From assembly GCF_004799645.1 (NCBI RefSeq), contig NZ_CP031305.1:1550001-1614000 (forward strand): DNA of 64,000 bases. The letters run 5' to 3'. Positions 1 through 64,000 of this stretch are shown here, in pieces. Both the position numbers and the translations under genes were made by a program. Within the stretch, counting starts at the first letter, position 1. Each line of letters opens with the position of its first letter. The notes beneath the pieces are model-generated. The model did no database searches and was not told the DNA's origin. It worked only from the letters and a program-made list of their open reading frames with translations. The DNA is from Natronorubrum bangense. Lineage in GTDB: Archaea > Halobacteriota > Halobacteria > Halobacteriales > Natrialbaceae.

Positions 1-1
1 C

Positions 2-970
2 AAGGCGGCCAAACGGCTTGTGGATTTCTTCGAGGCCCACGATCGTGAGGTCTGGATCGACGCGGTTGGCAACGTCCGCGCACCAGCAGACGATTCCGTG
101 TTGCTCACTTCACACATCGACACCGTGCCAGGGGATATCCCCGTCGAGGTCGAAGAAACCGGCGACGACGAGATCCTCTGGGGTCGTGGCAGCGTCGACG
201 CGACAGGCCCCCTCGCCGCGATGGCGGCCGCCGCCGTCCGCACCGGCGTCTCCTTCGTCGGCGTCGTCGGCGAGGAAGTCGACTCGAAGGGGTCGCGCTA
301 TCTCGTCGCCGACAGAGACGACGCACCGAACGCCGTCGTCAACGGCGAACCCTCCGGAACTGATGGGATTACGCTCGGCTACCGTGGTCTTATCGCTGGC
401 ACGTACGTCGCAACCAGTGAATCCGGCCACACCTCCCGACCAGATCCGAACGCGATCCAACACGCCGTTCGCTGGTGGGCTGGCGTCGAAAAACACTTCG
501 AAGGTGGCGAGTACGAACCCGTCTTCGAGCAGGTGACGACCAAGCCGGTCGACATCGAAGGCGGTGTCAGCGAGGACGGCCTCTCCGTCGAGGCGACGAT
601 GGCCGTCCAGTTGCGCGTCCCGCCTGCACTCGATGTCGAGACCGTTCGCGAAGCCGCGGAAGCCGAACTCGAGGTCGGAACCGTAACCTGGAAAGACAAG
701 GTTCCGCCCGTGATGATGAGCCCGCGAACGGAGGTCGCTCGAGCGTTCCGCGTCGCCATCCGTAAGGAGGGCAAAGAGCCACGACTGGTGCGCAAGACGG
801 GGACCAGCGACATGAACATCTACGCGGGCGCGTGGGACTGTCCAATGGTTACCTACGGCCCTGGCAACTCCGACTTAGATCACGCACCCGACGAACGACT
901 GTCGCTGTCGGAGTTCGACAAGTCAGTTGCCGTCCTCGAGCGTGTCTCGCGGACGTTGAGCGAAAACTGA
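2..970 (+). CDS. lysK: [LysW]-lysine/ornithine hydrolase, 5'-truncated by window edge
   Basis: M20-family zinc peptidase that releases lysine or ornithine from the LysW/ArgW carrier protein, a late step of carrier-protein arginine/lysine synthesis in the cytoplasm. The reading frame is open to base 2, so the start lies outside the window; a GTG at 20 is internal. Visible motifs are the metal-binding TSHIDTVPGD, GRGSVDATGPLAAM and the catalytic VGEEVDSKGSR, and a C-terminal GTSDMNIYA block. It is followed 23 bp later by argF, the usual haloarchaeal arginine order. Family assignment is firm. The exact substrate (ornithine or lysine) is inferred from context. Confidence 0.9.
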   Translation, partial: KAAKRLVDFFEAHDREVWIDAVGNVRAPADDSVLLTSHIDTVPGDIPVEVEETGDDEILWGRGSVDATGPLAAMAAAAVRTGVSFVGVVGEEVDSKGSRYLVADRDDAPNAVVNGEPSGTDGITLGYRGLIAGTYVATSESGHTSRPDPNAIQHAVRWWAGVEKHFEGGEYEPVFEQVTTKPVDIEGGVSEDGLSVEATMAVQLRVPPALDVETVREAAEAELEVGTVTWKDKVPPVMMSPRTEVARAFRVAIRKEGKEPRLVRKTGTSDMNIYAGAWDCPMVTYGPGNSDLDHAPDERLSLSEFDKSVAVLERVSRTLSEN

Positions 971-993
971 ACATACAATTTTCATACACAACA

Positions 994-1923
994 ATGACGA
1001 CAGAGACTGACGATACACAGCCGAGACATTTCCTCGACGTCGACGATCTCACCGAGACAGAACTGCTCACGGTCCTCGATCGGGCCACAGCGTACAAACG
1101 CGCTGTCGAAGCTGGCGACGACCATGCTGATCTCGAGGACCAGACCCTGGGGATGCTCTTCCAGAAGGCGAGCACCCGTACCCGTGTCTCCTTCGAGACG
1201 GGGATGACCCAACTGGGCGGCCACGCGATCTTCCTCGGGGAAGACGACATCCAACTGGGTCGTGGCGAGCCGCTAAAAGACACCTCGCGTGCGCTCTCGC
1301 GGTACGTCGACGCCGTGATGGCCCGCGTGTTCAAACACGAGAACGTCGAGGTGCTCGCGGAGTACGCCGATGTCCCCGTCGTCAACGGGCTGACCGACGA
1401 CGCCCACCCCTGCCAGACGCTCGCGGACCTCCAGACGATCCGTGAACAGGAAGACGGCTTCGATGGCGTCTCAGCGACCTGGATCGGCGACGGCAACAAC
1501 GTCGCTCAGTCGTTCGCACTCGGCTGTGCGCTGACCGACATCGATCTGACGGTCGCCACACCCGAGGGCTACGAACTCGACGACGAAGTGCTCGAGCGTG
1601 CCCGCGAGCTCGGTGGCGATCCGACGACGACGACGGACCCGATCGAGGCGGTCTCGGACGCCGATATCATCTACACCGACGTCTGGATCAGCATGGGCCA
1701 AGAGGACGAACGCGACGTTCGAATGAACGACTTCGAGGGCTTCCAGGTCGGAGCCGACCTGCTCGAGTACGCCCCCGAAGCGTCGATTATGCACTGTCTC
1801 CCTGCCCACCGCGGCGAGGAGATCACCGACGAGGCCATCGAGAGCGACCAGTCGATCGTCTTCGATCAGGCCGAAAACCGGCTCCACGCCCAGAAAGCCG
1901 TATTGAGCTGGTTGCTCGAGTAA
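994..1923 (+). CDS. argF: Ornithine carbamoyltransferase
   Basis: Converts ornithine and carbamoyl phosphate to citrulline in arginine synthesis. The 309-aa length is typical. The carbamoyl-phosphate loop STRTR starts at residue 60, HPCQ follows near residue 132, and the ornithine-site HCLPAHRGEE lies near residue 268. The start at 994 was chosen because the protein aligns with family N-termini there; upstream codons overlap the hydrolase gene. It is probably cotranscribed with the upstream arginine genes. The last 15 codons have a second, synonymously diverged copy at 2012-2058. Confidence 0.97.
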   Translation: MTTETDDTQPRHFLDVDDLTETELLTVLDRATAYKRAVEAGDDHADLEDQTLGMLFQKASTRTRVSFETGMTQLGGHAIFLGEDDIQLGRGEPLKDTSRALSRYVDAVMARVFKHENVEVLAEYADVPVVNGLTDDAHPCQTLADLQTIREQEDGFDGVSATWIGDGNNVAQSFALGCALTDIDLTVATPEGYELDDEVLERARELGGDPTTTTDPIEAVSDADIIYTDVWISMGQEDERDVRMNDFEGFQVGADLLEYAPEASIMHCLPAHRGEEITDEAIESDQSIVFDQAENRLHAQKAVLSWLLE

Positions 1924-2011
1924 GAACCGCGAGCGACGCGAGTGGCTTTTTGATCCAGATTTGTTCGTGAGCGGTGAGTGGAACGAACCCGAGCGAAAGA
2001 AGGTGGGCTGT
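1924..2011. repeat. Haloarchaeal interspersed-repeat-like element after argF
   Basis: The segment contains GAGCGACGCGAGTGGCTTTTT followed by an AGATTTGTTC block and then gagcggtgagtgga and gagcgaaag. It resembles the dispersed GAGCGA/GCGAG-rich intergenic elements often seen after haloarchaeal genes, an assignment made from memory. The T5 run at 1949-1953 could act as an argF terminator. It lies exactly between the two copies of the argF 3' end. Confidence 0.4.
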
Positions 2012-2058
2012 AAAACCGGCTCCACGCTCAGAAGGCGGTGTTGAGCTGGTTGCTCGAG
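2012..2058 (+). pseudogene. Relic of a second argF 3' end
   Basis: These 47 bases repeat argF bases 1874-1920 at an offset of 138 bp with four differences. All four are in third codon positions, and the encoded peptide NRLHAQKAVLSWLLE is identical to the argF C-terminus. The frame has a TAA just before it and no stop just after it, so it is a fragment and not a gene. The synonymous-only divergence argues for the remnant of a homologous allele from a related strain over a recent slip duplication. Confidence 0.75.
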
Positions 2059-2194
2059 TGTGTTGTCCGCGTTCGACGCGATCTGCTGCTCACCGCCACT
2101 CTGTTAAGCTGGGTGTTATTTCTGGTATGGAATAATTACCGTGTTGAACAGTGTGGGACAGTTATCAGAGTGTTCGACATCGGATCCCATCAGC

Positions 2195-2272
2195 ATGTCA
2201 GTTCGGTTGCTACTCGCGACGGTCATCCTGCTGTTGGGTCCTGCAGTATTGCTTGCACTCATCGTTGTCTGA
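2195..2272 (+). CDS. Possible 25-aa single-TM peptide
   Basis: A short frame begins MSVRLLLATV and is almost entirely hydrophobic after the Arg at residue 4, so it would form one membrane helix. It sits alone in the argF-thrC gap. No convincing Shine-Dalgarno sequence or TATA box at the leaderless distance was found. Tiny membrane peptides are common in haloarchaea, but this one could be chance. No function can be assigned. Confidence 0.3.
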   Translation: MSVRLLLATVILLLGPAVLLALIVV

Positions 2273-2396
2273 GCAGACACGACTGTCGGAGCAGCAGCAT
2301 CGAGTATGGGCGGCATCGGAACCGACTGCGGGTCAGTCACAAGGGTGACCGGCGAATCCACGTCCTTTTTGCCACTGCCACACCTCTCGGCTGATA

Positions 2397-3656
2397 ATGA
2401 GTCTCAGCCTGTCCGCAGAGCAGCCGGCCGTTCCCGACGTCGCAGACGATGGCGTCTGGCTCGAGTGTATCGAGTGTGGCGAAACGTTTGCGCCGTTTGA
2501 CGACGTCCGGTACACCTGCGACGAATGTGGCGGCTTACTCGAGGTCCGCTACGCAGACCTGCCGACGTTCGACGACTTCGAGGGCCACGGCGTCTGGCGG
2601 TATGCCGCCGCGTTGCCGTTCGAGGCGGGTGTCTCCATTCAGGAGGGAGCGACGCCGCTGTATGAGGTGCCCCGTCTCGAGGACGAGATCGGTATCGAAG
2701 CGCTGCGAATCAAACACGAGGGGATGAACCCGACTGGCTCGTTCAAAGACCGAGGCATGACTGTCGGTGTTCAGGTCGCCAAAGAACTCGGCGTCGGCCG
2801 ACTGGCCTGTGCGTCGACGGGGAACACGAGCGCTGCACTGGCCGCCTACGGCACTCGTGGCGATATGGAGACGCTCGTGCTCTTGCCTGCGGGCAAGGTC
2901 GCAGCCGGGAAAATCGCCCAGGCGAGTCTGCACGACGCGCGCATTCTCGAGGTCGACGGTAACTTCGACGCCTGCCTCGACATCGTTCAGGAACTGGCCG
3001 CCAAAGGCGAGGTCTACCTGTTGAACTCGCTGAACCCGTTCCGGCTCGAGGGCCAGAAGACGATCGGCCTCGAGATCCTCGAGGGCTTCCTCACCGACTA
3101 CGACACCGTCCCCGACCGAATCGTCCTGCCAGTGGGTAACGCCGGGAACACCTCGGCGCTGTACAAGGCGTTCCGCGAACTCGTTCAGGCGGGCGAACTC
3201 GACGAGGACGATGTCCCCAAGCTGACGGGCGTTCAGGCCGACGGCGCTGCGCCGATGGTCGAAGCGATCGAGAACGACGCCGACGAGGTCCGACGCTGGG
3301 ACGATGTCGAGACGCGTGCGACGGCGATCCGGATCGGGAACCCCGTCAACGCACCGAAAGCCATCCCCGGTATCCGTGAAACCGGTGGCACCGCCGTTGC
3401 CGTCTCCGACGAGGAGATCACTGACGCCCAGCGAGCCCTCGCCCGCGAGGGGATCGGCGTCGAACCTGCCTCCGCTGCCTCCGTCGCTGGCCTTCGAAAA
3501 CTCCGTGCATCGGGCGTCGTCGACGACGACGAACGCGTTGCCTGTCTCACGACCGGCCACCTGCTCAAAGACCCTGACGCTGCGGCCGCTGCCGGTGGCG
3601 ACCCCGAACCCGTTCCGGCTGACACGGACGATATTCTCGAGCACCTCCAGCAGTAA
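2397..3656 (+). CDS. thrC: Threonine synthase
   Basis: PLP enzyme forming threonine from O-phosphohomoserine. The 419-aa protein opens with a zinc-ribbon-like CxxC...CxxC (Cys24, 27, 41, 44), seen in many archaeal threonine synthases. The PLP lysine is Lys117 in NPTGSFKDRG, and the phosphate loop is the glycine-rich PVGNAGNTS. The start ATG at 2397 is the first in frame. The gene stands alone between argF and the cation transporter genes. Confidence 0.93.
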   Translation: MSLSLSAEQPAVPDVADDGVWLECIECGETFAPFDDVRYTCDECGGLLEVRYADLPTFDDFEGHGVWRYAAALPFEAGVSIQEGATPLYEVPRLEDEIGIEALRIKHEGMNPTGSFKDRGMTVGVQVAKELGVGRLACASTGNTSAALAAYGTRGDMETLVLLPAGKVAAGKIAQASLHDARILEVDGNFDACLDIVQELAAKGEVYLLNSLNPFRLEGQKTIGLEILEGFLTDYDTVPDRIVLPVGNAGNTSALYKAFRELVQAGELDEDDVPKLTGVQADGAAPMVEAIENDADEVRRWDDVETRATAIRIGNPVNAPKAIPGIRETGGTAVAVSDEEITDAQRALAREGIGVEPASAASVAGLRKLRASGVVDDDERVACLTTGHLLKDPDAAAAAGGDPEPVPADTDDILEHLQQ

Positions 3657-3809
3657 CGAACGCACCGTCTCGAGGAGCCGACTGTCGCTTCCATCTCGTT
3701 GATTTCCGACGATCGCTTCATTCTCTTCAACAGACACCTATCAGTGAACTCGAAACGATCTCGTCGGAATTCACCGGTAGCGACCGCGGAGACATTCGTT
3801 CCCGGTACG

Positions 3810-3815
3810 TTTAAC
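3810..3815 (+). promoter_or_regulatory. TATA-like box of the MgtE pair
   Basis: The sequence tttaac lies 29 bp before the ATG at 3839, the distance expected if transcription starts at or within a few bases of the start codon (leaderless mRNA). Assigned from sequence and spacing only. Confidence 0.5.
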
Positions 3816-3838
3816 TTGCAACTGAGTAATGCACTGAT

Positions 3839-4408
3839 ATGAGCGTTCGCAGTGACTTCTGGTCGATCTATCGGGAGGCACTTCCTATCTTGTTCATCGC
3901 ACTCGGTGGCGGACTCTTCGCTGGAATCGTCCTTGAGGGGATGGTCGAGAGTATTGAACGGTTTCCTGGTCTGTTCGTGATGATTCCCGTCTTCCTCGCG
4001 ACAAGAGGGAACGTCTACGGGGCTCTCGGAGGACGAATCGCCAGCGGGCTCCACCAGGGGTTGATCGACCCTCGATTCGAGTGGGACGATCGTCTCGTCA
4101 ATGCAATCCTCGCGTCGTTTATCAACGGGATCGGGATCTCCATCGTCATCGGGGTCGTCACCTGGATCGGCCTCTTGATTCTTGGCTGGGAGGTCGCAGC
4201 GCTCTATGAACTCGTCGGGATCATGCTGATCGCGGGGATGCTGACGTCGGTCATCATGATCTTCGGCCTGCTCGGACTGATTTTCACCGGCTACAAGTTC
4301 GGCTACGACCCAGACAATCTCGTCGGCCCGATCGTTACGACTCTCGGTGACATCTTCGGCATGCTGTTCATGCTCTTTGCGGTCGGCCTCGTCGAGGTGA
4401 TCGTCTGA
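3839..4408 (+). CDS. MgtE-domain cation transporter, first half
   Basis: A 189-aa membrane protein with about five hydrophobic helices, corresponding to one MgtE/SLC41 integral-membrane domain without the cytoplasmic N and CBS domains of bacterial MgtE. The conserved signature P-x5-GN-x-x-GALGGR is present near residues 50-66. Such domains carry Mg2+ or related divalent cations. The stop overlaps the ATG of the next gene, which encodes a second similar domain, so the two products likely pair as one transporter. The substrate is inferred from the family. Confidence 0.85.
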   Translation: MSVRSDFWSIYREALPILFIALGGGLFAGIVLEGMVESIERFPGLFVMIPVFLATRGNVYGALGGRIASGLHQGLIDPRFEWDDRLVNAILASFINGIGISIVIGVVTWIGLLILGWEVAALYELVGIMLIAGMLTSVIMIFGLLGLIFTGYKFGYDPDNLVGPIVTTLGDIFGMLFMLFAVGLVEVIV

Positions 4409-4989
4409 TGGTCGTCCCGCAGGGCTCGCTTGGGACGTGGGACTGGAAGTCGATCGTCAGCAATATGTTTCCGCTGTTGATCGTCCTCTCGATCATCGTC
4501 CTCTGGGCGGGCGTTACCCTCGAGAGCGCCGAAGAGATGCTCGAGGAGGTCGCTATTCTGGCGGTAATGGTCCCCACGATGGTCGACATGGGAGGCAACC
4601 TCGGGGCGATTTTGAGTTCGCGGCTCTCGACGCGGTTCCACCTGGGGACGACGGAGCTCGATCCACGGGATCGGGTGCTGTGGGCGAACGTTGCGGCGGT
4701 CCTCGCACTCGCGGCAACGATCTTTACGGCGCTTGGTGTCGGGGCCTACCTGATCGGGGTCCTCTTTTTCAACAGCGCGATCGGACTCTCCACGCTGTTG
4801 TTCATCTCGCTTGTCAGCGGGATGTCCGTCGCCGTTATCGCGATCGTTTTCAGCTTCGCCGCGACCTACGGCTCCTACAGACTGGGGATCGACCCCGACG
4901 ACACGACGATCCCCATCGTCACCAACGTCGTTGACGTCTTCGGGATGGTCATCTTTATCGGCGTCTCGGCACTGGTGCTTGGCTTCTGA
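4408..4989 (+). CDS. MgtE-domain cation transporter, second half
   Basis: A 193-aa membrane protein with the same fold as its upstream neighbour. It carries the matching signature PTMVDMGGNLGAILSSR near residues 56-72. ATG and the previous TGA overlap, so translation is coupled. Two half-size MgtE domains encoded side by side suggest a heterodimer equivalent to the fused two-domain SLC41 arrangement. A PhoU/TrkA-C gene converges from the other side and may regulate it. Confidence 0.85.
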   Translation: MVVPQGSLGTWDWKSIVSNMFPLLIVLSIIVLWAGVTLESAEEMLEEVAILAVMVPTMVDMGGNLGAILSSRLSTRFHLGTTELDPRDRVLWANVAAVLALAATIFTALGVGAYLIGVLFFNSAIGLSTLLFISLVSGMSVAVIAIVFSFAATYGSYRLGIDPDDTTIPIVTNVVDVFGMVIFIGVSALVLGF

Positions 4990-5084
4990 TCGGTCGGCCA
5001 TCACGTGCCGACGCACGCGAAGCCTATCGCTCGGCGACGAGCTATGAAACGCAACTATAGTGACCACTGAATGTCAATGTACAC

Positions 5085-5111
5085 CAGATCGCATGACGGC
5101 TATGCGATCTG
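5085..5111. other. Perfect 10-bp inverted repeat with 7-nt loop
   Basis: Arms CAGATCGCAT (5085-5094) and ATGCGATCTG (5102-5111) are exact reverse complements around gacggct. It lies about 100 bp after the MgtE pair. No T-run follows, so a simple terminator is unlikely. It could be an RNA hairpin in the 3' leader of the transporter mRNA or a protein-binding palindrome. The rest of 4990-5332 shows nothing else recognisable. Confidence 0.45.
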
Positions 5112-5332
5112 TATGGAAATCGTTTCAGTTGTTACTATCGACTTTCACTGCCATTTTCTGACAGCCCGAGTCGGTGCCTCGAAACCCCGTCAGCGCCACG
5201 TCTGTCGGGCGTCTGACTGAGTTTCAAGTACAACGCTGTTGGCAGTTCGCATATGTCGTTTGAACCGACTCACGACCGACGACACCGACAGCGCCACCAT
5301 CAACAGACAGTACCAACGAGGCGGGAAGCCCG

Positions 5333-5473
5333 ATGATTGGGCTCTTTCGAACGGTACCGCTTCGAGGACTGGGACAGACACTCGTGCCGTTTCTCCTCGC
5401 GATTGCCGTCGTCGTCCTCGGAACGTTCGTCTACCTCGAACTCGTCGGCATCTTACTCGAGTTCGTCGAGTGA
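5333..5473 (+). CDS. Small 46-aa single-TM protein
   Basis: The frame starts MIGLFRTVPLRG, followed by one hydrophobic helix (roughly residues 17-42) and an acidic end, LLEFVE. A purine-rich aacgaggcgggaag lies just upstream and could serve as a ribosome-binding site. It sits between the MgtE pair and the PhoU/TrkA-C gene, so it might be an accessory subunit, though this is only context. The function is unknown. Confidence 0.5.
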   Translation: MIGLFRTVPLRGLGQTLVPFLLAIAVVVLGTFVYLELVGILLEFVE

Positions 5474-5501
5474 GACACCGCGTGCCGTCTTCGGATGCCG
5501 A

Positions 5502-6710
5502 TCAGGCCTGTGCCAGTGCTTCGAACTCGCTCGCGGCCGTCCGTGTCCCTTTGGAGATGAGGATGTCGCCACCACGGAGTTCGGCATCGGAGTCAGTCAC
5601 AAGTAGCCAGCCTTCGTCGGGCCGGCGGATGGCGATCACCGACATCGTCGACTCGACGTCCGGGACGCCGGCTGCGACCGACGTGCCGTCGAGTTCGCTT
5701 CCCGACTCGATCTCGACGCGTGTGATGAGCTCGTCGCTTTCCTGAACTGCCAGCTGCACGACCGGGTGGACGTCGATATCTCGAAGCACACCCTCGCTGA
5801 TGTCGATCGCTGCGTCGCTGATCACCTCCGTACTGCTGCCCAGTCGGATCAGTCCCCGAAGCGTCACTGGATCCGCCGCGTCGGCAGCCGCCCGCAGCGT
5901 CCAGGCTTCAAAGCGTGACTGTAACGCGTCGACCTCGATCTCTAAGTTTCGGACCTCTTCGGCCAGTTTTGCGCTGTCGAACAGCACGCTACTGTAAGCC
6001 AGATCGACCGCCAGCTCCGAGAGGTTCTTCATGTGGATAATCGTGTCCACTGCCCGCTCTAAGTCTTCAATCCCGGGGTCGTCGACGGTTGGCGTCTCGT
6101 AGACGTCGCCAGTCAGTGTCTCGTAGACATCGCCAATCGCCAGCTCGGGGCCGCGGAGCAACGCGACATCGTCGGACGCGACAGTTGTCTCCGGGCCGGG
6201 GTTGAGCAGCCAGTCGTCACCACGCCGGAGCGCGATCACGCGCACCCCTGTCTCCGACTCAAGGTCGATATCGACGAGGGTTCGATCAGCGTACGCGGAG
6301 TTGGGATCGACGACGCCGCGAACGAGCGTTTCGGCGGCTTCGGGCAGCGCTGCACGCATGGCATCGGGGAGCCCCATCTCCTCTAAGACGATTTTTGCGA
6401 TGTCACCGGCAGCATCGCTTATCTCACCGGTCGCGGCGACGATTCCCAACACGGGAGCGAGCTCCTCGGCGTCATCAGGCTTGCGCACGGCCATCATGAG
6501 GCTCATCCGTGCTCGAAGCTCGAGGACGTCCATGCGCTGTTCGAGCTTGAGCACTTCCTGTGCGAGATCCGTGTTCCGGTGGAGCACTGCAGAATAAGAG
6601 AGATCGATCAGCAGCTCCGCCGTGTCTTTCATCTCGACGAGCACGTCCTTGACGCTGACGGGCTCGTACTCAACCGATACCGACGACGCTTCGCCCTCGA
6701 GCGGGTCCAT
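5502..6710 (-). CDS. PhoU / TrkA-C domain regulator
   Basis: A 402-aa soluble protein built as a tandem duplication: PhoU-like helical domain, TrkA-C (RCK-C) ligand domain, PhoU-like, TrkA-C. The duplication is visible in ELLIDLSYSAVLHRN versus ELAVDLAYSSVLFDS and in TGEISDAAGDIAKIVL versus TEVISDAAIDISEGVL. TrkA-C domains bind small ligands that gate cation transport. Neighbouring MgtE genes make regulation of cation uptake the likely job. The start ATG at 6710 was chosen because the upstream frame is non-homologous and rich in unusual residues. Confidence 0.85.
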   Translation of the reverse strand: MDPLEGEASSVSVEYEPVSVKDVLVEMKDTAELLIDLSYSAVLHRNTDLAQEVLKLEQRMDVLELRARMSLMMAVRKPDDAEELAPVLGIVAATGEISDAAGDIAKIVLEEMGLPDAMRAALPEAAETLVRGVVDPNSAYADRTLVDIDLESETGVRVIALRRGDDWLLNPGPETTVASDDVALLRGPELAIGDVYETLTGDVYETPTVDDPGIEDLERAVDTIIHMKNLSELAVDLAYSSVLFDSAKLAEEVRNLEIEVDALQSRFEAWTLRAAADAADPVTLRGLIRLGSSTEVISDAAIDISEGVLRDIDVHPVVQLAVQESDELITRVEIESGSELDGTSVAAGVPDVESTMSVIAIRRPDEGWLLVTDSDAELRGGDILISKGTRTAASEFEALAQA

Positions 6711-6855
6711 ACACCGAAGACGGTTCCCTGCCGAAAAAAACGTTTCCCGAGCGCGGTCGATGTAACCGGCGATCCACAGCCCGGATGTGGCCATCGTGGC
6801 CACACGATGCAGCCTTCCGACACGGTTTTGGAGGGGCACAAAGAAGGATCCAGCA

Positions 6856-8232
6856 ATGCACGATCGGACTTATCTGCGCGAAAACACCGACGCGGCGCGC
6901 GATGCCCTCGACAACCGAGGTGCTGACGTCGATCTCGACGAAATCCTCGAGATCGACGAGCGCTGGCGAGAGCTGAAAGCCCGCGGCGATGACCTGCGCC
7001 ACGACCGCAACGAGATCACCACGCAGATCGGCAAGCTCGTCGCTGCAGGGAAAGACGAAGAACGCGAGGAGGCTATCGCTCGCTCGAAAGAGCTCAAAGC
7101 CGAGATCGAAGACGTCGAAAGCGAGGCCGCCGAGCTCAAAGAAGAACTCAAAGAGCGCCTCCTCGAGGTCCCACAGATCCCCCACGAGAGCGTCCCACTC
7201 GGGGTCGACGAGCGCCATAACGTCGAAGATCGGCGCTGGGGCTTCGACGATCTCCGTGCGCTGCCCGAGGACGTCACGCCCCACTACGAACTCGGCGACG
7301 AACTGGACATCATCGACGAGGAACGCGGTGCCAAGACCACTGGCGCTGGCTTCTATTTCCTCAAAGGCGACGGCGCCCGACTCGAGCACGCGCTGATCCA
7401 GTTCATGATGGATATCCACCGCGAACAGGGGTACGTCGACCTCTTCCCGCCGATTCCCGTCAAGAGCAAGGCCATGCGCGGGACTGGACAGCTGCCGAAG
7501 TTCGCCGACGACGCCTATCGGCTGGGCGGCGACAACGACGAGTACGGCGACGACGATCTCTGGCTCTGTCCGACCGCCGAAGTGCCGGTCACCAACATGT
7601 ACGGTGGGGACATCCTCCTGAAAGACGACCTTCCGCTCAAACACCAGGCGTACACGCCGAACTTCCGGCGTGAAGCTGGCGAGCACGGCACCGAGACGCG
7701 CGGGATCGTTCGCGTCCACCAGTTCAACAAGGTCGAACTCGTCAACTTCGTCGAACCTGAAACGAGCTACGACCGCCTCGAGGGGCTGCTTTCGGAAGCC
7801 GAAACCGTTCTCCAGGAACTCGGCCTTCCCTACCGCATTCTCGAACTCTGTACCGGCGACCTCACGTTCGCGAGCGCGAAAACCTACGACATCGAAGTCT
7901 GGGCCCCTGGCGACGACCTCGAGGACGGCCCCGAGGAAGGTGGCCGCTGGCTCGAGGTCTCGAGTGCCTCGAACTTCGAGGACTTTCAGGCTCGCCGTGC
8001 CGGCCTGCGCTATCGGCCCGAGCGTCACGAATCGGCTGAGTTCCTCCACACCCTGAACGCCTCCGGGCTTGCCCTGCCCCGCGTGATGGTGGCGATCCTC
8101 GAGTACTACCAGAACGAAGACGGCACAGTGACGATTCCCGAAGCCCTGCGGCCGTACATGGGCGGGAAGGAAGTCATCGAGGGCCACGAGAAGGTCGGTG
8201 AGGCGGCGCTGGGTGCCGGCGAACGCGAATAA
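6856..8232 (+). CDS. serS: Seryl-tRNA synthetase
   Basis: Class II aminoacyl-tRNA synthetase charging tRNA-Ser. The 458-aa length is normal. The N-terminal antiparallel coiled-coil arm spans about residues 25-110 and is rich in Arg, Glu and Lys. Motif 2 is visible as FRREAGEHGTETRGIVRVHQ and motif 3 as GLALPRVMVAILEYYQ. The ATG at 6856 gives the standard MHDRTYLRENTD start. It is transcribed divergently from the PhoU/TrkA-C gene. Confidence 0.97.
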   Translation: MHDRTYLRENTDAARDALDNRGADVDLDEILEIDERWRELKARGDDLRHDRNEITTQIGKLVAAGKDEEREEAIARSKELKAEIEDVESEAAELKEELKERLLEVPQIPHESVPLGVDERHNVEDRRWGFDDLRALPEDVTPHYELGDELDIIDEERGAKTTGAGFYFLKGDGARLEHALIQFMMDIHREQGYVDLFPPIPVKSKAMRGTGQLPKFADDAYRLGGDNDEYGDDDLWLCPTAEVPVTNMYGGDILLKDDLPLKHQAYTPNFRREAGEHGTETRGIVRVHQFNKVELVNFVEPETSYDRLEGLLSEAETVLQELGLPYRILELCTGDLTFASAKTYDIEVWAPGDDLEDGPEEGGRWLEVSSASNFEDFQARRAGLRYRPERHESAEFLHTLNASGLALPRVMVAILEYYQNEDGTVTIPEALRPYMGGKEVIEGHEKVGEAALGAGERE

Positions 8233-8362
8233 CCACCTCACCAACTCGCCAGCTAGCGCTGGCTCCGTACGGAAGCGGTGTTCTCACAACTCTCTTCAAA
8301 ATCTACAGTAACTGATCGGATTAACACCGCTCAGCGGTCAGTACGGGCGAGGTACTGAACAG

Positions 8363-8587
8363 CTAAGAGTTGTAGTTGAGTTCTTTCACACTGTTTGCGA
8401 TGTCGTAAAGCAGATAGAGTGCGGCGAGTCCAATCCCGATCCAGATCCACGTTACTACCGTCCCGAGACTGTCAGTAGCGCTAACCCCCCATGACCCGAC
8501 GACGGTAGAGACAAGAACAATTGCGGACACTACCAAGACATTCTTTATCGGTGGGTTAGACAATACAATTTCTTGTTGTTCGCCCAT
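8363..8587 (-). CDS. Small two-TM membrane protein
   Basis: A 74-aa protein with two hydrophobic helices, about residues 16-33 and 43-62, and a short tail ending KELNYNS. No family is recognised. It lies between serS (convergent) and the EF-2 gene, on the same strand as EF-2 but 215 bp downstream of it. It is AT-richer than its neighbours, with AAT, ATA and TTA codons. Confidence 0.6.
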   Translation of the reverse strand: MGEQQEIVLSNPPIKNVLVVSAIVLVSTVVGSWGVSATDSLGTVVTWIWIGIGLAALYLLYDIANSVKELNYNS

Positions 8588-8802
8588 GGAATCAGTTCGC
8601 TACCGAAAAAATATCATTCTATTGCTTTCCGAAGTCAGAGCTTGGAACTAGCCGCTCGGTAGGCAGCCATAGTGCGTGGTCCGTTCACTGTTCTAACTAT
8701 CTGAACAGGCTCGCATCCAGGACGCTGTCGCTCACGTCCCAACGTCGAAAGAAAACGGCAACAACAGCATACTGACGGGCTGGTGCCCGTCAAGTCCACT
8801 GC

Positions 8803-10989
8803 TTAGATGTAGTCGATGCTTGGTGGCAGTTCGAGCTTCATGCCCTTGCGCTCTCGGATCTCCATAATCTTATCGCGCTGGAGGGACTGGGACATGAATT
8901 CGAAGCCGGCGTTCTCAGTGTTCCAGGAGGCACGACCTTCGGTCGCGCTACGGATGTCGGAGGCGAATCCGATCATCTCGTCGACGGGTGCGATACCCTC
9001 GACGACCATGAGGTCACCTTCCTGGTACATGTCGTCGACGCGGCCACGACGACCCTGAATCTCGCCGGAGGCGGCGCCCATGTGGTCGTTTGGTACGTCA
9101 ATACGGACGTCCTGCATCGGCTCCATCATCTTGATCTGACCGACGATCAGCGACTTGTGGACGGCCTCACGCGTGGCGGGGATGACCTGTGCTGGGCCAC
9201 GGTGGATGGTGTCTTCGTGGAGTCGTGCGTCGTGCAGACGGATGAGTGCACCCTGGACCGGCTCGTTGGCGAGCGGACCGTTGTCGAGGGCCTCCTCGAG
9301 TCCCTCGATGAACAGCTCCATCGTCTCGTTCAGGTGCTGGATACCCTTGGTCTGGTCGAGCAGGATGTTCGTCCCGTGGATATGCTCGACGTCCTGGGAG
9401 TCGTCTTTGTCCATGCCGGCTTCCTGGAGCGCTTCACGGCGCTCGAGTTCAGGCATGTCCATCGACGCCTCGCCCATCCGGATCGTCTCGACGATCTCCT
9501 CGTCGAGCGGCTCGGCGGAGATGTAGAAGCGGTTGTGACGGTTTGGCGAGATACCCTCGACCTCTTCGCTTACACGGTCGATTGCCTCGCGGTAGACAAC
9601 GATCGGTTCACCGGTGTTGACCGGGATGCCCTGGTTCTTCTCGATACGCTGGGTGATGACCTCGAGGTGAAGCTCACCCTGTCCGGAGATCAGGTGCTCG
9701 CCGGTGTCCTCGTTGATCGTAATCTGGATCGTTGGGTCCTCTTTCGAGACCTGACGCAGCGTTTCGATGAGCTTGGGGAGGTCGTCCATCGTCTGGGCCT
9801 CCACGCTCTTCGTAATGACCGGCTCCGAGATGTGCTCGATCGACTCGAACGGCGTCATCTCGACGCTCGAGACGGTCGAACCGGCGATGGCGTCGCGCAG
9901 GCCAGTGACGGCTGCGATGTTCCCTGCGGGAACGTGGTCGACTTCCTCGCGTTCGCCACCCATGTAGATGCCGACGGACTGGACGCGGTTCTTGCCTGCG
10001 GTCCCGGAGACGTACAGCTCCTGGCCCTTCTCGAGGGAGCCCGAGAAGACACGACCGGAGGCGACTTCGCCCGCGTGGGGGTCCATCGCGATGTCGGTGA
10101 CCATGAAGACGACGTCGCCGTCCTCGTCGACGAGACGCATCTCTTCGGCGAGGTCGGACTCGGCGTCACCACGCCAGATGCGTGGGACACGGCGGGGCTG
10201 TGCATCGACAGGGTTCGGGAAGTGCTCACAGACCATGTCGAGGACGACGTCCGACAGGGGCGTCCGCTCGTGGAGTTCCTGACGGTTGTCGTTGCGCTCG
10301 AGTTCCATGATTTCGCCGAAGTCCATGCCGGTGCGCTGCATCGACGGCATCGAAACGCCCCATTTGTAGAGGGCGGAACCGAAGCCGACGGTTCCGTCTT
10401 CGACGGAAACCGTCCAGTCGTCGATGTCATCCATGTCCTCGGTCATGCCACGAATGAGTTCGTTAACGTCGTGGATGACTGCGAGGAGTCGCTCCTGCAT
10501 CTCTTCAGGTCCTTCCTGAAGCTCCGAGATCAGGCGGTCGACTTTGTTAATGAACAGTGTTGGCTTGACACCTTCGCGCAGTGCCTGTCGCAGCACTGTC
10601 TCCGTCTGGGGCATGGCCCCTTCGACGGCGTCGACGACGACGAGTGCGCCGTCTACAGCACGCATCGCACGCGTGACGTCGCCACCGAAGTCGACGTGGC
10701 CCGGCGTGTCGATGAGGTTGATGAGGTGGTTGGTGTCCTCGTACTCGTGGGTCATCGAAACGTTTGCTGCGTCGATGGTGATCCCACGTTCCTGCTCGTC
10801 TTCTTCCGTGTCCATCGCGAGCTGCTCTCCAGCGGTCTCGTCGGAGATCATGCCGGCGCCAGCGAGGAGGTTGTCAGAAAGGGTTGTTTTACCGTGGTCG
10901 ACGTGAGCGGCGATGGCGATGTTCCGGATGTTCTCCGGTTCGCCCATCAGCCGTTCACACTCTTGGACGATCTTCTTGCGTCGGCCCAT
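8803..10989 (-). CDS. aef2: Translation elongation factor aEF-2
   Basis: GTPase that drives ribosome translocation. The 728-aa length is standard. The G1 loop AHVDHGKTT is at residues 28-36, DTPGH and NKVD follow, and the diphthamide histidine is His596 in DTIHRGPAQ. The start at 10989 has an AAGGAG sequence three bases upstream, close for a Shine-Dalgarno site. In most euryarchaea this gene directly follows rps7; here 7 kb separates them, so it must use its own promoter. Confidence 0.98.
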
Positions 10990-11192
10990 ATACTCCTTGT
11001 TACCGGTAGCGGGGTCAAAAGGGTAGTGTTTCGTCCTCGAGCGAATTCGTCGATTATCCCGGTTTTTACGCCGGAATTTCCAACTTGCGTGAGTGAATGC
11101 CACGCAACAGACGACATGGACGGCCGGGCGAGTTTCGACCGACGAAATTGGGCGTAAGAGACATACACTCACAGAACTTGGTACTGATACGC

Positions 11193-11948
11193 ATGGATCT
11201 CCGAATACGGGGCTCTGGCCCTACGTCGCCGTTTCTCAGCGCTCGAGATCTCTTCGAGACTGAGTACGAGCTGTCGTTACCCGTCTCCGTCCAGCTTCGA
11301 GACGACCCCGACGAACGGACCTGGGCCGGCCACTACGACGACCACCATGTCCTCAACATCTCGAAACAGGCCGCCTCGAGTGCCATGGCCCGCGAACTGG
11401 CTTTACACGAGTTTTCGCATATGGCCAGACACGAACAAGAACACCCGTCTCACATCCAGTCGACCGAAGAGGTCCTCTATCTCGCACTGGCTGGCAAACG
11501 CGTCGAACGACGTAAGCTCTCTCACTGTTATCAGATCGCGAATCACATGAAAGACATCTACGCCGATGATATCACGCTCGCCGTTGGTCCCGGAGAGAAA
11601 CTCCTCTCGTTTCTCGAGTCGAGTCTTGCGATGGCGATCGCGGACCGCCCAGAGCTGCCCGCTCGGCCCGGTCTCGAGCGCCTTTCGACGAGTGCTGATC
11701 CGGAGATTACGGCCGTGAACGCGGCGTTTGCCCTGGCACTGGCAGAACGCCACGACCTTGTCGAGGACACTCATCGACTCTACGACCTCTCACACGCGGC
11801 TGCGATGGACGCTCCCGGTGTGGACTTCAAGGGGTTCAAACGACGGTTCCGCGAACTCGCCTGCGATCCCGATGCAAGCACCTATCGACAAATTCTCGTC
11901 GATGCCACCCGCGCGTACGTCGGTGGCGAGGGACTGGCTGCGGAGTGA
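11193..11948 (+). CDS. DUF5781-like protein with HExxH motif
   Basis: A 251-aa soluble acidic protein of a haloarchaeal family I recall as DUF5781. It contains [17 protein letters not shown], a zinc-peptidase-type HExxH (His72, Glu73, His76) followed by further His and Glu that could complete a metal site. It may be a metallopeptidase but no substrate is known. It is transcribed divergently from EF-2 and is the first gene of the block lying between EF-2 and rps7. The start ATG at 11193 was chosen because the upstream frame runs into the EF-2 control region. Confidence 0.75.
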
Positions 11949-12051
11949 GATAGCACTTGAACACTGTCAGCGTTCCGTCAGACGTAATCTCTGGGCTCAG
12001 ATCGGCCCGAACACTTAACGTTTGATAGGTCCATATCTGAAACATATACTG

Positions 12052-12777
12052 ATGGTTTCGCGAAACGCCCTGGGGGGCGAGTCGAACGAGGAGCGATTCT
12101 CCAATAGGCTCTCTCAACTGAAGCGACAGGGTGCCAGTGTCCTCGTCGTCGGCTCCGTCCGACCAGCGCAGCGTCGACATCTCTGTCGTCGACTACTCGG
12201 ACAGGCGACAGCCGAATCACGCCGACGTGTTTTGGTCTCCACGACTGGAACGCGCCACGACGCCTCCGAGTTGCTCGAGGGCATATCCGGTTCCCAAGCA
12301 ACGAATACGCTCATCCGGTACGCGACACAGGCTCGCGGCGCTGCTGCGAGTGCTGGGGACTCGGACACGATGGACCCCATCGCACCCTCGATCGACGACT
12401 CACCGGTTACGACCACTACGCTCGCCGAGTTGGGGATCGAAATCTCGAATGCAATTGAAACGTTCGACGGCGAGTCGAACGGGCTTGCACCCGCAGAACT
12501 CCGTGTTGGCGTCGAATCGCTGGTGCCGCTGCTCGAGGAGTACGGCACCGAACAGGTCTTCAAATTCCTCCATCTGACTAATGGTCGGGCCAAAACTGTT
12601 GACGGGATGATCCACTATCATCTCTCGATGGACAGCGACTCGGACACCGCATCAGTACTGGCACCGCTGTTTGACATCATCATTGAGCTGCGAGAGCAAA
12701 ACGGCGTCCCCCAGGAACGCTGGTCGATCGCCGACGGTGAACTCCACTCCGGCTGGGTTTCCGTCTCCCAGTCGTAA
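12052..12777 (+). CDS. DUF7504-like (Htr-like) protein
   Basis: A 241-aa protein starting MVSRNALGGES, an opening typical of a haloarchaeal family I know as DUF7504 or 'HTR-like protein'. The GASVLVVGSVRPAQRRHL segment looks like the first strand of a RecA/KaiC-type fold where the P-loop would be, but it has no GxxxxGK, so ATP binding is doubtful. A winged-helix-like C-terminal half (residues ~120-240) includes VDGMIHYHLSM. It lies 69 bp upstream of the first CHAT gene on the same strand, suggesting shared function. The ATG at 12052 is preferred over a TTG at 12022. Confidence 0.65.
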   Translation: MVSRNALGGESNEERFSNRLSQLKRQGASVLVVGSVRPAQRRHLCRRLLGQATAESRRRVLVSTTGTRHDASELLEGISGSQATNTLIRYATQARGAAASAGDSDTMDPIAPSIDDSPVTTTTLAELGIEISNAIETFDGESNGLAPAELRVGVESLVPLLEEYGTEQVFKFLHLTNGRAKTVDGMIHYHLSMDSDSDTASVLAPLFDIIIELREQNGVPQERWSIADGELHSGWVSVSQS

Positions 12778-12846
12778 CCGCCACCTGCCCACTCGAGTGA
12801 CCACTCGTGTTCTGTCTCCTGATCACACCACGACCCTCTCCATTCC

Positions 12847-14931
12847 ATGAACCCAACATTCGAGCCAACTGACGACGGTCTGGAGGTCATCGATTCGATC
12901 GAACGCCATCGGTATCGGCTCACGACACACGATCCGGTTTCGCTCGAGGTAGTGAGTACAGACCGGCTCCAGTATCCCGTAGACGCTGCCGTCGAGATTA
13001 CAACAGCGATGCTTACGCTGCCGACGAGTAACACCGTCTACGTTCGCGACCGAGACGGATCGATGGTCGCCGAAGTTCGTCCGAGTGAACAAGCGTCACT
13101 GCCACGAGAGCAGTATATCCTCGATCTGTCCGGCCCACTGAAGCTGTATGCCCGTCTCGAAAGTTCGGTGCAGATTTACTCTGATACGGACCAGACCTAC
13201 GTCTCTCTCGATGGATCGACGGCCGTGAGTCTCGGTGCTCGCTCCTATCATCGGCGTCCAGCAGGAACGATTACGACGACCTCGAACCCGACCGACATGA
13301 TGCGAGCGGTTTCGACGTTCGGATCCGCACTGAAAACGACGACACCTGAACGGTCGTATCCGACACTCCGTGGCCACCCACCAAAAATAGAACTCGGTGA
13401 TGAGTTGCATATCCCATCGCAGTTTACCGCTCCAGAAACCGGTGTGCGGATCGAAATTCCGAACACGACCCGCCACGTGTTCGTCGTTGCACCGCTGGCG
13501 TACTATCTCGGCGCCGACGTTGTGCCCGGATCCACACCACGGCTCGTTACCGAGAGCGGTTTTACGTATTCCCTCGGTTGTGGGGCCGATTTTGCTGACA
13601 CTGTCGAGCGTGTACTCAAACACGTTTTTTTCCTCGATTGCATCGTCCGTACCGAGGGCACAACACCACTCCCCTTACACGAGCGAGACGCGATTGAACC
13701 AGCCCTTGCGTTCAACATCGAGACCGTATACGACCAGCCCTTATCCGCACAACTCGAGACGTATCTCACCGACGTCTCGTTTGAGACTGTCGACCGACAC
13801 CTTCCAGATTGGAGTCTCGAGACGCGACTCCAGCCGGATCCAGAACGCGTTGAATTTCTCCCGTTCGTCGCGAACAGCCTCTCGAGTATCCGTGTCCAAG
13901 ACGAGCCACAGCCGCCAACGGACACACAGCCCACGGTCTCGACACAGGCAATCGAAGAGTTCGTCAGAGGGGATTTCACCCGGAGCAACAGTCCAGTCCG
14001 TGACGCAGAGCTGACGACAACGTCGAACGAGGGCACGTCAATCCCGACAATAGAACAACGCTGGAACAGCAGTGGGTCAACACAGATTATCAGCAACGCG
14101 CCACTGTCTGCGTTTCACAACAGTATCGGCCGACAGCCGAAAGCAGATCCGATCGAAATCGACGTCGTCTGCAACGATGCAGCGATGCGAGACGAACTCG
14201 AGACCGTAGACGGCGTCTATGGAACTCGAGCGGAACTTCCATTCGACGTGACGGTCCACTACGAACTCTCGACGGACGAACTCGAATTCGTCTTGGAGTC
14301 CGACACTGACTTCCTCCACTTTATTGGCCACATCGATGACGGCGGGATGCAGTGTTCGGATGGCACAGTCGATGCATCGCTGCTCGAGACATCCGGTGCA
14401 AAGGCGTTTCTACTCAACGGCTGTCAGTCGCATGATCAGGGACTCCACCTCATCGATGCTGGCAGCATCGGCGGCATCGTGACCCACGACGACGTTGTGA
14501 ACACTGGGGCAGTGAGCGTCGGAAGTACGATCGCACGATTGTTGAACCGAGGGTACCCGCTGTACGCTGCGGTGGAGATCGCACGGAAAAAAAGTGTCGT
14601 AGGCGAGCAGTATCATATTGTTGGCGATGGATCAATCGCAATCGCACAATCGAAGAAAGGACTCCCCAACATCTGCTTCATGAACGACGACGGATCTCAA
14701 TTCAAGGTTGAGATGAAATCGTATACGACCACTGGGACCGGTGTGGGTGTGGTGTTCACTCCGCAGATTGAGGAGGTCGAACTGTATTATATAGCTCCGA
14801 GAAAGACGGATCCAATCAAAATCTCGGGAATGCAACTACAGGATTTTATCGGGCTGGATACGTTTCCAATAATACTGAACGGTCGTGTAACGTGGAGCAA
14901 TGAACTCGGTGATGAACTTGCTCTCAACTAG
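12847..14931 (+). CDS. CHAT-domain (caspase-like) protein 1
   Basis: A 694-aa protein. The first ~330 residues are a conserved haloarchaeal region of unknown fold, then a low-complexity linker (~350-410), then a CHAT-type cysteine-peptidase domain (~430-610) and an ~80-residue tail. The predicted dyad is His495 in FLHFIGHIDDGG and Cys526 in FLLNGCQS, followed by the CHAT-like GGIVTHDD, STIARLLNRGYPLYAA and YHIVGDGS. The His-Cys spacing of 31 is shorter than in many CHAT proteins. It is closely paralogous to the gene at 15992. CHAT proteases are known in caspase-like proteolysis and immunity. The role here is inferred. Confidence 0.8.
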   Translation: MNPTFEPTDDGLEVIDSIERHRYRLTTHDPVSLEVVSTDRLQYPVDAAVEITTAMLTLPTSNTVYVRDRDGSMVAEVRPSEQASLPREQYILDLSGPLKLYARLESSVQIYSDTDQTYVSLDGSTAVSLGARSYHRRPAGTITTTSNPTDMMRAVSTFGSALKTTTPERSYPTLRGHPPKIELGDELHIPSQFTAPETGVRIEIPNTTRHVFVVAPLAYYLGADVVPGSTPRLVTESGFTYSLGCGADFADTVERVLKHVFFLDCIVRTEGTTPLPLHERDAIEPALAFNIETVYDQPLSAQLETYLTDVSFETVDRHLPDWSLETRLQPDPERVEFLPFVANSLSSIRVQDEPQPPTDTQPTVSTQAIEEFVRGDFTRSNSPVRDAELTTTSNEGTSIPTIEQRWNSSGSTQIISNAPLSAFHNSIGRQPKADPIEIDVVCNDAAMRDELETVDGVYGTRAELPFDVTVHYELSTDELEFVLESDTDFLHFIGHIDDGGMQCSDGTVDASLLETSGAKAFLLNGCQSHDQGLHLIDAGSIGGIVTHDDVVNTGAVSVGSTIARLLNRGYPLYAAVEIARKKSVVGEQYHIVGDGSIAIAQSKKGLPNICFMNDDGSQFKVEMKSYTTTGTGVGVVFTPQIEEVELYYIAPRKTDPIKISGMQLQDFIGLDTFPIILNGRVTWSNELGDELALN

Positions 14932-14936
14932 TCTAC

Positions 14937-15062
14937 CTAGGGTCCAAAAAAGGCGTTATTGTTTGCTGCGACAGTACCAACTTGCGACAGCACTAGCAGG
15001 ATGGTAAACAGCACGCCAATCATTCGTGGGTGATTCTTCAGGTATTGGGTCAGGTCCGTCAT
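14937..15062 (-). CDS. DUF7503-like 41-aa membrane microprotein
   Basis: The frame encodes MTDLTQYLKNHPRMIGVLFT, one hydrophobic helix (about residues 14-32), and a short polar end with NNNAFFGP. The NPRMIGVLFTILLVLSQ-type core matches a tiny haloarchaeal family I recall as DUF7503. It ends five bases from the convergent CHAT1 stop. The AT-rich stretch 15063-15223 upstream (for example attttaatataaca) provides possible TATA boxes. It may be a membrane partner or effector of the CHAT/HalX genes, but no function is established. Confidence 0.7.
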   Translation of the reverse strand: MTDLTQYLKNHPRMIGVLFTILLVLSQVGTVAANNNAFFGP

Positions 15063-15223
15063 GGTACATTGTAGACGTCTCGGTGCGTTGTTATAAATTT
15101 ATTTTAATATAACATATAATTAAGAAATAGGAGTATGGAGGAAATAATTTGTTCAAAAGTTTAGAAGGGCTGGTGCTCTCACGTGACCGCGCAACCGCCG
15201 AAAAACAGCGCTTGAACCTGCAT

Positions 15224-15793
15224 CTACTCATCGAGTAGCTGCCGGAGTGATTGATCGAATTCGTCACTCGAGAGTTCGTCACGAATCGCGGCCGCGCGTT
15301 TCCGTGACTCATAGTGGTTACAGATGACCGACTGATACCGATCAGCAGTGTCGACACCGGCTTGGAGTTCACTCTCGAGGAGCGCACGCTCAGTCGAGAG
15401 TCTAAAAAATTCGTCCATCGCTTCCTCATAGGCACCTTGTAAGAGCAACCGTTCGACCGTCAACTGCAGCGTCTCATCCGAGTATGGGGCGGCGAGGAGT
15501 TCGTCAGCACCACGGTTGACGGGGTCATCTTCGGGGACGTCTTCCGAGAGGACGAGAACCTGTGTGTCCGGGGTGTTCTGTTGAAACGCATCGAGGATCC
15601 CGCGAGCGTCAGGCGTCTCGAGCCCCCAGTCGAGAAGGAGGAGATCGTATTCGTCGTTGATCTGGTCGAGAATAGATCGATTGAAATTGGCGCTGTGGAC
15701 GTCTACAGCGACTCGAGACCGGTCGGTGTCCACCTCGGCCAGAGAGAGTGTAGGATGGACAACAAATAGTTGGAATGGAGAGTCCTGCAACAC
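15224..15793 (-). CDS. HalX-domain response regulator with degenerate receiver
   Basis: About 189 aa from a GTG at 15793; an ATG at 15853 is also possible. The N-terminal half is receiver-like, with phosphoacceptor candidate Asp55 in DLLLLDWGLETPDARG and LVLSEDVPEDD. The usual N-terminal acidic pair is replaced by VVHP, and the conserved Lys is replaced in LAAPYSDETL. The C-terminal ~70 residues are a HalX helical domain (YEEAMDEFFRLSTERALLE, ending LRQLLDE). No DNA-binding domain is visible. It is divergent from the second CHAT gene, sharing an AT-rich 200-bp promoter region. Confidence 0.75.
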   Translation of the reverse strand: MLQDSPFQLFVVHPTLSLAEVDTDRSRVAVDVHSANFNRSILDQINDEYDLLLLDWGLETPDARGILDAFQQNTPDTQVLVLSEDVPEDDPVNRGADELLAAPYSDETLQLTVERLLLQGAYEEAMDEFFRLSTERALLESELQAGVDTADRYQSVICNHYESRKRAAAIRDELSSDEFDQSLRQLLDE

Positions 15794-15991
15794 AGCTCGT
15801 ACTAGTATCCTCTGGTAGATACTATTAAATGTGGTCGGGAGCGGACGGAACATTACAACGCATACACATATATCGTGAAACGAGTGGACGACATTCCCAA
15901 TTGGCCATAACGTATATTTTTCTCTATACAGAAATCTCACATAAGTGTTAGCGCTGACAACCACGAATCGTTTGTCATCTTTTCTCTGTCG
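15794..15991. promoter_or_regulatory. AT-rich divergent promoter region, HalX / CHAT2
   Basis: About 200 bp between the HalX regulator start and the CHAT2 start are markedly AT-rich for this genome (tatttttctctatacaga, ctattaaatgtgg). Several TATA-like stretches face both ways. Exact boxes cannot be fixed by eye. Control of CHAT2 by this region is inferred from position. Confidence 0.4.
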
Positions 15992-17977
15992 ATGAAACCA
16001 AAATTCAAATCGACTTCAGACGGATTAGCGATTGTCGATCCAATCGAGCGCAAGCAGTACCAAATCGAGACAAACACGTCAGTCACGCCGACATCGGTTT
16101 CTGACGATTGCATACCGTACCCGATGGACACAACTGTGGAAATTTTGACTGACGGTTTCAGAGTGTTGAGTGATAATAGTATCCACATTCGAGATCCAAA
16201 TGGAATCCTTATCACCGAACTCAGGGCAGACGAAAAGGTGAGTCTTCCAAAGTCAGAATATATTCTTGATATCTCTGGCCCTTTGAAAGTGTATGTCGTC
16301 GTCGAAAGCACAGTCCATGTCCACGAAGGTGTTGGGCAAGCTGAAATATCGTTTGGAGAACTAACTCCAGCAGTGATAAGTGCGCGATCGTATCACACAT
16401 CACCGGCAGCGACGATCACAACGACCACAGAGCCAACCGATGTGATGCAAGCAGTTTCGATGTTCGGGTCCGCACTGAAAACAACAACGCCTGAGCGATC
16501 GTACCCAACACTTCGTGGCCATCCACCAGCTGTCGAGTTAGGTGCTGATGTAACGATTCCTGATGAGTTATCACGACCACAGACAGGTGTCCGGATCGAG
16601 ATTCCACCGACACTCCGCCACACGTTCGTCGTCGCACCACTTGCGTACTATCTCGCAGCAGCGGTCGTTCCGGGGTCGACGCCACGACTCGTCACGGAAG
16701 CCGGCTACTCCTATCCACTCGAGGGAGAACACGGGTTTGAACGGACAGTCAAGCAGGTGTTCAAGCAAATTTTCTTGCTCGATTGCATCGTTCGAACTGA
16801 GGGGGAGACACCACTGCCGCTGTACGAACGGCAAGCAGTCGAACCGGCTCTCGAGTTTGACATCGAAGATGTCTATGAACAACCGCTAGCCGAACAGCTC
16901 GAGACCTATCTGGCGGTTCCGTTCGAAACGATACAGGCACACCTTCCTGAATGGCAGTTTGAAGTTCATCTCAATCCACTTGCGCCAGATTCTCTTGAGT
17001 TACTGCCGTTTCTTATGAACCGTCTCTCAATAGTCAAAACAGATACTGCTGCGAGCAGATCGGCTCGAACCGCTACAAGGACGTCTGCTTCGGTCTCCCC
17101 GCTACTTCGGCAGTCTTGGGAAGATGGGCGAACTGAAATAACAGGGACAGGAACGTTGTCAGCGTTCCAAAATAATATCACTCAATCACCGCGAGACGGA
17201 CCGCTTGAGATCGAAGTCGTCTGTAACGACTCGGAGATGAGTAAAGAGCTTGTGACGGTCCATTGTGCCTATCAGAATCGGAATGATCTTCCACTTGATG
17301 TTACCGTTCATTATGATCTTACGACGGATGAACTCGAGGAGGTCCTTTCTCGAGAAAGCGACTTCGTTCATTATATTGGCCATATCGATACCGATGGGTT
17401 TCGGTGTTCAGATGGAACGATCAGTGCATCACGGATCGAAACGGTTGGCACAAAAGCGTTCATTCTGAACGCGTGCCGTTCCCATGAACAGGGACTGCAT
17501 CTCATCGAAGCAGGTGCGATCGGCGGGATCGTCACCTTCAGCGAGATAGAAAACAGCACCGCAGTCGATGCGGGACGTACAATTGCTCGTCTCTTGAACT
17601 TTGGACTACCGCTCTATGGGGCATTACACGTTCTTCAAAAGAGAGGAGATGGCGAGCAACAGTATCATATCGTCGGTGACGGGGCGCTGACGGTCGTTCA
17701 GACAAGCCAGGGATCGCCGATGGCAGGTACAATCAGTCACGGAGAGGACGGGAACGATATGATTGTAGATTCATATCTATCACCGTCCAAAGATATGGGT
17801 AGCGTATATAATATGGCCACAAAAATATCTGAATCATACCATTTAGTGTCTGGAAAAGTGAGCTTACAGTCAGAGTCAACAGCCGACTTCGTGGAACTCC
17901 TCAATACTGAGTCGTTCCCTGTGTTATTTGACGGCGAACTCCGTTGGAGTACCGACATCAAGACACATGAACTGTAG
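15992..17977 (+). CDS. CHAT-domain (caspase-like) protein 2
   Basis: A 661-aa paralog of the 12847 gene with the same architecture: conserved N-terminal region, polar linker near residues 345-370, CHAT domain and a tail. The dyad is His464 in FVHYIGHIDTDG and Cys495 in FILNACRSHEQ, again 31 residues apart. The best conserved block outside the CHAT core is SALKTTTPERSYPTLRGHPP near residue 165. Codon use is more AT-rich than CHAT1 and its neighbours, which suggests a different history. The linker and tail have diverged most. The start ATG at 15992 is the first in frame. Confidence 0.8.
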   Translation: MKPKFKSTSDGLAIVDPIERKQYQIETNTSVTPTSVSDDCIPYPMDTTVEILTDGFRVLSDNSIHIRDPNGILITELRADEKVSLPKSEYILDISGPLKVYVVVESTVHVHEGVGQAEISFGELTPAVISARSYHTSPAATITTTTEPTDVMQAVSMFGSALKTTTPERSYPTLRGHPPAVELGADVTIPDELSRPQTGVRIEIPPTLRHTFVVAPLAYYLAAAVVPGSTPRLVTEAGYSYPLEGEHGFERTVKQVFKQIFLLDCIVRTEGETPLPLYERQAVEPALEFDIEDVYEQPLAEQLETYLAVPFETIQAHLPEWQFEVHLNPLAPDSLELLPFLMNRLSIVKTDTAASRSARTATRTSASVSPLLRQSWEDGRTEITGTGTLSAFQNNITQSPRDGPLEIEVVCNDSEMSKELVTVHCAYQNRNDLPLDVTVHYDLTTDELEEVLSRESDFVHYIGHIDTDGFRCSDGTISASRIETVGTKAFILNACRSHEQGLHLIEAGAIGGIVTFSEIENSTAVDAGRTIARLLNFGLPLYGALHVLQKRGDGEQQYHIVGDGALTVVQTSQGSPMAGTISHGEDGNDMIVDSYLSPSKDMGSVYNMATKISESYHLVSGKVSLQSESTADFVELLNTESFPVLFDGELRWSTDIKTHEL

Positions 17978-18040
17978 CTCGTCGGGTGAAAGTGGAGCAC
18001 TGCCGCTCTCGAGGTAAGAAAACAAAAGGAAACCGAGAGC

Positions 18041-18649
18041 TTAGCGTGCAGCTGCCGCGACGCGCTCTTTCTCTTCTTTCTGACTGACCGCGTAGGTCTG
18101 GACGTCGTAGTTGGCCGCGCCGATAAGCTGGCTGGCGATGGCCTCTGCGACGGGCGTCGGGGTCTTGAACGAGTCGTTGTAGACGCCTTCGGCGAGGAAC
18201 TTCAGGGCCTGGTCGACACGACGCTGGGGTGCGACGTCGACGGCCTTGGGGACCGAGATGCCACCGTATTTGAGGCGGACGGTCTCCTCGCGTGGGGCTG
18301 CGTTCTCGACGGCGGTGACGAGCACCTGAATCGGGTTCTCGTCAGTGCGCTCGTGGATGAGTTCGAACGCATCACGCACGTGATTGAGCGTCTGCTGTTT
18401 CTTGCCCGTGTTCTCTTCGGTCTGCATCAAGCGGTTGATGAAGCGCTCGACGATCGAGATCTGGGATTTCTTGAACTGCTTGCTGGCGTGGCGGCCGGCC
18501 GTGTGAGCGACTGGCGTCACCGAAATGTAGCGTTCGGTGGACGGATCGTTGTATGCGATTTCGTCGATTTCCCACGTGCCGAACAGCTTTGCGCCGACGT
18601 CTGCGCCACCTGCAGGGGCGTCTGGGTCGGGTTGGTCTTCTGCAGCCAT
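18041..18649 (-). CDS. rps7: Ribosomal protein uS7
   Basis: Small-subunit assembly protein binding the 3' domain of 16S rRNA. The 202-aa protein has an acidic haloarchaeal N-terminal extension and the conserved ISVPKAVDVAPQRRVDQALK segment. Its start lies two bases after the rps12 stop, so the two are cotranslated. It is the last gene of the RNA polymerase/ribosomal operon here, because EF-2 no longer follows. Confidence 0.97.
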   Translation of the reverse strand: MAAEDQPDPDAPAGGADVGAKLFGTWEIDEIAYNDPSTERYISVTPVAHTAGRHASKQFKKSQISIVERFINRLMQTEENTGKKQQTLNHVRDAFELIHERTDENPIQVLVTAVENAAPREETVRLKYGGISVPKAVDVAPQRRVDQALKFLAEGVYNDSFKTPTPVAEAIASQLIGAANYDVQTYAVSQKEEKERVAAAAR

Positions 18650-18651
18650 GA

Positions 18652-19080
18652 TTATCGCACCGGTTTCTCTGCGTTGCCACGAACCAGTTCTTTCAGTGCA
18701 ACACCGTTGACCTTGTCAACCTTGTAGTTGACACCGGAGAGGTCACCCATCGCACGACCCTTCGCCCCACCGATACCAGCGATGGTGACTTCGTCGTGTT
18801 CGTCGATGAAGCTGATTGCGCCGTCACCGGGACAGAACGCGGTGACCTGTTTGCCGTTTTTGATCAGCTGGACTCGGACACACTTTCGGATTGCCGAGTT
18901 GGGCTGTTTTGCCTCGATGCCGACCTTTTCCAGTACAATACCTCGAGCCTGCGGCGCACCCTCGAGTGGGTCGGACTTCTCGCGAAGTCCACGGGCGCGG
19001 CGCGCGTAGTCAGAGTCGGACCACCGCTGATTCTGGCGGTCCTTCTTGAGCTTGCGCGCGGCATACTTGCCGTTTGCCAT
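18652..19080 (-). CDS. rps12: Ribosomal protein uS12
   Basis: Decoding-centre protein of the small subunit, 142 aa. The family signature [15 protein letters not shown] is present and the start [16 protein letters not shown] is typical. The ATG at 19080 is chosen over upstream in-frame codons because homologs begin there. A gap of about 265 bp separates it from nusA, so an internal promoter is likely. Confidence 0.97.
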
Positions 19081-19347
19081 AGTATCCATCGCTATCCGAC
19101 GAAGGCACTTAAGCATCCCTGTTTCGAGTCGCCGTTACGCCACGAGAGTCCTCGAGGCACCCCGCTCGCCGAATCTGAGCGCGTTTCGCTGCTCGAGTTA
19201 CGGACTGAGAACGGCGCAGCGCATCTCGGCGGGCATGAGGGAGCCCAACTGAGCGAGTTGCGGAAATGACAGTCCTGTGGAACAACGCCGCTGTCCGGAC
19301 GGTGTCTCGAGTCGTCTGTGGTGCTCAAAAAACGGTGTCGCCAGCGA

Positions 19348-19782
19348 TCAGAGCAGCTGTACGTCGTCGATCCCGAAGTGGCGATCCACGAGCGTTCGTG
19401 CAGCCTCGATCGTCCGGCCGTTTGTCCCGATTGCGACGCCACGGTCGGCGTCGGCGACTTCGACGTAGGCGACGGTATCGTCGTTTTCGCTGATCGTGAC
19501 GTTGTACACTGCCGCTGGGGCGAGCGTGTTCGCGACGAACTCCTCTGGGTCGTCGGCGTCTTCGACGAGCCTGACGGGGTGGCCGACACGGTCCTCGTAT
19601 CGTTTGACGGTTCGTCCGCCCGGACCGATAGCTTCGCTCATCCGCCCGCTCGAGACGACGATGAGGAGTCGTTCGTCATCTGCATCGGCCGTGGTGACGA
19701 GACAGTCCTGTCCATCCACGCCCGTTGTATCCTCGAATGCGGCGAGATACTGACGGGCGTCGTCGTCGAGGGTAACACCCAT
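19348..19782 (-). CDS. nusA: Archaeal NusA-type KH-domain protein
   Basis: A 144-aa protein with two KH RNA-binding domains, marked by IGPGGRTVKRYEDR and IGTNGRTIEAARTL. It corresponds to the KH part of bacterial NusA, without the N-terminal or S1 domains, as usual in archaea. It follows rpoA2 by three bases and probably contributes to transcription termination or elongation. Confidence 0.95.
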   Translation of the reverse strand: MGVTLDDDARQYLAAFEDTTGVDGQDCLVTTADADDERLLIVVSSGRMSEAIGPGGRTVKRYEDRVGHPVRLVEDADDPEEFVANTLAPAAVYNVTISENDDTVAYVEVADADRGVAIGTNGRTIEAARTLVDRHFGIDDVQLL

Positions 19783-19785
19783 CGA

Positions 19786-20982
19786 TCAGTCGGCTTGGCC
19801 GCCGGAGCCGGTGCTTGTCGATCCCATCCGCAGATCGACGTCACCGGTGCCGAGCTTGATCGGTTTGCCGACGATGACGTTCTCCGTGACGCCGTCGAGT
19901 TCGTCGACTTCGCCGTGGATTGCGGCGTTGAGCAGGTGGTTGACCGTCACTTCGAACGCTGCGCGAGCCAACACCGAGTCTTTCGAACCCGAGATACCGT
20001 GGCGACCGATCGATTCGATCTCGCCGCGGTTGGTCATCATGTCGGCGACGAGCATCAGGTGACGAACGTTAACGTCGTCAAGTCCCTGCTCTGCGAGCGT
20101 GTTGTTCGTCTCCTCGATGATCGTCTCACGGGCAGCCTCGATACCGAGGTTGCGGTGGATCTCGTGGATGTTGTTACACGTCGTTCGCGAGGCGTCGACA
20201 CCCTCGATCTCGAGGGCGTCACCAAACGCCGACCCCTCGGTGTAGAGGACGAACTCCTCGCCGTCCTCGAGTTCCTCGCGTCGGATGACGACACGAGAGA
20301 TCTCTTCGATGCCTTTGAACGTGATCTCACGCAGCTCTTCGACGAGCTGGAGCAGGTCACGGTAGGACGGCTCTTCGGGGCCGAACTGAATCTGGGTGCC
20401 CTGCTGGATCGTGCTGACGCCGAGGTTGTCCTCGATGATCGAGGCGACCTCTTCGGGCGTGATCATACGCTCTTTGAGCGTGTCCTCGTTGAGCGAGATC
20501 TGGACTCGCATATCCGCGACGTTCGTCGAGACGTCACCCAGCGCGAGGATCTTCGTCGCCTCGATGTTCCAGACGACCTCGTGGGCCTTCTCGCGTTCGG
20601 TCGCGTACTCGTCTTCGAGATAGACGGTCATCATCGGCGTGTCAGGGGTCTTCCGTGCGTCGACCAGTTCGATCAGTCGCGGCAGCCCCTGGGTCACGTC
20701 GATCTCTGCGACACCGGCGTAGTGGAACGTGTTCATCGTCAGCTGCGTTCCGGGTTCGCCGATCGACTGGGCGGAGACGGTCCCGACAGGGTCGAGTGGG
20801 TCGACTCGAGTATCGAGATATCGGGCTTCAACGGCTCTTGCGACGTCGTCTGCGTCCTCGACGGTGGCGTCACCGCGTTTCTCGAGTGTCTCGTAGACGT
20901 TGTCCTTGAGACGACGGGGGAGGTCGGTGTCTTCGACGACGGCGATCATGTCGTCGGTGACGTCGTAGTCGACCTCAGTCAT
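19786..20982 (-). CDS. rpoA2: RNA polymerase subunit A''
   Basis: C-terminal part of the archaeal largest subunit, 398 aa. It contains the bridge-helix/trigger-loop region, with [25 protein letters not shown], and the C-terminal jaw. Its start overlaps the rpoA1 stop by eight bases. The split of RpoA into A' and A'' is the normal archaeal arrangement. Confidence 0.98.
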
Positions 20983-23896
20983 CGGAGGTCACCTCCGTTC
21001 GGTCGACAACGCGGCTATCCGCATGCTCGGAGAGGTTCGTCGGCTCCGGTTTCCGGCTGAAGAACGCCTCCTTCTCCTCTTCGGAGTCGAACTCCTCGTC
21101 GAGAACCTTCGTGGCGATTTCGTCGACGTCGATGTCGTTGTCCGCGCTGGAGGACACCTTGACTGGCGAGGTACCGTCCTCACCGAACTCGAACTGGACG
21201 ATGGTGTCCGAGGTGTCTCGGACGGTGCCGTCGTACTGGGTTTCGAGTTCCGAGAGGGCGTTAATCAGCCGACGCTGGAGGTATCCGGACTTGGAGGTTC
21301 GGACTGCCGTGTCGACCAGTCCTTCCCGGCCACCCATCGCGTGGAAGAAGAACTCCCGTGGGGTCAGCCCGCTCGTATAGGAGTTCTCGACGAAGCCGTG
21401 GGCTTCTGCCGAGAGGTCGTTTGGCTCGTAGTGGCTGAGGGTGCGGTCCTCGTAGCCACGGTTGATTCGCTCGCCTCGAACTGCCTGCTGGCCGACGGCG
21501 CCGGCCATCTGGGTCAGGTTGAGCATCGACCCACGGGCACCGGAGTTTGCCATGACGACGGCCGGGTTGTCGTCTTCGAAGTGCTCGTCGGCGATGTTCC
21601 CGGCGTTGTCACGCGCACGCGAGAGCGTCTGCATGATCTTCATCTCGAGGGTCTCGTCGATCGTCCGGCCTGGTAGGGACTCGAGTTCGCCCCGTTCGTA
21701 GGCCTCGATGAGTTCCTCGACGCGGTCGTTGGCGTCGTCGATCGTCTCGTCGATGCGGTCTTGGGCTTCTTTTGGAATCGTCTCGTCGTCGATCCCGATC
21801 GAGAACCCGAAGTGCATGATCGCACGCATCGCCAGCGTCGAGAGCTCGTTGACGAAGATCCGGGCACGCGTGTTGCCGTAGACCTTCGTGATCGTGTCGA
21901 CGATCTCGCCGCCGAACTCGCCGACCTCGTCTTCGGCGATGGTTCCCTCGAGGAGCTGTCCGTCTTCGATGATGACGTCTTCGCCGATCGTCCCAGTGAA
22001 ATTGAGGTTGAGGTCGTCGGGAAGCAGTTCGGAGAAGACGGCGTAGCCGGTCCAGAACGGCTTGCCTTCGTCGTCGATCCCGCTTGGCTCGGGCAGTTCG
22101 TCGATCCGCGTCGCACGGAGCAGGTCGAGTGCCTGGGTTTCGTTGAACCGTGGGTTGTCGTGGGTAAGCAGGTACGTTCCGGAGATGTGGTCCTGGATCG
22201 CACCGATGATGTTCTCACCGAATCGCGGCGAGAGCATCTGTTCTTGGACACGCATGAGCACGCGCGCCTCGGCGCGAGCCTCCTCGTTTTGGAGGGCGTG
22301 CATGTTCATCTCGTCGCCGTCGAAGTCGGCGTTGTACGGCGGACAGACAACCGTGTTGAGTCGGAACGTCTTGTACGGCATGACCACGACCTCGTGGGCC
22401 ATGATCGACATCCGGTGGAGCGACGGCTGCCGGTTGAAGATGATGATGTCGCCGTCGATGAGGTGGCGGTTGACCTCCCAGCCGGCCTCGACTTTCTCGG
22501 CGAGCTGTTCGCAGTTCTTCTCGGTGACTTTGAGTCGACGACCGTCCGGTCGGCGAACGTAGTTTGCGCCAGGATGGCCCTCTGGGCCGTTGGAGACGAA
22601 TCGCCGAGCCTCCTCGAGATTGCGCTCGGTGACGTTCATCGTCTGGGTCATCTCCTTTGCGACCCGATCCGGAACCCCAACCTCGTTCAGACTCAGCGTT
22701 GGGTCAGGTGAGATAACGGTTCGGGCGGAGAAGTTGACACGCTTCCCGGACAGCGAGCCACGGAACCGTCCCTCTTTGCCCTTCAGGCGCTGAGAGAGTG
22801 TCTTGAGCGGCCGTCCCGAGCGGTGACGAGCGGGCGGCGTCCCCGAAATCTCGTTGTCCATGAACGTGGTGACGTGGTACTGGAGCAGTTCCCAGAGGTC
22901 CTCGATGATCAGCTGTGGGGCACCGGCTTCACGGTTCTCCATGAACCGCTGGTTGATCCGGATGATGTCCACGAGTTTGTGGGTAAGGTCGTCTTCGGAG
23001 CGCTGGCCGTTATCGAGCGTGATCGACGGCCGTGTCGTCACGGGTGGAACCGGCAACACGGTCAGAATCATCCACTCGGGACGCGAGCGCTCGGAATTGA
23101 TACCCAGGACTTCGATGTCCTCGTCGGGAATCGCTTCGAACCAGTCCCGAATATCGGAGGGCATCAGCTTGTTGGTGTCCTCTTCCGTGAGGTCGATGTC
23201 GAGGGCTTTCTCGATCGATTTGCGCTGACTCTCTCGCGGGCGGAACGAACCTGAGAGAATCTCGTTGATTCGGGTGAGATCGATATCGGTCTCGTCGGCA
23301 AGTTCGTCTGGCGACATCCGTTTGCCGTCTTCGCCGCCCTGCATCGCCGCGGCGATGCGCTGGGAGTACTCGCTGGTCAGCACCTGCTGGACCTCGTAGT
23401 ACGTCGTCGGCTTTTCGTGGTCGATGTCGTACTGGACCTCGCCACAGTGCGGACATCGGTCTTTCTTTCTTGCCTGCCGAATCGCCGCTTTCAACACGTC
23501 CTGTGGGTCACGGCTGAGGCGTTTCGCTTCCGCAAGCCGTTCGCGGAACTCCTCTTTTTCGTCTTCGGTGAGCAACAGCCGTGAACACTCCCGGCACGTG
23601 CCACGCAGCAGTCGACGGATGAGCTTCGTAAAGCCGACGTGAATGACCGGCGCAGCGAGTTCGATGTGTCCGAAGTGGCCCGGACACGATCCAGAGTGTT
23701 GTCCACAGGTCGGACACTCGAGACCGGGGTCGATGACGCCCAGACGCGTGTCCATAAGCCCCATATCGATGGGGAAACCGTCGTCGTCGTAGGTGTCCGC
23801 CGTAATGACCTTCGTGACCGAGAGGTCCCGATACGTCTCCGGGTCCATGAGCCCGAACTGGATCTCGTCGAGTTCTTTTGGTGTTTGGATTGACAT
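20975..23896 (-). CDS. rpoA1: RNA polymerase subunit A'
   Basis: N-terminal part of the largest subunit, 973 aa. The catalytic Mg2+ triad is Asp524, Asp526 and Asp528 in [12 protein letters not shown]. Zinc sites are seen as [17 protein letters not shown] near residue 60, CRECSR and CPHCGEVQ. The start lies one base downstream of the rpoB1 stop in operon order. Confidence 0.98.
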
Positions 23897-23897
23897 G

Positions 23898-25727
23898 TTA
23901 AACTGCGTCCTTGAGGTTGAGCCGTGGTCGAATGCCGAGTGCCATCATCTCGTCTAGCAACAGTTTGAACGCGTAACTGATTTCGACGCGGTGGATGTCG
24001 CTTTCGTCACCGGTGAGCTGGTCGTAGACACGACGTTGATTGACGTCTTGAACCGCGATCATGCCGGTTTCCGCGGAGATGTACACCTCCTCGCGGTCGG
24101 ATTCGTCGACCAGTCGTTCTTTGAGCGTCATGGCCGCACCGTGGCCGATGAACACGTCCCGTTCCATCTCCCCGATACGGAGACCACCCTCGCGGGCGCG
24201 CCCCTCCGTTGGCTGGCGGGTCAGCACCTGCACCGGCCCGCGCGAACGGGCGTGCAGTTTGTTCGAGACCATGTGGTAGAGCTTCTGGTAGAAAATGATT
24301 CCAACGAAGATCTCGGCCTCAATCTTCTCCCCGGTGACACCGGAGTACATGACCTCTTTGCCCGCGGAGTCGAAGCCGGCGTCCTCCAGACCGCCTCGAA
24401 GCTCGGATTCGTCTTCACCGAGGAACGGTGTCCCGTCGACGCGACGGCCTTCCATCGCACCGAGTTTGCCGCCGATCATCTCGAGGATGTGTCCGACGGT
24501 CATCCGCGACGGCAGCGCGTGTGGGTTGAGGACGAGGTCGGGAACGACGCCATCCTGCGTGAACGGCATGTCCTCCTGTGGAGCGAGGTGGCCGACAACC
24601 CCCTTCTGGCCGTGGCGACTCGCGAACTTGTCCCCGAGTTCCGGGATTCGCTCGTCACGCACCGAGACCTTCGAGAGCTTCGAGCCGTCCTCGCCTTCCA
24701 TCAGCGTGACCGTGTCGACGACGCCGGATTCGCCCGAGCGCATCGTCACCGACGTCTCGCGACGTTTCTGTGGCGAGAGGCCACCCATGTCGTCGGGTTC
24801 TTCCAGGAACCGTGGCGGGGAGGTCTTCCCGAGCAAGACGGAGTTCTCGTCGACTCGCGTCTCGGGGTTGACCAGCCCGTCTTCGTCCAGGTGGGCGTAG
24901 GCTTCCTCGCCGCGTGCACCACGAACGTCCTGGCTTGGGATTTCGAAGCGGTCTTCCTGTCCACCGGGGTAGCGTCGCTCCTCGCCCTCGTAGGTTCGGA
25001 AGAAGTGCGAGCGAGCGAGTGCACGCTCGACGCTGGCTTTGTTCATGACCAGCGCGTCCTCGATGTTGAACCCTTCATAGCTCATCACGGCGACGACGAA
25101 GTTCTGTGCGGCAGGCCGCTCGTCGAAGCCGATCTGTTCAGTCGTCTGGGTCTTGACCATCGAGAGCTGCGGATAGTGCAGCAGGTGCTGGCGCGTGTCC
25201 GGCCGGATGCGGTAGTTTGCACTCGGCAGTCCGAGCGACTGTTTGACCATCCCGGCACCCATCGTAATACGCGGACTCGCGTTGTGCTCTGGGTACGGAA
25301 TCATCCCCGCACCGATCCCGAAAATCAGGGAAGGATCGATCTCGAGGTGCGTGTGTTTTTCCGTGACGTCGTCCTCGTCGACGGCGACGTAGATGTCCTC
25401 TTCTTCCTCGGCGTCGATAAACTCGATATAGCCGTGATCGACGAGGTCCTCGAACTCGAGGTCTCCCTGCTGAAGCGCCTCGACCTCCTGGTCGGTAATC
25501 CGGGGCTCGCCGTCCTCGACGACCAGCAGTGGTCGACGTGCACGACCGGCGTCGGCGTTGACGATCACTTCGCGGGTACGCTCTTTGACCGAGACGTTGA
25601 CCATCTCGCTGACGTCCCCGATGCGTCGTGCTTCGCGAATCTGTTCGGCTAGCTCGTGCGGGTCGGGATGTGTCCCCACCAGCGACCCGTTGACGTATAC
25701 CTTGGCTTCTCGTTGTTGGCTGCTCAT
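23898..25727 (-). CDS. rpoB1: RNA polymerase subunit B'
   Basis: C-terminal part of the second-largest subunit, 609 aa, with conserved [20 protein letters not shown] and [20 protein letters not shown]. The split from B'' is shared with many euryarchaea. The gene is four bases from rpoB2 and one base from rpoA1, so the polymerase genes form one transcript. Confidence 0.98.
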
Positions 25728-25731
25728 TGTA

Positions 25732-27312
25732 TTAGTCGTCTGCCGTCGATGTCGATCGTTCGATGCCCTCGAGGCCCGGAATGCCCTCGACGCCCATCGA
25801 TGCCAGTTCGCGTTTGAGTTCCTGTTCGTCCTCGACGTTCTGGGAGAGCTCCATCGCCTGTGCGAAGTTCTTCACCAGGCCACAGTTTGGCCCCTCAGGC
25901 GTCTCCGAGGGACAGATACGACCCCACTGGGTCGCGTGAAGGTCCCGTGCCTCGAAGTGGGGCTGACTGCGCGACAGCGGCGATCGGAGCCGCCGAAGGT
26001 GAGAGAGAACCCCCATGAAGTCGGTCCGGTCGACCAGCTGGCTCACGCCGGAGCGGCCACCGACCCAGTTGCCCGTCGCGATCGGGTGCTCCAGTCGTTC
26101 GGTGAGCACGTCCGAGCGCACAACCGTCGAGACAGAGAGGTTCCGGTTTCGCATGTTTGCGCGCTCGAGCTGGTACTTGACGTCCCGTGCCAGCTTGTTC
26201 AGCGCGGTCCGGAACAGGTCTTTCATCAGGTCGCCGCTGACCTTCAGGCGCTTGTTGGCGTAGTGGTCTTTGTCGTCGGCCTCGCGTCGGTTGAGTGCGA
26301 GTTCGAAACAGGCCTCGGCCATCCGACAGAGATAGTGTGCCTTGTTGATCCGGACGTCTTCTTCCTCGACACCGTCCTCGTGGAGGTGTGGGAGGAGATA
26401 GCGGTCGATGACGTAGTTCGCGCGCTTGAGCTGGTAGTTTTTCCCCTGGCCCGAGGCGACGCGTTTCCCGAGCGTCTCGATCGCTTCTTCCTCGGTTTGG
26501 ACCTCCGCTTCCTCCAAGTTCTCGAGCATGTACTTGACGACCTCGGGGTCGTTCGAGACCTTGTGGACGATCTCCTCGTCGCTCTCGAGGCCAAGTGCAC
26601 GCACGAGCGTCACGAAGTCGATCGAGCCCGACACCGAGGGGAACGAGACCTCGAGGAGGCCGTCACGTGTTCGTTCACACAGCACCAGTGCACGGTAGCC
26701 ACGGCGCTGGCTGAACGTTTTGGCGACCTGAATCTCGTCGCCGTACTTGGTGTCGTACTCGGCGAGGATCTTGTTCGGTGCGAGGTCCTCGCTGGTCATC
26801 AGAACGCGCTCGGAGCCGTTGACGATGAAGTAGCCGCCAGGGTCGGCGGGGTCTTCACCGATTTCGATCAGTTCTTCATCGGAGAAGCCGGCGATGTTAC
26901 ATTTGTCGGAGCCGACCATAATCGGCATCCGGCCGATCTTCGTCTCGGTCGAGTCGACGACCCGCTGGTCGCCTTCCTCGCCTTTGACGATGGACATCTC
27001 CATGAAGACAGGTGCGGAGTAGGTGATGTTCCGAAGTCGAGCTTCCTGTGGGTAGAGAAGTTCCTCCGACCCGTCGGCCTCTCGCACACGCGGTGTGACG
27101 ACACGAACGTCGCCAAGTTCGACGTGGACTGGTTCCTCGCCTTCTTTGTCACCGATGTCGGTGTCGATCGTTGCCTTCTCGTCGACGACTTCCTGCATCC
27201 CTCGGTTGAGGAAGGCGTTGAACGAGCGGTAGTGGTGTTCGGCGAGTCGTTCCTTCGAAAAGTATTCGCGCGAAATGTCACGTCGTTTCGTTCGGTCAAG
27301 TTCCATTGCCAT
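25732..27312 (-). CDS. rpoB2: RNA polymerase subunit B''
   Basis: N-terminal part of the second-largest subunit, 526 aa. Conserved sections include [37 protein letters not shown] and [19 protein letters not shown]. The start may be 27312 or the Met two codons later (27306). It directly abuts the rpoH stop. Confidence 0.97.
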
Positions 27313-27540
27313 TTATTCCACCACAAGTCGATAGATAATCGCCTGATCGGTCGTCCGCGAGTTCCGAACGATCTTGATGACGTCACCGACCTCCGCGTCG
27401 TCCGGGAGTGCGGCGTCGGTATATTTGATTTTGGGCAGGTCTGTACGGTCGATGTCGTACTCGGAGAGAACCTCCTCGAGGACCTCTTCCTCGAGGACGG
27501 TGTGTTCCGGCACGAGTTCGTGTTGGCTTACGTCTACCAT
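27313..27540 (-). CDS. rpoH: RNA polymerase subunit H
   Basis: Small 75-aa subunit (Rpb5 C-terminal domain equivalent). It starts [19 protein letters not shown] and includes [21 protein letters not shown]. It is the first gene of the polymerase operon. A TATA-like gttaaatg on the minus strand near 27625 would place the transcript start some 60 bases upstream of the ATG. The remaining gap to 27853 shows no gene. Confidence 0.96.
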
Positions 27541-27816
27541 GTGTTGGGATTGATGTGCGTGTGGGCTATCGGGAAAGAAGCGGCTGTCACGAGATACTAC
27601 AGGCAGATACCGGCGGGACGCATTTAACGGTTACTAACTCGATCGGGAGCAACAGCTATCCGGCCGGGCAAACCTGACCGGAGGTGCCGATCACATTCGA
27701 TAATAGCCCAGTATCAGTTAAATTCCTTGTGGAGCATGTTACTATATGACATAAGTGTATTTGAGGGGCATGCCGTGTCCCGATTCACCGTACCATGGTC
27801 CTCTCGATTGGAAAGC

Positions 27817-27822
27817 CTTAAG
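27817..27822 (+). promoter_or_regulatory. Box A of tRNA-Asp copy 1
   Basis: cttaag lies 37 bp before the mature tRNA 5' end. The same hexamer is at exactly 37 bp before copies 2 and 3, within a conserved 36-bp upstream block (agaagttcaccggga). Confidence 0.6.
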
Positions 27823-27853
27823 AAGTTCACCGGGAAAGAAAGAGTTGCAGGAA

Positions 27854-27926
27854 GCCCGGGTGGTGTAGTGGCCCATCATACAACCCTGTCACGGTTGTGA
27901 CGCGGGTTCAAATCCCGCCTCGGGCG
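27854..27926 (+). tRNA. tRNA-Asp (GTC), copy 1
   Basis: A 73-nt cloverleaf with acceptor GCCCGGG/CTCGGGC, discriminator G, anticodon stem CAACC/GGTTG around loop CTGTCAC (anticodon GTC), and T-arm GCGGGTTCAAATCCCGC. No intron and no encoded CCA. The RNA sequence is identical in all three tandem copies. Confidence 0.97.
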
Positions 27927-28074
27927 CTTTCTCAAAATCTAACTTCTCGAGCAGCTGGTCTGCTATACCGGAGTATCCACAACCGACGTTTAGGGATCTC
28001 GAGCCGGCCGAACGTATCGAACGAACCCTCACACAGATATATTAACTATAACTGACAATACCGATAACACAACC

Positions 28075-28080
28075 CTTAAG
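28075..28080 (+). promoter_or_regulatory. Box A of tRNA-Asp copy 2
   Basis: cttaag sits 37 bp before the mature 5' end of copy 2. Similarity to the upstream region of copy 3 extends further, through ctgacaataccgataacac. Confidence 0.6.
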
Positions 28081-28111
28081 AAGTTCACCGGGAAAGAAGG
28101 AGTTGCAGGAA

Positions 28112-28184
28112 GCCCGGGTGGTGTAGTGGCCCATCATACAACCCTGTCACGGTTGTGACGCGGGTTCAAATCCCGCCTCGGGCG
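28112..28184 (+). tRNA. tRNA-Asp (GTC), copy 2
   Basis: Identical in sequence to copy 1, 258 bp downstream. It is followed by the same ctttctcaaaatctaacttc stretch as copies 1 and 3. Its own upstream box makes it an independent transcription unit. Confidence 0.97.
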
Positions 28185-28330
28185 CTTTCTCAAAATCTAA
28201 CTTCTCGAGAGTCAGTCTATTGTACTGGAATATCCTCACCGATGTCCAGTAATCTCGAGCCAGCCGAAAGTATTCAAGATGATGAACATACTGCCATGTT
28301 ACTAAATCTGACAATACCGATAACACAACC

Positions 28331-28336
28331 CTTAAG
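28331..28336 (+). promoter_or_regulatory. Box A of tRNA-Asp copy 3
   Basis: cttaag sits 37 bp before the mature 5' end of copy 3, with the same conserved leader apart from small changes (aaaagaagggttgcagga). Confidence 0.6.
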
Positions 28337-28367
28337 AAGTTCACCGGGAAAAGAAGGGTTGCAGGAG

Positions 28368-28440
28368 GCCCGGGTGGTGTAGTGGCCCATCATACAACCC
28401 TGTCACGGTTGTGACGCGGGTTCAAATCCCGCCTCGGGCG
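28368..28440 (+). tRNA. tRNA-Asp (GTC), copy 3
   Basis: Identical in sequence to copies 1 and 2, 256 bp after copy 2. Last unit of the tandem array; a T-arm-like fragment follows about 70 bp later. Confidence 0.97.
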
Positions 28441-28510
28441 CTTTCTCAAAATCTAACTTCTCGAGCAGTCGCGCTATTCGAAACGCCAAACGAGGTCGCG
28501 ACATAGAACG

Positions 28511-28543
28511 CCTCTGAACGGGTTCAGTTCCCGCGTTAGGCAG
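28511..28543 (+). other. tRNA 3'-half-like remnant
   Basis: The sequence cctctgaacgggttcagttc and the bases after it contain a T-arm-like CGGG-TTCAGTT-CCCG hairpin followed by an acceptor-like gttaggca and then a T-run (gttttt). There is no 5' half. It could be a decayed tRNA gene or an attachment-site scar left by an integrated element. It directly precedes the endonuclease gene. Confidence 0.3.
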
Positions 28544-28680
28544 TTTTTAATTTCTATAAGCGAACAACTGGTGCAGTTACTTCTCAAACACACAACACTG
28601 ATTTCGTAGTCACCTACAGTGGGATGATCTCGGTTTTGTGTACACTGTGGTTTTTATCAGATGCCGATAGCAACCGCTGT

Positions 28681-29094
28681 ATGCGCAATTCGAAGGCCAT
28701 TGGAGACGAAACCGAGTCGAGAGCGCTTTCGGAACTGCTCACACACGGGTACAGTGTCTCGATCCCGTTCGGCGATAACGACAGATACGACCTCGTTGTC
28801 GACGATGGCGATGAACTCTATCGGATTCAGTGTAAGACCGGCTGGCCCAACAAAGACGAAACACTCCGTTTTAATACACACTCTCAGACGGGCAAAAATG
28901 GCACATACCACGAACGAACCTATCACGGAGATATCGATGCGTTTCTCGTCTACTACCCGGAGACGGAGACGTTCTACTGGATCGATATAGCTGATGCGAC
29001 TGAGCAGAAGATGGAACTCCGTTTCGAATCCGAGATCGATCATCCCTCGATAAATTGGGCGAGGGAATACGAGTTCGATGGGACCATCCCCTGA
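28681..29094 (+). CDS. PD-(D/E)XK endonuclease-like protein
   Basis: A 137-aa protein resembling the group I intron-associated PD-(D/E)XK endonuclease family (PF11645, I-Ssp6803I type). Candidate catalytic residues are Glu13 in GDETESRAL, Asp37 in RYDLVV and the Gln50-x-Lys52 pair in LYRIQCKTG. The start at 28681 (MRNSKAIGDET) matches family N-termini; the upstream frame to 28624 is non-homologous. It lies just after tRNA genes and a tRNA remnant, which fits a mobile or formerly mobile nuclease. No intron is seen here. Confidence 0.75.
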   Translation: MRNSKAIGDETESRALSELLTHGYSVSIPFGDNDRYDLVVDDGDELYRIQCKTGWPNKDETLRFNTHSQTGKNGTYHERTYHGDIDAFLVYYPETETFYWIDIADATEQKMELRFESEIDHPSINWAREYEFDGTIP

Positions 29095-29186
29095 TTGGTC
29101 CGATCAAAATACTAATTGTTTAGCGTTCACTCTGTTTCAATAGAAAAACGGCTCTAATAATTGTTTTCTAACTGACTATTTATTCC

Positions 29187-31283
29187 ATGACCCCACCGAT
29201 AACCGTTCTCATCGTCGATAACGAACCGGGATTCGCCGACCTCGTCGGCGAGATGCTCGAGCGCGAGCATGAGACGATCGTCGCCGAACCGGCGATGGAT
29301 GCCAGAGAAGCACTGGCCATCCTCGAGGAACGGTCGATCGACTGTATCGTCAGCGATTACGAGATGCCAGAGATGACGGGGCTCGAGTTGCTCGAGCGAG
29401 TTCGCGAGGACGACCCAGAACTGCCGTTTGTTCTCTTTACCGGGCGGGGCTCCGAAGCAGTCGCCAGCGAAGCGATCGCAGCAGGCGTGACCCAGTACCT
29501 GCAAAAAGAGTCCGGCGAACAGCAGTATGCCCTGCTTGCAAACCAGATTACGAACGCCGTCTCTCAGTATCGAACCGAAACCGAGCTTCGTGAGAGCGAG
29601 CGCCGGTACGAGCGGACGCTGACGACGTTACACGAGACGACACGGGAGTTGATGCGAGCGAACACGAAAACCGAGATCTATCGATCGGCAGTCGACACCG
29701 CAGGAGAGATCCTCGAGGTATCGATCGCCGCGGCGTACGCGTTCGAGCCGACAAACGGGGTGCTCGAGCACGCGGCATCGACACGAGACGTCGTCGAGTC
29801 GGAGCGACAAGCCGAGCACGGTGATGGATACATCTGGGACGTGTTTTCCGAGGGCGAAAGCGCCTACTACGAAGATGTGAGTCGGGACACAGCTGTCGAC
29901 AAAACAGTGTGTCGAAGCGAGCTGATCGTCCCGCTGGGGACACACGGTGTGTTGGTTGCAGGCACTGAAGCCGTCGACGGCATCGACGAGACGATGACGG
30001 AGCTGCTTCACATCCTGGCGGCAAACACCGAAGCCGCACTCGATCGGGCAGAACGGGAGCAGCTACTGCGAGAAAACGACCGAACACTTACCCGGCAAAA
30101 CGAGGAGCTCACACGGCTCAATCATACAAACGAGATCGTCCGGGAGATCAACCATGGTGTCGCACAGGCGTCAACACGGAGCGAGATCGAGACACGAGTG
30201 TGTGAGCGACTGGCCGACACCGAGCGCTACTGTTTCGCCTGGATCGCCTCGGCCGATACTGATCCACCCGAGCCGACATCGTGGGCCGGCGTCGACGGAG
30301 CGTTTATCGATCACGTCCGCGAGAACGGCGAACGAGCGCCTGAACTCCAACTTATCACGGACACGCTCGAAGCCGAACGGATCCAGATCGTCCAGAACGT
30401 GCTCGAGGCCGACGGCTGGGAGAAACGCCGAAAGGAGGCGTTGACCTACGGCTACCAGACGATACTCGCAGTCCCATTACTAGACGATGAGCGCCGGTAT
30501 GGCGTCTTACTCGTCCATGTGGCAGGGGTCGACTCTATCGGTGATCGCGAACGGGACGTGCTCGGCGAACTCGGCGAGACGATCGGCCACGCGATTCGAT
30601 CGGTCGAGCGCACGCGAGCGATGCTCACCGACAGCCGTCTCGAGGTCGAACTCGCTGTCCACGACTCGCGGCTATTGCTGAACCGGCTTGCCAAGCACGT
30701 CGACGGCCCGGTGACCGTCGAGGGCGTGATCGAGCGAGACGACGAGGTCGTCGTATTTGTCACTGTACCGGCAGACACAGCGTGTGTGACAGTAGACCAG
30801 TCGGCATCGATCGAGACGCCCACGATCGTCTCGGAGGGTGAAGACAAAACGTTGTTCGAGCTAACGATCACTTCGTCGCCGTTTGTAGAGCTCTTGCGGA
30901 CGTACGACGTTCAGTTGCGGACGGCGACGGCCCAGAACGGGACGACGACGTTCGTCCTCGAGGTGCCACAGCAGGTCGAAGCCCGGTCACTGGTCGAGGC
31001 ATTCAGCGAGCGATATCCGGAGACAGAGCTAGCAGCCCGACGCGAAACGACCAGAACCCGGTCGACTCGACCGCTCGATACGCATCTCGAAGAGCGACTC
31101 ACCGAGCGACAGTTCGAGGCGCTGCAGATGGCCCACTACAGTGGCTTCTTCGAGTGGCCCCGTGAGAGCACTGGCGAAGAGCTTGCGGACGTCCTCGATG
31201 TGGCCGCACCGACCTACCACTATCATCTGCGAGCGGCCGAACGAAAGCTCGTAACGCTGGCGTTCGACCGGGACGCTGACTGA
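29187..31283 (+). CDS. Receiver-GAF-GAF-bacterio-opsin-activator HTH regulator
   Basis: A 698-aa haloarchaeal transcription regulator. The receiver domain (1-120) has phosphoacceptor Asp57 in CIVSDYEMPEMTGLE and a DNEP acidic pocket. Two GAF-type sensor domains cover roughly 150-290 and 320-480, joined by coiled-coil segments. A bacterio-opsin-activator-like region (about 490-610) and a C-terminal HTH_10 (ERLTERQFEALQMAHYSGFF, then STGEELADVL) complete it. It is probably regulated by a histidine kinase and an unknown ligand. Targets are not visible. It appears monocistronic. Confidence 0.9.
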   Translation: MTPPITVLIVDNEPGFADLVGEMLEREHETIVAEPAMDAREALAILEERSIDCIVSDYEMPEMTGLELLERVREDDPELPFVLFTGRGSEAVASEAIAAGVTQYLQKESGEQQYALLANQITNAVSQYRTETELRESERRYERTLTTLHETTRELMRANTKTEIYRSAVDTAGEILEVSIAAAYAFEPTNGVLEHAASTRDVVESERQAEHGDGYIWDVFSEGESAYYEDVSRDTAVDKTVCRSELIVPLGTHGVLVAGTEAVDGIDETMTELLHILAANTEAALDRAEREQLLRENDRTLTRQNEELTRLNHTNEIVREINHGVAQASTRSEIETRVCERLADTERYCFAWIASADTDPPEPTSWAGVDGAFIDHVRENGERAPELQLITDTLEAERIQIVQNVLEADGWEKRRKEALTYGYQTILAVPLLDDERRYGVLLVHVAGVDSIGDRERDVLGELGETIGHAIRSVERTRAMLTDSRLEVELAVHDSRLLLNRLAKHVDGPVTVEGVIERDDEVVVFVTVPADTACVTVDQSASIETPTIVSEGEDKTLFELTITSSPFVELLRTYDVQLRTATAQNGTTTFVLEVPQQVEARSLVEAFSERYPETELAARRETTRTRSTRPLDTHLEERLTERQFEALQMAHYSGFFEWPRESTGEELADVLDVAAPTYHYHLRAAERKLVTLAFDRDAD

Positions 31284-31294
31284 GTCACGCCAAC

Positions 31295-31368
31295 ACAGCG
31301 ATGTGAGATGAAGAGACTCGACACGCAAACAGCGATGTGAGATGAAGAGACTCGACACGCAAACAGCG
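31295..31368. repeat. 34-bp direct tandem repeat, 2.2 copies
   Basis: The unit beginning acagcgatgtgagatgaaga occurs at 31295-31328 and 31329-31362 without change, then a partial third copy starts. It immediately follows the regulator gene. It looks like a recent slippage duplication. The remaining bases to 31609 hold no recognisable gene. Confidence 0.85.
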
Positions 31369-31609
31369 CACCGCGTCTTCCGATCAGCGTCCTGTTTACG
31401 CACCAGCCATCTAATTACCTAGAACCGTATCTCGAGACACACTAACCAGTTAGAGAGTATATTTAACCACGAGTAGCCCCTACTACCACTTGGCGATCTG
31501 CGATAGTCTGTCGCCACTCCCAATCCCCCACCCCACTTTTCGAAGACAACGATACGAAAGACGGCCAGTGTCGGCTATCCGGTGTCGATACAAGCGCCCA
31601 CGGCACCGT

Positions 31610-32359
31610 TCACTGTGGATCGATCGATTCCTCCCACTCGATCCAGTCTAGTTCCCAGCCTCGTCTCGATTCGGCACGACGAAAGGCGTGTTCGCGGTCC
31701 TCACGGGCCATACGGTTTCGTTCAACGGCTCCTGACTGTTCGCCCTCTATCAACAGCGGGCCGAACGAGACAGCACCGAACTGGGTCCGGTCGCCAGTAG
31801 CCGAAATTGCCTCGAGTCGCTGGCGCTGGCTTCCACGGGGCAACACGAGTCGGCCGTCGGCCGTCAGTTGCTCACGTAATGCCCGCGGTGGCTCGACGGT
31901 CGCGGCCTCGAGCAGGATGCGATCGAACGGGGCGTACTCGGGGAGGCCGTTGGCTCCATCGCGGCAATCGACGAGCACGCCGTCGTAGCCCGCGCTGGTG
32001 AGGTTCGCTCTGGCGTGGTTGACGAGCGGCCGAGAGATGTCGACGGCGTGGACGTTTCGTTCGCCAACGAGTTCCGCGGTGACGGCGGCCGTGTAGCCGA
32101 CACCGACGCCGACGATCAACACCGTGTTGTCGTCCTCGAGGGCGAGCGCCTGCAGCAAGCGCGCAACCGTACTCGGCGCGAGAACGCGAGTGCCGAGCAC
32201 TTCGTGTTCACGATCTGCATACGCCGAGCGGTCATCGTCGAGAAACTGGTGACGAGGGACGTCACGCATCGCAATGGCGACAGCCTCGTCCTGAAGGACG
32301 TCCTTGGTGGGGGACTCGAGGCTGTCGACCATATCCGCTCGCAGTACCGCGGGGTCCAT
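31610..32359 (-). CDS. pcm: Protein-L-isoaspartate O-methyltransferase-like protein
   Basis: SAM-dependent methyltransferase of the PCMT family, 249 aa, thought to start repair of isoaspartyl residues. The SAM loop is LIVGVGVGYTAAVTAELV near residue 85, followed by VHAVDISRPLVNHARANL and FDRILLEAA. The motif before it reads LGTRVLAPSTVARLLQAL, where canonical PCMT has an ISxPHMVA-type sequence, so the substrate could differ. The start ATG at 32359 gives the usual MDPAVLRADMVDSL. The 330 bp upstream hold nothing recognisable. Confidence 0.85.
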   Translation of the reverse strand: MDPAVLRADMVDSLESPTKDVLQDEAVAIAMRDVPRHQFLDDDRSAYADREHEVLGTRVLAPSTVARLLQALALEDDNTVLIVGVGVGYTAAVTAELVGERNVHAVDISRPLVNHARANLTSAGYDGVLVDCRDGANGLPEYAPFDRILLEAATVEPPRALREQLTADGRLVLPRGSQRQRLEAISATGDRTQFGAVSFGPLLIEGEQSGAVERNRMAREDREHAFRRAESRRGWELDWIEWEESIDPQ

Positions 32360-32689
32360 ACGCGGAGCTATTGCGCCGGTTGTTATCAATGGCGCGCTTG
32401 CGCGACCTGCCATCCAGTACGTGGCACTCTCCTCGCATTCGGACGAAGCGAACGCCACCGTGGCCAGACCACTCCAGCTGTCCGTCGTCTTCGCCGGATT
32501 CGAGGGCGAGTGTGCTGGATAGCGTAGCAATGGTAGCCACTGAAAATCAGTGCACAGCCGTCGTGCGATCGGTGTGTGACCCGTTTCGGTTGTTCCTATC
32601 GGACAACGACCTCCATGCACAGAATCTGGGTGGCAGGTGCCGATTGCCGCTCGATCGCGACGGCGTGAGTGGCCTGTCTACTGCAGCCG

Positions 32690-33349
32690 TTACCAGGCCG
32701 ACCAGGCGCTGCTTTGTTCGTCGTAGGCGTACACTCGTTTCGTGTCCTTGGCGAGGACCGTATCGCCGCCTTCCTCGTAGCGGTCCCGGTGATAGCCCGA
32801 TGCGTCCTTGCGCACGACGAAAGCGTCGATCTTGAACTCATCGTCGCCGAACTCCTCGGTTGAACCGACCTCGAACTCGTAGTCGCCGGGAACGTGGACC
32901 GTGATGCTTCGGCTGTCGTTTCGTGAGCCGTCCTGTGGATGGACGGTAACGTTGACCGCGACGTTATCGACTTCGCGAGTCCAGACGGTCTCGATTTCGT
33001 CCGCGTCGGCCTCGTCGACGCGTTTCTGGCCGTCGAGTTCGAGGCTCGTGACACGAACCGTCGAGAGCACCTCATCGGTCTCGAGAATGAATTCGTCGCC
33101 GACTTCGATCGACTCGTCTTCGGGCGTCGTGACGTTCGCCGTAAACGATTCGCCCTCCTGAGAGACGACGACGTCGAGTGTGACCTCGCGCTCTTGTTCG
33201 GGCTGGATCTTGTGGACGTGGCCACACTCACTACAGCGGACGGTTACGGTGCCGCCGCCTTCCGTCGTCGTCAGGACCTCGTGGACCGTCTCGAGGTCCG
33301 GCGAACAGGACGGACATGGCGTTGGGACGCGGTCCGGAATATCGTTCAT
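32690..33349 (-). CDS. HVO_0476-family zinc-finger protein
   Basis: A 219-aa protein with an N-terminal zinc ribbon, CPSC near residue 12 and CSECGHVHKIQP near residue 39, then a beta-rich region. Haloarchaea-specific family of unknown function, known by its Haloferax locus. The end DRYEEGGDTVLAKDTKRVYAY is conserved as I recall. It lies 62 bp after the peptidase gene on the same strand and may be cotranscribed. Confidence 0.8.
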   Translation of the reverse strand: MNDIPDRVPTPCPSCSPDLETVHEVLTTTEGGGTVTVRCSECGHVHKIQPEQEREVTLDVVVSQEGESFTANVTTPEDESIEVGDEFILETDEVLSTVRVTSLELDGQKRVDEADADEIETVWTREVDNVAVNVTVHPQDGSRNDSRSITVHVPGDYEFEVGSTEEFGDDEFKIDAFVVRKDASGYHRDRYEEGGDTVLAKDTKRVYAYDEQSSAWSAW

Positions 33350-33411
33350 ATCGCGCTGTAAACGCTACGTCCGTAAAAGACGATTGAACCTGCGTTCGGC
33401 GTCTTCGCGTC

Positions 33412-34365
33412 TCACGGCTCGCTCTGTGGAAGCTCAATGACGGCTCCGTCAGCAGACACTGTCGGGTCCCGTAGAATGCCGTCGAGGTGGATCGGTGCTT
33501 CGGTCTCGCCGCCGATTCCGGCGTTGTCACCGATCGCGATGTGGACGGTGCCGCCGGCTTTTTCATCCAAGAGAACGGAGCCGACGAGATCGGTGACGGC
33601 GACGTTTGTCCCAATACCCAGCTCTGCGAGGTTGTACGCGGCGTCACCGACGTCTTCTGCAGCAGCCTCGACCGTCGTGCGGATCTCGTCGTCCGAGATG
33701 TGGGTGACGAGGCCGTCTTCGACCTCGAACGTGAGCTGGTGGCCGTCGTCGAGCAACCCGTGGGGTCGCATCGTTCCATCGACGACGAACGTGCCGTCGG
33801 CGCTTTCGGGGCTGATGAACACCTCGCCGGCGGGAAGGTTCGACATCTGGCCGGGTTCGTGGACGATTCCAGTGTCCGAGAGCCACTCCCGATCACCGAT
33901 TTCGAACGTGATGTCGGTTCCAGCGGGTGTCGTCACGCGAATCTCTTCGGCGCCGGCGACCTGCTCACGGACGTCCTCGCAGTGGGCCGCAATCGACTCG
34001 TAGTCGGCATCTAACCCCGTGGTAAAGACGTCTTCAGTGATCCCCGGGAGTGTCGCGACACGGGCCCCGGCGTCGTTGGCTTCGGTTCGAGCGCGTGTAT
34101 GACTCAGACTCTTGGTCGTTGGTGCGAGGACGACATCACCATCGGCCATCGCCGCTGCGACGGGTGCGGGCGGCTCACTGCCGTGGGTTTCTCCTGGCGG
34201 ATAGCGAACGATGACTGCGTCGTCGGTGCGCTCGCTGGCGACGGCATACAGCGCCTCGCCGATCGACTCGCGTTTGTCGTCGGTCACGATCACACAGGAC
34301 TCATCGGCCTCGAGGGCCAGACACTGGTAAACGGCCGTCTCGGCAGCGGCACGGAGCTCAGACAT
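33412..34365 (-). CDS. M29-like (leucyl) aminopeptidase family protein
   Basis: A 317-aa protein resembling the short haloarchaeal M29-type metal-dependent aminopeptidases. The second half has NLPAGEVFISPESADGTFVVDG, ELGIGTN, LLDEKAGGTVHIAIGDN and a late HLDGILRDP, which in M29 enzymes supply metal ligands. The N-terminal Rossmann-like part holds DGDVVLAPTTKSLSHTRA. A role in peptide turnover is inferred from the family. Confidence 0.8.
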   Translation of the reverse strand: MSELRAAAETAVYQCLALEADESCVIVTDDKRESIGEALYAVASERTDDAVIVRYPPGETHGSEPPAPVAAAMADGDVVLAPTTKSLSHTRARTEANDAGARVATLPGITEDVFTTGLDADYESIAAHCEDVREQVAGAEEIRVTTPAGTDITFEIGDREWLSDTGIVHEPGQMSNLPAGEVFISPESADGTFVVDGTMRPHGLLDDGHQLTFEVEDGLVTHISDDEIRTTVEAAAEDVGDAAYNLAELGIGTNVAVTDLVGSVLLDEKAGGTVHIAIGDNAGIGGETEAPIHLDGILRDPTVSADGAVIELPQSEP

Positions 34366-34489
34366 ATCTCATCTGTACTCGAGTGGCCCAAAAGCTGTTA
34401 TCCTTGTGCTGTTCCGTGTCAGCTGTCGATCAGCTTTGAGAGTACGACGATAGCGTTTTTACTGACGAACCCAACTGTTCACCGAACTC

Positions 34490-35419
34490 ATGGGCACGTC
34501 TACGGTCGAGCGCGTCTTTTTCGACGAATCGACGAACGAGGCCATCAGGGATGCGCTCCCGGAAGCCGGGATCACGTTCTTCGAATACGTCACGCATCTC
34601 GGTGACGGCGCGCTGTTGATCGTCTTCGCGACGCTGCTCTACTGGTTCGGTGCCGACTCTCGTCGTGAACAACGAGCGCTCGTGATCGCCATTGGACTCG
34701 GTGCGCTCGCGATCAGTGCCGGAATGAAAGGGATTTTTCTCCGGCCACGGCCCGAACTGGCAGCCGGCTACGGCGGCTACAGCTTTCCGAGCGCACACGC
34801 GATGGGTGCAGCCGCGTTCTACGGCGCGCTTGCGGTCGTCGCTGACACTGGGACACGGCTCCAGCGGTACGTCGTTGCTGGAACCGTTATCGGACTCGTC
34901 GCGTTCTCACGGGTCGTGATCGGCGTCCACTTTGTGGGCGACGTCGTCGTCGGCGTCGCGATCGGGCTGGCGTTCGTTGCCCTTGTCGCTCACGATCGGA
35001 CTTCCGAGCCCGATTTTATCTTCGCCATCGCGGCTGTCATTGCGATTCTCTCGTTTATTCTGGGCTCACGGGAGTTTACAGCGATGACAATCGGTGCAAC
35101 GATCGGGGCAACCATCGCTTGGCAGTACGTCAAGGCCCTGTCGCCACAGCCCCGTGGCGCTGCAATCCTTCTGCTTGGCTATCTCTGTCTCCCGATCGTT
35201 ATCGGACTCCGGGCCGTTCCCGTGTTCTGGCCGGATCACGTACTGGTCTCTGTCCTCGAGGTGATCGGCTACGCAGTCGTGACTGCGGCTGCCCTCGTCG
35301 TTCCGGTCGTTGCCGAGCGGATGAACGACTGGCAACCGGTAGAGTGGCTCCAGGCGCGACTTCCATTTAGCGGCCGGACGATCGATCCCGATCAGGTGCC
35401 GGGGTCGGCAGGCGATTAA
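34490..35419 (+). CDS. PAP2-family membrane phosphatase
   Basis: A 309-aa membrane protein with about eight helices. The three lipid-phosphatase motifs are visible: KGIFLRPRPE near residue 80, SFPSAHAMG near residue 98 and SRVVIGVHFVGD near residue 140. It likely dephosphorylates a lipid or polyprenyl phosphate at the membrane. The substrate is unknown. It is divergent from the peptidase gene and convergent with the TrkA-C pair. Confidence 0.9.
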   Translation: MGTSTVERVFFDESTNEAIRDALPEAGITFFEYVTHLGDGALLIVFATLLYWFGADSRREQRALVIAIGLGALAISAGMKGIFLRPRPELAAGYGGYSFPSAHAMGAAAFYGALAVVADTGTRLQRYVVAGTVIGLVAFSRVVIGVHFVGDVVVGVAIGLAFVALVAHDRTSEPDFIFAIAAVIAILSFILGSREFTAMTIGATIGATIAWQYVKALSPQPRGAAILLLGYLCLPIVIGLRAVPVFWPDHVLVSVLEVIGYAVVTAAALVVPVVAERMNDWQPVEWLQARLPFSGRTIDPDQVPGSAGD

Positions 35420-35505
35420 CGTTCGGCTTTCTTCTCGAGTAGCTGTCACGACTGTGCCCGCGATCGAGCTCGATTGGCACTCGAATTGGGCATCCAAACC
35501 AACGC

Positions 35506-36726
35506 TCACTCCCTCGTCTCCGGCGAATCCGATATCTCGACGCCTGACGGCGACTCGAGACCTGCTGTGAGTGTTTCCGGCGTTCCGAACACGTAGAGCG
35601 TATCGCCAGCTTCGATCGGCTCGTTGTCCGCCGGCAGTGATAGTACGTCGCCGTCTCGTTCGATCACGAGGACCGTTCCGGGGATCCAGCCAACGAACTC
35701 GTTCTCGAGCGGGCTATCAGCCTCGATCCGAGTCGCCGTCACCGTCTCGTCTCCGTTCTGGATCGCCGAGATCAGTGCGTGAGCATCGCTTCCCGCCTCC
35801 GGCCGGGTCGTAAGCCGGTACTGCTCGCCGGGCTCGAACGCGTCCGCGTCGTCAGCGTCGACCGCGATCGTCGTCACCGAGCCGACACACGCGCGTAACA
35901 TCCCTGTTGCCACGAGCCGACTCGACGCATCGCTGTCGGTCCAGATTTCGACCGGATCCCCGGTACTCGCCCGCGGTGAGGGATCGCCTGAGATCGCAAC
36001 GGCGACCTGAGCAGGACCCAGCGTGGGACTGATGCCAGTCCGTCGACCGCCGACCGAGAGCGCGCCAACGTTCCCGTCGTCGGCAACCACTGCATCGACG
36101 TATCCGACATCGAAGTCGGTCTCGAGTCGCCTCTCCACTCTCGACTCGAGTTCTGGAACCGACAACTGACTCGGAAGCCGGAACAGACGGCCTTCGAGGT
36201 CGCGTTTGACAGCCTCGTCGACCGCTGGATACCCTTCTGCGTCGTCGATCGACTCTGGCAACGTCACGACGGCAGAGAGCCCTGCCGCTCGGATGAGATC
36301 CGCAACTGGGCCGCTGGCGTCGACCCTTGTGATCCCATAGGTCCCACACGCGAGGTGGTCACCGAGTCGGTGGCCACCGGCAGCGACGATGGTGCCGGCG
36401 AATAGGACGCCAAGGAGATACGATCCGGTTGTGTAGTGGATCAGCGGCGAGTCGGCGAGGACGGTCCCGTGGCGCACTGCTTCGCTCGTGAGCCAGCCCG
36501 TCGGCAGTGCAAGGCCGAGGAGAACCGCTGGCCCAGTTGGCAGCTGGCGAACAGTCAGCGCCCGGTATCCGAAAGCAAGTACGAGGGCACCGATGCCTGC
36601 CAGCAACCCGTAGCTGAGCAGTCCCAGCAACGCCGTCCGTGTCCATTCGATCCTCGTCGAACCACCGAGTTCCACACCGGTTTGCAGTACTGTCTCCGTT
36701 CCGACCGCTGCGATCGTGAGCGGCAT
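35506..36726 (-). CDS. Membrane TrkA-C protein, second of a pair
   Basis: A 406-aa protein with about three to four N-terminal helices (residues 30-130) and a large cytoplasmic part ending in a TrkA-C/RCK-C domain (NEFVGWIPGTVLVIERDGDV, then IEAGDTLYVFGT). Annotated in haloarchaea as potassium transporter TrkA-like. There is no NAD-binding Rossmann motif, so it is not a classical TrkA. It starts one base after the stop of its upstream partner and is probably cotranslated. Cation transport control is inferred. Confidence 0.7.
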   Translation of the reverse strand: MPLTIAAVGTETVLQTGVELGGSTRIEWTRTALLGLLSYGLLAGIGALVLAFGYRALTVRQLPTGPAVLLGLALPTGWLTSEAVRHGTVLADSPLIHYTTGSYLLGVLFAGTIVAAGGHRLGDHLACGTYGITRVDASGPVADLIRAAGLSAVVTLPESIDDAEGYPAVDEAVKRDLEGRLFRLPSQLSVPELESRVERRLETDFDVGYVDAVVADDGNVGALSVGGRRTGISPTLGPAQVAVAISGDPSPRASTGDPVEIWTDSDASSRLVATGMLRACVGSVTTIAVDADDADAFEPGEQYRLTTRPEAGSDAHALISAIQNGDETVTATRIEADSPLENEFVGWIPGTVLVIERDGDVLSLPADNEPIEAGDTLYVFGTPETLTAGLESPSGVEISDSPETRE

Positions 36727-36727
36727 C

Positions 36728-38014
36728 TCAGTGACTCACCTCGAGAGCCGCTGGCTCTCGTTTGTCCCGTCTGGTTCCGAACACCGTCGTATCCGTGCCG
36801 AGGACGAACGCTTCTGTCCCGACCGTGAGCGCAGCTGGCTCGGGATCGAACTGCCACTCCTGTTTGTCGATCGGGTCACCGTCGCTCGCCTCGGAGCCTC
36901 GGACCGCAAACACCTCGAGATCGGTGTCTTCGGCGGTCACAGCATCGAGCGCTGCCTCGGTCAGCGTTTCTTTTCGGATCGTCGTCTCGTTCCGCTCGAG
37001 CAGTGATACTGCCTCGAACTCGTGTGTCGTCTCCCGTGGCGTGACGGCGACTCGAACACGCTCGGCGTCCAGCAGCGTCTCGGCGTCGGTCGTCGAGACG
37101 GCGACGGTTACACGGCCTGGGCCCCCGGTCGTCACGGAATCGGCTGAAACGCCATTGGTCGAGTGGGTGACCTCGCTAGCTGTGGACCGGTTGCAATCTC
37201 GAGGCTCGCTGACAGCCGCCGATGGGTGCACGCCGCCATCTGTGGGATCCGTGTCGACTGTGGCGCTGAGCACCGTCCCGGAGACCGTCCCCGTGTCGGT
37301 GATCGTGCGGACGCTGTCGCCCGGTGTCAGTCCCGTCGGAAGCAGTGCCCGAACCGAGACGGCGCGCCACCCCTCGGGAACCGCCTTCGCGATACCGTTG
37401 ACCGGCGGTGTCGCGGTGATCGTCGCTCGACCACGGCCGTCGACGGCAACGGCGACCGCCTCGAGGTCGTATCTCGTCCGGAGTCGATCTTCGAGGCGTC
37501 TCTCGAGTTCCGAGCGCGGAAGATCTGCTGGGAGCCGCCAGGCACCGTCCTCGAGTGCAGCCCGGAGCGCCGGACCGAGTGGTGGATAGGCCTCGAACTC
37601 GCGAACGCCACCGCTCGAGCGGATCGTCACCTGTCCCATCGCGTCGACGGCATCGATCGCGTCCGCTGCGAGCGGCTGTGTTCGCTCGACCGAGCCGGTG
37701 ATGAGACGCGGCGAGTCGACGGCAAGCTGGTGTCCCCAACGCGTTGTATAGAGCCCGAGAACGACCGCGAGCCCGACGCCGAGAGACAGCCCCGGCTGGA
37801 TGGTGCTAGTGCCGAGGACGCCAGCTGCGGACAAGAGACTAGCAGTGACCACCGCCGTGGCTGTCCCGCCAGCGATCGGCGGCATCGTTCTGCCGGCGAA
37901 AACGGTCCCCACAAAACTGGTGACACCGATGACTGCCGAGACAGCGGTTCCGAACAGCAACCCGGTCGACACACCAGTGAGAACGTCGATTGGGGTGACG
38001 AACAGTAGGCTCAT
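36728..38014 (-). CDS. Membrane TrkA-C protein, first of a pair
   Basis: A 428-aa protein with three N-terminal hydrophobic segments (residues ~10-110), a central region paralogous in layout to the neighbour (DGAWRLPADLPRSELERRLEDR versus EGRLFRLPSQLSVPELESRV), and a C-terminal TrkA-C-like domain ending ALTVGTEAFVLGTDTTVFGT. The two likely form a membrane complex. No channel filter motif is seen. Confidence 0.7.
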   Translation of the reverse strand: MSLLFVTPIDVLTGVSTGLLFGTAVSAVIGVTSFVGTVFAGRTMPPIAGGTATAVVTASLLSAAGVLGTSTIQPGLSLGVGLAVVLGLYTTRWGHQLAVDSPRLITGSVERTQPLAADAIDAVDAMGQVTIRSSGGVREFEAYPPLGPALRAALEDGAWRLPADLPRSELERRLEDRLRTRYDLEAVAVAVDGRGRATITATPPVNGIAKAVPEGWRAVSVRALLPTGLTPGDSVRTITDTGTVSGTVLSATVDTDPTDGGVHPSAAVSEPRDCNRSTASEVTHSTNGVSADSVTTGGPGRVTVAVSTTDAETLLDAERVRVAVTPRETTHEFEAVSLLERNETTIRKETLTEAALDAVTAEDTDLEVFAVRGSEASDGDPIDKQEWQFDPEPAALTVGTEAFVLGTDTTVFGTRRDKREPAALEVSH

Positions 38015-38028
38015 TGGGCTCAGACGGG

Positions 38029-38553
38029 CTAACTGGTTTCAGCAACCCGAATCTCGGGGTTTGGCTGTTCATCGATGTAGTTGCTGTCCGACGGCGGGAT
38101 TACGTCTATCTCCAGCGTTCCGATATCCTGGTCAGCACGAAGGCCTTGATTGTTATCGAAGACCAGCTCTGCCTCGTTACTGTCTCCGTCCGTATCCGCT
38201 TCGACGACCCCCTCGAGCTGTGCAGATCCAGCCGTTGCGATCACAGTTGCGTCCTGTACTTCGTTGCCGTTTTCGTCGATGACGGAAACCGTGACCCGTT
38301 CGGTCCCAGACGGATCGATGATTTGGCCGTTGTCGTGGATCTCTACAGTGACCTCTGTATCTCCAACATCGCCGATTCCACCGAGCATGTTCAACATGAG
38401 CGCAAGCGCCGCGACACCAACGACTAACGCGATCACGAGCCGGATCGGTAAGCCTTCGATCGCACGATCGTCTCGAGCGAACGACGATCGTGATCGAGTG
38501 TTCACCCGCTCCGATCTGTCGGAACGGTCCGAAAGCAAGGTCTTCGAGAGCAT
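38029..38553 (-). CDS. DUF7382-like single-TM secreted-domain protein, possible pilin-like
   Basis: A 174-aa protein. After an Arg/Ser/Asp-rich N-terminus comes DDRAIEGLPIRLVIALVVGV and a single hydrophobic helix (about residues 40-62), then an acidic beta-rich domain with Ig or carboxypeptidase-regulatory-like features (VTVSVIDENGNEVQDATV). The charged stretch before the helix recalls type IV pilin-like proteins, but no clear prepilin peptidase site is visible. It is divergent from the secretion-like ATPase locus, which suggests it could be its substrate. The start at 38553 is preferred. Confidence 0.6.
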   Translation of the reverse strand: MLSKTLLSDRSDRSERVNTRSRSSFARDDRAIEGLPIRLVIALVVGVAALALMLNMLGGIGDVGDTEVTVEIHDNGQIIDPSGTERVTVSVIDENGNEVQDATVIATAGSAQLEGVVEADTDGDSNEAELVFDNNQGLRADQDIGTLEIDVIPPSDSNYIDEQPNPEIRVAETS

Positions 38554-38629
38554 ACCCCTGCTTGGATTCGTCTTCTGACTTAAACGTTCGACCGAGGATT
38601 CAAAACTGAAGGGCAGACGAACCACGGTC

Positions 38630-39691
38630 GTGAGTTTCGTAATCGGACGCGGTGACGATCTCGAGGCTGGCCCCGTGGGCGCTCTGGGCACGTACCGGGC
38701 TCGAGATGGGAGCGAAGGCGCAGCCCTCCATCTCGACTTCGATGGGCCACACGCGATGTTGATCGTCGGAAAGCGTGGCTATGGGAAGTCGTATACGATG
38801 GGCGTCCTTGCAGAGGGGCTCGCTCGAGCCCACGGCGTGGCCCCGGTGATCGTCGATCCGATGGGTGTCTTCGACACCCTTGCGGAGTCGACTGCCGGTG
38901 ACGGCGTCCCTGCGAGAGTGATCGACGAGCCGACGGTAACGCCGAATTCGCTCGACCCCCGCTCGTGGTGTACACTGCTCGGACTCTCGCCGGAAAGCGG
39001 TGCAGGAAGCCTCGTCTGGCAGGCCGCACAGGCAGCGCCGACACTCGAGACGATGCAGACACACGTCGGGTCCGCCGATGCTCCGGCTGCGGACACGCGA
39101 GCGGCGCTCAATCATCTTCAACTCGCCACCGCGTGGGGCGTCTTCGACGCCGACGGCATCGACGCCGCCGACCTCGGTGGGGCCGAGGTGACGATTCTCG
39201 ACGTGTCTGGACTCGAGTCGGCACCGATGAACGCCGTCTGTCGAGGGGTCGCAGAAGCGTTGTATCGGGCACGCGTCACCGAGACGATCGACCGACTCCC
39301 ATGGCTGTTGCTCGACGAGGCCCACACGTTCTTCGACGGGATCGCCGAACCGGCGCTCCGGACGATCCTGACGCGTGGCCGCGCACCTGGTGTCAGTCTC
39401 GTTTCGGCGACACAACGTCCGAGCGCCGTTCCGCCGGTCGGCATCTCCCAGTCGGACGTCCTGATTTCGCATCGGCTAACGTCACAGGCCGACCTTGACG
39501 CGCTGCAGGCGGCCCAGCCGACGTATATGAACGTCTCGCTGTCGGATGCTGACCGCCTTCCAGAGGCGCCCGGTGAGGTCGTCGTCGTCGACGACGCCAC
39601 GGAAACGGTTCATACCGCACAGATCAGATCGCGTGACACGCCACACGGCGGTGACAGTCCACGGGCAAGTGAGGTCTCCAGCGGAGAATAA
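38630..39691 (+). CDS. HerA/FtsK-like ATP-binding protein
   Basis: A 353-aa ATPase beginning at a GTG (38630). Walker A is GKRGYGKS at residues 47-54 and Walker B is LPWLLLDEAH (Asp229, Glu230). A late SATQRPSAVP motif is typical of HerA-type enzymes. It may power export or assembly at the membrane alongside the TadA-like ATPase further on. It has no transmembrane helix. First gene of the plus-strand secretion-like cluster. Confidence 0.85.
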   Translation: MSFVIGRGDDLEAGPVGALGTYRARDGSEGAALHLDFDGPHAMLIVGKRGYGKSYTMGVLAEGLARAHGVAPVIVDPMGVFDTLAESTAGDGVPARVIDEPTVTPNSLDPRSWCTLLGLSPESGAGSLVWQAAQAAPTLETMQTHVGSADAPAADTRAALNHLQLATAWGVFDADGIDAADLGGAEVTILDVSGLESAPMNAVCRGVAEALYRARVTETIDRLPWLLLDEAHTFFDGIAEPALRTILTRGRAPGVSLVSATQRPSAVPPVGISQSDVLISHRLTSQADLDALQAAQPTYMNVSLSDADRLPEAPGEVVVVDDATETVHTAQIRSRDTPHGGDSPRASEVSSGE

Positions 39692-39745
39692 TCTCGCTCG
39701 ACGCCGTCGATCCCCGCAATCGAAAGCGCTCGATCGAGGCTGATG

Positions 39746-39753
39746 TTTAAATA
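39746..39753 (+). promoter_or_regulatory. TATA box of the coiled-coil gene
   Basis: tttaaata begins 30 bp before the ATG at 39776, which fits a leaderless transcript. It argues against the upstream in-frame ATG at 39743, which would lie before the box. Confidence 0.6.
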
Positions 39754-39775
39754 CGATGCGTCGGCCAACTGCGAT

Positions 39776-40540
39776 ATGACCGATCTCGAGCGACTCGACC
39801 AGCGACTCACTGCTGTCGAGCGTGTGGTCGTCGACGGCGATGTCGAACTCGATGGACTCGCTGATCTCGCCACGCTCACGGCAGACATCGACCGACTCCA
39901 GACCAGAGTCAAGGACTACGAGCAGCGACTCGCGGCGCTAGAGGCGACAGTCGATGCGGTCAGCGGCTTCATTGGAAACGTCGAGTCGGTCGACGAAGAC
40001 GTCGAACGGCAGGCGGCTGCGGCCGTTGCTGCTGTCGACCGTCTCGAGTACCGGATCGACGAACTCGAGCGGGCGCTCCCAACCCACCGGAGCCGCAACG
40101 ACGATGTTGCCACCGGCGAGACGGCAAGAACGGAGTCTCCTCTCTCGAGCGGCGCCAGTATCGACGACCAGATCGACGAACCGCCCGCCACAGCAGCGAC
40201 CAGCGAGAGCAACACTGATTCGACAGCTTTCACGGGGGAGACCGGAGCCAGTGACACCCAGTTTGGAGAGCCCGCTGACGTGGAGTCGACCGCCGAAACA
40301 CTGCTCGAGCCGCCAGATGAGCGCACAGCAGACGGAGACGCTGGCGGTCAGTCAGCCGGCGGGCTGGCCGTCCAGCAGACGGTCGACCGTCGGTCATCCA
40401 GTTCGGGTGACGAGGCAGGCAACACACCCAGTTCGGGCGATACACCTGGCTCGAGCGATGACGACGCCTCACGTGGGACTGTGACCGATGGCGACGACAC
40501 GAACACACTGATCGCCTCGCTTCGCGCCAAGCTCCTGTGA
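39776..40540 (+). CDS. DUF7310-like coiled-coil protein
   Basis: A 254-aa acidic protein. Residues 1-100 are heptad-rich coiled coil (LERLDQRLTAVERVV, DRLQTRVKDYEQRLAALEATV), followed by a long disordered Ser/Asp/Thr-rich segment and a short conserved end NTLIASLRAKLL. I recall such proteins in haloarchaeal pilus-like loci as DUF7310. The C-terminal peptide may dock on a partner. Its stop overlaps the next start. Confidence 0.7.
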   Translation: MTDLERLDQRLTAVERVVVDGDVELDGLADLATLTADIDRLQTRVKDYEQRLAALEATVDAVSGFIGNVESVDEDVERQAAAAVAAVDRLEYRIDELERALPTHRSRNDDVATGETARTESPLSSGASIDDQIDEPPATAATSESNTDSTAFTGETGASDTQFGEPADVESTAETLLEPPDERTADGDAGGQSAGGLAVQQTVDRRSSSSGDEAGNTPSSGDTPGSSDDDASRGTVTDGDDTNTLIASLRAKLL

Positions 40541-41001
40541 TCCGATACGTCCTCGCAGTGGTGTTGCTGATCGCACTCATCGCGCTCTCGATGCCAGCTA
40601 TTGACAGTGGTGCAACGATGAACACTGAGCGACAGGTCGATGCGAGCCTCGCTGCGATCGATGAGAAAGCGACCTCGCTGATCGAAACCGAGGAAGTAAC
40701 ACCCGATGGGCACCCGAACCCCCAGCGCGTCGTCGAACTCTCGCTGCCGCGGAGTACGCTGACGACCGCAGGGGTCGACCACGTCGAACTGGTTCCCCAC
40801 GAGAGTGGACAGTACACCCACGCCCGGTACGTCCTCGAGGACGGGACGACTCGAGAAACCATCATCAGCGAGCAGATCGTCTGGGACGATCCGTCGGAGA
40901 CCGACACGACCGAACTGGGCGGTGCCGGTGAGCAGCGCCTCGCACTCGTTCTTTTGCCAGACGAAACTGGAGAACCAAGACTCGTCGCTCGCCATGTCTG
41001 A
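40537..41001 (+). CDS. DUF7311-like membrane-anchored protein
   Basis: A 154-aa protein starting at GTG 40537, with an N-terminal hydrophobic helix (residues 4-20) and an extracytoplasmic domain (VVELSLPRSTLTTAGVDHVE). The layout resembles a pilin-like or minor-pseudopilin protein. It overlaps the coiled-coil gene by four bases and the ATPase gene by eight, so it is tightly coupled to the machine. Function unknown. Confidence 0.7.
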   Translation: MIRYVLAVVLLIALIALSMPAIDSGATMNTERQVDASLAAIDEKATSLIETEEVTPDGHPNPQRVVELSLPRSTLTTAGVDHVELVPHESGQYTHARYVLEDGTTRETIISEQIVWDDPSETDTTELGGAGEQRLALVLLPDETGEPRLVARHV

Positions 41002-42958
41002 GTTTAAACCGGAACACGCAGCCAGTATCGACATGCCACAGGTTGGGATCGCAAGCACCCTCGGATCGGTCCTCGACGACCTTGGGCTCGGCTGGATGCT
41101 CGATGACGGTGAGCCGGATGGGAACTGTCCGTGCAGCGTTTCAATCGAGGACGAACTGGTAGTCGTCGATGCAAGCGACTGTGACGGCGACCTCACGACG
41201 TCTACCGCGTGTCGACACGCTGTCGTCGACGCGCTTGCCGACCGCGAGGTAGACGGCATCCGCACTCGATCGAACGGGGTCGAACGGCGATACGATGATC
41301 AGGCTGTCGAGTTGCTCAGTGCTGCTGGCCGGTTCGTCGAACTACTGGGCGACCGGGACGAGCGACTAGCTGACGCCGCCGCACGAAACCCACTCGAGGT
41401 CGCTGCCGAGCTAGCGACACAGATCGGACCAGTCGCGGATATCGCCGTCGAGTCTGGATTTACGGCCGCTGCAGACGGGATCGACAGCTACGAATCGGCG
41501 TTGACGTCGACCGTCGGGCTCACGATCGGACACTACTTTCTGGATCAGCAACTCGACGACGGCGCACGCCTCGAGGATGTCCGGACACTCGAGACGGGCA
41601 GCGAGGCGCGGATCTACACGCGGCCGGATGGGGTGCCGCTGTACGTCCTCGACGTGGTTGACAGCACGCTCTCGAGCACGGAGCGGAAACAGCTCATCGA
41701 GGGGTATGAAGCCATCGCGGAGGGCGACGTCGAGGGCGACCGGGCGGCCTCACGCGCGATCGAGCGCGCAACCGACGCGCCAGCGGAGCCGTTGTTGACG
41801 ACGGTGCTTTCGAAGCACACGAGCGGGTACGGGATCCTCGAGGACCTGTTTGCAGACGAGCGAGTGACGGACGTGTACGTGACTGCCCCAGTCACACAGA
41901 ACCCGATTCGGCTCGTCGCCGATGGGGCGTCGATGACGACAAACGTCTACCTGACGGCGGCTGGTGCACGCGCGCTCGCGTCTCGAGTCCGTCGAACCAG
42001 CGGGCGAGCGTTCTCGCGGGCAAACCCAACCGTTGACGCGATGGCCACGCTCGAGAACGGGGCCGGCGTCCGCGTCGCCGGCGTCACCGAGCCGGTCTCG
42101 GATGGGGTCGCGTTTGCGTTCCGAGAGGTGGCCGACGACCGGTTTACGCTCCCTGCTCTCGTCGCCAACGGAACCATGCCAGCCGAGGTCGCGGCGTTTC
42201 TCTCGGTGGCCATCGAGCGTAACGCGGCCGCGCTGATCGCCGGGACTCGAGGGTCGGGGAAGACGACGCTGCTTGGCACCTTGCTGTACGAACTGACGCC
42301 GGGTACCCGAACGGTTCTGATCGAGGACACGCCAGAGCTCCCGGTCGCCCAGCTTCAGTCAGTCGACCGGGACGTTCAGGCGCTCCGAACCGGGACCGGC
42401 GACGGGCCGGAGATTTCGGCGGACGAAGCGCTCAAGACAGCACTTCGACTCGGAGATGGAGCCCTCGTTGTCGGCGAAATTCGGGGTGAAGAAGCCCGTG
42501 TCCTCTACGAGGCGATGCGGGTCGGTGCGAACGCGAACGCCGTGCTCGGGACGATCCACGGCGACGGGGCGGATGACGTCTATGAGCGTGTTGTCTCGGA
42601 TCTCGACGTCGAACCCTCGTCGTTTGGTGCAACGGACCTCGTCGTGACTGTCGAGGCCTATCGAACGCCGAATGGCCGCAAGCGGCGGGTTGCCAGGATC
42701 GAGGAGGTCATCACCAGTGGCGATGATCTCTGGTTCGAATCGCTGTACGAACTGGATGGCGACCAGGCTGCCCCCACGGGGCGGATCGACCGCGGTGAGA
42801 GCGTGTGTGTCGACCGACTCACCCGACCGTCCGAGGCGTATGCGTCGGTTCGACAGGCGATCACGACGCGGACGGAGCTGCTCTCGAGGCTCGCTGCTGA
42901 CGGCCGGACGAGTCCACGCGAAGTCGCCGCGGTGTACGCTGATCGGGGGCGTGAGTGA
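40994..42958 (+). CDS. TadA/PilB-type secretion ATPase
   Basis: A 654-aa type II/IV secretion ATPase that would energise pilus assembly or export from the cytoplasmic face. Walker A is GTRGSGKTT at residues 417-425. LIEDTPELPV, LVVGEIRGEEA (Walker B region) and the His box GTIHGDG follow. The N-terminal ~60 residues contain a Cys-rich GNCPCSV...CDGD...CRHAV patch that may bind a metal, and then an ATPase N2-like domain. The start ATG at 40994 was chosen for coupling to DUF7311. Confidence 0.93.
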   Translation: MSEFKPEHAASIDMPQVGIASTLGSVLDDLGLGWMLDDGEPDGNCPCSVSIEDELVVVDASDCDGDLTTSTACRHAVVDALADREVDGIRTRSNGVERRYDDQAVELLSAAGRFVELLGDRDERLADAAARNPLEVAAELATQIGPVADIAVESGFTAAADGIDSYESALTSTVGLTIGHYFLDQQLDDGARLEDVRTLETGSEARIYTRPDGVPLYVLDVVDSTLSSTERKQLIEGYEAIAEGDVEGDRAASRAIERATDAPAEPLLTTVLSKHTSGYGILEDLFADERVTDVYVTAPVTQNPIRLVADGASMTTNVYLTAAGARALASRVRRTSGRAFSRANPTVDAMATLENGAGVRVAGVTEPVSDGVAFAFREVADDRFTLPALVANGTMPAEVAAFLSVAIERNAAALIAGTRGSGKTTLLGTLLYELTPGTRTVLIEDTPELPVAQLQSVDRDVQALRTGTGDGPEISADEALKTALRLGDGALVVGEIRGEEARVLYEAMRVGANANAVLGTIHGDGADDVYERVVSDLDVEPSSFGATDLVVTVEAYRTPNGRKRRVARIEEVITSGDDLWFESLYELDGDQAAPTGRIDRGESVCVDRLTRPSEAYASVRQAITTRTELLSRLAADGRTSPREVAAVYADRGRE

Positions 42959-42965
42959 TCGACCC

Positions 42966-44681
42966 ATGGCGCTGTCGACGACAGTGATTCGGAAGCTGGC
43001 TGCGCTGTATCCGTACGACGTCAGCGGGAGCGACGCTCTCACTGAGTCGCTCTCGTTTATCAACTCGCCACACGACGAGAAGACGGTTGTTCGTGCGAGC
43101 TATGGGGCCGGCATCGTCGGCGCACTGCTCCCGCTCCCGCTGTTTTTGACCTCGGCACCGCTTCCCTTCGTCCTGTTTTTCGTGGTCGTGACACCCACTG
43201 CAGCGATTTACACAGTCCACTCACTCCCACATTTACAGGCGGCGTTTCAACGAACCGAAGCACTCGGCGACACGCCGAATCTCATCGGCCGTGCAGTGTT
43301 ACGGATGCAGGTACAGCCAGCGCTTGAGAGCGCGGTTCGATTCGCTGCCGAGACTGGCAGCGGGCCGCTCTCGGCCAGTCTCAACGGCCACATCGATCGG
43401 TCGATGGGGACCGCGAACACGGGACTGCTGTCGTTCGCCGAGGAGTGGGCCGAGTGGTTCCCCGCGTTGCGACGCTCTTCACACCTGCTCGCGACTGCAC
43501 AGGACGCGCCAGAGGGCGAACGGGCGCGAACGCTCGACCGGGCACTTTCGGCCGTGCTCAACGGCACCAGAACTCAGATGGCGGAGTTTACCGCCGCCAT
43601 TCGAGCGCCGACGACCGGGCTGTTCGCTTTCGGGATCATGATCCCACTGGCGCTGATCGCGCTCGTCCCCGCCGTGCCGATGGTCGGCTTCTCGGTCAAC
43701 ATCTGGATCGTCGTCTTGCTGTACAACATCGTGCTTCCCGCATGTCTCATCGCCGCGAGCTTCTGGTTGCTCGTCCGTCGTCCGGTTGCGTTCCCGCCAC
43801 CGAACGTCAGTCACGACCATCCCGACGTGCCGAACCGCCTCTGGATTCGCGGGCTGTGGGGAGTGTTCGCAGGCATCTGTGGGTACGCGATCACGGCGAC
43901 AGTCGGCCCCGCCCATCTGGCGTCGGTCATCGGTCTCGGCCTCGGCCTGGGCGCTGGCTTGCTTGCGATCTTCAGACCGATCCTCGAGGTGCGAAACTAC
44001 GTTCGAGACGTCGAAGCCCACCTCACCGACGCACTCTACATCGTCGGTCGACAGGTTGCTGAAGGCGAATCCGTCGAGTCGGCGATCGAGCTCGCGGCCC
44101 AGCGGGTGCCTGCTGAAACGGGCGAGGTTTTCGAGCACGCTGCCGGTGTCCAGCGACGACTTCACGTGGGCGTCGACGCAGCGTTTCTCGGCGAGTACGG
44201 TGCGCTCAGAGCCGTCCCGAGTTCGCGTGTCCGCGGGACAGCCGCGTTGCTTGCGATCGCTGCCGACGAGGGGAAGCCAGCGGGTCGTGCAATCGTCTCG
44301 ATGGCCGACCACCTGGAGGAGCTCGACGACGTCGAAGCCAAGACAAAACGGAGTCTGGAACAGGTGACCGGCACGCTCGACAACACGGCAGCGTACTTCG
44401 GACCGCTGGTAGCGGGTGCGACGGTCGCGATGGCTGCCATGATGTCGAGTGAAGAGCTGGTTGGGGCGGCAGACGTCGATGCTGCTGCGTTTCCAGCCGA
44501 ATCGCTCGCCATCGTCGTCGGCATCTATCTCGTCACACTGTGTTTTATTCTGATTCCACTCTCGATCGCCCTCCGGTACGGTCTGGATCGTGCCCTCGTC
44601 GGCTATCATATCGGGCGTGCGCTCGTCTCTTCGATGGTCCTGTACGCCGTTTCTGTCGCGATCATCGAGATGATACTCTGA
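42966..44681 (+). CDS. TadC/PilC-type membrane platform protein
   Basis: A 571-aa polytopic protein with two type II secretion F-type regions separated by membrane helices, the partner of the ATPase just upstream. The cytoplasmic segments have RAVLRMQVQPALESAVRFAAE and YIVGRQVAEGESVESAIELAA, a repeated F-domain signature. An in-frame GTG at 42951 overlapping the ATPase stop is an alternative start. It forms the inner platform of a pilus or secretion system. Confidence 0.9.
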   Translation: MALSTTVIRKLAALYPYDVSGSDALTESLSFINSPHDEKTVVRASYGAGIVGALLPLPLFLTSAPLPFVLFFVVVTPTAAIYTVHSLPHLQAAFQRTEALGDTPNLIGRAVLRMQVQPALESAVRFAAETGSGPLSASLNGHIDRSMGTANTGLLSFAEEWAEWFPALRRSSHLLATAQDAPEGERARTLDRALSAVLNGTRTQMAEFTAAIRAPTTGLFAFGIMIPLALIALVPAVPMVGFSVNIWIVVLLYNIVLPACLIAASFWLLVRRPVAFPPPNVSHDHPDVPNRLWIRGLWGVFAGICGYAITATVGPAHLASVIGLGLGLGAGLLAIFRPILEVRNYVRDVEAHLTDALYIVGRQVAEGESVESAIELAAQRVPAETGEVFEHAAGVQRRLHVGVDAAFLGEYGALRAVPSSRVRGTAALLAIAADEGKPAGRAIVSMADHLEELDDVEAKTKRSLEQVTGTLDNTAAYFGPLVAGATVAMAAMMSSEELVGAADVDAAAFPAESLAIVVGIYLVTLCFILIPLSIALRYGLDRALVGYHIGRALVSSMVLYAVSVAIIEMIL

Positions 44682-44778
44682 ACTGATCGGGTCTCGAGGA
44701 GGGCCGTTTGTCGAGTGGGACCGGACTGACCGTCCCAGCGGTGTCCAGGTTCAAAAAGGAAGCCGCACCAATCCCGAT

Positions 44779-46071
44779 ATGATCGCGATTGCTGGTGCGA
44801 AAGGTGGCTGTGGAAAGACGGTAACGACGCTCGGACTCACAGAGGCATTCGCTCGAGCTGGGATCGCCGCGCTCGCAGTCGATGCCGATCGGCAGCTGCC
44901 GAATCTGCACGTCACTGGCGGTGTCGACCGCACGCCAACGCTTGCAGCGCTTGCCGCCGAGACCGGTATCCGATCGGTCGCACAGGGAAGTCCGCGAACG
45001 TCGACTGCCGGCATTATTCCTGCTCCGGAGCCGTCGGCGAACGTCGATCTCGAGTCCGTGCTCGGTCGGCTCGAGGCGAGTACGATACAGACGATCGTCG
45101 ACTGTCCGTCCGGTGCGGGGCCGGACGTTGTCGAGCCACTCGCTGCAGCCAGTGGAGTGATCGTCGTCACGACGGACAGCGATCGAAGTCTCACTGCTGC
45201 CGAGATGACAGTCGAGATGGCTCGTCGCCTCGGTGCTCGGGTGCTGGGAACGGTACTAAACAGATGTGAGACGGTCCCGCCCCAAGTCGACTCATGGGTC
45301 GACGTGCCGGTGCTGGGCGTGATACCCCAGGCGGAGTCACCGTTGATAGACGACGAGACGACGACTGCCTACGATGAACTCGTCGAGACGTTACGAACAC
45401 GAAACGCAACGGCACAGACACCACCAGCGTACGATGACGACCTGTTACCGACGGGGATCGATGCTCTCGACCGTCGGCTGGGCGGCGGGCTCGCACCCGG
45501 CTCCGTCGCTGCACTGATCGCCGAGCCAGCGAGTCAGTCAGAACACTTGCTCTATGAAGCGACTGCACCCCGCGGGACGCTGTATCTCACGACCGAGCGC
45601 TCGGCAGTAAACGTTCAGCGAGCGATCGAAACCACGTCGACCGAAACCGGTACTCCGACGGTCCGCCACGTCAGCGGCGAACACCGCCTCGAGGAGGCGA
45701 TGGAGAATATCAGCAGACTGCCGGCGGAGGCGACGCTCATCATCGATCCGATCGACGTCCTCGAGCGACACGACCGGCACGCGTACGTCTCGTTCCTGAA
45801 CGATCTCAAAGACTGGATGGTCGAGACCGAAAGCATTGCCCTGTTGCACGGTCTAAACGGATCCAATCGACCCGATAACCGAACAGCGACGATCCACGCG
45901 ACCGACGCTGTCTTCGATGTACAGACGAGTAACCCGGGGATCGGAGCGGGCGTCGGACACTCCCTGTCGATCCCGAAGTTCCGTCCCGAGCGGTCGTTCA
46001 CGGAGACGATCGAGCTCAGTTTCGACGGCGTGGGGGCAGCGGTCATCGAGACCGACCAGGACGGAGCGTGA
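44779..46071 (+). CDS. MinD-like ATPase fused to KaiC-like domain without P-loop (DUF7125-like)
   Basis: A 430-aa fusion. Residues 1-210 are a ParA/MinD ATPase with the deviant Walker A GAKGGCGKT at 6-14 and VDADRQLPN. Residues ~220-430 resemble a RecA/KaiC fold starting LPTGIDALDRRLGGGLAPGS. There the P-loop position reads AEPASQSEHLL, so the second domain cannot bind ATP in the usual way. Likely a positioning or regulatory factor for the pilus-like machine; the gene follows the TadC-like gene by 97 bp. Confidence 0.8.
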   Translation: MIAIAGAKGGCGKTVTTLGLTEAFARAGIAALAVDADRQLPNLHVTGGVDRTPTLAALAAETGIRSVAQGSPRTSTAGIIPAPEPSANVDLESVLGRLEASTIQTIVDCPSGAGPDVVEPLAAASGVIVVTTDSDRSLTAAEMTVEMARRLGARVLGTVLNRCETVPPQVDSWVDVPVLGVIPQAESPLIDDETTTAYDELVETLRTRNATAQTPPAYDDDLLPTGIDALDRRLGGGLAPGSVAALIAEPASQSEHLLYEATAPRGTLYLTTERSAVNVQRAIETTSTETGTPTVRHVSGEHRLEEAMENISRLPAEATLIIDPIDVLERHDRHAYVSFLNDLKDWMVETESIALLHGLNGSNRPDNRTATIHATDAVFDVQTSNPGIGAGVGHSLSIPKFRPERSFTETIELSFDGVGAAVIETDQDGA

Positions 46072-46114
46072 ACGCACGTGGTCGGTGGAACGACTGCACG
46101 AGACGACGAGGGAC

Positions 46115-46822
46115 TCAGCGAACGCCGATGTGACCGGAGCGATTCCCTTCGCAGCGTTCGACTGAACGGGCAACTGACTCGAACGCGTCGCTCACACCAC
46201 AGTCAGGGGACACATCTCTGACTGGACGCCACTCCTCCATCGCGTTGTCGACGGCCGGCCGCTCCGCGACCATTGTCGTTGGTGCGCCGAGTTTCCGTTC
46301 CACGCGAGCCGCAAGCTGCTCGTGTTCATCGGCTTCGTCTGCTGTCGTCCGATTGAGGACGACCGCGGCGATCGGCGTCTCGAGTTCGAGCGCGACCGCC
46401 CGAGTCCGTAGCGCATCGACGAGTGCCGATTCGGTCGGCGTGGTGACCAGTACTGCGACGTGGGCGCTCTCGAGTTGGCGGCCCACGTCGCGTGCCAGCC
46501 CTGCCGGACAGTCGATAACGACGCGACCGAACTCCCGCTCGAGGCGATCGACCACGCGGGGGAGTTCCGTCAGTGCCGACGCGCGGGCACCAGCGAGCGT
46601 TCGACCGCACGGCAGTATCCGAACTGTGCCGAACGACTCCACGGCGTCGAGTGGGGCTGCCTGCCCCGCGAGAACGTCATGCAGGTCGGCTCCATGTCCA
46701 CGGGGGAGATCCGCAGTCGAAAGATCGGCGTCGACGACGACGGCGTCGAGCTCTCGGCCGAGATTCAGCGAGACAGTCGACTTGCCGACGCCGCCTTTAC
46801 CACCAGCGACAGCGACGATCAT
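46115..46822 (-). CDS. minD: MinD/ParA-family ATPase
   Basis: A 235-aa ATPase with deviant Walker A GGKGGVGKS at residues 7-15, switch VVDADLSTADL and VVIDCPAGLA. It has no obvious C-terminal amphipathic membrane-targeting helix. It converges on the fused MinD/KaiC gene and overlaps the small DUF7857-like gene start region by four bases, so the two minus-strand genes form an operon. Spatial positioning of the machinery is plausible. Confidence 0.85.
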   Translation of the reverse strand: MIVAVAGGKGGVGKSTVSLNLGRELDAVVVDADLSTADLPRGHGADLHDVLAGQAAPLDAVESFGTVRILPCGRTLAGARASALTELPRVVDRLEREFGRVVIDCPAGLARDVGRQLESAHVAVLVTTPTESALVDALRTRAVALELETPIAAVVLNRTTADEADEHEQLAARVERKLGAPTTMVAERPAVDNAMEEWRPVRDVSPDCGVSDAFESVARSVERCEGNRSGHIGVR

Positions 46823-47184
46823 GGGTTCTGCGTGAGTACGTCAGCTGTCGGTGCCCACCTATCGAGTTCGGCGAGCACCGCTTCGGACGTCGTGGTCCGC
46901 TCTGTGGCGATCCGGGAGCTCTCAAGAACCTCGAGTGGCGGCTCCGTCGGCGTGGCTGGGCTTGCGAACCCAACCCCACGGCGTCGTCCTGGTTCGACAG
47001 CGCCCTCCCAGACGTCGCCACGCCACTCGGGGACGACCATCCCGTCTCGTCGTGGCGGCCACGTCGGCCCGTCGAGTTGGCTCTCGAGACGGACTTGCTG
47101 TGGAGTCGTCTGCGTATTCGTGATGATCGCCGTCACAAACGTCACTCCCTCGCGTCGATCCGTTTCCCAGTCGACCTCGACCAT
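46819..47184 (-). CDS. DUF7857-like protein
   Basis: A 121-aa soluble protein starting MVEVDWETDRREGVTFVTAI, with a beta-rich core (VTAIITNTQTTPQQVRLES) that looks Ig-like. It overlaps the downstream minD-like gene by four bases. I recall such proteins beside haloarchaeal MinD genes as DUF7857. Function unknown. The ATG at 47184 is chosen because the frame further upstream is not conserved in composition. Confidence 0.65.
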   Translation of the reverse strand: MVEVDWETDRREGVTFVTAIITNTQTTPQQVRLESQLDGPTWPPRRDGMVVPEWRGDVWEGAVEPGRRRGVGFASPATPTEPPLEVLESSRIATERTTTSEAVLAELDRWAPTADVLTQNP

Positions 47185-47368
47185 GCCGGTAGTTTCGCGC
47201 CTGCTATCGTATAAACTCCAACACGGCTCGCCTCGAGGGGACAGCCGAGAGCACGGCTGAAGCGAGGGCAGCAAAATTACCAGAATGTGGGTAAAACTCA
47301 CCTGCGAGTTACAATCGAGCGTGAAGCCTCGAAACGGTTATCCCCCTCCGTAGAGGATTGCCGAATAT

Positions 47369-48382
47369 ATGATCCAGGTCGCGATCAACGGCTACGGCAC
47401 GATCGGTAAACGCGTCGCAGACGCCGTCCGGCAGCAGCCGGATATGGAAGTCCTCGGCGTCGCCAAGACGCGGCCGAACTTCGAAGCCGAGACAGCTATC
47501 GACAAGGGGTTCCCGCTTTATGCAGCCATCGAGGAGCGCGCCGACCAGTTCGCCGAGGCCGGCCTCGAGATCGCTGGTCCCGTCGAGGACCTCATCGACG
47601 CAGCCGACATCGTCGTCGACGCGACGCCGTCCGGAATCGGCGCGGAGAACAAAGAACTGTACGAGGAGTACGACACGCCAGCACTCTATCAGGGCGGCGA
47701 AGACGCTGCTCTCGTCGACACCAGCTTCAACGCCCGCTCGAACTACGAGGACGCCACCGGCGCAGACCACGTCCGCGTCGTCTCCTGTAACACGACCGGC
47801 CTCTCCCGAGTTATCGCCCCACTGCGAGAGGAGTACGGCGTGGAAAAGGTGCGTGCAACTCTCGTTCGCCGCGGCGGCGACCCCGGCCAGACCAACCGTG
47901 GTCCGATCAACGACATCCTACCGAACCCGGTCACGATCCCCTCCCACCACGGCCCCGACGTCGAGACCATCTTCGACGACCTCGATATCGACACGCTCGG
48001 GATGAAGGTGCCTGCGACGCTGATGCACATGCACAGCCTGAACGTCACGCTCGAGGAGGAAGTCGACGCCGCCGAGGTTCGTGAACTGTTCGCTGACGAG
48101 TCACGCCTGTTTTTGATCCCTGAGCGCATGGATATCGACGGCAGCGGGAAGCTCAAAGAGTACGCGATGGACGCCGGTCGCCCACGCGCAGACATCTGGG
48201 AGAACTGCATCTGGGAGGAGTCCATCTCGACCGTCGGATCGGACCTCTACCTGTTCCAGGGCATCCACCAGGAAAGTGACGTCGTGCCGGAGAATATCGA
48301 CGCGATCCGGGCAGTGCTCGGTGAAGCTGACGCCGGAGAAAGTATCGAGACGACGAACGAGACGCTCGGCATCGGCCTTTAA
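47369..48382 (+). CDS. gapB: Type II glyceraldehyde-3-phosphate dehydrogenase
   Basis: Archaeal class II GAPDH, 337 aa, NAD(P)-dependent. The nucleotide motif is [14 protein letters not shown] at residues 7-20, and the catalytic cysteine is Cys140 in [11 protein letters not shown]. In haloarchaea the type II enzyme is mainly gluconeogenic, alongside a bacterial-type GapA for glycolysis. Promoter-like ggttatcc lies about 30 bp before the ATG. Confidence 0.96.
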
Positions 48383-48479
48383 ACGCCACTGCTCGACATT
48401 TTCAGTGTGTCAGTTTCGGCCACCCCGAACAATTAGTGACGACAGAAAGTTTTTGCCATGTGGCCCACTACGCATTCGC

Positions 48480-48881
48480 ATGCGCCGAGACGACCGCGAC
48501 GAACCCTTCGACGACCTGTTTCGCGAGATTGAGCGAATGATGAACGAAATGATGAACGGTGCCGATGCCAACGTCGAGTTCGACTCCTCGAGAGACGTTG
48601 ACAACGGCTTTGGGATGGATACCCACGTCAATATCCACGAGACCGATGAGGAGGTCCGCGTCATCGCTGACCTACCAGGTGTCGAGAAAGACAATATCGA
48701 ACTCGAATGTGACGGCAAGACGTTGACCATCTCTGCCTCGAGCGACCACCGTCAGTACGACGAACGCGTTTCGCTCCCCCAGCGTGTCAACGAACACACC
48801 GCGTCCGCGACCTACAACAACGGGGTTCTCGAGGTCGTGTTCGACCTTGCAGAGCAGTCATCGGGCATTAGCCTCGAGTAA
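48480..48881 (+). CDS. hsp20: Hsp20 family small heat-shock protein
   Basis: A 133-aa chaperone with the alpha-crystallin domain: DTHVNIHETDEEVRVIADLPGVEKDNI and a final YNNGVLEVVFDL (the G-V-L motif). The N-terminus is Met-rich (MMNEMMNG). The upstream gaaagtttttgcc may be a BRE/TATA element for stress control, about 35 bp before the ATG at 48480. Confidence 0.92.
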   Translation: MRRDDRDEPFDDLFREIERMMNEMMNGADANVEFDSSRDVDNGFGMDTHVNIHETDEEVRVIADLPGVEKDNIELECDGKTLTISASSDHRQYDERVSLPQRVNEHTASATYNNGVLEVVFDLAEQSSGISLE

Positions 48882-48975
48882 CGTCGTTGCGTCGCGGTCG
48901 AAAGACAGTTTTAGTGCGCGACTCGAAAACAGAACCGTCGAATCGACGCGAGCGGTTCTCTTCCTGTCCGTTGGC

Positions 48976-49833
48976 TTACGACACAATCTCTGCAGCCAGC
49001 CAGCCAAGCGCCATTCCGCCCAGAACGACACTGCCCAGTAACAACGCCGCGTTTGCTAACGCGTTTGGAACGAGTGCTGGTACCTGTCCGCTGACGAACA
49101 TCATCACCGACACGCCAAGCAGGCCGACGATCCCCCCGATCCCTGCCACAGTTAGCGGATCCGGTGACGTTCCCGGGGACGTCGTCGATGCTGTCGAACT
49201 GTCGTCCGCCGTCGCGGTATCCGTTTCCGTATCGGACTCCGAGTGTGACGTCGTCGCCTCGTCGGCATCCGACTCAGCAGGTGACTCGAGATTCGAATCT
49301 GGCTCCGTCGACACGTCGTCGTCCTCTCGCTCTATCGTCTCCGTTTTCTCGTCCGTGTCGGAAGTTGGTTCGACATCGAGGGTCGGCTCCTCGAGTTCCG
49401 ACACCACGACATCTGTCACGGTCGCCGGGTGGTCGGCCAGCCAGTTTCGACCTTCTGTGACGTCGTCGGTAATCAGCCGCTCGATGTCGTCATCGACCTG
49501 CTCGATGACGCTGTCGACGGACATCTTCGCGATGACTGACTCGGGATAGACGATGACGAGGGCCTCGAGTCCGGCTTCGTCCGCCTGCGTCGCCCACTCG
49601 GTAATTGACCACAGTTTGTCCTCATCGCTGATCGCCCCCTGATTGCGTGCATCGGCGTACATTTTGTTGGCGCCGGTGGCCTCGAGCAACTCGATACAGA
49701 GCTCCATATGAGCCCGAAAACTCTCGCTGGTCGCGAACCCGTGCCATCGAAGCAAGACGGCATCGAGCTCGTCGTCCCAACCGACAGTTCCAGCGTCCGT
49801 TCGCCGATAGATGTTCTCTTGAACGAGAGTCAT
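48976..49833 (-). CDS. SpoIIAA-like domain protein with C-terminal membrane anchor
   Basis: A 285-aa protein. The first ~130 residues look like a STAS/SpoIIAA-like domain (DAVLLRWHGFATSESFRAHM, MYADARNQGAISDEDKLW, LVIVYPESVIAKMSVDSVIE). A long Asp/Glu/Ser/Thr linker follows, then two hydrophobic helices (about 225-280). SpoIIAA-like domains bind lipids or partners and join stress signalling in bacteria. The membrane-tethered form is unusual. The ATG at 49833 is chosen for MTLVQENIYRRTD. AT-rich bases 49834-49990 hold the divergent promoters. Confidence 0.65.
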   Translation of the reverse strand: MTLVQENIYRRTDAGTVGWDDELDAVLLRWHGFATSESFRAHMELCIELLEATGANKMYADARNQGAISDEDKLWSITEWATQADEAGLEALVIVYPESVIAKMSVDSVIEQVDDDIERLITDDVTEGRNWLADHPATVTDVVVSELEEPTLDVEPTSDTDEKTETIEREDDDVSTEPDSNLESPAESDADEATTSHSESDTETDTATADDSSTASTTSPGTSPDPLTVAGIGGIVGLLGVSVMMFVSGQVPALVPNALANAALLLGSVVLGGMALGWLAAEIVS

Positions 49834-49990
49834 ATCGACTGCTAACAAACCTATATAAATATATCTATGCCAGGATATCAAATATAATAATGGGAGACCG
49901 CATGAGGAAATGACGGTGAATAATGTACTTTTGGATATAATTCATCTGTATCAACGCAAGATTGATATTCAAGCTATTTGATACACAACC

Positions 49991-50770
49991 ATGAACTCTG
50001 TACTCGACGGCGAGACGGCAGTTATTACGGGCGCCGCAAGTGGGATCGGTCGTGCGATCGCACTGACGTTTGCTGACGCAGGCGCAGACGTCGTCGTCGC
50101 AGACCTCCGCGAGGGGCCACGCCAGGGCGGTGTTTCGACACACGAACGGATCGCCGACGAGACCGACGCCGAAGCGACGTACGTCGAGTGTGACGTTACC
50201 GATCGCAACGCTCTCGAGGCAGCGATCGACGCCGCAGACGAGTTCGGCGGCCTCAGCATCATGGTGAACAACGCGGGTGTGTTCGGGCCGATGGGATCGA
50301 TCACGGAGATCTCCGTCGAGGACTACCGCGACCTGATGGCGATCAACCTCGATAGCGTCTTCGTCGGCTCGAAACTCGCCGCCGAGAAACTGATCGAACA
50401 GGGCGAAGGTGGGGCGATCGTGAACATCTCGAGTCTCGCCGGGCTGCAGGGATACGGCGAGATCGCGCCGTACTGTACGGCGAAAGCGGGCGTTCGAAAC
50501 CTCACCTACTCGTTGGCCGACGATCTCGGCCCACACGGAATCCGAGTCAACGCCATCCACCCCGGCGAGGTCGAGACGGCGCTGACGACCGAGGACTTCC
50601 CGATCGTCGGCACCGAGCAGGAGGAGGCACTCAAACAGCTGATTCCACTCCAGAAACTCGCACAACCCGAGGACGTTGCCAACGCAGCGCTCTTCCTCGC
50701 GAGCGATCTCGCCGGCCACATCACGGCCGAGTCACTGCTCGTTGACGGCGGCACGCGGAATACGAGCTAA
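49991..50770 (+). CDS. Short-chain dehydrogenase/reductase
   Basis: A classical 259-aa SDR. The cofactor loop is TGAASGIGRAIA near residue 12, NNAG lies near residue 91, and the catalytic YCTAK (Tyr158, Lys162) follows a Ser in NISSLAG. The VVADLR region after strand 2 suggests NAD rather than NADP. The substrate is unknown. It is transcribed divergently from the SpoIIAA-like gene. Confidence 0.92.
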   Translation: MNSVLDGETAVITGAASGIGRAIALTFADAGADVVVADLREGPRQGGVSTHERIADETDAEATYVECDVTDRNALEAAIDAADEFGGLSIMVNNAGVFGPMGSITEISVEDYRDLMAINLDSVFVGSKLAAEKLIEQGEGGAIVNISSLAGLQGYGEIAPYCTAKAGVRNLTYSLADDLGPHGIRVNAIHPGEVETALTTEDFPIVGTEQEEALKQLIPLQKLAQPEDVANAALFLASDLAGHITAESLLVDGGTRNTS

Positions 50771-50776
50771 GTTTCT

Positions 50777-51646
50777 TTACCGACACCGCGTGCGTATCGC
50801 CGCCGCCAACCGATCGTAAAAATCCGGCTCGTATTTCGTTTCCTCGTCGATCGTCGGCCGGGCGTTCGTCTCGTTGACGACGAGTCGATCGTCGGTCTCG
50901 AGGAGGTCCACGCCGAGAAACGGAATCTCGAGTTCGGCGGCGACTGATTCGGCGAGGTCGCGCCACTGCTCGGGGAGGTCCACGCCGGTCGCCTCCGCCC
51001 CGCGGTGGACGTTGTGTTTCCACTGCCCGGACGCGACCGCGTCGTCGGGAAGGCGACGCTCGACGGCACCGACGTACTCGCCCTCGAGCACCATCACCCG
51101 GTAGTCGGTCGCATCGGGGAGATACTCCTGGACGAGAAACGAGCGGTCACCAGTGGCCCGATAGTCGTGGACCAGTGAGAGGTAATCACAGATCCCCAGA
51201 AACGAATCGAGATCGTGAGCCTTTGCGACGCCGACGCCGCGGGTCGTCGAGTTCGGTTTGACGACGACCGGCGGCTCGAATCGTTCGAAGACATCGGCCA
51301 ACTCGGCCTCTGAGACCTCGTTCGAGACGTAAACCGACGTCGGGACCGGCAGGTCGGCTCGCTCGAGACGGGCGAGCACTTCGGCCTTGTTTCGCGAGGT
51401 CAGGACGGCGTCGCGACCGTTGAGCCACGGCACCTCGAGACGGGCGTCAGCGACCCCACCCTCCATCAGCCGCCCGGGATAGACGTAGCCAACGTCGTAC
51501 TCCGCTGGCTCCCACGGTGTGTCCGTCCCCAGCGACACCACGCGCTCGCTGACTGGAACGTACTGAGCTTGAATATCGCGTTCGGCCAACGGCTCGCGCA
51601 TCCGCTGGAACGTCTCCGTGTTGTTCGCAACCGCGAGAGTGAGCAT
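50777..51646 (-). CDS. RimK-type ATP-grasp ligase
   Basis: A 289-aa ATP-grasp enzyme. VVVKPNSTTRGVGVAKA forms the ATP-lid loop near residue 127, FLVQEYLP and FLGVDLLETDDRLVVNETNARP carry the metal and ATP ligands. RimK-like enzymes ligate amino acids to proteins or small molecules. It is convergent with the SDR gene (six bases apart). The 326 bp upstream to 51972 hold nothing recognisable. Confidence 0.85.
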   Translation of the reverse strand: MLTLAVANNTETFQRMREPLAERDIQAQYVPVSERVVSLGTDTPWEPAEYDVGYVYPGRLMEGGVADARLEVPWLNGRDAVLTSRNKAEVLARLERADLPVPTSVYVSNEVSEAELADVFERFEPPVVVKPNSTTRGVGVAKAHDLDSFLGICDYLSLVHDYRATGDRSFLVQEYLPDATDYRVMVLEGEYVGAVERRLPDDAVASGQWKHNVHRGAEATGVDLPEQWRDLAESVAAELEIPFLGVDLLETDDRLVVNETNARPTIDEETKYEPDFYDRLAAAIRTRCR

Positions 51647-51972
51647 ACTCGACGTCGGGCGTAGACCGATAAAAAGGTGCTCGAGACCGCACTCGCAGTC
51701 ACGAACTCGACCCGACCGAGAGCGGCACGTGCACAGCGTGTCCGCTACGGACGACTCACACTGCCAGACAACAGTCAGTAACCGCCCAATCGCGCCTCAT
51801 AGTTCGTCGCCGTCGGCGACGACCGTTCGCGTGCGATCGGTGCGTGAATCGTTCTGTCCGGCAGTATCAGCGACCGCTGTGAACGGTCGACTATCGGAGA
51901 GACGGTTGAAAAGCGGCGTGTGCTCGCGACGAGAGTCTGTTTGCCTCTCGAGCAACGGAGCAACGCGTCGGT

Positions 51973-52503
51973 TTACGCGATCAGCTGCTCTTCGCCTTTC
52001 TCGACGACGATACGGCACGGCGGCGAGATCTTGTTGTAGGAGCGACGGAGCGCGTCCTTGGCGAACTCGGCGTCATCGACGTCACACCAGATCGTGAAGA
52101 TGCGCTCGCCAGCGCCCATTCGTGCGGCGGTGCCGACGATCTTCCCGAAGGACTGTCGCATCCCGTCGGAAACACGGTCTGCACCCGCACCCGTTGCCTG
52201 CTTGTTCTCACGGATGACGTGGTGTGGGAACTTCCGGAGAATCATCTTGTAGTTGCCCTCTCCGGCGTTTTTCAGCATGTGACGGTTGGCCGAGAGACGC
52301 GAGGCCTCGAGCGAACCGTGTCGGATCTGCACCTCTTCTTCGGTGACGAGGCTGATCTGGATGGGGTAGTCGTCTGCATCGGCGCTGAGGTCGCCCATCT
52401 TGTGCTGTGCGATCTTCGAACCTGGGATCCCAGTAATGTATTCGCGGCGCGTGTAAGCCGGCTTACTGATTTCCCGATACATTGAGGCGGGTTTATCGGA
52501 CAT
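51973..52503 (-). CDS. rpl10e: Ribosomal protein uL16 (L10e)
   Basis: Large-subunit protein near the peptidyl transferase/tRNA site, 176 aa. It starts [20 protein letters not shown] and includes [20 protein letters not shown], typical of archaeal L10e. A single gene with its own promoter; the tataatatta-type AT stretch near 52620-52630 could be the box. The gap up to 52783 has no recognisable gene. Confidence 0.97.
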
Positions 52504-52783
52504 GGTTGTGGTTACTTACGAAAACGCAGGCCTACCGTGCGGATAAAGGCTTCGAAGCACGCGTTGAGGAGACCGGCCAACGGCCACCGAAACACGACGG
52601 TGGGGTGATACGGTAGAGCAGATATTATTACTCTCCCGTGTGGGTGTGTGGGAACTGAGCTGCTGACGGCGTCTCTCGAGAGACTGGTGTGGCGACAAAC
52701 AGCAAACCAACACACAGTTACGCGACGTTGCGGCAGCGGCGACTCGATGAAAGGACGACAGAACAGCGATCGAAGCTCACAAC

Positions 52784-53014
52784 TCAGTTGCGCAGAACGT
52801 ACTCGGTGTCCTGTTTCTCGATCAGTCCCTCGGTCGAAAGGGAGTTGAGGACGCTCAGGATCGTGATCTTCTTCATTGCCAGGATCTGCCCGAGTTCGTC
52901 GACCGTCGTCCCATCGGTCGCATCCAGGGTGAGGTAGACGAGTTTGCCCTGTGGGGACTTGATTTCGGTCGGGAGGTGACTGATTTTGGCGTCGGAATGG
53001 GTCTGTTCCATCAT
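52784..53014 (-). CDS. Small TrmB/MarR-like winged-helix regulator
   Basis: A 76-aa protein starting MMEQTHSDAKISH. The TPQGKLVYLTLDA-like region and TTVDELGQILAMKKITILSV form a compact winged helix as in TrmB-family regulators. It has no sensor domain, so it is like the single-domain HTH proteins common in haloarchaea. The start could be either of two adjacent Met codons. The 750-bp upstream gap is AT-rich and contains its promoter. Confidence 0.75.
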   Translation of the reverse strand: MMEQTHSDAKISHLPTEIKSPQGKLVYLTLDATDGTTVDELGQILAMKKITILSVLNSLSTEGLIEKQDTEYVLRN

Positions 53015-53441
53015 TGTACTTCCACCGACAACGAACTCCTGTATAAGTCTATGGTACAGTGGGTGCATATTGGCTAACGAGTAATAATGTGATTATATGT
53101 ATTGATTCGCACTCTCATGGTTTGGTAGCGTACCCGCACAGCGCGTACCGTACAGTTATATTCATTGTACCGGCCACTCAGCCGGATACGCTCGCCTGAG
53201 TGACAGGTGTGTTCGTCGCGTTTCAGATCGCTTCGGCTGGGGTGTAGCTCACAGAACACGTCATACAGCACGGCATACCGTACACTCGACTGTTACTTTT
53301 CTCGAGTCTCACATTCTGTTTAATGTGTATTAATATGGCCGATCAGGCGAGCGTGCAGTTCGGTGCACACTGCTCTTTATACGGTCACGCTCGGCTGTCG
53401 TCGCTGCTGCCCGTCACTGTACACCCCATCGCACGACGGGA

Positions 53442-53548
53442 CGCGGTTCGGAACGTGCGCGGTTCGGAACGAACGAAGTGAGTGAGAACCGCGGAAAGCG
53501 AACGGGGAGGAACGACCCGTGAGCGAACGAAGTGAGCGAGAACCGCGG
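53442..53548. repeat. Short GAGCGAACGAAGTGAG-type repeats
   Basis: gcggttcggaac occurs at 53443-53454 and again at 53459-53470. A longer unit, gaacgaagtgagtgagaacc (53471-53490), has a near-copy, gaacgaagtgagcgagaacc, within 53521-53548. These resemble interspersed elements common between haloarchaeal genes. No coding frame is convincing in the whole 53015-53766 gap. Confidence 0.55.
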
Positions 53549-53734
53549 TCAGTGCGATGGGTGTGCCTCGGTTCAGTTGGTACGGTCGTTGGTCCGGGGT
53601 GACGGAGACATCGAGAAACGAACTCGAGTCCGGCATGCATCTGGGATCTGGATGCGGGTCACGTAGCGATTGGACGGAGTGGACTCGAGAAAAAACGCTC
53701 GAGAGAGTGACCGCCGAAACACACACCGGCGGCG

Positions 53735-53740
53735 TATTTA
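53735..53740 (+). promoter_or_regulatory. TATA-like box of the site-2 protease gene
   Basis: tattta lies 32 bp before the ATG at 53767, suggesting a nearly leaderless transcript (only a few bases of leader). Confidence 0.5.
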
Positions 53741-53766
53741 AGGCCCTCCCGCGGCTATGATAGGAT

Positions 53767-54999
53767 ATGATGAAGAGTTTCCGGATCGGTTCCCTGTTCG
53801 GGATTCCGATTAAATTGGATCTCACGTTCTTGCTGGTGTTGCCGTTGTTTGCCTATCTCATCGGTGCACAGATCGGGCCTGTCGTCGATATTCTCAACAC
53901 GAGCATGAATGCCGGGATCGACGTCGACGCACTCACAGCCGAGTGGTGGCTGCCGTACGTCGTTGGTCTGGCTGCGGCGATCGGACTGTTCGTTGGCGTC
54001 GTCTTACACGAACTCGGTCACTCGCTGACAGCCCAGCGCTATGGGTTTCCGATCGATTCGATTACGCTCTGGCTGTTCGGTGGCATCGCTGCCCTCTCGG
54101 AGATGCCCGAAGATTGGAAACAGGAGTTCAACATCGCCATCGCGGGCCCGATCGTCTCCGTGCTGGTCGGTATCGCGTCGTATCTCCTCTTTTTGGTCAC
54201 CCCCGAAGCGTTCAGCGGAACACGGTTCGTACTCGGCTATCTCGCTGTATTGAACGTCGCACTCGCAATTTTCAACATGATACCGGCGTTCCCGATGGAC
54301 GGCGGACGAATCCTCCGAGCACTCCTCGCTCGCGGGCGGCCGTACGCGAAAGCAACACAGCAGGCTGCAGGCATCGGCAAACTGTTTGCTGTCTTCATGG
54401 GCCTGTTCGGGCTGCTCGCGTTCAACATCATTCTCATTGGTGTCGCCTTCTTCGTCTACATCGCGGCCTCGAGTGAGGCCCAGCAGGTGACGATGAAAGC
54501 CGCCTTCCAGGACGTCACCGTCGGAGATATCATGACGTCGACCGGCGATCTCCACACCGTCGAGCCCGACACCCCGATTTCGACGCTCATCCAGCGGATG
54601 TTCACCGAACGCCACACGGGCTATCCGGTTGTCGAATACGACGCGTTCGAAGGCGAGCGACTCGTTGGCCTCGTCACTCTCTCAGATGCTCGTGGGATCG
54701 ATCCAGTCGAGCGTGATGCCTACACGGTCGAGGACGTCATGACGACTGATCTGCAGACGATCTCGGCTGATTCGGATGCCATGACCGCAATCGAGCAAAT
54801 GCAAAAACACGGTATCGGTCGCTTGCTCGTCGTCGAGAACGATGAGCAGCGCTCTGTTGACCGGTCGGATGGCGAGACACCGCACGAAGGCGACGAACTC
54901 GTCGGCTTGATCTCGCGGTCGGACGTGATGACGGCCTTCGACATCGTCCAGAAAAGTGGGTCAGTCAGCCCGGTTGGCCAACCACAGACTGCAGACTGA
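53767..54999 (+). CDS. Site-2-type intramembrane metalloprotease with CBS domains
   Basis: A 410-aa M50-family membrane protease. The zinc site is HELGH (His81, Glu82, His85) and the third ligand lies in NMIPAFPMDGGRILRA near residue 175. About six membrane helices precede a cytoplasmic pair of CBS domains (VGDIMTSTGDLHTVE, VEDVMTTDLQTISADSDAM). It would cleave membrane-bound substrates, possibly gated by adenosyl ligands on CBS. A single-gene unit. Confidence 0.93.
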   Translation: MMKSFRIGSLFGIPIKLDLTFLLVLPLFAYLIGAQIGPVVDILNTSMNAGIDVDALTAEWWLPYVVGLAAAIGLFVGVVLHELGHSLTAQRYGFPIDSITLWLFGGIAALSEMPEDWKQEFNIAIAGPIVSVLVGIASYLLFLVTPEAFSGTRFVLGYLAVLNVALAIFNMIPAFPMDGGRILRALLARGRPYAKATQQAAGIGKLFAVFMGLFGLLAFNIILIGVAFFVYIAASSEAQQVTMKAAFQDVTVGDIMTSTGDLHTVEPDTPISTLIQRMFTERHTGYPVVEYDAFEGERLVGLVTLSDARGIDPVERDAYTVEDVMTTDLQTISADSDAMTAIEQMQKHGIGRLLVVENDEQRSVDRSDGETPHEGDELVGLISRSDVMTAFDIVQKSGSVSPVGQPQTAD

Positions 55000-55090
55000 A
55001 CGAGCACTAAACCGGCAAAATGGGCCGTAACGGCCGTCTCGAGCACCGAGACCAACATTCTTAACCGCAGTCGGGGCTGACGCTTCGTCG

Positions 55091-56089
55091 ATGCCACCGG
55101 CCATAGAGACCGTCGACCTCGTCAAGGAGTACGGCGATTTGCGCGCTCTGCAGGAGCTCTCACTGACCGTCGAGGAAGGGGAGTTCTTCGGCTTGCTCGG
55201 CCCGAACGGCGCAGGCAAAACGACGTTCATCAACACGCTGGTCGGACTGGTCCGCAAGACCGGCGGCGAGGCGCGTGTGTTCGGCCACGACGTCGAGGAC
55301 GACTACCAGCAGGCCCGGGACGCGATCGGCGTGGCCCCACAGGAGTTCAACGTCGATCGGTTCTTCCCGATCAAAGAGGTCCTGATGCACAAGGCTGGCT
55401 ATCACGGAATCCCGGACGACGAAGCCGCCGAGCGTGCCGACGAGGTGCTCAAACGCGTCGGTATCTACGACAAGCGAAACGAACGCTTCGACTGGCTCTC
55501 CGGCGGGATGAAACGCCGCCTGCTACTCGCCCGCGCCCTCGTCACCGACCCTGATCTCCTCATTCTCGACGAACCGACGGCGGGCGTCGACGTCCAGTTG
55601 CGCCACGATCTCTGGGAGCTCGTCACCGAACTCAACGAGGAGGGAACGACGATTTTGCTGACGACCCACTACATCGAGGAGGCCGAACGCCTCTGTGATC
55701 GGGTCGCGATCATGAACGAGGGTCGGAAGGTGACCGTCGCGACGCCGGACGAACTGAAAACCCGCGGCACGGATACGATCTCGGTGCAACTCGAGTCCAC
55801 ACCGGCTGTTGCACCCGATCTCAAAGCTTACGCACACGAAACGAGCATCTCTGGGGATCACCTCGAGGTGCGTGTCGATGACGGCGGCTCGATCGCGCCC
55901 CGCCTGCTCAACGACCTCGAGGCGATGGGGTACGAGATCACCGACCTCGAGATCGCTCGAACCTCGCTCGAGGAGATTTTCGTCGACCTGACGCGAAGCG
56001 AGGATCGGACGGTGACTCGCTCGTCGGCGACAGCCGACGATGGCGAGCGCGACCACGACCTCGAGCGAGAACAAGAGGGGGTCGCCTGA
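55091..56089 (+). CDS. ABC transporter ATP-binding protein
   Basis: A 332-aa ATPase of the ABC-2 exporter group (DrrA/NodI type). Walker A GPNGAGKTT is at residues 37-45, the signature is LSGGMKRRLLLARAL near residue 138, and Walker B is LLILDEPTAGVD. A C-terminal ~100-residue extension is typical of this group. The stop overlaps the permease start. Confidence 0.93.
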   Translation: MPPAIETVDLVKEYGDLRALQELSLTVEEGEFFGLLGPNGAGKTTFINTLVGLVRKTGGEARVFGHDVEDDYQQARDAIGVAPQEFNVDRFFPIKEVLMHKAGYHGIPDDEAAERADEVLKRVGIYDKRNERFDWLSGGMKRRLLLARALVTDPDLLILDEPTAGVDVQLRHDLWELVTELNEEGTTILLTTHYIEEAERLCDRVAIMNEGRKVTVATPDELKTRGTDTISVQLESTPAVAPDLKAYAHETSISGDHLEVRVDDGGSIAPRLLNDLEAMGYEITDLEIARTSLEEIFVDLTRSEDRTVTRSSATADDGERDHDLEREQEGVA

Positions 56090-56886
56090 TGTTCTCGGTC
56101 GGCTTTCGTGCGCTGTTCCGGCGCGAACTGCTTCGGTTCATTCGGCGTCCCAAGAACACGTTCATGCCGCCGGCGATCACGAACGTGCTCTATTTCGCCG
56201 TCTTCGGGGTGATTCTCGGCGGGCGGATCGACGAACCGGTGGCGGGGATCGGCTACATCCTCTTTCTGATTCCGGGGCTGATCGTGCTCGGGACGATCTC
56301 GAACGCCTTCGAGAACGCCTCGTTCTCGATCTTCCACGGGCGGTGGAACGAGTACATCCACGAGACGCTCACCTCGCCGCTGTCGTACGCCGAGATGGTT
56401 GTCGCCTACGTCGGCGCCAGCGCGGTTCGTGGCCTGATCGTTGGCGCGATCATCGCCGTCATCGGCCGGCTGTTCGTCCCGATCTCGATCGAACACGGCC
56501 TGTTCCTCGTCGCCACGATGGTCGTCATCGCCGCGCTGTTTGCGGGACTGGGGATCATTGGCGGGCTCGTTGCACGGGACTTCGACGACCTCACCGTGAT
56601 GAACCAGTTCATCCTTCGACCGCTGGTCTTCTTTGGGGCCGTTTTCTACTCGCTGACCATGCTGGACCCCATCTGGCAGTACGTGTCCCTCCTGAATCCG
56701 ATGGTCTACATGGTCGACAGCGTCCGCTACGGCTTGCTTGGCTACTCGGACCTGCTCGAGGTTGCGCCGGCGGCCTACGCCGAACTCGCACCGTATGCCT
56801 CACTCGGGGTGCTCACCGCACTCACCGGGTTCGTCATCGCGCTCGACGTCTACCTGTTCAAGATCGGCTATGGGCTGACTGACTGA
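56089..56886 (+). CDS. ABC-2 type transporter permease
   Basis: A 265-aa membrane protein with six helices of the ABC-2 type, including GRWNEYIHETLTSPLSY and the LVFFGAVFYSLTMLDPIWQ segment. ATG overlaps the previous TGA, so it pairs with the ATPase as one exporter. The substrate (drug, lipid or polysaccharide) cannot be told from sequence. Confidence 0.92.
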   Translation: MFSVGFRALFRRELLRFIRRPKNTFMPPAITNVLYFAVFGVILGGRIDEPVAGIGYILFLIPGLIVLGTISNAFENASFSIFHGRWNEYIHETLTSPLSYAEMVVAYVGASAVRGLIVGAIIAVIGRLFVPISIEHGLFLVATMVVIAALFAGLGIIGGLVARDFDDLTVMNQFILRPLVFFGAVFYSLTMLDPIWQYVSLLNPMVYMVDSVRYGLLGYSDLLEVAPAAYAELAPYASLGVLTALTGFVIALDVYLFKIGYGLTD

Positions 56887-56978
56887 TCGGTGACGGTGGC
56901 TCGAGAGCTACTGACAGCGATTTTTACGCCGTGCGGTGTAACACAGATATTATTGGCCGTCGGCGACCTCGGTCTCTC

Positions 56979-57443
56979 ATGGGAAACGAGTACTGCCGGC
57001 ACTGTGGTGCAACACTCGCACCTGATTCCAATTTCTGTAGCGAATGTGGCGAAGCAGTCGCTGAGCCCAGCGGCTGGGGAAGCGATGTCGGTGAATACGA
57101 CCGATCGCACGAACCGACAGCCCATACAACGACACGCGAGAAGGAAACGACGTTTGCGGCGCTCACACATGTTTTGGGACTGCTGACGTGGGTTATCGGC
57201 CCGCTGATCGTGCTCGTCGCGACCGAAGACGAGTTCGTCGAGGAGAACGCCAGAAACGCATTGAACTGGCAGATCATGTTCTCGATCTACATGCTGCTCT
57301 CGTTCGTGCTCACGTTCGTCCTCATCGGGCTCGTATTTTTGTTCCTTGTTCCGATCGTCGACCTGATCGTCTGCGTCGTTGCGGCTGTCAAGGCCAACGA
57401 CGGCGAGGCGTGGACATACCCAGCCACACCTGATATCGTCTAG
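56979..57443 (+). CDS. Zinc-ribbon DUF4870 (Tic20-like) membrane protein
   Basis: A 154-aa protein. The N-terminal zinc ribbon is YCRHCGATLAPDSNFCSECGE (Cys6, Cys9 and the later pair). The C-terminal half has two to three membrane helices with VEENARNALNWQI, the DUF4870 signature. The ATG at 56979 follows a tattattggcc box, suggesting a leaderless transcript. Function unknown. Confidence 0.85.
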   Translation: MGNEYCRHCGATLAPDSNFCSECGEAVAEPSGWGSDVGEYDRSHEPTAHTTTREKETTFAALTHVLGLLTWVIGPLIVLVATEDEFVEENARNALNWQIMFSIYMLLSFVLTFVLIGLVFLFLVPIVDLIVCVVAAVKANDGEAWTYPATPDIV

Positions 57444-57483
57444 CGGGGGGCTCTTTCGTTCGAAATGACTCGAGTACCGACTC

Positions 57484-58500
57484 TCACCGGTCGTCTTCTG
57501 CGACCTTGACGAGCTGTTTGCCGATATTTTCTCCTTCGAACAGCCCCAGAAATGCGTCGGGGGCGTTCTCGAAGCCCTCGACGACGTGCTCGCGGTACTG
57601 GATCTCGCCGCTCTGAACGAACTGCGAGAGACGCTCGAGCGCCTCGCCCCAGCGCCCCTCGTAGTCGGTGACGAGGAAGCCCTCGACCGTCACACGGGAT
57701 TCGATGAGTTTGCCGAGCTTTCGCGGCCCGGTGGGGACATCGGTCTCGTTGTAGAGGGCAATCTGTCCGCAGACGGCGACGCGAGCACGGACGTTCAGCC
57801 GGGGCCAGACGGCATCCGTAATCGGGCCGCCGACGTTGTCGAAGTAGACGTCGATCCCGTCCGGACAGGCGTCGTCGACCGCACTCGAGAGGTCGTCGGT
57901 CGTCTTGTAGTTAATCGCGGCGTCGAAGCCGAGGTCGTCGGTGAGCCACGCGATCTTTTCCTCACTGCCGGCGGTGCCGACCACGCGCGCCCCGCTGAGT
58001 TGTGCGAGTTGGCCGACGACGGAGCCGACCGCGCCGGCCGCGGCGGAGACGACGACTGTGTCGCCAGGCGTCGGTTCACCGACGTCGAGCAGCCCGAAGT
58101 AAGCCGTGACGCCGGGCATGCCGAGGACGCCCAGTGCCGTCGAGATCGGGCCGTGCTCCGGGTTCACTGGCCTGAGTTCGCCGGCGTCAGCGACGGCGTG
58201 TTCCGCCCACAGGAGGTCTCCGGTGACAATATCGCCGGTTGAGAACGCCGCGGCGTTGGACTCGAGGACTTCGCCGACGACGCCGGCGCGCATCGGCTCG
58301 TCGACGACCCACGGTTCGGCGTACGACTCCGCATCACGCATTCGACCGCGCATATAGGGGTCGACGGACTGATACAGCGTGCGAACGAGCACCTCGTTCG
58401 GCCCGGGCTCGGGACGTTCGACGGTAACGAGGTCGAAGTTCTCGGGTGCCGGTTCGCCGACTGGACGGCTCGCGAGCCGCCACTGTCTGGTTGTTGCCAT
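57484..58500 (-). CDS. NADP-dependent medium-chain oxidoreductase
   Basis: A 338-aa zinc-free MDR of the leukotriene B4 dehydrogenase/CurA type. The NADP loop is SAAAGAVGSVVGQLA near residue 152, with GMPGVTAYFGL just before and YFDNVGG later. It lacks catalytic-zinc cysteine ligands. A role in reducing quinones or enones is inferred from the family. Start ATG at 58500. Confidence 0.9.
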   Translation of the reverse strand: MATTRQWRLASRPVGEPAPENFDLVTVERPEPGPNEVLVRTLYQSVDPYMRGRMRDAESYAEPWVVDEPMRAGVVGEVLESNAAAFSTGDIVTGDLLWAEHAVADAGELRPVNPEHGPISTALGVLGMPGVTAYFGLLDVGEPTPGDTVVVSAAAGAVGSVVGQLAQLSGARVVGTAGSEEKIAWLTDDLGFDAAINYKTTDDLSSAVDDACPDGIDVYFDNVGGPITDAVWPRLNVRARVAVCGQIALYNETDVPTGPRKLGKLIESRVTVEGFLVTDYEGRWGEALERLSQFVQSGEIQYREHVVEGFENAPDAFLGLFEGENIGKQLVKVAEDDR

Positions 58501-58628
58501 ACACAGACATGGCTCGTCGGGACCGTGAAAATTCGGCTCCCGGAACCCGCTTTGTCTCCGGCTCGAACTCCACCGGGATACGTGCACAAAGAGCAAGCGT
58601 TTTGACGCCAATTCGCCATGTCGTTCGT

Positions 58629-59330
58629 ATGGGCGAAGATCACGACGTGTTAGACGCGTTGCTCGCAGGAAACGAGCGTCACGTAGCAGACCTCCCAGAT
58701 GACTACTTCGCAGCCGTTCAGGACGGCCAACACCCCGACGTCGTCTCTGTCTGCTGTTCGGACTCCCGTGTGCCACAGGAGCGAATGTGGGGCGTCGACG
58801 ATCCGGGAACGGTCTTTACCCCCAGCAACATCGGGAATCAGGTCTGGGACGAGGACGACGGCGAGTTGATCGTCGACGGCGGCCTCCTGTATCCCATCGC
58901 TCACGCTGGTACCGATGTCGCAGCTGTCGTCGGCCACACCGGCTGTGGCGCTGTCACCGCAGCGTACAACGCGGTGACTGACGGCGATCTGCCCGGTCCA
59001 CGAGGCGTCGACAAGTGGGTCACGCAGCTCATCCCGGTTATCGAAGACGGCCTCGAGAGCGAGCTCATCGACGCCGATGCCGACGAGGAGATGGTCGTCA
59101 ACCAGCTCGTCGAGTACAACGTCGATCGGCAGGCACAGTTCCTCCGTGACGCTGAGGAGGTCCCGGACGAGGTCGACGTCTACGGCTTTGTCTACGACTT
59201 TCAGGGAGTGTACGGCGACGAGAAGGGGCGGACGTACCTGATCAACGTCAACGGCGAGACGGATCCCGAAACGATCGCAGCGGAGATTCCCGAGGAGTAC
59301 GCAACGGCAACGAACAGTCTGATCCACTGA
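58629..59330 (+). CDS. Beta-type carbonic anhydrase
   Basis: A 233-aa protein. The zinc ligands are Cys43 (in CCSDSRVP, with catalytic Asp45 and Arg47), His103 and Cys106 (in GHTGCGAV), the arrangement of beta carbonic anhydrases. The region where many have an RNAGN motif reads TPSNIGN. It interconverts CO2 and bicarbonate in the cytoplasm. Start ATG at 58629. It is divergent from the oxidoreductase gene. Confidence 0.93.
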   Translation: MGEDHDVLDALLAGNERHVADLPDDYFAAVQDGQHPDVVSVCCSDSRVPQERMWGVDDPGTVFTPSNIGNQVWDEDDGELIVDGGLLYPIAHAGTDVAAVVGHTGCGAVTAAYNAVTDGDLPGPRGVDKWVTQLIPVIEDGLESELIDADADEEMVVNQLVEYNVDRQAQFLRDAEEVPDEVDVYGFVYDFQGVYGDEKGRTYLINVNGETDPETIAAEIPEEYATATNSLIH

Positions 59331-59438
59331 CAGCCGAGTAGTCTCCGCCGTTTGCAGGCTCGATAGTCGGTGTGCCGCGACGAACTCGAGAACGTCCGTG
59401 CCGGTATCGTTTTGCCGCTCCTACCGAAACAGTTGAGT

Positions 59439-59657
59439 ATGCGAGCACTACTCGAGTCCGATACAGGGTTTTATTATCTCATCGGCCTCTTTACGATCGC
59501 GGTGTTTCTCGTGTCGCTGGCAGCGCTTGCGATACTCGGTCCTGCTGGCCTCGGTGCAGCCGAACTGGGTGGGCTCGTCGTCGGCTTTCTCGTCTTCATG
59601 CTGGTGTATTTCATCTCGATAGCAGTCCACCGACTCGAGGAAGGAGACGGGACATGA
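59439..59657 (+). CDS. Small two-TM membrane protein
   Basis: A 72-aa protein with two hydrophobic helices (about residues 13-35 and 43-63) and a charged tail HRLEEGDGT. Start ATG 59439 is chosen over the longer frame because the upstream part lacks membrane or coding character. No family is recognised. It sits between the carbonic anhydrase and cspA genes. Confidence 0.65.
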   Translation: MRALLESDTGFYYLIGLFTIAVFLVSLAALAILGPAGLGAAELGGLVVGFLVFMLVYFISIAVHRLEEGDGT

Positions 59658-59767
59658 CCGATCGAGAAAATCCGCGATATCGCCACTAACACGCGGTTAA
59701 CGTCCGATATCGGCACTTGCGTCGAGTCGCAGGGTTTATCAGTATACGGGCACTCTCTTCAAAAGCA

Positions 59768-59962
59768 ATGGCGAAAGGAACCGTTGATTTCTTCAACGAC
59801 ACTGGCGGCTACGGATTCATCGAGACTGAGGACGCGGACGACGACGTGTTCTTCCACATGGAAGACATCGGCGGCCCGGACCTTGAGGAAGGACAGGAGC
59901 TTGAGTTCGATATCGAGCAGGCCCCCAAAGGCCCACGCGCGACGAACGTCGAGCGCCTGTAA
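59768..59962 (+). CDS. cspA: Cold-shock protein
   Basis: A 64-aa single cold-shock domain that binds single-stranded RNA/DNA. RNP1-like GGYGFIE and RNP2-like DVFFHMEDI are present. The start MAKGTVDFFNDTGG is the family standard. A gtttatcag box lies about 35 bp upstream. Confidence 0.97.
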   Translation: MAKGTVDFFNDTGGYGFIETEDADDDVFFHMEDIGGPDLEEGQELEFDIEQAPKGPRATNVERL

Positions 59963-60072
59963 GGCGAATTCGCGGTAGTATCGGCACTTGACTGCAGTAT
60001 TTTATCCCGGTGAGCGACAGCGCTTGTCTCACCGCGAGCCCACTGAACGTTTAGTGGCCTCGCCGCCTACAT

Positions 60073-60513
60073 ATGGGTATGGCAACACCAACATCCACAC
60101 CCGAACCCGAGCCAGTGATCCGTCGCAGCGACGATATCGAGTACGAATCCGTCAGCGCTGCTGATGGACTCGAGAAAGGCGTCCTAATCAGCGACGACCA
60201 CGGCGCGCCGAACTTCGCGATCCGGCGCTTTGTCCTCGAGGCCGGCGCATCGGTGCCCGCACACACGAACGAGGTCGAACACGAACAGTACGTTCTCGAA
60301 GGGGAGTATACGGTCGGAATCGGCGATATGCAAGCGGCAGATAGCGCAACCGGCGACGCCGTCGACGGCGATGAGGAGTACACGGTCGAAGCCGGCGACT
60401 CGCTGCTGATCCCTGCCGGGACAGTCCACTGGTATCGAAACGAGAGCGACGAGCCAGGGGCGTTCCTCTGTGCGGTCCCCAACGGCGACGACGAGATCGA
60501 ACTGCTCGAGTGA
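60073..60513 (+). CDS. Cupin-domain protein
   Basis: A 146-aa single cupin. Motif 1 is seen around PAHTNEVEHEQYVLEGEYTVGIG near residues 62-84 and motif 2 as PAGTVHWYRN, giving candidate metal ligands His63, His70 (and Glu) and His119. The acidic insert between them (DAVDGDEEY) is haloarchaea-like. The substrate is unknown. ATG at 60073 or 60079. Confidence 0.85.
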   Translation: MGMATPTSTPEPEPVIRRSDDIEYESVSAADGLEKGVLISDDHGAPNFAIRRFVLEAGASVPAHTNEVEHEQYVLEGEYTVGIGDMQAADSATGDAVDGDEEYTVEAGDSLLIPAGTVHWYRNESDEPGAFLCAVPNGDDEIELLE

Positions 60514-60598
60514 GAGACAGAGCGAGGAGTGCTGTCAGCGGCGCTGGGCGAGCACGTGCCCGGCCAAATATTATAGTAGCCCGTGCTGACCGCCCGAT

Positions 60599-61243
60599 AT
60601 GGGTACGTTACAGAACCACGACGCAACCCGACACTGGTTCGATCTTCTGGCACCGGGCTACGACGCTGTCGTCCCGTCGCTGTTCTGGCCGGAGTCGCTC
60701 CAGCAGGCGGCACTCGATCGGATCGATCTCGAGTCGGTAGATCGAGTGCTAGACGTCGGCTGTGGAACCGGCGAGACGATCGACCAGCTCCGTTCGGACG
60801 TCTCAGCGACCCACGGGCTCGATCTAAGCCAACCACAGCTCGAGACCGCCGCGGACAAATCGGAGCTCGAGGACGTCCGTTTTATCCGGGGGGATGCGCG
60901 TACGCTCCCGTATGCGGACGAGACGTTCGACTGTGTGGTCTCAGTCGGCTCGATCCTTTACTGGTCTGCGCCCGTCGAGGCGCTGCGGGAGGCCCACCGC
61001 GTCACGAAACAAGGCGGCGAGATCCTGGTTCTTGGCTTCAACCGGCGATCGCTCTCGTGGTGGAACCCGGTCCAAAACGTTCAGGACGGTGTCGCAGAGA
61101 CGCTCTTTTTCCGGTACAACCGCGAGGAGGGTACGGAGCTCTTTCTCGAGGCGGGGTGGACTGACCCCACTCACGAGGTGACTGGGCCGATCTGGGGACC
61201 TGAACTCGTAATCGCCACCACGGCACGGAAAGTCGAGTCGTAA
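60599..61243 (+). CDS. Class I SAM-dependent methyltransferase
   Basis: A 214-aa methyltransferase of the UbiE/COQ5-like group. Motif I is VLDVGCGTGETIDQL near residue 50 and motif II-like is THGLDLSQPQLETA, followed by FDCVVSVGSILYW. A TATA-like aaatattata sits about 32 bp upstream of the ATG, so the transcript is probably leaderless. The substrate is unknown. Confidence 0.9.
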   Translation: MGTLQNHDATRHWFDLLAPGYDAVVPSLFWPESLQQAALDRIDLESVDRVLDVGCGTGETIDQLRSDVSATHGLDLSQPQLETAADKSELEDVRFIRGDARTLPYADETFDCVVSVGSILYWSAPVEALREAHRVTKQGGEILVLGFNRRSLSWWNPVQNVQDGVAETLFFRYNREEGTELFLEAGWTDPTHEVTGPIWGPELVIATTARKVES

Positions 61244-61423
61244 TCTCGACGCTCACTGGCCGCCGACGTGTGCGGGTCTGTCAGAGCTGTCGAACGGCGA
61301 CGGTAGCAGGGAGCCACTGCTCGCCGCTGCAGACCCTGTTGAGCGATCGCCGTGCGGTTGATGCACGTTCAGATGTTCGGCATTTCGAACCGCTCAAGTA
61401 CGCCGACCGACTATGGCAAACCA

Positions 61424-63490
61424 GTGTCGAAGCAGGTCCAGCAGGTCGAAACGATCTTTTGTCACGAGATTGGCGACGACTATCTCGTGGTGGTCGAGCG
61501 CGACGGACAGCGACTGTTCCGGGCAAAACTCGGACTGTCGGAAACCTCGGCCGGCCCTCGTCCCGCAAAGTTCCGGCTCAAAGACGGCTCGAGCGAAGAG
61601 CCACGCCAGCCCGACGAGTTCATCGAACTCGCCCGGCGATCCAAGCGGATTCGAATCTCCGAGCAGACCTCGAAGCAGGGCCGCGAGGAACTCATGGAAA
61701 TGCTCAGCGGCTACCAGCTCGAGGACAAGGCCAAGGCCGTCCGAACCTGTCGGTACTGTGCCTCCGCAGGCCGGTATTCGCCGATTACAACCGAGACGGC
61801 CGTCAAAGACGACAACGACTGGATCTGCCAGGACTGTGCGCGCCAGGAACTCGAGCGTCAACTGTCGTACTCCGGTGGCGGCGCAGTCACCGGCGCGGCC
61901 AAAGACCGCCTCGAGGAGCTCATGCTCGAGGTGCAGGATTTAGAACGGATCGTCAACCTGCTGAAAGGCCAGCTCGATCCCGACCTGACGAAGTTCGATA
62001 CCATCTCGGCGACGACCGACGAAGTCGATCCCGTTCGGGTGGACTCGCTGAACCTCCATCCTGGCTTACAGGGACTGCTCGAGGACCGCTTCGAGACCTT
62101 GCTCCCGGTCCAGAGTCTCGCCGTCGAGAACGGGCTGTTCGACGGTGAGGACCAGCTCGTGGTGTCGGCGACGGCGACCGGGAAAACCCTCGTCGGCGAG
62201 ATGACCGGTCTCAACCGTGTGTTGAACGGCAAGGGGAAGATGCTCTTTCTCGTTCCCCTCGTCGCGCTTGCAAATCAGAAGTACGAGGACTTTCAAGACG
62301 AGTACGGCCACCTCGTCGATGTCTCCATTCGTGTGGGTGCGAGCCGGATCTCGGACAACGGCAACCAGTTCGACCCCAACGCCGACGTGATCGTCGGCAC
62401 CTACGAGGGGATCGACCACGCCTTGCGGACTGGCAAGAATCTGGGAGATATCGGAACCGTCGTCATCGACGAAGTCCACACGCTCAAAGAGGACGATCGT
62501 GGCCACCGACTCGATGGCCTCATTTCACGGCTCAAATACACCTGCGAACAACGTGCGAAACGACGCGACGACTACGGCGGCGCGCAGTGGGTCTATCTCT
62601 CGGCGACCGTCGGCAACCCCGAACAGCTCGGCGCGGCACTCGAGTCGACGCTCATCGAATTCGAGGAGCGGCCGGTGCCGATCGAACGGCACGTCACGTT
62701 CGCTGACGGCCAAGAAAAAGTTCGGATCGAAAACAAACTCGTCAGACGCGAGTTCGATACGGAGTCCTCGAAAGGGTATCGCGGCCAGACGATCATCTTT
62801 ACGAACTCGAGACGGCGGTGTCACGAGATCAGTCGAAAACTCGAGTACTCCGCTGCGCCGTATCACGCCGGCCTCGATTACCGGCGCCGGAAAAAAGTCG
62901 AACGGCAGTTCGGCGAACAGGAACTCTCCGCCGTCGTCACGACTGCCGCCCTCGCCGCGGGGGTCGACTTCCCGGCCTCACAGGTGATCTTCGACTCGCT
63001 GGCGATGGGGATCGAGTGGCTTTCGGTCCAGGAGTTCCACCAGATGCTCGGCCGTGCGGGTCGGCCAGACTACCACGACAAAGGGACAGTGTACGTCCTC
63101 GTCGAACCCGACTGTGCCTATCACAACTCCATGGAAATGAGCGAAGACGAAGTCGCGTTCAAACTGCTGAAAGGCGACATGGAGTCGGTGATGACTCACT
63201 ACGACGAGGCCGCCGCGATCGAGGAAACGCTGGCGAACATTACTGTCAGCGGGAAAGCCGCCAAGGGACTCAACGACCGCATGCTCGGCGACGTGCCGAC
63301 GAAACACGCGATCGGCAAACTCCTGCAGTACGACTTCATCGATGGCTTCGAACCCACGCCGCTGGGCCGTGTCGTCACTGAACACTTCTTAGAGCCCAGT
63401 GAAGCGTTCATGCTCGTCGATGGTATCCGAAAAGACGCCCACCCCTACGAACTCGTCGCGGATATCGAACTGCGCGACGCGGATCTGTAG
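61424..63490 (+). CDS. DEAD/DEAH-box helicase with zinc ribbon
   Basis: A superfamily 2 helicase of about 688 aa from a GTG at 61424 (MSKQVQQVETIF, the start I favour); an ATG at 61352 or 61373 would lengthen it. An N-terminal RNA/DNA-binding region includes a zinc ribbon (CRYCASAGRYS and CQDCARQE). The helicase core follows with SATATGKTLVGEM (motif I), VVIDEVHTL (DEVH box), YLSATVGNP (motif III) and QMLGRAGRPD (motif VI). It resembles a haloarchaeal Hel308/Ski2-like subfamily. Role in DNA or RNA processing is inferred. Confidence 0.9.
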   Translation: MSKQVQQVETIFCHEIGDDYLVVVERDGQRLFRAKLGLSETSAGPRPAKFRLKDGSSEEPRQPDEFIELARRSKRIRISEQTSKQGREELMEMLSGYQLEDKAKAVRTCRYCASAGRYSPITTETAVKDDNDWICQDCARQELERQLSYSGGGAVTGAAKDRLEELMLEVQDLERIVNLLKGQLDPDLTKFDTISATTDEVDPVRVDSLNLHPGLQGLLEDRFETLLPVQSLAVENGLFDGEDQLVVSATATGKTLVGEMTGLNRVLNGKGKMLFLVPLVALANQKYEDFQDEYGHLVDVSIRVGASRISDNGNQFDPNADVIVGTYEGIDHALRTGKNLGDIGTVVIDEVHTLKEDDRGHRLDGLISRLKYTCEQRAKRRDDYGGAQWVYLSATVGNPEQLGAALESTLIEFEERPVPIERHVTFADGQEKVRIENKLVRREFDTESSKGYRGQTIIFTNSRRRCHEISRKLEYSAAPYHAGLDYRRRKKVERQFGEQELSAVVTTAALAAGVDFPASQVIFDSLAMGIEWLSVQEFHQMLGRAGRPDYHDKGTVYVLVEPDCAYHNSMEMSEDEVAFKLLKGDMESVMTHYDEAAAIEETLANITVSGKAAKGLNDRMLGDVPTKHAIGKLLQYDFIDGFEPTPLGRVVTEHFLEPSEAFMLVDGIRKDAHPYELVADIELRDADL

Positions 63491-63573
63491 CCGCTCGAGT
63501 CGCCCAGTAGTGCTTTCTCGAGTCTCGCGTTCGCGTTTGCTGTGAGACTGACCACCAAGAGCTGCGTGCGACG

Positions 63574-63828
63574 TTACGGAACGAACGCGATACCCAGCAG
63601 CGACAGCACGAGCACGATCACTGAGCCGGGAACGCCGCCGAGGGCGACGATCACGAGGACGATGGGCGTCACCGCCACCGAGAAACCGAACACGGCCTGT
63701 GCGAGAAACAAGACGACAAGTCCAACGACCGCATTGATGATGAACGGACTAACCGCGCGAACGAGGCTGGCCGCGATGAGGACGCCCACGAGAACGAAGA
63801 TCAACAGCAGGATCTCGATGCCTGTCAT
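63574..63828 (-). CDS. BofA-like (pro-sigma-K processing inhibitor family) membrane protein
   Basis: An 84-aa protein with two to three helices and the PFIINAVVGLVVLFLAQAVFG core of the BofA family. In Bacillus, BofA controls an intramembrane protease. Archaeal members have no known role, but a site-2 protease gene occurs elsewhere in this window. Start ATG 63828. Confidence 0.75.
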   Translation of the reverse strand: MTGIEILLLIFVLVGVLIAASLVRAVSPFIINAVVGLVVLFLAQAVFGFSVAVTPIVLVIVALGGVPGSVIVLVLSLLGIAFVP

Positions 63829-63884
63829 GAGGTTAGTGATAGCACGTCGATCCGGAAAACCGTTCGGTCGATAACGAAAGCCTT

Positions 63885-63898
63885 TAACTAATACACCG
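63885..63898 (+). promoter_or_regulatory. Promoter box of tRNA-Pro
   Basis: gcctttaactaata lies about 25-35 bp before the tRNA 5' end, with tttaac acting as the TATA-like box. Confidence 0.45.
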
Positions 63899-63918
63899 AC
63901 AAGCCATAGATGCAGCAC

Positions 63919-63991
63919 GGGATCGTGGGTTAGCTTGGTATACTTCGGGCCTTGGGTGCCCGTGACCCCGGTTCAAATCCGGGCGATCCCA
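63919..63991 (+). tRNA. tRNA-Pro (TGG)
   Basis: A 73-nt cloverleaf with acceptor GGGATCG/CGATCCC, discriminator A, anticodon stem CGGGC/GCCCG and loop CTTGGGT (anticodon TGG), and T-arm CCCGGTTCAAATCCGGG. No intron and no encoded CCA. Confidence 0.97.
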
Positions 63992-64000
63992 TCTTTCTGT

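Follow-up and report, generated by a model that had tools for sequence, protein, structure and literature searches.

The window, a 64,000-nucleotide stretch of Natronorubrum bangense DNA, carries at 38029-47184 the genes of a putative type IV filament machine. On the left, on the reverse strand, is the gene of the 174-residue pilin-like protein DUF7382 (38029-38553, profile match 2e-10), with a candidate signal/anchor of the form RA^IEGLPIRLVIALVVGVAALALM and a weak Ig-like (Big_1) domain. Diverging from it on the forward strand, a GTG-initiated gene encodes a 353-residue HerA-like ATPase (38630-39691; HerA central domain DUF87, 4e-8), followed by the coiled-coil protein DUF7310 (39776-40540, profile 3e-27), DUF7311 with its N-terminal membrane anchor (40537-41001, profile 6e-49), a TadA/PilB2-type ATPase (40994-42958; T2SSE 2e-19, TIGR03819 TadA 5e-41), a TadC/PilC2-type platform protein (42951-44681; Pfam T2SSF marginal at 0.34), and a fusion of MinD (KGGCGKT) with DUF7125 (44779-46071; archaeal MinD TIGR01969). 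Back on the reverse strand, the gene of the 121-residue protein DUF7857 (46819-47184, profile 2e-24) leads a two-gene unit with a second MinD ATPase of 235 residues (46115-46822; TIGR01969). The E-values of TIGR01969 for the two MinD-type proteins are 1e-19 and 4e-36. A type II GAPDH gene comes after DUF7857 at the right edge of the locus. To the left of DUF7382, and also on the reverse strand, a membrane protein (36728-38014) is paired with a TrkA-C-domain membrane protein (35506-36726); the pair is a frequent neighbour in the Natrialbaceae type. All the genes named in the initial annotation are confirmed with profile support: the TadA-type ATPase and the TadC platform, the flanking HerA-like, coiled-coil and membrane-anchored proteins, and the pilin-like gene diverging on the left, which is DUF7382. 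The two MinD/ParA genes it listed are indeed both MinD-type, with the amendment that one is a fusion of MinD to the KaiC-like DUF7125 and the other is coupled to DUF7857. The DUF7857 gene, which overlaps that MinD gene and was absent from the list, belongs to the set.

The genes from DUF7310 through DUF7311 and TadA to TadC overlap their neighbours by 4 to 8 bases, which is what a co-translated operon would show. The reading frame of DUF7310 is open from an ATG at 39743 too, and the gene probably starts at 39776, since a frame beginning at 39743 would run through the TATA-like element TTTAAATA found at -30 of DUF7310. Other TATA-like elements lie at -31 of the DUF7382 gene (TTTAAG) and at -31 of the DUF7857 gene (TTTATA), and TTCAAA occurs at a similar distance (about 30 bases) upstream of the HerA-like gene and of the MinD-DUF7125 fusion. 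Read against the promoter consensus, the locus suggests five predicted transcription units.

By sequence and comparative genomics, the locus is the motor half of a type IV filament system of haloarchaea whose core is already known, PilB2/PilC2 (pil-2). What had been described as a pilus/secretion-like machine is in its motor and platform of type IV (TadA/PilB and TadC/PilC). We base the assignment on the coiled-coil protein, PilB, PilC, the pilin-like genes, the CetZ neighbour found elsewhere, and the four-cysteine N-terminus of the ATPase. The PilB-type gene is directly followed by the PilC/TadC gene, which it overlaps, and TadA and TadC are each found in 60 of the 67 related loci. The cysteine motif of TadA/PilB2 (C43xC45...C61...C71) is kept in 59-60 of 61 homologues, and a scan of the genome contigs with the TadA protein returns only 7 close relatives. 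The DUF7310-DUF7311-TadA-TadC core of other genera continues, in most relatives, into DUF7283, DUF7285, DUF7284 and the approximately 1000-residue DUF7286, and a divergent CetZ gene often lies ahead of it. Class-III-like signals can be read by eye in DUF7284 (RA^ISTVMDV...), DUF7285 (RA^QTEPFAAI...) and DUF7286 (RA^RIPFAMI...). A cysteine-rich ATPase N-terminus, a coiled-coil protein and an ftsZ-like neighbour are the features given for subclade 4F (Makarova 2016, PMC4858521), and we infer that DUF7310 is arCOG07564; PilB2 is assigned to subclade 4C, not 4F, in PMC6491452. A cetZ2-linked pilB2/C2 regulon has been described by Brown and Duggin 2023 (PMC9856176), who state the biological role of cetZ-adjacent type IV systems as unknown. 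In the pil-2 system of Halobacterium, the pilB2 transcript is 8.5-fold higher in surface-attached cells (PMC4292770).

The locus shares with the described PilB2/PilC2 regulon (PMC4292770, PMC9856176; 4F-like in PMC4858521) the coiled-coil gene, the PilB cysteine domain, PilC and the pilin-like genes. It differs from the form next to cetZ2 in Haloferacales/Halobacteriales in that the pilin half is elsewhere and CetZ is not adjacent, and it adds HerA, DUF7382, DUF7857-MinD and the MinD-DUF7125 fusion. Directly downstream of TadC/PilC there are no class III pilin-like genes, the MinD-DUF7125 fusion being there instead. The DUF7283-7285-7284-7286 genes occur some 0.78 Mb from the window, at a second site of the same chromosome (G000:C1:2372385-2378002), so in this genome the operon is split, not missing. 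The prepilin peptidase, which the initial annotation rightly reported as missing from the window, has one PF01478 match in the genome, at G000:C1:1296769. Both substrates and peptidase are thus present in the genome, away from the locus. The substrates had been given as unknown, which no longer holds now that the cognate pilin-like genes are located; the purpose we can still only infer. The window has no CetZ gene between its positions 33 and 52 kb, while in other genera it is adjacent; its absence here does not decide against the assignment, as PMC9856176 describes Natrialbales too as lacking it and as usually carrying pilB2 without a regulon around it. In two other loci (L057 and L059), pilin-like genes come after DUF7311 and TadA/TadC are missing: the operon has been split more than once in haloarchaea. 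Two PilB2 core copies are present in G058 (L065/L066) and in G161 (L085/L086), one with HerA attached and the other beside CetZ or without HerA, and in these genomes a single HerA gene is detected.

The HerA-like ATPase has a Walker A (GKRGYGKS) and a DEAH-type Walker B that are invariant in 19 sequences, and a C-terminal tail RxRxTPHGG. The Walker A sits at residues 47-54 of the 353, and the protein is too short for an N-terminal HAS-barrel region. Its nearest PDB relatives, by sequence and fold, are HerA translocases and then TrwB. AlphaFold models built from 4-5 sequences have pLDDT values of 47 (DUF7125) and 55 and are usable as fold hints only. A gene of this kind might instead mark an island for anti-phage defence or DNA repair, based on HerA and independent of the pilus, and PADLOC HerA models do match the protein (1e-16, and 8e-15 for mad8). 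These matches, however, cover the long defence HerA models only in part, and the NCBIfam antiphage HerA score is 31.6 against a cut-off of 800. The nine proteins scanned include no SIR2, DUF4297 or nuclease effector, the profiled neighbours of the HerA-like gene include no NurA (or NurA-like), Mre11 or Rad50 genes, and the partners are all pilus-type genes. We regard such an island as extremely improbable.

In 27 of 31 further loci with an intact HerA, the DUF7382 gene lies next to it in divergent orientation, and across those loci the start of the protein is near-invariant: ERAIEGLPIRLVIALVVGVA. In loci of other types than that of Natrialbaceae, the DUF7382-HerA pair mostly occupies one of a few conserved neighbourhoods (L111-L123, about 18 kb each), the commonest of which is near genes for GAPDH, peptidase M29, a PCMT-like protein and the rpo genes. 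Because these GAPDH and M29 genes also border the locus in the window, the core has apparently moved in beside a pre-existing HerA site. One might then take the HerA and MinD genes for bystanders that share a chromosomal site, close to GAPDH, PCMT and rpo genes, and have no functional link to the pilus, as would suit both the conserved neighbourhood of the pilin-HerA pair in many genera and a TrkA-like pair that is not specific to the system. Position, however, cannot account for the joint loss of genes that lie far apart, and HerA is absent or broken where the core has been lost. The bystander explanation is largely refuted and we hold it to be very improbable.

We use DUF7311 as the marker of the core; it is present in 147 of 194 Halobacteria genomes, with DUF7310 within about 1 kb of it in nearly all 147. 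HerA was tested on 113 genomes, 68 with DUF7311 and 45 without. An intact HerA-like gene is found in 67/68 of the former and 0/45 of the latter. The single core-positive exception is G036, in which no HerA is detectable; on the core-negative side, G045 and G184 have only degraded copies (two relics) and G043 only a weak distant match. HerA follows the core in 11/11 within-genus contrasts (g2, g3, g5, g7, g11, g18, g21, g27, g39, g43 and g46). Linkage is not the cause of this co-inheritance, since HerA is retained even far from the core in many genomes, as in G112, with DUF7311 at C11:185614 and HerA at C11:573171. DUF7857 is present in 40/40 core-positive and 3/36 core-negative genomes, the three being the two HerA relic genomes (G045 and G184) and one weak match. 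In Natrialbaceae, the MinD-DUF7125 fusion is in 25/25 core-positive and 0/22 core-negative genomes. The Fisher p-values for HerA, DUF7857 and the fusion (6e-31, 2e-18 and 7e-14) treat genomes as independent and overstate the association, genomes being related; the 11 within-genus contrasts give a safer measure. As controls, standalone DUF7125 occurs in 187/194 genomes regardless of core status, and relatives of the TrkA-like neighbours occur in 12/13 genomes with the system and 10/20 without. We rejected the TrkA-like membrane pair as a core component for this lack of specificity; it is probably accessory.

Two genomes record the loss of the core. In G067, DUF7310 is joined to a DUF7286 remnant, an arrangement such as a deletion of the core would leave, and there is no HerA. 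In G045, DUF7286-7284-7285 are retained beside CetZ with no core genes there, and HerA is a fragment. HerA does not outlast the core in either genome. The initial annotation had proposed checking the conservation of the set across haloarchaea and had named independent scattering of the genes as the contrary outcome. We find the genes physically dispersed, yet retained and lost jointly, and the joint presence and loss of HerA, DUF7857 and the fusion with the core rules out independent scattering. Genome-wide co-inheritance identifies the HerA-like, coiled-coil, membrane, pilin-like and MinD genes as true partners, and we consider it highly likely that HerA, DUF7382 and DUF7857-MinD are members of the PilB2 system. 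HerA could also act in a pathway that is only co-selected with the pilus. In a search confined to the open literature without subscription papers or supplements, nothing connects a HerA-like protein with PilB2, and no paper turned up under DUF7286. As components of the PilB2 system, HerA-DUF7382, DUF7857-MinD and the MinD-KaiC fusion appear to be new: the PilB2/PilC2 papers cited above name none of them as a part, with the possibility that the supplements of PMC4858521 already list them.

DUF7857 adjoins a MinD gene, with MinD following, in all 18 further loci examined. DUF7125 is without a Walker A: the sequence is AEPASQSEHLL in the fusion, and AEPASQSE in fused and standalone copies alike. 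Its best Foldseek matches are KaiC, on the model with pLDDT 47, the Pfam KaiC E-value is 0.003, and the ArlH profile reaches an E-value of 0.18 only. In several families (L131-L134), including the Haloferax-like genus g35, MinD and DUF7125 are encoded separately but side by side, and no more than one stop codon or a few bases lie between the two. Because the two genes nearly abut in these families, the likeliest origin of the fusion is a copy of such a pair, recruited to the pilus; the adjacency is also a hint that the two proteins interact. We rejected MinD2 as the identity of the window MinDs. In Haloferax MinD2 (HVO_0595), the P-loop Lys16 and the Walker B Asp117 are 101 residues apart (PMC11621097), against spacings of 90 and 95 in the window MinDs, and 90 in a Haloferax-like g35 genome; the relatives of the window MinDs likewise lack the MinD2 spacing. 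By elimination only, the window proteins would be MinD1/MinD3.

As a whole, the locus is best explained, with fair probability, as a type IV filament machine that has two motors and is under the control of MinD ATPases. PilB2 acting on PilC2 would assemble a trans-membrane filament or pseudopilus out of class III pilin-like proteins (DUF7382, DUF7284-7286), and HerA would be a second ring ATPase, cytosolic, moving cargo through or along the machine. Placing or gating the machine may fall to the MinD ATPases, in the manner of CpaE/TadZ and FleN in bacteria, and the KaiC-like domain may contact the PilB2 ring, as ArlH contacts ArlI. The bacterial Tad pilus with CpaE/TadZ is alike in its TadA and TadC homologues and in a MinD-like localiser with an extra domain, which is receiver-like in CpaE and KaiC-like here; the bacterial Tad pilus is not known to have a HerA. 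In the archaellum, the KaiC-like ArlH acts on ArlI, a FlaI/TadA-type ATPase; DUF7125 differs in lacking a Walker A and in being part of a MinD fusion.

A serious competitor to the two-motor machine, and a quite possible one, is an ordinary PilB2 adhesion pilus in which the HerA-like protein would serve in protein coupling/secretion or as a filament retraction motor, with no DNA involved. VirD4 and EssC of the HerA-FtsK family handle proteins as well, archaea are without PilT (PMC4858521), pilB2 is induced in surface-attached Halobacterium (8.5-fold, PMC4292770), and DUF7382 has an Ig-like domain, as in an adhesin tip. Against this, the closest relatives of the HerA-like protein are DNA-acting HerA ATPases, with the TrwB coupling protein next.

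For the two-motor machine, DNA (for uptake or exchange) is our leading guess for the cargo of HerA, because the characterised near relatives of HerA all move or process DNA. By this analogy it is a tentative guess, with protein or filament handling about as likely. Slightly more doubtful is the full proposal that the PilB2 system is a haloarchaeal DNA uptake/exchange machine, in which a TadA-driven filament would capture DNA, the HerA-like ring would pull it in and the MinDs would place the machine. DNA comes first here because HerA is nearest to DNA-translocating HerA ATPases and then TrwB, and because Ted loci carry HerA and MinD/ParA genes. If true, the system would import DNA by an apparatus other than those of ComEC-based competence and Ced/Ted.

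The Ted system of Thermoproteales (PMC9905601) is alike in that its surface filament locus encodes both HerA-like and MinD/ParA ATPases, and this likeness could mean that the locus is itself a relative of the T4SS-like Ted/Ced DNA import machines. Ted, however, is made of T4SS parts (TedA channel, TedB VirB4-like ATPase, TedC pilin), whereas here the parts are those of a TadA/TadC type IV filament, with TadC as platform and TadA/PilB as motor, and the profiled window proteins include no full-length VirB4/CedB/TedB ATPase, VirB6/CedA channel or VirB2-like pilin. The Ups pili and Ced import of Sulfolobales (PMC11868833) similarly place a type IV pilus ATPase and platform alongside HerA-clade ATPases (CedB, CedD), but these have a VirB4-like domain at the N-terminus and, in most cases, a membrane helix, whereas the HerA-like protein here is a short soluble core. 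We judge direct kinship with Ted/Ced very unlikely.

The near-perfect co-inheritance names missing parts of the PilB2 system in any haloarchaeon. The DUF7310, DUF7311, DUF7286 and DUF7857 profiles all match in Haloferax volcanii, and function is directly testable by gene deletion, in that species included. An obligate second motor of HerA type would make this pilus unusual among type IV filaments, and such a system would also point to a role for haloarchaeal MinD paralogues so far without known function. Elsewhere in the window, three tandem tRNA-Asp genes with the same anticodon lie in a lower-GC stretch (53%) at 27854-28441, and the GC content drops to 50-51% at 14001-18000, against about 61% around it, possibly an inserted element.
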